Positions 1 to 31,953 of a stretch of 31,953 nucleotides of DNA are shown in pieces. The notes beneath the pieces were generated by a model, which saw only the letters and a list, made by a program, of their open reading frames with translations, had not been told where the DNA came from and searched no databases. The first letter of the stretch is position 1; each line of letters begins with the position of its first letter. The translations under genes and the position numbers were made by a program. Source of the stretch: a virus; IMG/VR virus record IMGVR_UViG_3300025128_000192, positions 1 to 31,953 of that record. The stretch is one strand, 5' to 3'.

Positions 1-1
1 G

Positions 2-181
2 GCGCTTTTGTCAAACTTTATCTTAATCCCTATGACTAATTTTATATTAGTTTTAGCAGATTCAGATATTGCAATACCTTTAATTGATGTTTCTACTATG
101 ATGCCTGTTCTTATGGGTATGCTCGGTCTAGGTACAATGAGAACGGTAGAGAAAATAAATAAAGTTGAGAGAAATACATAG
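2..181 (+). CDS. Holin-like membrane protein, C-terminal part (3TM/GTA-type holin)
   Basis: An open frame enters from the left edge and stops with TAG at 179-181, leaving 59 residues. They show a hydrophobic segment (LIPMTNFILVLA), a short polar turn and a second hydrophobic segment (MMPVLMGMLGLG). A short charged tail with RTVEKINK follows. The second segment plus an 'LGLG..RTVEK' ending is what I know from the three-transmembrane holin family of gene transfer agents and podophages. Such proteins make the inner-membrane lesion that lets an endolysin reach peptidoglycan. The N-terminus and first membrane segment lie outside the window, so the family call rests on the tail only. It ends 8 bases before the next gene and is probably cotranscribed with it. 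Confidence 0.6.
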   Translation, partial: ALLSNFILIPMTNFILVLADSDIAIPLIDVSTMMPVLMGMLGLGTMRTVEKINKVERNT

Positions 182-189
182 GAATTATT

Positions 190-3100
190 ATGGCCGGAAA
201 AAGAGCAAGAGCGCAGAAGAAAAGAGCAGACTACCGTAAGGGCGGCAGGGTAAATTTAGAAATTGGTGGTGGAATACCATTTGATGATCCAGAATACGTT
301 CGTGGTGGTACTGCTACTACAGGTGGAGCAGGTTATGGGCAGGGGGCAAGTACTGGTTCTACCCAAAAAAGAGTTGTACCTACTTATACTGCCGAAGATG
401 TTAATCAAGCTTATGCCGATCTTAATGCGGGTAAAACAACAACTAGTCAACTAGCTTCTATGTATGGCGTTGATAAAAAATATGTTGAAAAAAACTTAGC
501 AGACTATAATGCTAAGATAGCTTCTGACAAGGCCGCTGCTGATAAAGCTGTTGCTGATAAAGCTGCTGCTGAAAAAGCCGCTGCTGATGCTGCTGCCGCT
601 GCTGCTAAAGCTCCAGTACTTGATATTCCTGCTGACGGTGATTATACAGAAGCCGAGACACAAGTAGTACAAGATGCTATTGCGTCAGGTGCAATATCGG
701 CTGCTGAAGTTGCAGCAAAGTTTGGGGTTACTGAAGACCAAGTAACAACTGAAATAAAAAGAAGGGAAGCAGTAGCGAAAGGAGAAACTCTTCCTGAAAA
801 TATGGTGTGGCTTCCTGAAACTCCTATTGAAGACCGCTTAACTGATGCACAAAAAGAACTTTTTGATCCTTATGCTAAGACTACAACAGTTGATCCTGAT
901 ACTGGAAAAGGTGTTAGAACTCCTTATGAGTTCCGTGACATGGACGCAGAAGCCGCTGCTCAAGCCGCTGCTGATGCTAAAGCTGCTGAAGAAGCTGCTG
1001 CCCAAGCTAAAACTACTGCTGCTGTAACTGATATTCCAGTTGATGCCGACTACACACAATTTGAAATTGATCAAGTCTATGATGCTTTACAAAGCGGTGC
1101 TATGACTGTAGAGCAAGTTGCTGAACAATTTGGTGCTACTGTCGCACAAGTACAAGCAGAGTTTAATCGTATGAAACAAGCCAAAGCAGGTGAGACTGTT
1201 ACAGGCGAAGACCCCTTTGAAGAAGGAGTTTATGAAGCTACTAAAAAGGCTTTAGCAGATAAAAAAGCTAAAGAAAAAAAGACGGCTCAAGAAGCAGCAA
1301 CCACAAAACGTAAAGAAGATTTAGATACAGATACCGCAAAGCAACTAGATAACATTGATGTAGAAACAAGAACATGGGTAGCTGATGATCCTACAACAGA
1401 CGTAGATGAATCACTAGCACCGGGAGCCTTTCTTAAAGATTATGAACGTGTTGATCCTGACTTATTGTTTGATAAAAGAGAAGCAGAAGGTTTAAGTGTT
1501 CAGGAAGGAATTACAAAAGATTCTCAAATAAAACAATTAGCTGCGTATGAAGACATAACTGCACCTACGGATGTAGATGAACAAGATTTTGATGTGGCTT
1601 TAGGCACTTTAAAAAAGGCAGCAGATGCAGGTGAAGTTGATCCGGGTGATTATGCTGCTTATTTAGTTAATGAATTAAACAATAATCCTCAGTGGGCTAC
1701 AAGTGGTAGAAGCAGAAAGGTTTCTGTAGATGAAATAAGGGCGCTTACTGAAAGAACAACGGCTGCTAAATTTGGTGATGTTAGCACACAATCAATGGCA
1801 AAAAGAATTACAGATGATTTCATATCTGATGCTTCTTCTGTAGATAAGGTAGATTTTAGAAAATCTATTAATGTTTCACCCACTAAAGAAGCCGAAGCAC
1901 AAACTAGAGAGGCTATTACAGGTACTAAAGCTACAGAAGATGCAGCACGTATTACAAAGGAAATAGGCTATGAAGCTTTCCAACGTAAAGAAGTTAGGGG
2001 TACGGCAGCTAAAGATGCAGCAATAACATTTACTGCTAAAACTGCTGAGATAGAACCTAACTTAGCTAGGACTCTTGTTGAAGACCCTGCTTCTGTTACA
2101 GCACAAATAGACTCACAAGAACCAGAAGTAAAAATTGCAATCGCAGCAGTACCACCAGAAGCTTTAGTATCTGCCCAAATGGAAACCTTAATGGCAGGTA
2201 TAGAGACAGGAGAGGTTCCAGTATGGGCTAGACCTGCTTTTGATCTTGTTAATCAAGCCATGACACAGAGAGGACTAGATGCTTCTACAGTAGGACGAGA
2301 TGCTTTATTTAATGCTATTATACAAAGTGCTCTGCCCATAGCTCAAAGTAATGCACAGGCTTTACAGGCTAATGCAGCCGCAAAATTAGATAGAGAGCAA
2401 CAGGCTTATTTACAAGAAGCACAAATAAACGCTAACAGAAGATTGAACAATTTAGCAAACGAACAAACGTCTGAGTCGCAAACTGCACAATTTTCTCAAA
2501 ACTTAAACGTACTTCAAAGTCAGTTTAACCAAGAAAGAGATACATTATCTTTTAACCAACAACAGCAATTTAAACTTACAAACTTACAAAATAAACAAAG
2601 AACTGTTGAATTAAATACTCAAGCTGAAAATGCTTTAAAAGCTCAAAGTCTAGGTAACGAGCAACAAATAGAACTAGCAGAGTTAGAGATAAAGAATCAA
2701 ACTGAACAGCAAAACATGACTGCTATAAATCAAGAGCGTCTTGCAGAAATGCAAGTAGCTGCTGATTTTGCATCTAAGAATGAAGGGTTTGTTCAGCAAA
2801 TGAATTTAGCTAATTTAAATGCTGATCAACAAATGCGCTTAGCTAATTTAAGCGCACGAAACCAAGCTGATGCAGAATCATTATCTAATGAGCAGCAAGT
2901 AGAGTTAGCAAATTTAAATGCTAGGATGCAAACAAATCTTGCACAAGGCAGGATAGCCGAGAACATGGGCGTAGCATTATTAAACGCAGATCAACAAAGA
3001 GCAGTTGAGAATGCTACGATGAATGCCCGTATGGATTTAACTAAGTTTAATGATGCTCAACAAGTAGAGTTAGCTAATAGTAAGTTTATGCAAACCGTAG

Positions 3101-3882
3101 ACTTAACAGATTTTAATGCAAGACAACAGGCTATTATGCAAGACGCTACAGCACTTGCTACTTTAGATGTAACCGCAGTAGATCAAAGAACTAAACTAGA
3201 AATTACACGCGCTCAAAACTTTTTATCAAGAGACATGGCTAATCTAAGCAATGAGCAACAGGCATTAATACTAGATACTCAGGTAGAACAACAGCGTTTG
3301 TTATCTAATCAAGCATCTCAAAATGCTTCAAGACAATTCAATGCTACTTCTGAAAATCAAATAAATCAATTTAATGAAAGTTTAGCTGCACAAATTGAAC
3401 AGTTTAATGCACAGCAAGGTAATGCAATGGAACAGTTTAACGCTGCTGAAGAAAATAGAGTAGAGGCTATAAATGCAGCTAACGCTATAGACGCAGCTAA
3501 ATTTAATAATCAAATAGATATGCAAGTTAAAACATTTAATGAGCAGATGGATTTACAACGCGAACAGTGGAACGCTGCTAACGCACAAGCCGTAGAACAA
3601 TCTAATATTGAATGGAGAAGAAAGGCTAATACTATTGATACCGCAGCAAAGAATGCTGTTAATCAAGAAAATGCAGCTAAGTCTTTTCAGATTTCTTCTG
3701 GGGATCAAAGTTTTATATGGAATGAATTAAGGGATGAAGCAGCTTATTTAAGACAGGCTTATGAAAGTGATCAACAACGTAAAACAACTCTGTATGCTAC
3801 AGCCATTTCTAATGATATAGAATCAGGCGCGTTAGGAATTCAACCTATTGTAGATATTGTAGATGGCGTGTTAGCAAAATAG
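190..3882 (+). CDS. Giant virion-type protein with HTH-like repeats and a 39-unit hendecad helix
   Basis: The 1230-residue protein has three zones. The N-terminus is basic and Gly-rich. Residues 65-103, 151-190 and 287-327 are three related units of about 40 residues, each with a helix-turn-helix-like core such as VEQVAEQFGATVAQVQAEF. Ala/Lys/Asp-rich linkers separate them, encoded by GCT/GCC-rich low-complexity DNA near 520-620 and 950-1025. The middle (about 340-730) is charged with no recognisable domain. Residues 734-1162 are 39 consecutive eleven-residue repeats without a phase break, Gln/Asn-rich, with late consensus (V/I/A)x(Q/T)FN(A/E). ATG 190 follows a GGAA-type ribosome site. Its size and position in the late operon suggest a structural, fibre-like or ejection protein. 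I do not recognise a named family. There is no signal peptide and no enzymatic motif. Confidence 0.85.
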   Translation: MAGKRARAQKKRADYRKGGRVNLEIGGGIPFDDPEYVRGGTATTGGAGYGQGASTGSTQKRVVPTYTAEDVNQAYADLNAGKTTTSQLASMYGVDKKYVEKNLADYNAKIASDKAAADKAVADKAAAEKAAADAAAAAAKAPVLDIPADGDYTEAETQVVQDAIASGAISAAEVAAKFGVTEDQVTTEIKRREAVAKGETLPENMVWLPETPIEDRLTDAQKELFDPYAKTTTVDPDTGKGVRTPYEFRDMDAEAAAQAAADAKAAEEAAAQAKTTAAVTDIPVDADYTQFEIDQVYDALQSGAMTVEQVAEQFGATVAQVQAEFNRMKQAKAGETVTGEDPFEEGVYEATKKALADKKAKEKKTAQEAATTKRKEDLDTDTAKQLDNIDVETRTWVADDPTTDVDESLAPGAFLKDYERVDPDLLFDKREAEGLSVQEGITKDSQIKQLAAYEDITAPTDVDEQDFDVALGTLKKAADAGEVDPGDYAAYLVNELNNNPQWATSGRSRKVSVDEIRALTERTTAAKFGDVSTQSMAKRITDDFISDASSVDKVDFRKSINVSPTKEAEAQTREAITGTKATEDAARITKEIGYEAFQRKEVRGTAAKDAAITFTAKTAEIEPNLARTLVEDPASVTAQIDSQEPEVKIAIAAVPPEALVSAQMETLMAGIETGEVPVWARPAFDLVNQAMTQRGLDASTVGRDALFNAIIQSALPIAQSNAQALQANAAAKLDREQQAYLQEAQINANRRLNNLANEQTSESQTAQFSQNLNVLQSQFNQERDTLSFNQQQQFKLTNLQNKQRTVELNTQAENALKAQSLGNEQQIELAELEIKNQTEQQNMTAINQERLAEMQVAADFASKNEGFVQQMNLANLNADQQMRLANLSARNQADAESLSNEQQVELANLNARMQTNLAQGRIAENMGVALLNADQQRAVENATMNARMDLTKFNDAQQVELANSKFMQTVDLTDFNARQQAIMQDATALATLDVTAVDQRTKLEITRAQNFLSRDMANLSNEQQALILDTQVEQQRLLSNQASQNASRQFNATSENQINQFNESLAAQIEQFNAQQGNAMEQFNAAEENRVEAINAANAIDAAKFNNQIDMQVKTFNEQMDLQREQWNAANAQAVEQSNIEWRRKANTIDTAAKNAVNQENAAKSFQISSGDQSFIWNELRDEAAYLRQAYESDQQRKTTLYATAISNDIESGALGIQPIVDIVDGVLAK

Positions 3883-3891
3883 GAGAGAGCT

Positions 3892-5103
3892 ATGGGATTT
3901 TTTAGTAAGATATTTAAAGGCGTTAAGAAAGTCTTTAAAAAAATTGGCAAGGGTATTAAAAGTGCTTTTAAAGGCATTGGAAAATTCATGAATAAAATTG
4001 GTGTTGTAGGCCAAATAGCTATGATGTTTTTAATGCCTTACTTAGGCCCGATGGTTGGTGGATTTTTAAAAGGCGTAGGAGGAATGGCTGCAAATGCGCT
4101 TACAACTTATGGGGGAGCAGTAGGACAATCCATAGTAAATGGAGCAAAGTTTGTAATAACTAAAGGGGCTGAATTTGCCGGAGCAGTAAAGAATACATTT
4201 AGAACTGTAACTGATGGAGTTACAAGTTTTGCTAGTGAGTTTACTAAAACTGGTTTAAATAAGATGGGTTTTGATCCTGTTAAGTTTGGTTTTAAAGAAG
4301 GAGGAAGTTTTAATCAGTGGGTTCAGTCTGGTGCTGATCAAAGTTTTGGAGATGCTTGGAATAAAGTTTCTGCTAATGTTTCTGAAAACTATGGAAAGAT
4401 TCTTGATCCATTTAAGAAAAGTGTTGAGGCAGGTTCTACTACTACTTTAGAAAGTTTGTCTGATAGTACATATAAACCAATGTCAGAAATACAAGAAATG
4501 AATCCTAATATTAGAGATTGGGATAATATTAGTGGACAAACAATAAATTTAGACCCTAATAATATTGCCCCTGTTAAAGGATTTACTCCTATAAGTGAAA
4601 TATCTCCTAACGTAACTCCTTCCAGTTTATTAGAATCAGTACCGGGAGGTGAAGAAATATGGCAGCAAGGAAGCGCAACTCCGGGTATGGATTTATATGA
4701 CCCTAGACTTACCGATCCTACACATCCTGAGTTTATTGAAGGAGGCTCTTACGGAGTTCACTCTGATAGGACAACTAGTGCTCTTACTGATGCAACAGGG
4801 AATGCACTTGCAGACACAGGTGGAAAAAGTTTATTAAGTATGCCAAGTTTGGGTGATGCGACTACGCAAGTAGGTGTTAATGTAGCATCACAAATGGCTA
4901 TGGATGCTATAGCAGGGCCACCTCCTGTATATTCTCAAGGGTATGTAGTAGATGCAGGGCCAACTCAAGTATATGGAGCAAGCCAACCATACAACTATAT
5001 GCAATCAGTAGCAAGTCAATATATGGGTTACCGTGATCCAGAAGGTTCTTATGGATACAACCCTGCCTACGCAAATCATATGCGACTGTTAGGAATGGCA
5101 TAA
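3892..5103 (+). CDS. Virion-associated protein with cationic amphipathic N-terminus
   Basis: This 403-residue protein starts at ATG 3892 behind a good AGGAGAG ribosome site. Residues 1-37 alternate Lys-Gly-Ile/Val/Phe (for example FKGVKKVFKKIGKGIKSAFK) and would form a strongly basic amphipathic helix like a membrane-lytic peptide. A hydrophobic Gly/Ala-rich stretch follows at about 38-75 (VVGQIAMMFLMPYLGPMVGG and after). A short segment near 200-220 (MSEIQEMNPNI..., ISGQTINLDP) resembles the second half of a LysM fold, but only loosely. The C-terminus is Tyr/Gly/Gln-rich (YSQGYVVDAG, YMGYRDPEGS), as in many podophage internal proteins. Position between two virion-type genes suggests a particle component that inserts into or crosses the host envelope during DNA entry. 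That role is inferred; no family is recognised. Confidence 0.8.
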   Translation: MGFFSKIFKGVKKVFKKIGKGIKSAFKGIGKFMNKIGVVGQIAMMFLMPYLGPMVGGFLKGVGGMAANALTTYGGAVGQSIVNGAKFVITKGAEFAGAVKNTFRTVTDGVTSFASEFTKTGLNKMGFDPVKFGFKEGGSFNQWVQSGADQSFGDAWNKVSANVSENYGKILDPFKKSVEAGSTTTLESLSDSTYKPMSEIQEMNPNIRDWDNISGQTINLDPNNIAPVKGFTPISEISPNVTPSSLLESVPGGEEIWQQGSATPGMDLYDPRLTDPTHPEFIEGGSYGVHSDRTTSALTDATGNALADTGGKSLLSMPSLGDATTQVGVNVASQMAMDAIAGPPPVYSQGYVVDAGPTQVYGASQPYNYMQSVASQYMGYRDPEGSYGYNPAYANHMRLLGMA

Positions 5104-5114
5104 GGAGTTTATAA

Positions 5115-5705
5115 ATGGCAATAGATATGACAGATACTCCTGTATCTTCTACAATAAGACTCAACAGACCAATACCCGGACAGGGGCTTACAAGCGATCC
5201 TGATAATCCTTATCCGTGGGAAAAGCCTCCTGAGTTTACAGACCTAGAACAAGGGATACAATTTATATTCGGACGTTTAATTGATCCTGAGTCTTACATT
5301 TCTATTATGGATGTAATAGATAGTGGCACTCCTTTAATGGATGTTACTCAAGGAATATTATTTAAAGGTTTTACAGAGGGTAAGTGGAATCCAGATTTAA
5401 TGATGCTTCTTGCAGAACCTACTGCTTATATGTTGATGGCTTTAGCTGAAAGAGCCGATATAGATTTTAAAGTTTATAGAGGTGAAGATGAAGATGAAGA
5501 TTCTGAAACTACTCTTTTTAATATAAATTATAGTCAAGAAAAATTAAAAAAATTAAAAGAGTTTGATACTTCTAAAAAACTTCCAAAGGGAATGATACCT
5601 AAAGAGATAGAAGAACAGATTAAAGAACTTCCTGCTTCTAGTTTATTATCTAAACCAGAAGAAGAAGAACCCGCAGACAGCTTACTAGGAAGGACAGGCA
5701 TATGA
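5115..5705 (+). CDS. Conserved-looking phage protein of unknown function, acidic C-terminus
   Basis: The 196-residue soluble protein starts at ATG 5115 after TAAGGAG. The N-terminus is Pro-rich (LNRPIPGQGL, PYPWEKPPEF). The middle looks like a compact helical domain (FIFGRLIDPESYISIMDVID, LLAEPTAYMLMALAERADID). The end is an acidic, disordered tail with two SLL motifs (SSLLSKPEEEE, DSLLGRTGI). I do not recognise a family; the place among virion genes suggests a minor particle or assembly protein. It overlaps the next gene by four bases (ATGA), so the two are probably translationally coupled. Confidence 0.75.
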   Translation: MAIDMTDTPVSSTIRLNRPIPGQGLTSDPDNPYPWEKPPEFTDLEQGIQFIFGRLIDPESYISIMDVIDSGTPLMDVTQGILFKGFTEGKWNPDLMMLLAEPTAYMLMALAERADIDFKVYRGEDEDEDSETTLFNINYSQEKLKKLKEFDTSKKLPKGMIPKEIEEQIKELPASSLLSKPEEEEPADSLLGRTGI

Positions 5706-7741
5706 GCATTGAAGAGTTAGGCAAAGGTCTAGTTAAAGAAGGAAGAGCAAGACGCGATAAAATGCGTAGAAGGCAGGAACGCTATGATCGAAAAGTAGCA
5801 ATGGCTTCAATCGCAGTTCCAATAGCGGGTGGAATTATTAAAGATAATTTACAACAAAAGGCCCAAGACTTTTTTAATTCAGAAGAAGTAATGAATTTAA
5901 AACGTCAACACGATAAAGCTATTCGTGGAACTTCTACTGTTTTTGCTCAACGAGATGCTATAAGTGCATCCCCTTTAAATGATTATGATTATTTTTATGC
6001 TCAATATAAACCTATTGTTGAAGCAGGTATAGATGATGAAACAAACGAACAACAAGAAGGGCTTCATAGTCAAACAGGGGAGAAAATAAATCCTGTATGG
6101 CGAGACCTTGTAGCAACCGAAACAAAAAAACTAGCAGAGGCAAGAACACAAGAGTATAGAACAGCGTTGTCTGCTGCTGAAAAAGTTGTTAGCTCTGAAC
6201 AGTTTGATAGTATGCTTGTTAATAAGATTAAAGATACTACCCCACAAAACATAGTAGATGCTGTGGGTAGAAGAGTAAGCACATTATTTGGAGGTTCTTC
6301 TACTGAAGAAAGACAACGCATGGCCCTCAATAGTGTTCGCAATCATTATTTTTCTACAGACGCAGCATCATTTACCACATTCAATGATAAATACGAACAA
6401 ACTGGAAATATAAGAGAGGCTATTAATTTTGCAGAGCTTACAAAAGACATGGCAGACTATGAACCAGAACTAGTCTTTGAAGACATAAAGTCTACTCATA
6501 TAAAAGATCGAGATGGTAATCTAGTACGGGTTGAGGAAACACGTAATTTCGATAGTCTAGGGAGACAACGTGAATCTACTTATGTTTATGACACAGAAAT
6601 ACCCGGATTAGATCAAGGAGGGTTATCTGATGCACAAGAAGAATCACTTCTCCGTAGTCTTACTCAAAGGTTTAGTATAACAAAAAATCCTCAAGATGTT
6701 TTATCTGATAGGGGAATGAGAGCGTGGATTGAATCTATAGATATTAAAAAAGGTGACACCGACAATACACTACTTCCTAATACAGTAGAAAAAGTAGATG
6801 AGTATTGGGCGCTAGTAAATCATTTTAATAATTTTCGAGAAGAACATAAAGATAACAGTAGTTATATGAAGCCTACGCGAGAAGCTCAACTGCATATTCA
6901 ACACGCTATTGAAGCTTATCAAAGCTCTGATGTTTTTGCACAATCACTAATGAATTTAGATAAAAGCAATTACTATGTATTTCAAGCAGAAAGACCGGAA
7001 GAATATAGAATAGCTAAAAATTATTTTATAGAAGAGAAGCTTGCTTCACTAATGCCCGGAGAAAGAAGAACGCAAGTACCTAAACCTGAATACTTTGATG
7101 AAATGTTACCTGCTTTAGACGCTGAAGCACATCATTTTGGTACTTTGGAAATGATTCAAAGTTATGAGAGTGTGGGCCTTGAGATAATAAGAGAACAACC
7201 AACAGTTAGTCCTGACGCATCTGTTGATTCTAGTGAAGTCCAAGAGACAACTTTTATTCCCGGTAGCCCTAACGATCCTGCTGTGCTTGCTACCTCCCGT
7301 GGTGAAATTTCTGATGAGGCAGGAGAACCTGCTAGTTTGATAGCCCTAAGAGAAGAACTTGAAGCTTTGCCCGAACCTTTTAACAGAGAACTAAGTGTTC
7401 TGTCGCCTCCAGTTAGACAAAAAGAAGAAAACCTCAGAGAAAAGAAATCAGAATTAGAAGATAAAATTAATAATTGGGAAGAATACCAAGTGGACTTAAT
7501 AGAAAAGCTAGAGGAAAAAGTTAGAGTATCAGAAGAAGACGGGCGTGTATTTGGTTGGGGCAGTGGAGTTTATTTTGGAATGGACGTACCGGGGCCAAAC
7601 ACAGTACCAAATTACAAAAAATATATTCAAAGTTTAAAAGACGAACTAGAGCAGTTTAGAAAATTTAATCAGTCTGAAACAGATACTAACAATCTTGTTG
7701 AACCCACACCTTCTTTGTTGGCATCTACTGACCCAAAGTAA
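5702..7741 (+). CDS. Internal/tail virion protein, zero-frame product upstream of frameshift to lysozyme
   Basis: The zero-frame product is 679 residues. The N-terminus is very basic (GRARRDKMRRRQERYDRK), followed by a hydrophobic patch (AMASIAVPIAGGII) and long mixed helices. The C-terminal 200 residues include a Pro/Ser/Glu-rich linker (about 500-540), a coiled-coil-like stretch (about 575-610) and an acidic Ser/Thr/Pro tail ending PTPSLLASTDPK. The stop TAA at 7739-7741 lies directly after the heptamer C CCA AAG. A -1 slip there would read on for 24 linker residues and then through the whole 166-residue lysozyme, giving an 869-residue protein. The linker continues the Pro/Glu/Ser composition of the tail. 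I infer a particle protein of which some copies carry a peptidoglycan-cutting C-terminus. No named family is recognised for the first 679 residues. Confidence 0.8.
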   Translation: MSIEELGKGLVKEGRARRDKMRRRQERYDRKVAMASIAVPIAGGIIKDNLQQKAQDFFNSEEVMNLKRQHDKAIRGTSTVFAQRDAISASPLNDYDYFYAQYKPIVEAGIDDETNEQQEGLHSQTGEKINPVWRDLVATETKKLAEARTQEYRTALSAAEKVVSSEQFDSMLVNKIKDTTPQNIVDAVGRRVSTLFGGSSTEERQRMALNSVRNHYFSTDAASFTTFNDKYEQTGNIREAINFAELTKDMADYEPELVFEDIKSTHIKDRDGNLVRVEETRNFDSLGRQRESTYVYDTEIPGLDQGGLSDAQEESLLRSLTQRFSITKNPQDVLSDRGMRAWIESIDIKKGDTDNTLLPNTVEKVDEYWALVNHFNNFREEHKDNSSYMKPTREAQLHIQHAIEAYQSSDVFAQSLMNLDKSNYYVFQAERPEEYRIAKNYFIEEKLASLMPGERRTQVPKPEYFDEMLPALDAEAHHFGTLEMIQSYESVGLEIIREQPTVSPDASVDSSEVQETTFIPGSPNDPAVLATSRGEISDEAGEPASLIALREELEALPEPFNRELSVLSPPVRQKEENLREKKSELEDKINNWEEYQVDLIEKLEEKVRVSEEDGRVFGWGSGVYFGMDVPGPNTVPNYKKYIQSLKDELEQFRKFNQSETDTNNLVEPTPSLLASTDPK

Positions 7742-7780
7742 CAACGGAAATCTCTGAGCCTCCAGTTGCAGAGGTTTCCG
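7732..7780 (+). promoter_or_regulatory. Candidate programmed -1 ribosomal frameshift signal
   Basis: Bases 7732-7738 read C CCA AAG in the zero frame, which fits X XXY YYZ. It has the same form as the lambda G/GT slip site G GGA AAG. The zero-frame stop TAA is the next codon (7739-7741). After a 6-base spacer a hairpin begins: arm 7745-7756 (CGGAAATCTCTG), 12-base loop, arm 7769-7780 (CAGAGGTTTCCG), all 12 positions paired with one G-U. The -1 frame is open from 7732 through the lysozyme to 8310. No U-run follows the hairpin, so a terminator is unlikely. Confidence 0.65.
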
Positions 7781-7809
7781 AACAACCATATGTACAACAG
7801 GAAGAAGAT

Positions 7810-8310
7810 ATGACCCCCAGTGGATTGGACATTACTCTAGCAGATGAAGATATATTTCCTAATGATACTCTAGCTAGTACTTTTATAAAAAGTAAAGAGG
7901 GCTTTAGAGAGACTCCTTATTGGGATAATAATCATTGGACATGGGGTTACGGAACAACAGCACCTCATAGCGGAGGACCAGACGAACCTCCTCCATCAGA
8001 TTTAACAATAACTAGAACAGAGGCTCAAGGAGAACTTCTTGCTTATATGCAGAAAGAAGTATTTGATAGACTAAAACCTTTTGATGAGGAACACGGCTAC
8101 AATTTTACAGACTCCGAAATAGCGGCCTTAACTTCTTTTATGTTTAATCTAGGTCCGGGTTCTTTAAATCAAGTCACTGCTAATGGTACACGCTCTAAAG
8201 AAGAAATAGCTAATAAAATGTTAGAGTATATTAATTCAGCAGGTCAGCCATCACAAGGGCTAATAAAACGTAGACAAGAAGAACACAACATATTTGTAGG
8301 AGGGGGATAG
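7810..8310 (+). CDS. GH24 lysozyme (T4-type muramidase), virion domain and/or endolysin
   Basis: The 166-residue form shows the T4-lysozyme active-site pattern: Glu30 (KSKEGFR), Asp39 (YWDNN) and Thr44 (HWTWGYGTT). Spacing is E-x8-D-x4-T; T4 has x5 in the second gap. Downstream, AALTSFMFNLGPGSL matches the conserved second lobe of GH24 enzymes. These hydrolyse the MurNAc-GlcNAc bond of peptidoglycan. ATG 7810 has AGGAAG about seven bases upstream, so free lysozyme can be made. The same frame is also open upstream to 7732 and is reached by a -1 slip from the preceding gene. There is no signal peptide or SAR segment, so a free form would need a holin, such as the one cut by the left edge. The stop lies 3 bases before the next start. 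Confidence 0.9.
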   Translation: MTPSGLDITLADEDIFPNDTLASTFIKSKEGFRETPYWDNNHWTWGYGTTAPHSGGPDEPPPSDLTITRTEAQGELLAYMQKEVFDRLKPFDEEHGYNFTDSEIAALTSFMFNLGPGSLNQVTANGTRSKEEIANKMLEYINSAGQPSQGLIKRRQEEHNIFVGGG

Positions 8311-8313
8311 TAA

Positions 8314-11300
8314 ATGCCTTTGCCAACTAAAAAAACAGTAACTTTTGAAAACGGAGAAACACGTAATGATGTTCCTTTCGGTGTGGATACGTGGGAAGAA
8401 TATCAAAAAAATAAAGAACTAAGAACTCGATTAGGAATGAATGCTCCTCAACCTGTACACGTAAAAGACCCTGAAGAATATGGAGCTTTTGACAGAGATA
8501 TACAAAGAGCTTATCAAGGTTTAGTAGGAAGACCTGCTGCTTATTTAGAATCTATTGTACCGCTAGGTGCTTTTTTTAATATAGGAGAATCTGCTAGAGA
8601 TTTATATGGTGAAGATTTTTACGAATTAAACCTAAGTGATAGGGCGCAGAGAGTACAACAGGCTACAGCAAAGTCTGTGTCTGACTCTGAAACAGGAAAA
8701 TCTTTATTAAATCCAAACCTAGAACAACTTGATCAAGTGTTTGATGAAGATGGGTATGTTACTTCTCCTGAAACTTTAAAAGGAACAGTGTTAGAATTAG
8801 GAACTTATGTAGGTGGAGGAATAGGGATACTAAAAGCTCTGGGTAGATCAGCTACTAAAGCTCCTAAAGCTTTTAGAGAGTTTGCTAAAAATCATAATAT
8901 GACAGCAGCAATGACTGAGGCTGTGGCTAGTGGTGCGGCTATAGATCAGTGGATTAGTAATCCAAACGAAGCTACAGCGGGTACTGCAATATTAGATGCT
9001 CTTGAAATTTCTGATTCTGATTTATTAGGAGTAGGAGAATTTTTAAGAGGAGAAGAAGACGATAGTGCTTTAGAAAAAAGAACTAAAATGTTATTAGGAA
9101 ATCTTCCTTTTGATTTAGCTTTTGGTGTGCTTGCGGGTACGCTTGGAAGTGGTAGCGTTTTATCAGGTAATAAAAAATTACAAGACTTGACTCCCGAAGA
9201 AGTAGGTGAGGCAGCAATGCAAGGGTTGAAAAAAAGTAGAAGGGAAGCAATGCCGCCTACAAAAACAGAACTTACTGTAGACGCTATAGACCCAGATACA
9301 GGAAAAAATGCAGTGTGGAAAGAGGTTGATGACCTTTCTGAAAACAGACAGGTTTTTTCACAAGAAGGTCTTTTTAAAGGACTGTGGCAAAAGTTTACTC
9401 AATCTAGAGGTTATAATGTTTTAGCGGGTCAAGATGCTTTTGAGCAAGCGCAACAGGCAGCACGTAAATTTAGAAATAGAGGAGAGCATTTAGCAGGTAT
9501 GCTTAACACTAGCATTAATAAACTGTTAAAAGGTGGAGTAGATGAAGAAACTTTAGATAATGTTTATCGTGCTTTAACTGAAAGAAAGAAAAAAAGAGTG
9601 AAAGCTTTTAGAGATAAAGAAAGACCTGAGTTAATTGATTTTCTAAAACAAGAGTACAATTTAACTACAGACATAGCTGAAAATGTAATAGACGTTAGAA
9701 AACTAGTAGATGAAATGTCTGTTGCAATTAATGACTTTGCTCCTAATAAAAGAATACAAAGAATAATAAATAAAAATTTAAATAATTATATGCGTAGGTC
9801 TTATGAACTTTTTGAAAATAAAAATTATAAAGCTAGTCAGCCTTCTATGGCTAGAGCACAAACTTATTTTATAAATAAATTTAGAGAAGAAGATTTACTA
9901 GAAGGAAAAACTCTTTTATCAAAAGGTAAAACGCACGTACCAAAGACAGAGGCACAGCTTACAGAAGAGGCTGCAAATGCGGTAGGAGATATTTTAACAG
10001 ATAGGAAAGTGGGCAGAAAAGTTTTTGAAAGAAGACAGAATATGCCAGAAGAAATAAGAGAACTAATGGGGGAGGTAACTAACCCTGTAGATGCCCTGCT
10101 TTTAACTACTTCTAAGATGGCTGATTTTTATGAGAGATCAAGATTTTTAAAAAATATGCAAGACATAGGAACAAAACAAAAATGGCTTTTTACTTCAGAA
10201 CCAGAAGGTTTAGAAGGTCTTGTTAAATTACAGAACACAGGAAGAAAAGAACTCAATGGTATGTACACCACTCCAAAGATGGCTAAAGTAATTAATAATA
10301 AAGAGATAAGTATTTTTGGAGAAGATAAAATTAATAATCCTTTATATAAAAACTTTTTATCTCTAAAAGGTTTTGCAAATAAATCTGCTACTGTGTTTAG
10401 TTGGACTACTATCCTAAGAAATATATTAGGCGGTATTCAGTTTGGAGTTGTTAACGGTTTAAATTCATTTCCTTTGGGGGTGTTATCGGAAAATAGTGCT
10501 AGAACAAATCTGGCTTCTATAAAAAATAACGCTTTGTTAAAGGGAGATAAAGATTTAAATGAATTGTATGAAAGATATGTAGGTTTAGGAGTTATTAATA
10601 CTAATGTAAGAATAGGAGATTTTAGAGCTTTAATAAATGAAGGATTAGAAGCTTCTTCTGTAGATGATATTATGAAAAGGGCTTCTAATAAACTTTCTAG
10701 AGGAGCAGAAAGTTTTTATTTAGGCACAGATGATTTTTTTAAAATGAATGCTTTTTCTTCTGAATTAAATATTTTGAAAAGGGCTAACAAAGGAAACACA
10801 GTACCAGTAGAAGTTTTAGAACAACAAGCTGCCGATATAATAAAGAACACTTTTCCTAATTATGATAGAGTGCCGCCCGGAATTAAAGCACTAAGAAACT
10901 GGCCTTTAGGAACCTTTGTTTCTTTTCCTGCTGAAATAATAAGAACTTCTTACGGTATTACAAAACAAGCAGCAAGCGAATTGTTATCAGGTAATGGAGT
11001 ATTAGCTACAAGGGGTGCTGCTAGGTCAGCAGGTATGTATGCAGGTGTTACAGGATTTCATACTTTAGGTGAAATGCTATCAGATAATATCGGGTGGTCA
11101 GATAAAGAAAAACGAATGGCTGAAGTCCTAGCAGAAACTCCGTGGTCAAAAGATAGTACTAGATTATTTACTAGAGATGAAGAAACTGGAAAAATATATT
11201 CGGCTGATACTAAATTTTTAGATGCTTACAATACTGTTAAAGAACCGTTTACAGCAATTATAAACGAACTAGAAAGGGGAGAATTAGAACAAGCAGATTT

Positions 11301-12078
11301 GTCTGAAAGATATATAGACGCTACAATAAAGGGGCTGCGAACTTTGACTGCTCCGTTTACAACAGAGGCTATTTTTACTAAAGCCATAACAGATGTGTAC
11401 TATGCGGTTAGAGACCCTGAAGGAAAAACTTCAGAAGGAAAATCTTTATATCCTCCTGAAAGTAATATAAGCGAAAGAATAGCTAACTCTTCTTATCATG
11501 TACTTTCTAATCTTATCCCCGGAACAGTAGATAGTATTGATAGATTAATCGGTGCATATGATGATGAAAGAAATCCTTACACTGGTGATGCCCGTTTTGA
11601 TTCAGGTAATGAATGGCTTGCCCTAACTATGGGTGTTCGTTTAACAGAGTTTGATCCTAAACAACAGTTAAATTTTGCTATCAATGATTATAGAAAAGCA
11701 AACAATAATTTAAGAGGTGTTTATGGTAATTATTCTGATAGCATGGGAGATATAGTAGATCAATATAGATCAAGACAAAGAGAAAGATATAAGCTCCAAC
11801 AAGAACTTTATAGAAAAATTCAAGCAACACAGTATTTTGAAAATGAAACAGACATAAATAGTTTACTTATGGAAAGCGGTATTTCTAGAGCAGATTCTTT
11901 TGAATTAAGAAATGGAAGATTTATACCACAAACAATTTCGTTAGATTTTATAGAAGATTTATACGACAAGGTAGGAGATAGTCCTAGAAGTTTTGTAGAA
12001 ATAAGAAGTAAATTATCTGAAGTATATTCATCTATGAACAGGACGTTATTAAACACCCCTGAAGAGGAAGAAGAGTGA
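8314..12078 (+). CDS. Very large internal virion / DNA-ejection-type protein
   Basis: The 1254-residue protein starts at ATG 8314 after a strong GGAGGGGG site. The N-terminal quarter is charged with a Gly-rich hydrophobic patch (TYVGGGIGILKALG). The middle (about 360-620) is helical and very basic. About residues 685-725 are hydrophobic (FSWTTILRNILGGIQFGVVN), and 850-930 hold a distinctive block (NWPLGTFVSFPAEIIRTSYG, SAGMYAGVTGFHTLGEML). The last 100 residues are helical and charged, ending TPEEEEE. This size, layout and place beside the lysozyme resemble the gp16-class proteins that podophages eject with their DNA, though I see no transglycosylase motif here. The peptidoglycan-cutting role may have moved to the neighbouring lysozyme. 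It overlaps the next gene by four bases (GTGA). Confidence 0.75.
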   Translation: MPLPTKKTVTFENGETRNDVPFGVDTWEEYQKNKELRTRLGMNAPQPVHVKDPEEYGAFDRDIQRAYQGLVGRPAAYLESIVPLGAFFNIGESARDLYGEDFYELNLSDRAQRVQQATAKSVSDSETGKSLLNPNLEQLDQVFDEDGYVTSPETLKGTVLELGTYVGGGIGILKALGRSATKAPKAFREFAKNHNMTAAMTEAVASGAAIDQWISNPNEATAGTAILDALEISDSDLLGVGEFLRGEEDDSALEKRTKMLLGNLPFDLAFGVLAGTLGSGSVLSGNKKLQDLTPEEVGEAAMQGLKKSRREAMPPTKTELTVDAIDPDTGKNAVWKEVDDLSENRQVFSQEGLFKGLWQKFTQSRGYNVLAGQDAFEQAQQAARKFRNRGEHLAGMLNTSINKLLKGGVDEETLDNVYRALTERKKKRVKAFRDKERPELIDFLKQEYNLTTDIAENVIDVRKLVDEMSVAINDFAPNKRIQRIINKNLNNYMRRSYELFENKNYKASQPSMARAQTYFINKFREEDLLEGKTLLSKGKTHVPKTEAQLTEEAANAVGDILTDRKVGRKVFERRQNMPEEIRELMGEVTNPVDALLLTTSKMADFYERSRFLKNMQDIGTKQKWLFTSEPEGLEGLVKLQNTGRKELNGMYTTPKMAKVINNKEISIFGEDKINNPLYKNFLSLKGFANKSATVFSWTTILRNILGGIQFGVVNGLNSFPLGVLSENSARTNLASIKNNALLKGDKDLNELYERYVGLGVINTNVRIGDFRALINEGLEASSVDDIMKRASNKLSRGAESFYLGTDDFFKMNAFSSELNILKRANKGNTVPVEVLEQQAADIIKNTFPNYDRVPPGIKALRNWPLGTFVSFPAEIIRTSYGITKQAASELLSGNGVLATRGAARSAGMYAGVTGFHTLGEMLSDNIGWSDKEKRMAEVLAETPWSKDSTRLFTRDEETGKIYSADTKFLDAYNTVKEPFTAIINELERGELEQADLSERYIDATIKGLRTLTAPFTTEAIFTKAITDVYYAVRDPEGKTSEGKSLYPPESNISERIANSSYHVLSNLIPGTVDSIDRLIGAYDDERNPYTGDARFDSGNEWLALTMGVRLTEFDPKQQLNFAINDYRKANNNLRGVYGNYSDSMGDIVDQYRSRQRERYKLQQELYRKIQATQYFENETDINSLLMESGISRADSFELRNGRFIPQTISLDFIEDLYDKVGDSPRSFVEIRSKLSEVYSSMNRTLLNTPEEEEE

Positions 12079-15000
12079 AAAAGTTTTATGAAAAGGGAGG
12101 CTCAGTAATAGTACCACAGGCTCCAGAAGAACCGGATGAGCGCATTGACAAAATGACAGGGCTACCTTACGACTTGCAAGCGGGGGGAGCTTTTATAGAT
12201 GAAGAAGATCGTTTAGGTTTTTCAGCAGCAGGACTAGTTACTTTTATTAAGAGACTAACAAGGGGTGTAGATGAAGTTGTTGCAGACACCAGACCTGTTA
12301 CAAGATTTGAGGCAGATCAAGGAAGTAAAGATACTATTAGAAATTTTAGAGAACAAGAACCACAGTCTTTCATAGACCCCAACTCTTTTTATTATTCTAC
12401 AAGCAAAGTAAAAATAGATAATGAAGGAAAATTTCTTAAACATTTAGATGAAGAAGAAAATTTAGATTTAGGAATGTTTAAAAATGCAGATATTGAAGAA
12501 CAAGATAATATTATAAACAGATTTTATTCGGCCAACCCTAGTAATAAAGCTATGGACATTAAAGTTTATAGAGAACCGGATCAAAGATATTGGAAGGCTA
12601 AACAAGAAACAGAAACTAAATTAAATGCAGAAGTTGAAGATGAGTTTAATAATATACCTGTAGATGATGTTAGTTTAGTTCAGAAATATACTGACGATAT
12701 TCCTAAAGTATCTGACAAACCTGTTGAACCATCTACTTTAACCAAGGAAGAATTTTTAAAAGATTCTGTAGAGAAAAGTCCTCAGTTTAATGGTAGTTTT
12801 TTTTCTGGAATTAGATATGATAATCCTTTGTCTACCCGTATTCCAAGAGAACTTGGTATGCACATTGGTACTAAAGGACAGGCAGAAAATATATTACTAA
12901 GAGGAACACACCCCACTGCTGAGAATATGATAGAACGTATAGCAACACAGTATTACATGGGGCAGGGGATGTCAGAAGCAGCAGCACAAGTAGCCGTTTT
13001 AGAAAAGGGGGTTCCTGATAGTATCTATGATGATCTTATTAAAGAATTAAACTTATCAGTACCAACAGGCGTAGAGCCTTCGTTGCAGAAAGGATTTATA
13101 AACGTAAAGAATCCTTTAATTTTAGATACTGATATGATTAACTGGAATCCTTCTAAGTTTTTAGGAGGCTTTGATCCTAAAGGAAAAATTAAACTAGCTG
13201 AACAAGCTCAGTCTTTTGTGGACGCTTTGAATGCTCAAGTAAAACTACGTCCTGCACAGTTTACTAAGATAGTAGATGATGCTGCTAAACAAATAAATAC
13301 TATTCTTCGTAAGAAAGATAAGAACTCAGGAAAGCTTTTGAACTCTGTTTACGATCACCACATTAATCAACTAACCAAGACAATGCTAGAGGACTTGGGA
13401 TTCGACAGTATTAAGTACAAGAATCTAGGAGAACTTGCAAGGGTTTCAGAGAAGAAGGCAGGAGGCAACTCTTATATATTGTTCAGAGATGATCAGTTTG
13501 TTACTGACTTTGTTGAACAATTAAAAAATCCATATTTTATTAATAGTAAATTTATAAAAGAGTTTGATGGTACAACTGGAAATAAAGACCATTTGACAAG
13601 AAGAGAATTAGGAAGTATTGATCCTAATAAACTAAAAGATTATAGTGGTGTATCAGGAGAAATTCGTGGTCAACATACTACTAGAAGTGATGAAAGCTTT
13701 GAAAAATTAAAAAAGGATATATCTGAAAATGGAATAAAAGAACCTATTTTTATAACAAAAGATTATGGTTCTATGCCTAAAATTTCAGAAGGTAATAACA
13801 GGATAGACGCAGCAATAGCTTTAGGATTAAAAGAAGTTCCTGTAGAAATAAATTATTTTGGTAACTCACAAAAACAAGGTCTTGTTGGACAGTCCACTAA
13901 AACTGACTTTGCTGAACAACCCCCTATTAAACAGGCAGTTGATGACTTACAAACATTTGATGCTGTGATACCGGAAGGTGCTACTACTAAAGTTTTATCT
14001 GGTTCAGGTAAAGAAATTCCGGGTGTTTTTACTAAAGATGTTCCAGTTTTACCAAAGTCAGAAAAGGTAGCTGAAGGTCAACAAGTAGAAACTTTAGCAA
14101 AGCTTTTTCCAGAAAAATTTTCTACAGTGTATAAAGCCGCAAAAGATTTAGAAGATTTTTTAATATCAAGAAAGGGTAAAGGTATTCCAAGAAGATTAGA
14201 ACTATTACCTGAAGAAACTAGAAAAAGATTACAGGAAGTTAATTTTAAAAGGGGCAGAGGAGAAATCAGCCAACTAGATCAATTTAAAATATCTGGTGAA
14301 ATATTACCTGTCAAACCAGTAAAAGTTATGCCTGAAAAAATTTATGATCTTGATGTAGCTAGGTCAATAGATGATAGGAAGTTAGTAGGAACAGGTATTT
14401 TAGATAGAAATGTTTTTATTCAAAATGGGACTAGAACTTCTCAAAGAATAGATATTCCTGTATGGAATTATAAGGGAAAGAAGGCAGTAACCCTCCATGA
14501 TGGTAGGACAAGCGGTGGAAGTCCGATAGCATATGGACGAGGAGGATTACTAGAAGATGTTGAGTTTATAACTTCACCTATAGCAGCTCAAAAAATAGCT
14601 AGGCAAGTAGAGGTTAAAAGTACAATAGCTAGAATAAATGGTAATTGGTTAAATACAAATTATGATGAGCTATATGCTTTTATGAAAGATGTAATAGAGA
14701 ATCCTCTTAAATATCCTAATTGGACACAAGTAAGAATGAATCCTGATATACACTCTTGGTTTATGGATGCTAAAACTGGTCTTCCTCTTATTAGGGCAAG
14801 GCAAGCTGCTCAATCAGGAGACATAGTAATTGCTGAAAATGCAATGACTCCTAATGGAGTTCTAGCTAAAGATATATTAACTACATATGGAAGTGTATTA
14901 GAAGCCGCTGAAGATATTTTTAATTCTAAAGAATTTAAAAAAGCGAGTAAGGAAGGTGGATTTGGTTACATTAACAAAGGAGATGATGTAGTTGGTAAAC

Positions 15001-15119
15001 TTCCTCCAGTATCCACAACCTACAACACTGGAGGCAAGGTACTAGGAAGTCTTGGAAGGGTTAAAAGAAACACAGGCGGTAAAATATTAGGAAGCTTACA
15101 TAGGAGTATGTATAAATGA
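12075..15119 (+). CDS. Large polyvalent virion-type protein with ART-like and ParB-like domains
   Basis: The 1014-residue protein starts at GTG 12075, overlapping the previous stop; there is no nearby in-frame ATG. The N-terminus has FYEKGGSVIVP and PYDLQAGGAFIDEEDRLGF. Residues about 240-480 resemble the ADP-ribosyltransferase domain of phage polyvalent proteins: ELGMHIGTKGQAENIL (His263), FINVKNPLIL, LGFDSIKYKNLGE and SYILFRDDQF. Residues about 510-600 resemble ParB/sulfiredoxin: SFEKLKKDISENGIKEPIFI then ISEGNNRIDAAIALGLKEVP. A third region near 900 (NPDIHSWFMDAKTGLPL) is a motif I associate with phage multi-domain proteins. The tail repeats TGGK(V/I)LGSL twice. Such proteins enter the host with the DNA and can modify host proteins, as T4 Alt does; that function is inferred. 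It overlaps the next gene by ATGA. Confidence 0.7.
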   Translation: MKKFYEKGGSVIVPQAPEEPDERIDKMTGLPYDLQAGGAFIDEEDRLGFSAAGLVTFIKRLTRGVDEVVADTRPVTRFEADQGSKDTIRNFREQEPQSFIDPNSFYYSTSKVKIDNEGKFLKHLDEEENLDLGMFKNADIEEQDNIINRFYSANPSNKAMDIKVYREPDQRYWKAKQETETKLNAEVEDEFNNIPVDDVSLVQKYTDDIPKVSDKPVEPSTLTKEEFLKDSVEKSPQFNGSFFSGIRYDNPLSTRIPRELGMHIGTKGQAENILLRGTHPTAENMIERIATQYYMGQGMSEAAAQVAVLEKGVPDSIYDDLIKELNLSVPTGVEPSLQKGFINVKNPLILDTDMINWNPSKFLGGFDPKGKIKLAEQAQSFVDALNAQVKLRPAQFTKIVDDAAKQINTILRKKDKNSGKLLNSVYDHHINQLTKTMLEDLGFDSIKYKNLGELARVSEKKAGGNSYILFRDDQFVTDFVEQLKNPYFINSKFIKEFDGTTGNKDHLTRRELGSIDPNKLKDYSGVSGEIRGQHTTRSDESFEKLKKDISENGIKEPIFITKDYGSMPKISEGNNRIDAAIALGLKEVPVEINYFGNSQKQGLVGQSTKTDFAEQPPIKQAVDDLQTFDAVIPEGATTKVLSGSGKEIPGVFTKDVPVLPKSEKVAEGQQVETLAKLFPEKFSTVYKAAKDLEDFLISRKGKGIPRRLELLPEETRKRLQEVNFKRGRGEISQLDQFKISGEILPVKPVKVMPEKIYDLDVARSIDDRKLVGTGILDRNVFIQNGTRTSQRIDIPVWNYKGKKAVTLHDGRTSGGSPIAYGRGGLLEDVEFITSPIAAQKIARQVEVKSTIARINGNWLNTNYDELYAFMKDVIENPLKYPNWTQVRMNPDIHSWFMDAKTGLPLIRARQAAQSGDIVIAENAMTPNGVLAKDILTTYGSVLEAAEDIFNSKEFKKASKEGGFGYINKGDDVVGKLPPVSTTYNTGGKVLGSLGRVKRNTGGKILGSLHRSMYK

Positions 15120-16414
15120 AAACATTACTTGGTTTAATAATAGCTACTACACTACTGGTATCAGCCAGTAAACTATATCCAAATGAGCCTACTTATGTAG
15201 ATGATGTAGCTGCCATTATAAACAATAACTGTGTAGTGTGCCATCGTGAAGGTGGTATTGGGCCTATGACGTTTGAATCTTATGAGGAGGTTCGCCCGTG
15301 GAGTCCATTAATTCAAATGAAAGTGGCTAACAGAGAGATGCCGCCCTACGCTTACGATGCGGGAATTGGCATACAAGAATTACATGGTGATTGGAGGCTC
15401 TCTCAGGCCGATGTAGACACGATAGTAGAGTGGGTCAATACGGGATCAGAGTATGGTGATACTGACGTTGTAGTGCAGTCTCCTCGCCTCTCTGACCCTG
15501 ATCAGTGGAACTTCTACGAAACCTTTGGAGAACCTACGTTGGTTATACCGTCTACTCCAATAGATATTCCGGCTACAGGGAACGATCTGTGGCACAAACA
15601 CAACGTAGCCAGTGGACTAACTGAGGACAGGTGCATTAAGGCCATCCAAGTTAAGCCAAGAGGAGAGGCTAAGAGTGTGGTTCACCACGCTAACAGCACT
15701 GTTACCTTAGAAGGCGAGAGGTACGGTATGCTTACTGAATATGCTATGGGTAAGTGGGGAGAAATAGTACCAGAGGGGGTGTGTAGAACCATACCTGCTA
15801 ACGCAGAGATAGCTTGGGACATTCATATGTTCCCCGGAGGTCTTGGAGCTATCGCCCCCGGAACTATTATTAAAGATAATGTAGTAGAGATAGGGCTGTG
15901 GTTGTATTCTCCAGAGGAATCCCAAGAACTTGCTTACGAACAAGACCTGAAGCTATATAGGATTAGTGATCAAGCTGATATTGTTATCCCACCCAATGGT
16001 TATCATATGACACAAGGCTTTCACTCCTTTGATCATCCGGTTCGTATAGACTCATGGCAACCACACGGACATTTAAGAATGAATGCAGCAAGCTTTGAGA
16101 TATTCTACCCTGACACTGGGAGAACAGAGCAGATTAGTCAGGTATCTAACTGGAGTGCAACGTGGCATCACAGTCATTTGTATGACCCAGACTATGCCCC
16201 ACTACTACCAACGGGAGCGGTGTTAGTTTTAAAACAGTGGTATGACAACACAGCAAACAACCCTAACAATCCTGACCCTGATATGTGGGTTGTAGGGGGT
16301 AGTAGGACAGGCGATGAGATGACTCACGCTTGGATAGCAGTAACACATCTTGATGAAGAGAAGTACCAAGAACTTATAACTGAAAGAAACAACAAGAGGT
16401 TGATAGCCCAATGA
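15116..16414 (+). CDS. Exported cytochrome c / copper type II monooxygenase-like protein
   Basis: The 432-residue protein has a signal peptide (MKTLLGLIIATTLLVSA, likely cut before SK), then a small cytochrome c domain. Heme site CVVCH is at 39-43 and probable axial Met75 is in REMPPY. From about 150 the sequence matches bacterial relatives of peptidylglycine and dopamine monooxygenases. It has the His pair 190-191 (VVHHAN), His237 (DIHMF), His317/His319 (PHGHLR), WYDNTANNPNNP, and Met402 (GDEMTHAW). These positions fit both copper centres of the family. The protein would act in the periplasm, need host heme-attachment machinery and oxidise an unknown substrate. The start overlaps the preceding stop by ATGA, so it is wired into the late operon. 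Local G+C is higher than in the gene before it (31 of 60 bases at 15241-15300 against 16 of 60 at 14881-14940). Family call is firm; substrate and role are unknown. Confidence 0.85.
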   Translation: MKTLLGLIIATTLLVSASKLYPNEPTYVDDVAAIINNNCVVCHREGGIGPMTFESYEEVRPWSPLIQMKVANREMPPYAYDAGIGIQELHGDWRLSQADVDTIVEWVNTGSEYGDTDVVVQSPRLSDPDQWNFYETFGEPTLVIPSTPIDIPATGNDLWHKHNVASGLTEDRCIKAIQVKPRGEAKSVVHHANSTVTLEGERYGMLTEYAMGKWGEIVPEGVCRTIPANAEIAWDIHMFPGGLGAIAPGTIIKDNVVEIGLWLYSPEESQELAYEQDLKLYRISDQADIVIPPNGYHMTQGFHSFDHPVRIDSWQPHGHLRMNAASFEIFYPDTGRTEQISQVSNWSATWHHSHLYDPDYAPLLPTGAVLVLKQWYDNTANNPNNPDPDMWVVGGSRTGDEMTHAWIAVTHLDEEKYQELITERNNKRLIAQ

Positions 16415-16596
16415 AATATTTAATACTTACGGCTTTACTACTGACAGGCTGTAGTAACTTCGGAGCGCCTAGTGGAATGTCCTTACACTTACAAGAGTAC
16501 CCTCAATTTAACTGGATTGATCAAGATATTTTTATGTTGAATGTAAGAACTTGTAGGAGTCTAGACCACTGCGCTGCTGAACAACTATTTAATTAA
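16411..16596 (+). CDS. Small lipoprotein
   Basis: The 61-residue product begins MKYLILTALLLTGCSN, a textbook lipoprotein signal with lipobox LLTGC and lipidated Cys14. The mature part is about 48 residues with two more Cys (RTCRSLDHCAA), which could form a disulfide in the periplasm. It overlaps the cytochrome/copper gene by ATGA, so the two are translationally linked and both go to the envelope. It could be an outer-membrane spanin of the Rz1 type, a superinfection-exclusion lipoprotein, or a partner of the redox enzyme. No inner-membrane spanin gene is visible beside it, which weakens the first option. Function unknown. Confidence 0.7.
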   Translation: MKYLILTALLLTGCSNFGAPSGMSLHLQEYPQFNWIDQDIFMLNVRTCRSLDHCAAEQLFN

Positions 16597-16612
16597 TATG
16601 AAAGGTGAATTT

Positions 16613-16795
16613 ATGTTAGCTTTATATACAGAAGAACAACTAGGCGCAGCGTATCAAGTATACGCCCGTATTCATGCCGCTAAAGAAGTAGACATTGTAG
16701 ACTTTGAAACTTATAGAATTATTTTTGAGTCTCAGTATATGGCTATGACTAAAGCGGATGAAATTTTTGACGGTGAAGATGACGCAGTACACTAA
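16613..16795 (+). CDS. Small acidic protein, unknown function
   Basis: The 60-residue product starts MLALYTEEQLGAAYQ. ATG 16613 is preferred over the in-frame ATG 16598 because AAAGGTGA lies just upstream of it at a normal distance. The protein is acidic, mostly helical and ends FDGEDDAVH; there are no Cys, membrane segments or known motifs. It is the last gene of the rightward operon, 5 bases from the convergent leftward operon. Confidence 0.55.
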   Translation: MLALYTEEQLGAAYQVYARIHAAKEVDIVDFETYRIIFESQYMAMTKADEIFDGEDDAVH

Positions 16796-16797
16796 AC

Positions 16798-16820
16798 AAA
16801 TTAAGGAATAGCTTTAATTT
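16798..16820. terminator. Weak AT-rich hairpin at the convergence of the two operons
   Basis: AAATTAAG (16798-16805) pairs with CTTTAATTT (16812-16820) with one bulged T and a six-base loop. On the minus strand a T-rich stretch (GTTTAG) follows, but there is no clean U-run in either direction. It could slow both converging polymerases. Low confidence. Confidence 0.25.
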
Positions 16821-17019
16821 CTTCCTGTATAAATTCATGTAAAGGTTCTAGCTTCCTACGCCCCTCTTCAATTATCTTTTGTATCACATCTATATCTCCT
16901 TCCATAAAGATTTGTTTAGCTTTTCCAACTGGTAGATAGCTTAGCTCGCTAACTATGTCTCCCTCTGGAGTTAATAGAACTTTGAAAGATACTATATTGG
17001 CTTCTTTTATTTGATTCAT
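16801..17019 (-). CDS. Small hypothetical protein downstream of nrdB
   Basis: The 72-residue product starts MNQIKEANIV at ATG 17019, four bases after the nrdB stop; a GTG at 17031 would add four residues. It has a beta-rich start (VSFKVLLTPEGDIVSEL), then an amphipathic helical half (IQKIIEEGRRKLEPLHEFIQ). It lacks Cys, so it is not a glutaredoxin. It is the last gene of the leftward operon. No family recognised. Confidence 0.6.
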   Translation of the reverse strand: MNQIKEANIVSFKVLLTPEGDIVSELSYLPVGKAKQIFMEGDIDVIQKIIEEGRRKLEPLHEFIQEEIKAIP

Positions 17020-17023
17020 AAGA

Positions 17024-17992
17024 CTACACACTTATAAAATTTATATTTTCTACATTCCCTTTAAGCCCCGCCTTCATATAAGTAGTTGCCCTGCCTTCAA
17101 AAAAGTTCTGATGTTCTACTCCTAGCACATCATCTAACCATAGTAAAGGATTGTCACTGACTTTATAATTAGGTTTTAATCCAAGTTGAAGAAGTCTTCT
17201 GTCTGCTATGTATCTAATGTACTCCTTCATTTCATCTTTAGTAAGCCCCTGAATATCACCCAGTTCAAATACTAAATCTAAAAACTTGTCTTCTAGCTTA
17301 ACCATTTCCCTGCATACCTGATAGATTTCCTTTTTAAAATCGTCTGTCCATATGTCTACGTTCTCCTTTATAAACTCTTTGAATAAAGTTGTCATGGCCT
17401 CAACGTGTAGAGACTCATCACGTATACTGTAAGTAACAATCTGTCCCATCCCCTTCATCTTTCCAAATCTAGGAAAGTTTAAAAGGATTACAAAGCTACT
17501 GAATAATTGTAGCCCCTCCGTAAAAGCAGAATAGACTGCTAAGTTTTTAGCTATAGACTCCTTGTTGTTTAGTTTTAAAGGAGAGCTACTTATGTACTCA
17601 TGTTTGTCTGCCATTGCTTCATACTCAGCGAATGCTCTGTACTCTTTCTCAGGCATCCCCACTGTATCCAACAATAAACTATAGGCGTGTTGGTGTATTG
17701 ATTCCATGTTAGCAAAGGATGACATCATCATTCTTGCTTCTGGTTTCTTGAACACACGCATATACTTATCTATATAACCAGACGCAACGTCTACATCTGA
17801 CTGTGTAAACAATCTAAATATCTGGCTCAACAAATTCTTTTCAGACTCATCCATGTCCTGCCAATCTTTAACATCATTGTGTAGGGGTACATCTTCGGGC
17901 AACCATATCATTTGATTCTGTTGTACATAGTAATCAAACATCCACGGATGATCAAAAGGTTTATAGTAGTCCCTTGTCCCTAGTAAACTCAT
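17024..17992 (-). CDS. nrdB: Ribonucleotide reductase class I, beta (radical) subunit
   Basis: The 322-residue protein carries the whole class I di-iron set with the E. coli spacing: Asp66, Glu97 and His100 (MESIHQHAY), Glu159 (AFTEGLQLF), Glu193 and His196 (RDESLHVEA). The radical-forming tyrosine is present as Tyr104. The subunit makes the tyrosyl radical that starts reduction of ribonucleotides to deoxyribonucleotides in NrdA. The C-terminal tail ends NINFISV, which would dock onto the alpha subunit. Start ATG 17992 has AAGGAGAG upstream and overlaps the preceding stop (TAATG). It is separated from nrdA by three small genes but is in the same operon. It supplies dNTPs for phage replication. 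Confidence 0.95.
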   Translation of the reverse strand: MSLLGTRDYYKPFDHPWMFDYYVQQNQMIWLPEDVPLHNDVKDWQDMDESEKNLLSQIFRLFTQSDVDVASGYIDKYMRVFKKPEARMMMSSFANMESIHQHAYSLLLDTVGMPEKEYRAFAEYEAMADKHEYISSSPLKLNNKESIAKNLAVYSAFTEGLQLFSSFVILLNFPRFGKMKGMGQIVTYSIRDESLHVEAMTTLFKEFIKENVDIWTDDFKKEIYQVCREMVKLEDKFLDLVFELGDIQGLTKDEMKEYIRYIADRRLLQLGLKPNYKVSDNPLLWLDDVLGVEHQNFFEGRATTYMKAGLKGNVENINFISV

Positions 17993-18279
17993 TAACTCTC
18001 CTTCATTAAATTAGATATAGATTGAAAATCTTTTTTTGATTTGGTTAGTTTGTTGTGTAAGTACATAGCAGACCAACATCCTAAGACTGCTCCGGTTGCA
18101 AGCTTCCAAACTAATTCTAAGCTTGCTCCCATTTGTACGATGTTAATAATAATATAGACTTCTGTAAAAGCCATAGCAATGCTGAACACAGGCACAAATA
18201 AATAGTTGTTAAATGCAACATTACGTTGTTGAAAAGCTTTGACAAATACAGAAATGTAACTAGCTAATATCAAGTTCAT
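17992..18279 (-). CDS. Small membrane protein with about three transmembrane segments
   Basis: The 95-residue product has hydrophobic stretches at about 2-14 (LILASYISVFVKAF), 26-48 (YLFVPVFSIAMAFTEVYIII) and 56-76 (LVWKLATGAVLGCWSAMYLH), and a basic, soluble tail (KLTKSKKDF). The motif KAFQQRNVAFNNYLFVP resembles a phage membrane-protein family that I recall but cannot name. It lies in the nrd block and ends at the nrdB start (TAATG). Possible roles include an early inner-membrane modifier or a second holin; nothing in the sequence decides this. Confidence 0.7.
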   Translation of the reverse strand: MNLILASYISVFVKAFQQRNVAFNNYLFVPVFSIAMAFTEVYIIINIVQMGASLELVWKLATGAVLGCWSAMYLHNKLTKSKKDFQSISNLMKES

Positions 18280-18388
18280 TGGCTTCTTCTCTGGTTTCTA
18301 GTGAGTCTTTTATTTCACGGACAATCTCTAGAAGTTCTGCCCCCTCCTCCTCATCACCATGTATTTCAACTGTTACTTTGAACTTCAA
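18260..18388 (-). CDS. Small acidic protein with TTG start
   Basis: A 42-residue frame fills the gap between two neighbours. It begins with TTG at 18388 preceded by AGGAG at good spacing, and there is no in-frame ATG. The product (MKFKVTVEIHGDEEEGAELL...) has a beta strand, then an acidic helix. It overlaps the upstream gene by 23 bases and the downstream gene by 20. Without it 86 bases would be noncoding in a very compact operon. Support is the ribosome site, the gap filling and the protein-like composition. Confidence 0.5.
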   Translation of the reverse strand: MKFKVTVEIHGDEEEGAELLEIVREIKDSLETREEANELDIS

Positions 18389-18686
18389 ACTCTGCTCCTA
18401 TCTCTGCTATAATTTCCCAGTATCTTGTAACCATTCCTTTTGGAATTACCATCACAGCATTAACATACTCTTCATCCTTTTTGCTGTGATAGCGATCAGT
18501 ACATAATATAATTTCATTGTCGTTATCCGCTACTAGATAACCTACGCTTGACCTAAGCACAGGCTTTAGTTTTCTAGCGTCAGCGATGAGATGATCCTCA
18601 GTATCTATCCAAGCATCTTCCCACTCAACCTGCATGATACAACCTAATAGTGCATCATGGTGCGGATTATTTGGTTTATCCTTCAC
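18366..18686 (-). CDS. Hypothetical phage protein downstream of nrdA
   Basis: The 106-residue product starts at GTG 18686, overlapping the nrdA stop by 11 bases. The next in-frame ATG would remove 17 residues. The N-terminus HHDALLGCIMQVEWEDAWID is followed by a probable small beta domain (VGYLVADNDNEIILCTDRYH, AVMVIPKGMVTRYWEI). This 'VGYLVADND..VILC.....VIPKG' layout recurs in phage proteins of unknown function near nucleotide-metabolism genes, as far as I recall. No catalytic motif is seen. Confidence 0.65.
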   Translation of the reverse strand: MKDKPNNPHHDALLGCIMQVEWEDAWIDTEDHLIADARKLKPVLRSSVGYLVADNDNEIILCTDRYHSKKDEEYVNAVMVIPKGMVTRYWEIIAEIGAEFEVQSNS

Positions 18687-20508
18687 AACTTATACACCCC
18701 TCTTCATCTAGTTTTATTCTAGGTATTTTTATATTTACATTCTCTGTTCCTCTGGCAGAGTCAGATCGTAAATAGTACATAGACTTTAGTTTATTAGCAC
18801 CTGCCCAGTGTACGTCATTAACGTACTGCAAGAACTCATCGTGAGTTTCTTGTGTTGCATTGTGGTGTGGTGGTTTAAAGAATAGGTTTACACTCTGTCC
18901 TTGACAAACATATTTTTGTCTCATGCAAGCGTGTTCTATAATCCATATTTGATTTAATTCAGGAGCAGTTTTAAATACCTCTTTCATCTCATCAGTTAAA
19001 ATGTCTAGGTGCTGAACAGACCCTTCATGTGCTGCAATATCTTTCCAAATTTCATTGCGCTTTTTGTTGTTGGGTACAAGCTCAAACAACAAATCATCTA
19101 AGTATTTATTCTTAACTTTAAAGCTACCCGTTAAGGTCTTGTGTGTGTACACGTTAGCTCTGTTAGGCTCTATAGATGGGCTAGTGCCGTCACATATTAT
19201 AGAGCTAGAAGCGTTAGGGGCTACCGCCAGTAAATGTGCGTTGCGCTTGCCGCTCCCTTTCATGTCAGGACACTCACCCCTTTCCTCTGCTAGTTGTCTT
19301 GTTGCAGCAGAAGCCCTGTCCTTTATAAAAGAAAAGGCTTTGTTATTAAAAGAAGATGCCCACATACTTTCAAAAGGCGTGTTGTTCTTTTGTAAATAGG
19401 TATGGAATCCCATAGCTCCTAGACCTATAGACCTCTCACGCATAGCAGAGTAAGCTGCTTTAGCGTAGCCTCCTTGTTCTTTGACCGCATCAATAAAGTT
19501 TTGTAACACGTTATCGAGCATAGTAATAAGGTCAGAAATAAAGCTATCTTCTTTTGACCACTCATCAAAGTACTCAAGATTAACACTAGACAAACAACAG
19601 ACTGCCGTCCTTTCTTCATTGGTTGGTAACATAATCTCAGAACAAAGGTTGCTCTGTTTAATCTCTAGACCTAGTTTCTTTTGTTCTTCTGGTAAAGCAT
19701 CGTTGCATATATCTAGATTAACAATGTACGGTTCTCCTGTTTCCATTCTTGTCTGAATCATTTGGAACCACAGGTCACGCGCTGAAACTGTCTTAACTGC
19801 CGTGTTAGTTTTTGGGTCTATCAGTCTCCACTCTTTGTCAGTCTTCACACAATCTAAGAACTCATTGGATATGCTCACAGCATTGTGAAGATTCAAACAC
19901 TTTCTATTTAAATCTCCTCCTGTAGTCTTACGCATATTAATAAACTCTTCAATCTCTGGATGAGATATGTCCATGTATGCTGCGTAACTCCCTCTTCTTG
20001 TAACGCCTTGATTAAAGGCAAGCATCTGACTATCAACTACGTGCATGAATGGGATAGAACCAGTAGACTTAGAACCGTTAGCAGTGTCCACACCATTGCT
20101 CCGAACATTACTCCAACATCCACCGATGCCTCCACCTCCACTAGCGAGCCATATATTCTCATCATAGTGAGCAGATAAACCATTGCGGGAATCAGGAACA
20201 AAATTAAGAAAACAACTGATAGGTAAGCCACGGCTAGTTCCCCCGTTGCTAAGGACAGGAGTGCTAAACATGAACCAGAAACTACTAGCATACGTGTAGA
20301 GTCGCTGTGCAAGATCATAATCAGTGTGTCCGTTATAAGTAGCACCAAATATACTGGCGCGAGCAAAAGCTTCTTGAGCATGAGTTTCATTCTCCCAAAG
20401 ATACCTGTCCTTTAATGTAGAGAGAGCAAAAGAATCTAGACGTTCTTCTGCATCATAATTTATTTTGATTCCTAAGTAATCTTGCTTGCCTATTTTGCTC
20501 TGTGTCAT
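18676..20508 (-). CDS. nrdA: Ribonucleotide reductase class I, alpha (catalytic) subunit, lacking ATP-cone
   Basis: The 610-residue protein has the class I catalytic residues: Cys99 (PISC), Asn287-Cys289-Glu291 (SNLCSE) and Cys304 (AVCCLSS). It also has the radical-transfer tyrosine pair (MYYLRSDSARG) and a C-terminal redox pair in GCISCEG. It reduces ribonucleoside diphosphates using the NrdB radical. Only 98 residues precede the first catalytic Cys, compared with 224 in E. coli NrdA. There is no room for the N-terminal ATP-cone that lets dATP shut the enzyme down. This is common in phage enzymes and implies activity despite high dATP. The C-terminal CxxC would be re-reduced by host thioredoxin or glutaredoxin, since none is encoded here. 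Start is ATG 20508. Confidence 0.95.
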   Translation of the reverse strand: MTQSKIGKQDYLGIKINYDAEERLDSFALSTLKDRYLWENETHAQEAFARASIFGATYNGHTDYDLAQRLYTYASSFWFMFSTPVLSNGGTSRGLPISCFLNFVPDSRNGLSAHYDENIWLASGGGGIGGCWSNVRSNGVDTANGSKSTGSIPFMHVVDSQMLAFNQGVTRRGSYAAYMDISHPEIEEFINMRKTTGGDLNRKCLNLHNAVSISNEFLDCVKTDKEWRLIDPKTNTAVKTVSARDLWFQMIQTRMETGEPYIVNLDICNDALPEEQKKLGLEIKQSNLCSEIMLPTNEERTAVCCLSSVNLEYFDEWSKEDSFISDLITMLDNVLQNFIDAVKEQGGYAKAAYSAMRERSIGLGAMGFHTYLQKNNTPFESMWASSFNNKAFSFIKDRASAATRQLAEERGECPDMKGSGKRNAHLLAVAPNASSSIICDGTSPSIEPNRANVYTHKTLTGSFKVKNKYLDDLLFELVPNNKKRNEIWKDIAAHEGSVQHLDILTDEMKEVFKTAPELNQIWIIEHACMRQKYVCQGQSVNLFFKPPHHNATQETHDEFLQYVNDVHWAGANKLKSMYYLRSDSARGTENVNIKIPRIKLDEEGCISCEG

Positions 20509-20614
20509 GGGTTATTTTTTTAGTCCTTTTATGGTTGTGTGTTCTATGCTTCTTGTCTACAGCTTCTTTCTTTTTATTGTACTTAGCTGTTCGTTCAGCT
20601 TTGCGATCCCACAT
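20453..20614 (-). CDS. Short basic protein overlapping nrdA start
   Basis: A 53-residue frame begins with ATG 20614 (MWDRKAERTAKYNKKK...), with AAGGA about nine bases upstream. It is rich in Lys, Arg and His (VDKKHRTHNHKRTKK) and has no hydrophobic core, so it may bind nucleic acid. It overlaps the upstream gene by 20 bases and the first 56 bases of nrdA in another frame. It covers the 86 bases otherwise empty between these genes. A long overlap with nrdA makes the C-terminal part doubtful. Confidence 0.45.
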   Translation of the reverse strand: MWDRKAERTAKYNKKKEAVDKKHRTHNHKRTKKITHDTEQNRQARLLRNQNKL

Positions 20615-20816
20615 TTGTAATGTCCTTATATATTTCTTGACGTATTCTTTTCTTAACCTCTGTGTCTGCTTCAGATATAACTTTAATATCTGTTGGTTTT
20701 AATTTATAAGTTTCCCAGTAAACAGCTTCAGGTGGATTTGTTTTTAATTCGTACTGCCAAACATCCCCATCTATATCTCTAAAAAACATCTCGCCTTTAG
20801 TGTTTGCAAGCATCAT
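20595..20816 (-). CDS. Small hypothetical protein
   Basis: The 73-residue product starts MLANTKGEMFF after one further Met. ATG 20816 overlaps the DUF3310 stop (ATGA) and has AGAGG seven bases upstream; an ATG at 20822 is also in frame. The sequence suggests a small beta domain (MFFRDIDGDVWQYELK) then a charged helix (EADTEVKKRIRQEIYKDI). No family recognised. Confidence 0.6.
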   Translation of the reverse strand: MMLANTKGEMFFRDIDGDVWQYELKTNPPEAVYWETYKLKPTDIKVISEADTEVKKRIRQEIYKDITNVGSQS

Positions 20817-21157
20817 TTGCATACCTCTGCTGTAAGTTTATCTAGATACCATCTGGCTTTACGCAAATCTTTTACATTGTCCTTGTATCTAAACCGCCAT
20901 ATATACTTTATAACATTTCCTCTGAGATACCCTTCAAACTCTTCTTTGGTAGAGGCCGCTTCAATAGCCTCAATACATTCTATGTCACCATTATTATAAT
21001 GTGATGGATGATCTATATCATCTTTCTCAATAGGCACAACTGTTTTTCTTTTGACTGTTCTTGCTTCACCAATAACCTCATCTGAATAGTAGTTGCCTTC
21101 CCTTAATTTTTTATTGACTTCGTTCCATTCATCAGGCGTTGCGTCATCAATACTCAT
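20813..21157 (-). CDS. DUF3310 family protein
   Basis: The 114-residue product has the DUF3310 signature: DHPSHYNNGDIECIEAIEAA, then YLRGNVIKYIWRFRYKD and DLRKARWYLDKL. The family is common in tailed phages and often annotated as a nucleotide kinase, but no P-loop is present here, so I do not accept a kinase activity from the sequence. The N-terminal 45 residues are charged and variable. The start overlaps the endonuclease I stop (TAATG). Its place in the replication and nucleotide block supports a role in DNA metabolism. Confidence 0.85.
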   Translation of the reverse strand: MSIDDATPDEWNEVNKKLREGNYYSDEVIGEARTVKRKTVVPIEKDDIDHPSHYNNGDIECIEAIEAASTKEEFEGYLRGNVIKYIWRFRYKDNVKDLRKARWYLDKLTAEVCK

Positions 21158-21600
21158 TAATCATCTCTCCATTTTTTAGGTAGTGTATCTTCATCGTACC
21201 ACTTAAAGTTGTTAGCCTCTGCCCATTCTGCATGGCTACGTTTTGTCCCGTCCTTACGCTTCTTTGCTTGGGGCATAGCGGCATAAGGAGCAGAAAATAA
21301 AAACACAAGCTCAACATTTTTAGGTAGTGCTTTCCTAACCCATGTGTACTTGTTGTATTCCTGATAGTCCCAGAACCTTCCTTTAGCTTCTAACAAAATT
21401 GTTTTATTTCCAATAACCTTTATAAAGTCTGGATGATATTTATGTTCTACTGTATAGTCAACCGTGTCGCTATGGTGTTGCCAGTTTTTAAGAACTCCTT
21501 GATGTAAAGTATGCTCCCACTTAGAATCATATGTTGCAGGAACATCCTTTTCTTTGGGCCTAGCTACCCTTTGTTTCCTGTATCCTTTTCTTATCTTCAC
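21157..21600 (-). CDS. T7-type endonuclease I (Holliday-junction resolvase)
   Basis: The 147-residue protein matches T7 gp3. The catalytic set is Glu29 (DSKWE), Asp58 (YHPDF), Glu71 and Lys73 (LLEAKG), as in T7 Glu20, Asp55, Glu65 and Lys67. It cleaves branched DNA, resolving recombination intermediates and helping to break down host DNA before packaging. The N-terminus is basic (RKGYRKQRVARPKEK). Start is GTG 21600, overlapping the upstream stop (GTGA). It sits in the classic T7 neighbourhood of polymerase and exonuclease. Confidence 0.92.
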   Translation of the reverse strand: MKIRKGYRKQRVARPKEKDVPATYDSKWEHTLHQGVLKNWQHHSDTVDYTVEHKYHPDFIKVIGNKTILLEAKGRFWDYQEYNKYTWVRKALPKNVELVFLFSAPYAAMPQAKKRKDGTKRSHAEWAEANNFKWYDEDTLPKKWRDD

Positions 21601-21872
21601 TTGTTCATTTCCTTACAGTCCTGTACTGTTATTAAAGATAAGTCTTTAGTGTAGCATAACTTTTTCAATCGTTTAACAAACCACTTATAAGTAAACGAAC
21701 TCAAGTGGAAAGTACCATCGTTGTAATATAAATGAGTTTGTTTAGGTGTAAAGTCTAAGACGTTGTTTACATTATACACCTTTCCAGACTCCTTGTCAAC
21801 AAGAGATTGCATCCACTCTACTAAAAGCTCCTTAGCTCTGCGCCTAATCAACTTCATTTTCTTGGAGTTCAT
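21597..21872 (-). CDS. Small basic hypothetical protein in the recombination block
   Basis: The 91-residue product starts MNSKKMKLIRRRAKELLVEW and is basic throughout. A central aromatic part (QTHLYYNDGTFHLSSFTYKW) leads to a basic C-terminus (FVKRLKKLCYTKDL). It overlaps the exonuclease by ATGA and endonuclease I by GTGA. Its charge and position suggest a DNA-associated accessory protein, but no motif proves it. Confidence 0.7.
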   Translation of the reverse strand: MNSKKMKLIRRRAKELLVEWMQSLVDKESGKVYNVNNVLDFTPKQTHLYYNDGTFHLSSFTYKWFVKRLKKLCYTKDLSLITVQDCKEMNK

Positions 21873-22744
21873 ACTAAAACTTCCTCCACTCTAGGCTCAG
21901 ATAATACTTTAGTGAAGTGAGCTAACCCTTTGTTATATCTAAATGTTCTCAAGCCCTGCCCATCATTAGCATCTTTAAAACATTCATGTTTGTGTGGGCA
22001 ATAAGAACAATTCTTATGTATCTTCTTGTTGCCTTTCTTTCCTTCAGAGACAGGCTCATAGCATAACTTTGAAGGGGGCTTGGATTTGTTTAGCGCCTTG
22101 ACTGCGTGGCTTATCCTGTCTCTAATCACAGGCTTGTCTAGTTCCTCTGGCGCATAGAAACAAAGCTCTCCACTTTCTTTATTGATAACTAGAAAGCCTC
22201 CCTTCTCTGTCCCTTCGGCCTCTTCGTAGCCTGTTAGCTGTGGTATGTAACCAAAGGGATCATCATCGCCCAGTGAACCACCGCTGAATTTTCTAAACGC
22301 ATACCCCGAAGCAGTCTTTATATCTACTACCTCATCATCTATCTTACAATCCATGTGACCAGAGACACCATCTACCATAACTTCTTTTTGCTCAGAGCCT
22401 ACATCGTGATCCGTAAGTCTAGCAAGCATGAGGACTACCTCTTCAAGTAGGTGTCCATAAAGAAACTTAATGAATGTCTGAGGTGAGTGTCCTTCTTGTT
22501 TTACTTCCCCATGTTTATCAAACCAAAGTCTCCTGACAGGCTTGCCTATGTTAGACATCCTCAATGTAAAAGAAGAATCTCTTTTAGGTGGTCTAGCCCA
22601 TGACTCAAGAGCAGACTTCATTCTCTCGCCAAAGTTTTCTATATCCTCATCTGATATATCAAGGTGCTTGCCTTTGGTAAGGGGGGCTAACGCCTCATAA
22701 ATATCTTTAGCTATATCAGAAGTTAAATTTCTGTTGTTTGACAT
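21869..22744 (-). CDS. Cas4/RecB-like PD-(D/E)XK exonuclease
   Basis: The 291-residue protein shows the RecB-family nuclease motifs in order: GHLLEE (97-102), GHMD with Asp132, VVDIKTAS with Asp141 and Lys143, and the QxxxY motif PQLTGY (Gln169, Tyr173). Near the C-terminus Cys228, Cys246, Cys249 and Cys255 (NCSYCPHKHEC) resemble a Cas4/AddB iron-sulfur site. The N-terminal Cys of true Cas4 is replaced in SNIGKPVRRLWF. In this phage order it most likely replaces T7 gp6 as the 5' exonuclease for recombination, primer removal and host DNA degradation. There are no cas genes nearby. Start ATG 22744 has AGGAAG upstream. Confidence 0.88.
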   Translation of the reverse strand: MSNNRNLTSDIAKDIYEALAPLTKGKHLDISDEDIENFGERMKSALESWARPPKRDSSFTLRMSNIGKPVRRLWFDKHGEVKQEGHSPQTFIKFLYGHLLEEVVLMLARLTDHDVGSEQKEVMVDGVSGHMDCKIDDEVVDIKTASGYAFRKFSGGSLGDDDPFGYIPQLTGYEEAEGTEKGGFLVINKESGELCFYAPEELDKPVIRDRISHAVKALNKSKPPSKLCYEPVSEGKKGNKKIHKNCSYCPHKHECFKDANDGQGLRTFRYNKGLAHFTKVLSEPRVEEVLV

Positions 22745-23135
22745 ACGGTTCTTCCTGTATAATTTTCTTGCCCTTACGGACGTTAGGCATATAATGTAAT
22801 TCTTCCCATGTTCTTATGCTGTGACAGTTAGCGCACCTAACCTCACACTTTTTTACTTCATTAAATAATTCTTTTATGTATTCCCTATTCTTTTTTTTGT
22901 CGGTTAGGTTTATTCTTTTTACCATCCTAGACATTTTCCCACCACCTCCCGATGCGGCAGCGTCTAGTATAAGGTGTTTGTTTTCTCTGACAATGTGATC
23001 AAAGTGTAAAGCTTTAGGATGTTTCTTATAGCCACAATCTTTACAACCCCTTTCCATTTTAATTTGATTTAACTTATGATACCTTCTGTCACGGACGTAC
23101 TTAATGTAATCTGGTGTACTACAGTTAATGCGTTT
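22716..23135 (-). CDS. Free-standing HNH endonuclease
   Basis: GTG 23135 is preferred because GGAGG lies eight bases upstream; an in-frame ATG at 23168 has no ribosome site. The 139-residue product has a zinc knuckle CKDCGYKKHPKALHFDHI (CxxC plus the Asp-His of the HNH core), then CEVRCANCHSI with the second Cys pair and final His. These enzymes nick or cut DNA at specific sites; free-standing phage copies often act as homing endonucleases against relatives. It is wedged between polymerase and exonuclease and overlaps both ends (11 and 29 bases). It may have arrived by homing, though the overlaps show it is well settled. Confidence 0.85.
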   Translation of the reverse strand, partial: KRINCSTPDYIKYVRDRRYHKLNQIKMERGCKDCGYKKHPKALHFDHIVRENKHLILDAAASGGGGKMSRMVKRINLTDKKKNREYIKELFNEVKKCEVRCANCHSIRTWEELHYMPNVRKGKKIIQEEPYVKQQKFNF

Positions 23136-24894
23136 CACTCCAGTTTCCTCCGATCTTAAACTCCCCATCTAACGGACAGTTTAAATTGTAGTAGTCTGCT
23201 GTTTGCTTTATGCACTCTACACCCAATGATCCTACCACACTTGATGATCTCTTGTCAACCTCTATTTGCCACTCATCATGTATGTTAGCTACAAAATGTG
23301 CAGGAAGATGTAACCTATTTATCTCCTCATCTAACTTAATCAATGCTCTCTTCATAACAACAGCACCACCACCCTGTAGCAGAGTGTTGAGTGCGCTGTG
23401 AGGCGATCTAATAAATAGCTTGCGTCCATCTAGTGCCTTGATGAAACCCTTTGCAGATGCTCTAGATACTCTGTCTCTAAGATTTTTAAGTGATGGGAGA
23501 TTAGTAAGGAAGCGTTGTTTAAGTTGACTACCATCCCGCTTATTTCCTCCAACCACACTGCCAAGCTTTGCATCTCCTGCTCCGTATATGAGGGCATAGA
23601 TGAAAGTTTTAGCCTGATTTCTTGATTCAAGTCCTGCAAGTTTTTGATTAGTGGTGTGTATATCTCCGTTGATGATCTCATTTATATAGTCCTTGTCATC
23701 CATATAGTGTGCAAGCATTCTCAACTCTAGTCCAGAAGCGTCTATGCCTACAAGATCGTACCCTTCAGGCACAGTCCAACAGGATCGACACTCTTTTCCA
23801 TAGGGTGAGTTTATGCTAGGACACTGTGCCATGTTAGGGCTACGGTGCGTCATTCGCCCAGTGATTGTGCCGTTGTGATTAACAAACCCACGCACTCTGC
23901 TGTCATCTCCTAAAGAATCAAACCAAGAATTTATCTGTGCTATTCTTTTTTGATACATCAGGTAGTCAGCTATAAGCTTTGCCTGTGGTATGTTGTCAAT
24001 CTTTTTAAGTGTACCCTCATCTACAATAGGCTGACCAGTAGGAGTAAACTTAGTAGGCTTCCACCCAAACTCCTGTAGGTACTCACCTATTTGTTTACGT
24101 GAGCCTAAGTTAAAGGGGATGACTTCTTTGCGTACAACTTCCCCTTCGGTCTTCATAACTTCAAACTCAAAACAAGAAAGGCGTGACCTCTTTATATTGC
24201 CAGAGGCGTTCTTCTCTTGACGTAACTCTCCCATCCTAGATATAGAACCGTCCTTGTTATAGGATGGGCGCAGTGTATGATAGGTAGTGTGAGGTTTAAA
24301 CTCCTTATGCACCTCAGTAACAACCCCGTTTAACTTTTCGTTTAACTCTGCTATTAATAGTGATGCTGTCTGCTGATCAAAAAGAAAACCATGATCTCTC
24401 TGATCACTTAGAATCTTAGCAGTGGCTTGCTCTAAATCTATTGACTCCCTGCTAAAGCCTTTTGTTTCCATCCTTAGCCTGTCGTACACCCTCTTGTTAA
24501 GAACAGTATCTCTTTCACAATACTTCACCATGTCCATAGAGAAGTGTTGGAAGTCTTCGTACTCTATCTTAGGCAAACCTAACCGGAACCCCCACGATTT
24601 AAGGCTATGCCCTCCATCACGTACAGGATTCAAGAGTCTTGATATTACCAGTGTGTCTACTATTTTTTTATTAAACAAATTTAAATTATGTAGCTTCTTA
24701 ATCACTGGCATATCAAAGCCTAGTATGTTGTGGCCTATAAGCTTATCTGCTTTTGATAAACGATCTAGTCCTGTAGCTAGTGTATCCTTGTAGTATGAAT
24801 TAACCTCCTCTGTTTCTGTGTCTACCGTAGTGACACACCATATCTTAGTAGCATCTAAATCATCTGTCTCAATATCAAAGACTAGTGAACTCAT
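23125..24894 (-). CDS. Family A (T7-like) DNA polymerase with proofreading domain
   Basis: ATG 24894 (MSSLVFDIETDD) is chosen because GGAGG precedes it by six bases; the longer frame to 24969 adds 25 residues inside the helicase gene. The 589-residue protein begins with a 3'-5' exonuclease domain (FDIETDD, IGHNILGFDMPV, YCERDT). The polymerase domain follows: motif A GIDASGLELRML, motif B RNQAKTFIYALIYGAGD and motif C NIHDEWQIEVD. The residue matching E. coli Phe762 is Tyr, as in T7. It replicates the phage genome with the adjacent primase-helicase. It is about 115 residues shorter than T7 gp5, so whether it uses host thioredoxin as a clamp is unclear. It overlaps the helicase gene by 20 bases. 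Confidence 0.95.
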   Translation of the reverse strand: MSSLVFDIETDDLDATKIWCVTTVDTETEEVNSYYKDTLATGLDRLSKADKLIGHNILGFDMPVIKKLHNLNLFNKKIVDTLVISRLLNPVRDGGHSLKSWGFRLGLPKIEYEDFQHFSMDMVKYCERDTVLNKRVYDRLRMETKGFSRESIDLEQATAKILSDQRDHGFLFDQQTASLLIAELNEKLNGVVTEVHKEFKPHTTYHTLRPSYNKDGSISRMGELRQEKNASGNIKRSRLSCFEFEVMKTEGEVVRKEVIPFNLGSRKQIGEYLQEFGWKPTKFTPTGQPIVDEGTLKKIDNIPQAKLIADYLMYQKRIAQINSWFDSLGDDSRVRGFVNHNGTITGRMTHRSPNMAQCPSINSPYGKECRSCWTVPEGYDLVGIDASGLELRMLAHYMDDKDYINEIINGDIHTTNQKLAGLESRNQAKTFIYALIYGAGDAKLGSVVGGNKRDGSQLKQRFLTNLPSLKNLRDRVSRASAKGFIKALDGRKLFIRSPHSALNTLLQGGGAVVMKRALIKLDEEINRLHLPAHFVANIHDEWQIEVDKRSSSVVGSLGVECIKQTADYYNLNCPLDGEFKIGGNWSETH

Positions 24895-26530
24895 CTGGTT
24901 CCTCCGCATCAACCTCAGAAAGTCTGCCTGTTTCTCTATCATACAGTAAATGTGTAGCCATGCCAACATCTCCTGTGTAGCGAGACTTCAATATCCGCAA
25001 GTGAGTTGTGTTAGATTCAACCTGATCATCTGCCTGTTGATTCCTCTCAAGTGCTATAACACAGTCGGATAATTGTGCTATAGATTGTGATCCTCTAAGG
25101 TGATTCAGACCAACAGTGACACCATTCTCATGGCCTCTATTGCCCTCTACTCTACGCAGGTGAGACACTAGCACCATCCCTGCACCTGTCTCCTCTACTA
25201 TGGAGCGTAGCTTAGTCATGATGCTGTCTATGGTACGCCTCTCATCCCCTTCAGCAGCAGAAGATACAAGCATATGAAGGTGATCAACTATCACCCACTT
25301 ACACCCACATCCTACGATCATAAACCTTATCTTAGAAAATATCTCATCAAGATCAGTGGCTCCAAAGTGAGCATGAATCCACACCCTGTCTTTGTTGTCA
25401 CCCTCAAACATCTTATTGAATGTATTGTCTAGTTGGTCTTTAGTAAACTCCTCTCTCACCTGATCAACGTAGAGCCTAGCATTAGATTCGATAGACATGA
25501 TACCATCAACTGTCCTTCTCCAATCCTCCTCCAATGCTATGACACCCACGTTGTCCTTAGTTTGAGAGATGAGCCAGTGCTCTAGCTCTCTGGTTACAGA
25601 AGATTTACCTAGACCTGTGCCTCCCGTCAGGGTTACAAGCTCTCCCTGTCTTAGTCCGTATAGCTTTTCGTTGAGTCCTTCCCACGGATAAGGCACAGAT
25701 TCTTTGCGTTGTCTGTTGTCAAACTTCTCCTTGTTCTCGCTTACGTTTAGTACACCAGAAGGTGTGTAAGTCTTTGCTGACCACCACTCACTAACGTAGC
25801 TATGGTGTCGGCCCTGACGTAACATATCATTAGCGTCTTTAAAATCTGTAGGCAGTGTAAGTATCTTTGCTTTAGCGGGGCTTAGTAATCTGGCTACCTT
25901 GATCGCAGCCTCTCTACCCTGCTTGTCATTATCAAAGTTAATGATGACGTTATCAAAAGACTCTATAAATTCTAGTGAGTTCTTCACATCCTTGACTGCA
26001 CCAGACGCACCATTCTTAATGGAAACGACAGGCCACTTAGAGCCAAGCAGTTCGTATGCTGCCATCGCATCACACTCACCCTCTACTAGTGTTATGTACT
26101 TACCTCCTGCCTTGAATAACTGCTCCCCAAAAAGCCCACTTCCTTGTGGATTCCCTCTCCAAGAAAACATCTTGTTAGGTTCCCGTACCTTGTAACCTGT
26201 TATCTCATTGGCTACATAGTAAGGGTATAGGTGACGCATGATCTGGTTAGAAGATTCATTTTTAACAGCCTTAACTCCATACTTCTTAGCTGTCTCTACT
26301 GATATACCTCTGTCAGTAAGGGCAACAAAGCTACCCTCTGCCTGATTCATTGCGTTGTTCCGATATGTTTGTATCTCATTGGTTGTGATTGTCTCCCCGC
26401 CTGTGGCCTTCTCATAGTCAGGAAACCTAGTCTCACAACTAAAGCAGTAACCGGAACCATCTTCGTTGACAGAGACAGGATCACCGCCTCCACAACTAGG
26501 GCAGGGTAAGTGATACTTTGCGAATGTCAT
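24875..26530 (-). CDS. T7 gp4-like primase-helicase
   Basis: The 551-residue protein has the gp4 layout. A zinc ribbon lies at Cys10, Cys13, Cys29 and Cys32. A Toprim primase follows (LVEGECDAMAAYELL, NFDNDKQGREAA). The C-terminal RecA-fold helicase has Walker A GGTGLGKSS, Walker B VIVDHLHML and a DNA-binding/arginine-finger region RGSQSIAQLSDCVIALERNQ. It makes primers for lagging-strand synthesis and unwinds the fork ahead of the polymerase. Length is close to T7 gp4A (566). The zinc ribbon is intact, so full primase function is expected. It starts at ATG 26530, two bases after the preceding stop. Confidence 0.95.
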   Translation of the reverse strand: MTFAKYHLPCPSCGGGDPVSVNEDGSGYCFSCETRFPDYEKATGGETITTNEIQTYRNNAMNQAEGSFVALTDRGISVETAKKYGVKAVKNESSNQIMRHLYPYYVANEITGYKVREPNKMFSWRGNPQGSGLFGEQLFKAGGKYITLVEGECDAMAAYELLGSKWPVVSIKNGASGAVKDVKNSLEFIESFDNVIINFDNDKQGREAAIKVARLLSPAKAKILTLPTDFKDANDMLRQGRHHSYVSEWWSAKTYTPSGVLNVSENKEKFDNRQRKESVPYPWEGLNEKLYGLRQGELVTLTGGTGLGKSSVTRELEHWLISQTKDNVGVIALEEDWRRTVDGIMSIESNARLYVDQVREEFTKDQLDNTFNKMFEGDNKDRVWIHAHFGATDLDEIFSKIRFMIVGCGCKWVIVDHLHMLVSSAAEGDERRTIDSIMTKLRSIVEETGAGMVLVSHLRRVEGNRGHENGVTVGLNHLRGSQSIAQLSDCVIALERNQQADDQVESNTTHLRILKSRYTGDVGMATHLLYDRETGRLSEVDAEEPDEFTSL

Positions 26531-26532
26531 AC

Positions 26533-26853
26533 CTAATCCTCTTGCTTGTATGCCTCATTAACATTAGGGGTTGAGGGATCGTCACCTACATACTGGCCCT
26601 TCTCATCTCTAGCCCGTTCACGTTCTATTAAAGTTTCTTCATGACATTCCGTGTCCATTATGTCAGCTCTCAAAGACTGAAGTGCTTCTCTAAGTATCAT
26701 TACCTTATCACTTAGCTCACTTAATTCTTTCAAAGCTTTCTGGGCTAACTTAAATTTCAGCTTACCCTCAACACTAAAAAGGGAGACATTATAATCTCCC
26801 TCCTCAGTCCTGAATACTGCCGTTGTTGATGGAGCATCAGGGTCTATATTCAT
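26533..26853 (-). CDS. Hypothetical protein between SSB and primase-helicase
   Basis: The 106-residue product has a short beta-rich start (AVFRTEEGDYNVSLF) and a central helix with heptad-like leucines (KALKELSELSDKVMILREAL), probably a coiled coil. The tail is charged and disordered (ERERARDEKGQYVGDD). It overlaps the SSB stop by ATGA. Its place between two fork proteins suggests a replication accessory. No family recognised. Confidence 0.7.
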   Translation of the reverse strand: MNIDPDAPSTTAVFRTEEGDYNVSLFSVEGKLKFKLAQKALKELSELSDKVMILREALQSLRADIMDTECHEETLIERERARDEKGQYVGDDPSTPNVNEAYKQED

Positions 26854-27293
26854 AGTTCATCCTCCTCCCCTAAAGATTCTTCTACGTCAAACTCCGCACC
26901 TGCCGGAGCATTATATTCCACAAGGTCAAGAACCTGCATGGCTTGGAAGTCTAACCCACTCCAATCACCGCTCTCCCACTCACGGAATTGAACCTTAACC
27001 CTAGAGCCATTACCTACCTGACAATCTAAGGGCTGCTTGGATTTGTCGAACAGCTTGGGGGCAGGTCGTGTATGCACCTGACCTGACTTCCTGTCTGTCC
27101 AGTTTACCTTACGCTTTATAACTAGCGCAGTGCCTACGTCTTCCATCTCTTTGACTTGCTTTGCAAATCCCTTACGCTTGTACTCTTCTGCTACCTCTTG
27201 ATCTACTACAAGGTTCACGGAAAAGACAGGCTCAAACTTAGTGTTGGGTGAAAGAACACTCGCCCAATACGCTTTGCCTTCTAGTACAGCCAT
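26850..27293 (-). CDS. T7 gp2.5-like single-stranded DNA-binding protein
   Basis: The 147-residue protein starts MAVLEGKAYWASVLSPNTKF, a pattern shared with T7 gp2.5-type SSBs. An OB-fold-like beta-rich body follows (PVFSVNLVVDQE, GTALVIKRKVNW, GSRVKVQFREWE). The tail is strongly acidic (FDVEESLGEEDEL), as needed for contact with polymerase and helicase. It coats single-stranded DNA and coordinates the fork. Start ATG 27293 has GAGGAGA upstream. The 43-base gap before it is one of the longer spacers in this operon and may hold a promoter, though none is clear. Confidence 0.85.
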   Translation of the reverse strand: MAVLEGKAYWASVLSPNTKFEPVFSVNLVVDQEVAEEYKRKGFAKQVKEMEDVGTALVIKRKVNWTDRKSGQVHTRPAPKLFDKSKQPLDCQVGNGSRVKVQFREWESGDWSGLDFQAMQVLDLVEYNAPAGAEFDVEESLGEEDEL

Positions 27294-27336
27294 ACTATAT
27301 CTCCTCTGTTTAGTTTATATGTGTATGGTAACACAG

Positions 27337-27549
27337 TTATTCTTTTTTGTCAAGCACTTTTTTAATTAATTCTAATTCGTCTGACTCATCATGTTGTGTT
27401 GGGTGGTTGTGGACTATACCCTTATGCTTGACATAGCCCCTCTTAGTTTCCCTATGCTTATCCTTATGCACCTGATTCTTATTGAATTTGTGTGCGTGTT
27501 TAGCAACTAGGTTCCTATTTTTTAACTGGCTTGGTGGTGCTCTTCTCAT
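27337..27549 (-). CDS. Small Lys/His-rich basic phage protein
   Basis: ATG 27549 is preferred (AAGGGGG upstream) over 27603, giving 70 residues beginning MRRAPPSQLKNRNLVAKHAH. The first 45 residues are highly basic with many His (FNKNQVHKDKHRETKRGYVK); the end is acidic and helical (DELELIKKVLDKK). The pattern 'RNxVAK...FNK....KD.......G..KHK' is one I associate with small conserved proteins of T7-like marine phages, function unknown. It probably binds nucleic acid. Confidence 0.65.
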   Translation of the reverse strand: MRRAPPSQLKNRNLVAKHAHKFNKNQVHKDKHRETKRGYVKHKGIVHNHPTQHDESDELELIKKVLDKKE

Positions 27550-27772
27550 TTTAACCCCCTTAAAAAAGTAGAAGCAGCCGCACCCCACTGCCACAATACC
27601 CACTACTCACGTTGCTTTCTGCTAACAGCGAACTAATTGTTTTCTCGGATATCCGACTGTTAGTTTCTAGTCATAGGACTTTATTGAGCATCCTATTTCA
27701 TACAACTTTGTAGCCTCCCCCTTTTTGCTTCTGGAACTTAGGAGCAAACATAAAATTAATTATGTTGTAGGT
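27550..27772. other. 223-base noncoding gap with palindrome and inverted repeat
   Basis: This is the longest stretch of the right arm without a credible gene. It contains the perfect 12-base palindrome TCGGATATCCGA (27645-27656), flanked by the inverted pair CTAACAG (27622-27628) and CTGTTAG (27657-27663). An AT-rich near-palindrome CATAAAATTAATTATG lies at about 27749-27764. Frames here on the minus strand are 17 codons or less. It may be a regulatory site or replication start zone; the sequence alone does not say which. Confidence 0.45.
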
Positions 27773-27907
27773 CTACTTTAAATCTTTATCTTTCCTGTAT
27801 CTTTCATCTAATCTCTTAAAGTCTCCGTCAAAGTATGCCATTATAATCGCATATAAAAAAAAGTCAACTACTAATACAAGCAAAAATAATATATAGCCTA
27901 CTATCAT
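27773..27907 (-). CDS. Single-pass small membrane protein
   Basis: The 44-residue product starts at ATG 27907 with AAGGAGA eight bases upstream. Residues 2-24 form one transmembrane helix (MIVGYILFLLVLVVDFFLY). A charged cytoplasmic tail follows (YFDGDFKRLDERYRKDKDLK). Its start nearly touches the upstream gene's stop. Small membrane proteins like this in early phage regions often act on host membrane functions; no specific role is visible. Confidence 0.7.
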   Translation of the reverse strand: MIVGYILFLLVLVVDFFLYAIIMAYFDGDFKRLDERYRKDKDLK

Positions 27908-28054
27908 TTAATCAATCTCCTTATCAGACTCAGCAGTATCCACTAACAATTTAACTGCTTCACGATACTCTATATCTTTCCTGTTGTCAAGAGGTAATCC
28001 CTCAAGTGTATCCAGAAGCAGCCTCAAATCTTGGTAGGTGCTTTCTAATATCAT
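27908..28054 (-). CDS. Small acidic hypothetical protein
   Basis: The 48-residue product (MILESTYQDLRLLLDTLEGL...) is a mostly helical, acidic protein. Its ATG 28054 overlaps the stop of the DUF932-like gene (ATGA). Its end carries the ribosome site of the next gene. Tight coupling on both sides supports it as real. No family recognised. Confidence 0.65.
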   Translation of the reverse strand: MILESTYQDLRLLLDTLEGLPLDNRKDIEYREAVKLLVDTAESDKEID

Positions 28055-28941
28055 GCAGCCTTCTCCAATTTAGGAAAGCTATTCAATATATCCTGTACTT
28101 TCTTCTGTCTCATGAGTGAAACATTAGCTTTGCTACCCTTAGTTGGTGCATGAGTAGCCCAATCTGTGAAAGCATTATACAATGCCCAGTAATTTCTACC
28201 CATTGCCTTAGAATAATGGTTCTTATACTTCTCCATAATGTAGTGGTAGCCTGTGCTTCTGGTTCCCCTTTCCGCTACCCCTGTGTTGGATAGACCTAAC
28301 AGATTCGATGTTAGTGTTGCAGGAGTAGAGCACCTTAGTTTAGCCCAGTGATGCCATAGCTCTGCCTCTTTCTCAAGAACCTCTACACCCCTGCTAATAA
28401 TTCTAGCACCCTGATCTATGCTCAGTCCTCTTGTATGCCTAGACTTATACATAGCAGTAGCATTATCAGTAAATATCTGGCCGTTGTCGCACATCCACTG
28501 CCTAGCACCTACACTAAGTACCAGTGGTGAAGAACCATCAAAGCTATTCACTCCTAAGAAACTTAGCGTAGCACTATCGCCGTCCGGTGTAATAATCTTA
28601 TGAGCAGGTAGCTCTAGGTTATAGATCATCCTAGCACCCTTGTTAGCAATCTTAATAGATTCCTTAACACCAGTAGCATCTACCGTAGCTCGTTCGACTG
28701 ATGAACGTATAGCCTCTATCACTGGTATATGTTCAGTGATGTTGTAGTTTCTGCTATGGTATCCTAGCACATCACCAGTGTCAGGTCTAATAGATACAAC
28801 CCGACCCGTTATCTCTACGCTGTTACCGTAAGTATCTTCGTAGTGTACTGGCCTTACGTCAATTGGAAAGTCAGCCAATCCATACCCTGCTGCCCGTAAG
28901 TTATTGATATGTATTGTATTTTTATACATTGCTTCTATCAT
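28051..28941 (-). CDS. DUF932-like phage/plasmid protein
   Basis: The 296-residue product shows the layout of the DUF932 phage/plasmid family. It includes VVSIRPDTGDVLGYHSRNY, a central FDGSSPLVLSVGARQWMCDN with the conserved 'C.NG' (CDNGQIFTD), and a following RHTRGLSI. The C-terminal third is helical and basic (WATHAPTKGSKANVSL). The family's function is unknown; members occur near recombination and replication genes. Start ATG 28941 has GGAG eight bases upstream. It is the first sizeable gene after the tRNA and small-gene block. Confidence 0.65.
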   Translation of the reverse strand: MIEAMYKNTIHINNLRAAGYGLADFPIDVRPVHYEDTYGNSVEITGRVVSIRPDTGDVLGYHSRNYNITEHIPVIEAIRSSVERATVDATGVKESIKIANKGARMIYNLELPAHKIITPDGDSATLSFLGVNSFDGSSPLVLSVGARQWMCDNGQIFTDNATAMYKSRHTRGLSIDQGARIISRGVEVLEKEAELWHHWAKLRCSTPATLTSNLLGLSNTGVAERGTRSTGYHYIMEKYKNHYSKAMGRNYWALYNAFTDWATHAPTKGSKANVSLMRQKKVQDILNSFPKLEKAA

Positions 28942-28967
28942 TCTTTATCTCCAAGTTATAATTTATT

Positions 28968-29129
28968 TTACATGAGGTAAACTACAGGGTCATCCTTAGT
29001 CCACTCTACATCTTCGTAATCTTCTTCGTAACTACCTAGCCTATACCTACGCATAGGTTCGTAGTCCTCATCACCTACTCTGTTAGGATCATCCGGTAAT
29101 GTCCTCCAATCTGTGTAAACCCTTGCCAT
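28968..29129 (-). CDS. Small acidic Tyr/Asp-rich protein
   Basis: The 53-residue product starts at ATG 29129 behind AGGGGA at normal spacing. It is rich in Asp, Glu, Arg and Tyr (VGDEDYEPMRRYRLGSYEED) and highly charged, possibly a DNA mimic or small adaptor. It is separated from the next gene by 26 bases. Evidence is the ribosome site, composition and gap filling; no homology recognised. Confidence 0.6.
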   Translation of the reverse strand: MARVYTDWRTLPDDPNRVGDEDYEPMRRYRLGSYEEDYEDVEWTKDDPVVYLM

Positions 29130-29154
29130 TTTATTTCCCCTAATTAAAATTAAA

Positions 29155-29229
29155 TATGGGTAGGATAATAGGGATTGCCTATTCCAAGCATCCGGTTTAG
29201 GCTACGCATTTCTGCAAGCCATACCCATA
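29155..29229 (-). ncRNA. 75-nt structured noncoding element next to tRNA-Cys
   Basis: The ends pair perfectly over eight bases (TATGGGTA at 29155-29162 with TACCCATA at 29222-29229). On the minus strand the inside has an arm GGCT-T-GCA-GAAA-TGC-GT-AGCC capped by a GNRA tetraloop. A second hairpin AATAGG-CAATC-CCTATT is extended by GG/CC across an AT bulge. All frames are blocked. It is tRNA-sized and starts seven bases after the tRNA-Cys 3' end, but has no recognisable T-loop or anticodon arm. Confidence 0.45.
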
Positions 29230-29236
29230 ATAAATG

Positions 29237-29310
29237 TGGAGACTACGGCAGGAATTGAACCTGCATATATGGATTTGCAATCCACTGCATCACCCTTCTG
29301 CCACGCAGCC
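29237..29310 (-). tRNA. tRNA-Cys (GCA anticodon)
   Basis: The 74-base gene folds as a full cloverleaf. The acceptor stem is GGCTGCG with CGTAGTC (two G-U pairs). The anticodon stem-loop is GTGGA-TTGCAAA-TCCAT. The T-arm is GCAGG-TTCAATT-CCTGC, with discriminator T and an encoded CCA. The anticodon GCA reads both Cys codons. The anticodon region closely resembles bacterial tRNA-Cys. It lies between small early genes and is read on their transcript. Confidence 0.93.
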
Positions 29311-29315
29311 TGTAA

Positions 29316-29498
29316 TTAATAGTCCTCTAAATATCCTATGTCATTGTTATAGTTGTCAGACACTCTCACAACTACGTCATTGTCCTCATCAGTAGTAACA
29401 TCAAAGGTAAACTCTGAGTCATACTGAGCCTTCATAGAATCGTATGCCGACTTCAGTGTATCATACTTGTATGGTTTAGTGCTCAATAACATTATCAT
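29316..29498 (-). CDS. Small hypothetical protein upstream of tRNA-Cys
   Basis: The 60-residue product starts MIMLLSTKPYKYD; the third codon (29492) is an alternative start. It has an N-terminal helix (LKSAYDSMKAQYDSE), then beta-like strands (FTFDVTTDEDNDVVVRV). It overlaps the upstream gene by 23 bases and stops six bases before the tRNA. No family recognised. Confidence 0.55.
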   Translation of the reverse strand: MIMLLSTKPYKYDTLKSAYDSMKAQYDSEFTFDVTTDEDNDVVVRVSDNYNNDIGYLEDY

Positions 29499-29778
29499 CT
29501 ACCCCATATTTTGTCATGCCATATATCTTATTCTCTAAGAACATGACAATGATATGTCTTATCATATCTCCAAAGTGATAGTAGTAATCCTCATGCGGGT
29601 ACATCTTGTGTATCATTTTCTCAAACCTATCCTCACTAGTCTTATCAACTATCCCTAACGCCCCGTCAATATAGTCTACAAAGTGTGCCTTAATTGTTGG
29701 AGCAGTAACGTGATTACTGGCCCAGAATTGTGCCCACTCATCATCTATTATTGTGTAAAATTCTTTTCGGTAACTCAT
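29476..29778 (-). CDS. Hypothetical early protein
   Basis: The 100-residue product is acidic and rich in aromatic residues and His (EDYYYHFGDMIRHIIVMFLE). It is mostly helical with no Cys and no clear membrane segment. It starts at ATG 29778 and overlaps the next gene by 23 bases. No family recognised; position in the small-gene block suggests a host-interaction role. Confidence 0.6.
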   Translation of the reverse strand: MSYRKEFYTIIDDEWAQFWASNHVTAPTIKAHFVDYIDGALGIVDKTSEDRFEKMIHKMYPHEDYYYHFGDMIRHIIVMFLENKIYGMTKYGVDDNVIEH

Positions 29779-29908
29779 GTTTCTTGCCTCGATTAAATAC
29801 GGTAGAGATTACAAAGGTGTAGCAGTTAGCGCAATAAATCTTATCACCGCTGATCCTTACTACACCTTTAGTAGTACACCCCTTAACATTGCATATAGTA
29901 TTAGGCAT
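29741..29908 (-). CDS. Small zinc-ribbon-like protein
   Basis: The 55-residue product (MPNTICNVKGCTTKG..., KIYCANCYTF) has two Cys pairs, CxxxxC at 6/11 and CxxC at 26/29, spaced as in a zinc ribbon. The tail is basic (RGKKHELPKRILHNNR). ATG 29908 overlaps the upstream stop by eight bases and the C-terminal 38 bases overlap the next gene. A mini zinc ribbon is suited to binding host RNA polymerase or DNA; that is inference. Confidence 0.55.
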   Translation of the reverse strand: MPNTICNVKGCTTKGVVRISGDKIYCANCYTFVISTVFNRGKKHELPKRILHNNR

Positions 29909-30098
29909 TTACTTTATGCCAACCTTCGTTGATTTCCTCATTACCTTGAGTGTCTCTAACAGATACTTTGATTTCTTTAAGGGCATTAGGCTTCTCAATA
30001 TAAAAGCTACGCTTGAGAAAATGAAACCCTATAAATACTGGGCCATTGCTAATACCTGTACGGTTCTTGACTGATCTAACTCTATAAATAGTTTGCAT
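29901..30098 (-). CDS. Hypothetical small protein
   Basis: ATG 30098 is preferred because GAGGTG lies just upstream; an earlier in-frame ATG at 30113 overlaps the previous gene. The 65 residues (MQTIYRVRSVKNRTGISNGP...) are basic and beta-rich (FYIEKPNALKEIKVSVRD). No family recognised. Confidence 0.55.
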   Translation of the reverse strand: MQTIYRVRSVKNRTGISNGPVFIGFHFLKRSFYIEKPNALKEIKVSVRDTQGNEEINEGWHKVNA

Positions 30099-30102
30099 CT
30101 TA

Positions 30103-30291
30103 TTACACCTCATAAGTTTTATGTTTAAATGTATACCCTAGATCATCCTTAATTAGATTCACTTCCTGCCTACTAAAAGTTTTCTTACCTATCAACTTTG
30201 ATAGTGCAAGTGACTTACTACAAGCCGGATAGATTCTATCAACTCCATAAACCTTTTTAATTTCTACTGTTAATTCTTGATTAATATTCAT
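30103..30291 (-). CDS. Hypothetical small protein, first gene after the second promoter
   Basis: ATG 30291 (MNINQELTVEIKKVYG) is preferred over 30297 because GGGAA sits at a usable distance. The 62-residue basic product contains a helix-turn-helix-like stretch (LSKLIGKKTFSRQEVNLIKD). It lies 37 bases downstream of the -10 box of the second promoter. A small DNA-binding role is possible but unproven. Confidence 0.55.
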   Translation of the reverse strand: MNINQELTVEIKKVYGVDRIYPACSKSLALSKLIGKKTFSRQEVNLIKDDLGYTFKHKTYEV

Positions 30292-30327
30292 TATCATTTC
30301 CCATTGCGTCTTTAAAAAACTATATAG

Positions 30328-30356
30328 ATAGTAACATATTTTTAAACTAAAGTCAA
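30328..30356 (-). promoter_or_regulatory. Sigma70-like promoter P2
   Basis: On the minus strand TTGACT (30356-30351) is followed after exactly 17 bases by TACTAT (30333-30328). The -35 matches five of six consensus bases and the -10 four of six. The upstream 22-base element ends four bases before the -35. It would drive the block from 30291 leftward. Confidence 0.6.
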
Positions 30357-30360
30357 GTGA

Positions 30361-30382
30361 TTGTTACAATTTGTTTCAATTA
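30361..30382 (-). repeat. 22-bp promoter-linked repeat, copy 2
   Basis: Identical over 22 bases to the copy at 30964-30985. Minus-strand core TTGAAACAAATTGTAACAA is itself two near-identical 9-mers set 10 bases apart. It lies four bases upstream of the P2 -35 box and covers the stop codon of the preceding gene. Confidence 0.85.
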
Positions 30383-30576
30383 ACAATAGGCCAGTTATAA
30401 TCTGCAATCCTAAACGAGACAACCTTCATAGTAGTGCCGTAGTCTTCTTCTATTGTATTCCTGACCTCTTCCGCATGACCTTTGTGGAGGTAGAATATCT
30501 TGCTATCCTGACTAGACTTCTCCATATCTACCTCTATCTCCGTTCTATCTGTAGCTATCAGCGTATAAATTCTCAT
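30376..30576 (-). CDS. Hypothetical small protein
   Basis: The 66-residue product (MRIYTLIATDRTEIEVDMEK...) starts with a beta strand, continues with a helix (HKGHAEEVRNTIEED) and ends in strands (TMKVVSFRIADYNW). This looks like a small ferredoxin-like alpha/beta fold. ATG 30576 overlaps the upstream stop (ATGA). Its stop lies inside the 22-base promoter element. No family recognised. Confidence 0.6.
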   Translation of the reverse strand: MRIYTLIATDRTEIEVDMEKSSQDSKIFYLHKGHAEEVRNTIEEDYGTTMKVVSFRIADYNWPIVN

Positions 30577-30749
30577 ATCACATCACCTGTATCTGTCGTT
30601 ATAAATTGATCTGTGTTCTTATCATAGAATACACCTAGCCTATCTGTTATTTCTTTAAATGCTTCGGCATATCCTACGTCATCAGAGTTATTATACTGCG
30701 CGTAATCTGAATTGTCTAGTAGTATCTGTAGTGCTTCGTTAATTGTCAT
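30573..30749 (-). CDS. Small acidic hypothetical protein
   Basis: The 58-residue product (MTINEALQILLDNSDYAQYN...) is acidic and helical, ending DQFITTDTGDVI. It overlaps the upstream gene by 11 bases and the downstream gene by ATGA. No family recognised. Confidence 0.6.
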   Translation of the reverse strand: MTINEALQILLDNSDYAQYNNSDDVGYAEAFKEITDRLGVFYDKNTDQFITTDTGDVI

Positions 30750-30903
30750 TTTCTTTTTCCTCTAGCTCCCAGAGTAATTTAAAATATGCGTCTGATCTTT
30801 TCCAAAGCTCATCATGAAGCTCTTTAAGACTATAATAATCTTTATCTTCTTTTAATCCAAAGGCCAGTGTATACAGGCCGTCTAAAAAATCATTAGTATT
30901 CAT
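30739..30903 (-). CDS. Small acidic helical protein, first gene after promoter P1
   Basis: The 54-residue product (MNTNDFLDGLYTLAFGLKED...) is strongly helical and charged. ATG 30903 is preceded by AAAGGA ten bases upstream. It lies 27 bases downstream of the P1 -10 box. No family recognised. Confidence 0.6.
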   Translation of the reverse strand: MNTNDFLDGLYTLAFGLKEDKDYYSLKELHDELWKRSDAYFKLLWELEEKENDN

Positions 30904-30930
30904 TAGTATTTATCCTTTAACTTGGTAACC

Positions 30931-30959
30931 AGTATATAGTATGTAGTATGCTATGTCAA
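30931..30959 (-). promoter_or_regulatory. Strong sigma70-like promoter P1
   Basis: On the minus strand TTGACA (30959-30954, perfect -35) is followed after exactly 17 bases by TATACT (30936-30931, five of six -10 bases). The 22-base repeat ends four bases upstream of the -35, the same geometry as P2. It would drive the small-gene block from 30903. Confidence 0.8.
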
Positions 30960-30963
30960 TACT

Positions 30964-30985
30964 TTGTTACAATTTGTTTCAATTA
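30964..30985 (-). repeat. 22-bp promoter-linked repeat, copy 1
   Basis: Exact second copy of the element at 30361-30382. It fills the space between the stop of the GP88-like gene (30986) and the P1 -35 box, and is A+T-rich like an UP element. Confidence 0.85.
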
Positions 30986-31693
30986 TTAACCGACTGCTAT
31001 TAGGTTATCGTTAATTACTTTAGCCATTGATCGACCATGCGCCACGTAAGCGATTGTTTCTGCTGACTTATTCCAACATTCTCTACATGATCCGCACTTG
31101 CCATCATTCTCATAGGCTCTACAGATTACAGCATTTTTATCCTGCCTAACTCCATCATGATCGCTAGAAAATACAGCGTCAATATCTTTCGGTAGTATTG
31201 TGCTGCTAGTCTTAATACTATTCAATCTGAATGTGCTAAAGTTTACCTTTTTACCTTGCACACTATCACTTGATAATCTTACAACAACGTTATCAAGTTT
31301 ATTCATTCGCTCTATTACATCCGCAAATTTTGAAAACTTATACTGTCTAGTCGGTAGCCAATGCTTAACCCATTGCGTACGCTCCATAACTTGATAGATT
31401 TTCTCTGCTAGTTTGATATGATACATATCGCCACTGTCGAACCATCTAAAATATCTATGATTGTCCAACTCTGCTACCATATCATCTACCCAATCATCCC
31501 GTTTCCAATCCTCTTTATTATGGATTCTAGGAGCCTTGACGTTAGGGAATCTATAGTTACCACCTCTAGCATAGCATCCCTTGCAAGCGTCTACTAGGCT
31601 ACCATCCTGTTTTCTAGCAGCCGGACAGGTATTCAAAGCTTCTAGACTCCAACTATGACAGCCTAGCTTACTTGTTTTAGATATTTTAATCAT
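30986..31693 (-). CDS. GP88-like Cys-rich phage protein
   Basis: The 235-residue product resembles the phage GP88 family. It has an N-terminal GCHSWSLEALNTCPAAR and a CKGCYARGGNYRF cluster, then FRWFDSGDMY and LPTRQYKFS. It continues with VVRLSSDSVQG and a C-terminal cluster CRAYENDGKCGSCRECW. Seven or more Cys in two groups suggest a metal or iron-sulfur site, and the order of motifs recalls radical-SAM-like folds. The family function is unknown. ATG 31693 overlaps the upstream stop (ATGA). It is the largest gene of the rightmost block. Confidence 0.65.
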   Translation of the reverse strand: MIKISKTSKLGCHSWSLEALNTCPAARKQDGSLVDACKGCYARGGNYRFPNVKAPRIHNKEDWKRDDWVDDMVAELDNHRYFRWFDSGDMYHIKLAEKIYQVMERTQWVKHWLPTRQYKFSKFADVIERMNKLDNVVVRLSSDSVQGKKVNFSTFRLNSIKTSSTILPKDIDAVFSSDHDGVRQDKNAVICRAYENDGKCGSCRECWNKSAETIAYVAHGRSMAKVINDNLIAVG

Positions 31694-31926
31694 GATACCT
31701 CCGATACTGTCACAGTTAAAGAGCCTTCTTTAGAATCTTTTATGAAAAATTCCATATGATCCCGATCTGTAGACTGATAACTAACATGATCAGCGTTAGG
31801 GAACCGTGATTCTATTGCCGCTCTGTGTTGCTTACCTTTATGAATTGTAGTTTCAAAATCCCTATAGGTAGCCCATACCCTATATTCTTTTACTGGAGTC
31901 CACTTATCAAAATTCCATCCGCTCAT
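31690..31926 (-). CDS. Hypothetical small protein at the right edge
   Basis: The 78-residue product (MSGWNFDKWTPVKEYRVWAT...) has a Trp/Tyr-rich start, a helix (HRAAIESRFPNADH) and beta strands (HMEFFIKDSKEGSLTVTVSE), a small alpha/beta protein. The start at 31926 follows AAGGGTTAAGAAA. Upstream sequence is cut by the window edge, so its promoter cannot be judged. No family recognised. Confidence 0.6.
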   Translation of the reverse strand: MSGWNFDKWTPVKEYRVWATYRDFETTIHKGKQHRAAIESRFPNADHVSYQSTDRDHMEFFIKDSKEGSLTVTVSEVS

Positions 31927-31953
31927 TTTCTTAACCCTTTATTGTTTGAAGTT

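Follow-up and report, generated by a model that had tools for sequence, protein, structure and literature searches.

The window, which is the whole stretch of DNA that was analysed, is a linear IMG/VR record of 31,953 bases and carries on its plus strand, at 15116-16414, a gene for an exported cytochrome c/two-copper monooxygenase that we refer to as type A. Our own translation of 15116-16411 yields a protein of 432 residues whose N terminus, MKTLLGLIIATTLLVSASK, reads by eye as a Sec-type signal sequence of approximately residues 1-22 (15116-15181), and homologue hydrophobicity points the same way, with a hydrophobic N-terminal stretch in 308 of the 308 phage homologues tested. This is followed by a CVVCH heme c attachment site (residues 39-43; 15230-15244), identified by motif and alignment, and by the invariant Met75 of an MPP motif (15338-15340), the presumed distal heme ligand. 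Further along the protein lie the presumed ligands of two copper sites, given here with their counterparts in peptidylglycine α-hydroxylating monooxygenase (PHM; PMC6123673): for CuH, His190-His191 (15683-15688; H107/H108) and His237 (15824-15826; H172), and for CuM, His317-Gly-His319 (16064-16072; H242/H244) and Met402 (16319-16321; M314), all of them invariant, the His317-Gly-His319 motif in phage copies. On both sides the gene is joined to its neighbours by ATGA: its start codon overlaps the stop of an upstream late gene encoding 1014 residues (12075-15119, plus strand) at 15116-15119, and its own stop is overlapped by the ATG, at 16411, of a gene encoding a 61-residue lipoprotein (16411-16596, plus strand). 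An earlier note on this DNA had claimed the signal peptide, each of these ligands and the coupling to both neighbours, and all are where it had placed them. The 1014-residue protein itself contains a weak endolysin-like segment (224-476) and a weak ParB-nuclease-like segment (537-596), and its homologues at other loci align only in part.

The genome around this gene is that of a phage. On the minus strand, the early genes of the window code for a primase/helicase of the T7 type, a family-A DNA polymerase, both the large and small subunits of ribonucleotide reductase (RNR), a Cas4-type exonuclease and an endonuclease, while the plus strand carries the late genes, for a lysozyme and for large proteins of virion type; the oxygenase and lipoprotein genes come close to the 3' end of this late operon, shortly before the point where it meets the convergent nrdB. 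The nearest relatives of the DNA polymerase and of NrdB are those of the Pelagibacter phages HTVC103P and HTVC115P, the second of which has the same convergent early-late layout and, in the equivalent slot beside nrdB, no oxygenase gene. The early strand also carries a holin-like gene (17992-18279, minus strand; phrog_7045, E 1e-8) between the genes for the small and large RNR subunits, and a tRNA-Cys (GCA) gene (29237-29310, minus strand). A scan for promoters and terminators around the oxygenase gene gave nothing convincing.

The GC3 of the oxygenase gene, at 0.40 versus 0.17-0.22 in the surrounding late genes, could be taken to mean that host DNA or an assembly chimera has been mistaken for a phage gene, a possibility to which we assign a negligible probability. 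Both ATGA junctions recur at 100% identity in a contig from another assembly (L002) and at 96% in three more (L003-L005), in over 25 further contigs the oxygenase gene is likewise flanked by the late operon and nrdB, and approximately 30 contigs are syntenic for RNR, DNA polymerase and late genes around it. Since the junctions are repeated in independent contigs, they are not an assembly join, and the earlier note was right to treat the gene as integrated in a phage. In addition, the phage proteins form a single clade, and a terminase and/or Gp23 capsid gene is present on 12 of the 20 oxygenase-carrying records tested. Together, the repeated junctions, the phage clade and the hallmark genes rule out chimera and host contamination. 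GC3 also differs by strand within the window, from 0.17-0.22 in the late plus-strand genes (190-16414) to 0.33-0.42 in the early minus-strand genes (17024-31926), and the value for the oxygenase gene resembles that of the early set.

The kinship with PHM and dopamine β-hydroxylase (DBH) that the earlier note had proposed is now backed by a predicted fold. An AlphaFold model of the type-A protein, built from 73 homologues (pLDDT 83, pTM 0.81), has human DBH (4zel, E 1.5e-10) and rat PHM (3mll, E 2e-10) as its top Foldseek matches. In VIA-align comparisons, it aligns with DBH over 265 residues (Z 18.4) and with PHM over about 245 (Z approximately 17-18), while the next unrelated fold reaches only Z 8.4. 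The aligned ranges (approximately 137-416 in the model and 55-328 in PHM) take in all the copper ligands of both proteins, which follow the same order, HH-H-HxH-M, with the HH pair adjacent and the HxH motif equally spaced. We can thus predict with confidence that the C-terminal, two-lobed β-domain of the model adopts the PHM/DBH fold. The structure prediction suggested by the earlier note supports this kinship; in the profile searches that it also suggested, Cu2_monoox_C is not among the matches listed, and cytochrome c profiles stay below their cut-offs. Among the matches listed for the type-A protein, neither of the Cu2 monooxygenase families (PF03712 and PF01082) appears, the curated cut-off not being reached; PF03712 matches weakly in 4 of the 73 relatives and exceeds its cut-off somewhere in four of the five cellular genomes that hold the family. 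Searches of PDB sequences did not reach PHM either, whether with two profiles (A1 and A3) or with single sequences, and the A3 profile mainly found the redoxin domain. Because a sequence-profile bridge failed, fold comparison was used, and homology to PHM rests on predicted fold and ligand order. Matches of the A1 profile to SMC3 were taken as chance.

A PHM-like fold with its copper ligands might suggest a true peptidylglycine-type enzyme (EC 1.14.17.3), amidating or trimming host or phage peptides in the periplasm. We consider this very unlikely. The residues that anchor the substrate carboxylate in PHM, which we take to be R240, N316 and Y318, next to the CuM ligands, differ in both phage types. 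At the equivalent positions, as judged by distance from the ligands, all phage type-A proteins have Q315, H404 and W406, and the phage proteins of a second type, type B, have L, F and A; it is only in the cellular type-B group that Arg and Tyr mostly occupy these positions. With Gln and Trp (type A) or Leu and Ala (type B) in place of the Arg and Tyr of PHM, peptide amidation is unlikely, and no PAL lyase was identified in the window.

The N-terminal part of the protein is supported as a cytochrome c domain by its motif together with weak fold and profile matches. At the level of motif it has what a c-type cytochrome should have, since CxxCH and Met-Pro-Pro are invariant. The Pfam cytochrome c profile scores 20.2 bits against a cut-off of 27. 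On their own, the first 110 residues or so are predicted to form a small helical domain, for which the ten best Foldseek matches are all cytochromes c, none of them significant, and the best VIA match, a weak one, is PccH (Z 7.2).

The metal ligands have been kept with great consistency. All ten are invariant in an alignment of 73 sequences reaching down to 25-28% identity, and they are intact in 100 of 100 phage type-A, 54 of 54 phage type-B and 68 of 68 cellular type-A proteins, counted as unique sequences complete at both ends, even though types A and B are only about 26% identical. The type-A gene is under strong purifying selection in phages, with a pairwise dN/dS of 0.03-0.10 (about 0.05 overall) among phage genes, the wider pairs being near synonymous saturation. 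This matters for the possibility that the enzyme is a redox sink, which mainly eliminates O2, peroxide or copper, or draws off electrons, thereby protecting the infected cell or tuning respiration, with hydroxylation as an incidental activity. A heme and two coppers presumably present in one periplasmic protein would suit such a role, and cellular relatives carry a fused redoxin domain of the AhpC/TSA type. However, the phage copies are without the redoxin domain, and in 18 of the 26 cellular type-B relatives with sequence across this part of the protein, the CuM histidines are gone (replaced by Arg/Lys and Asn/Ser), whereas both copper sites are intact in every complete phage copy. Site loss is therefore possible in the family and does not occur in phages, which argues for selection on the monooxygenase site and leaves a redox sink a rather poor candidate.

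Type A is part of a cassette with the lipoprotein and/or the type-B paralogue. The lipoprotein of the window has an LTG-C lipobox, with the cysteine at position 14, and a conserved tail, N-x-R-x-C-R-x4-C-x-A-E-x-L-F. In 100 distinct phage type-A loci with enough flanking sequence, in which the lipoprotein was sought with a local HMM, the slot directly downstream of type A, which usually overlaps it by 4 or 28 bases, is occupied by type B in 52 and by the lipoprotein in 37, two of which have both, and by neither in 13; type B is thus alone in the slot in 50 loci (three with a lipoprotein further behind) and the lipoprotein in 35. Type B takes the place of the lipoprotein, for example, in L039 (5609-6847), L045 (11244-12485), L062 (11250-12476) and approximately 50 other loci. 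In several loci, type B and the lipoprotein start with a near-identical signal sequence (MKxLILLVSS), which suggests modular exchange between the two at the signal peptide. The lipoprotein turned up in none of the 46 cellular loci and none of the 9 cellular genomes searched, which suggests that phages added it. A conserved neighbour gene encodes a 157-residue protein with one transmembrane segment, no Pfam match and no sign of a redox role.

The lipoprotein also underlies the main rival to a metabolic function, namely that oxygenase and lipoprotein together modify the envelope, oxidising a lipid, glycan or receptor of the cell's own so as to exclude other phages or aid lysis. Conservation of the lipoprotein across phage groups and its absence from the cells searched would fit this role, as would a weak match to the Cor exclusion family, confined to the signal peptide, and the position of the gene in the late region, which in many relatives follows immediately on an M15 peptidase endolysin gene. 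However, in the L064 phage the cassette is inserted between the clamp-loader and DNA-polymerase genes, away from lysis genes, the lipoprotein is missing directly downstream in about half of the loci, and the tandem arrays of cellular relatives near alcohol dehydrogenases point to small-molecule metabolism. On balance, we regard a role in the envelope or in exclusion as unlikely, if less so than a redox sink.

The gene is also spread across several unrelated groups of ocean phages. Type A was found in at least 257 IMG/VR contigs and type B in 118, and the carriers are unrelated: the window lineage; the L023 lineage, whose late region differs; a T4-like group that has Gp23 together with a DNA polymerase of the T4 type (L064); and Gp23-bearing large contigs, 230-340 kb in length (L059 and L062), the latter with a tail sheath gene as well. 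In contrast, there is no homologue in 50,697 records of isolate phages. What the earlier note called a most unusual auxiliary gene is thus rare among isolated phages only, and widespread in viral contigs. The plasmids searched have no type-A homologue, and among the matches listed for BFVD viral models there is no PHM-like relative, only generic β-proteins. No earlier report of a viral PHM/DBH-type copper monooxygenase was found among the open-access journal papers searched. The gene, then, is genuine, carried by phages and conserved, and it seems not to have been reported before. Two other phage groups have a radical-SAM gene and a nitroreductase gene close downstream of the oxygenase (12509-13822 in L064 and 11410-12033 in L072).

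Where the gene came from can be read, with some caution, from its phylogeny, which the earlier note had suggested as a way to find the donor. In a maximum-likelihood tree, which was built quickly and has long branches separating the types, every phage type-A protein falls into a single clade (SH-aLRT 99) nested within homologues from Pseudohongiella-type and other marine Pseudomonadales. A single clade suggests one capture with later spread from phage to phage, and type A was apparently captured once from a marine gammaproteobacterium among these Pseudohongiella-type Pseudomonadales, although the donor may belong to an unsampled group. Most of the cellular homologues that we found belong to Pseudomonadales, whereas the replication genes of the window resemble those of Pelagibacter phages. 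Among 195 genomes drawn from the order of G001, 15 have any homologue at E 1e-20, and four genomes only have members at 65% identity or more. Three contigs assigned to cells are probably phage contigs binned into metagenome-assembled genomes: L090 and L118, two short GTDB contigs that fall inside phage clades of the oxygenase tree, and L082 (PBPT01000016.1, 335 kb, "Neomarinimicrobiota"), which has the cassette lipoprotein and groups with viral contigs.

In cells, the relatives stand in tandem, with two to five copies per array, and their neighbours include a PQQ alcohol dehydrogenase, a GMC oxidoreductase and a redoxin-cytochrome-PHM fusion. Several such fusions (L086 4965-6731 and L104 11541-13235, both on the minus strand, L119 and L103) have lost the CuM histidines (PHMH to ARMN or ARMS), keep the other ligands and adjoin intact arrays; they are possibly electron-transfer or regulatory partners. 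HTCC2089/Pseudohongiellaceae have been reported to carry other monooxygenases together with alcohol dehydrogenases, suggesting degradation of aliphatic compounds (PMC8371827); the text of that report makes no mention of these copper enzymes, and the word "copper" is absent from it.

Taken as a whole, the evidence makes it probable that the gene encodes an exported periplasmic C-H monooxygenase that is self-reducing, with the fused cytochrome c replacing ascorbate as electron donor, and that it serves the phage as an auxiliary metabolic gene (AMG). The heme and copper content, the substrate and the benefit to the phage are what we infer in this reading. As suggested by signal sequence and motif, the protein would be secreted to the periplasm, where the cytochrome c maturation machinery of the host would attach one heme to CVVCH. 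The PHM/DBH domain would bind copper at CuH through H190, H191 and H237 and at CuM through H317, H319 and M402. Electrons could then pass from periplasmic carriers of the host to the fused cytochrome c and on to the copper sites, in place of the ascorbate that serves animal PHM (PMC6123673) and DBH, and CuM would activate O2 and hydroxylate a C-H bond of a small substrate. The likely fate of the product would be conversion from alcohol to aldehyde and entry into host metabolism, a fate made likely by the position of the cellular relatives beside PQQ- and GMC-type alcohol dehydrogenases or oxidases; beside the oxygenase in the window, no dehydrogenase gene was found. Once captured, the gene may have passed between unrelated phages in a small cassette, together with type B and/or the lipoprotein, and been kept as an AMG, positioned in the window lineage where the late operon ends. 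What we find corresponds to what defines an AMG: a host-derived metabolic gene in a phage genome, kept under selection. A wider proposition, for which the chances seem to us somewhat short of even, is that this is a mobile cassette across unrelated phages, made of one or two self-reducing heme-copper monooxygenases and a phage-specific lipoprotein, which installs a new periplasmic oxidation pathway, and that its oxygenase is both the first viral PHM/DBH-type enzyme and the first cytochrome-driven one to be described.

These findings suggest that these viruses change the oxygen chemistry of the outer compartment of their hosts. Described phage auxiliary genes act mostly inside the cell, in photosynthesis and in nucleotide, carbon, sulfur and nitrogen metabolism. 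If our reading is correct, this repertoire would be extended to oxidation chemistry in the periplasm by a conserved, exported oxygenase that viral contigs carry in their hundreds, and it would be a natural PHM/DBH enzyme with a fused cytochrome c in place of ascorbate. The work also draws attention to a family of oxygenases in marine Pseudomonadales that is still uncharacterised and whose substrate should be within reach of study.

Comparison with known systems highlights both similarities and differences. Like known phage AMGs, type A is a host-derived redox enzyme in a phage genome and under purifying selection; the difference is that no PHM/DBH-type copper monooxygenase was found among these, in the phage records, listed BFVD matches and literature searched. 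With PHM and DBH (PF01082/PF03712), it shares the predicted fold (Z 17-18) and the order of copper ligands, but at approximately 13% identity, below the Pfam cut-off and without the presumed carboxylate anchors; moreover, it is bacterial or phage-borne, exported, and extended by an N-terminal c-type cytochrome domain. The redoxin (AhpC/TSA)-cytochrome c-PHM fusions of the same bacteria, which are the nearest family to phage type B, have the cytochrome c and PHM-like core in common with the phage proteins but differ by their extra N-terminal redoxin domain, and many are without the CuM histidines, which complete phage copies never are. Closest are the uncharacterised cytochrome c/PHM proteins of Pseudomonadales (Pseudohongiella and relatives), with the same architecture, all ligands and 63-74% identity; while these form tandem arrays, the phage proteins are a clade of their own, encoded singly or as A-B pairs and accompanied by a lipoprotein found in phages only.
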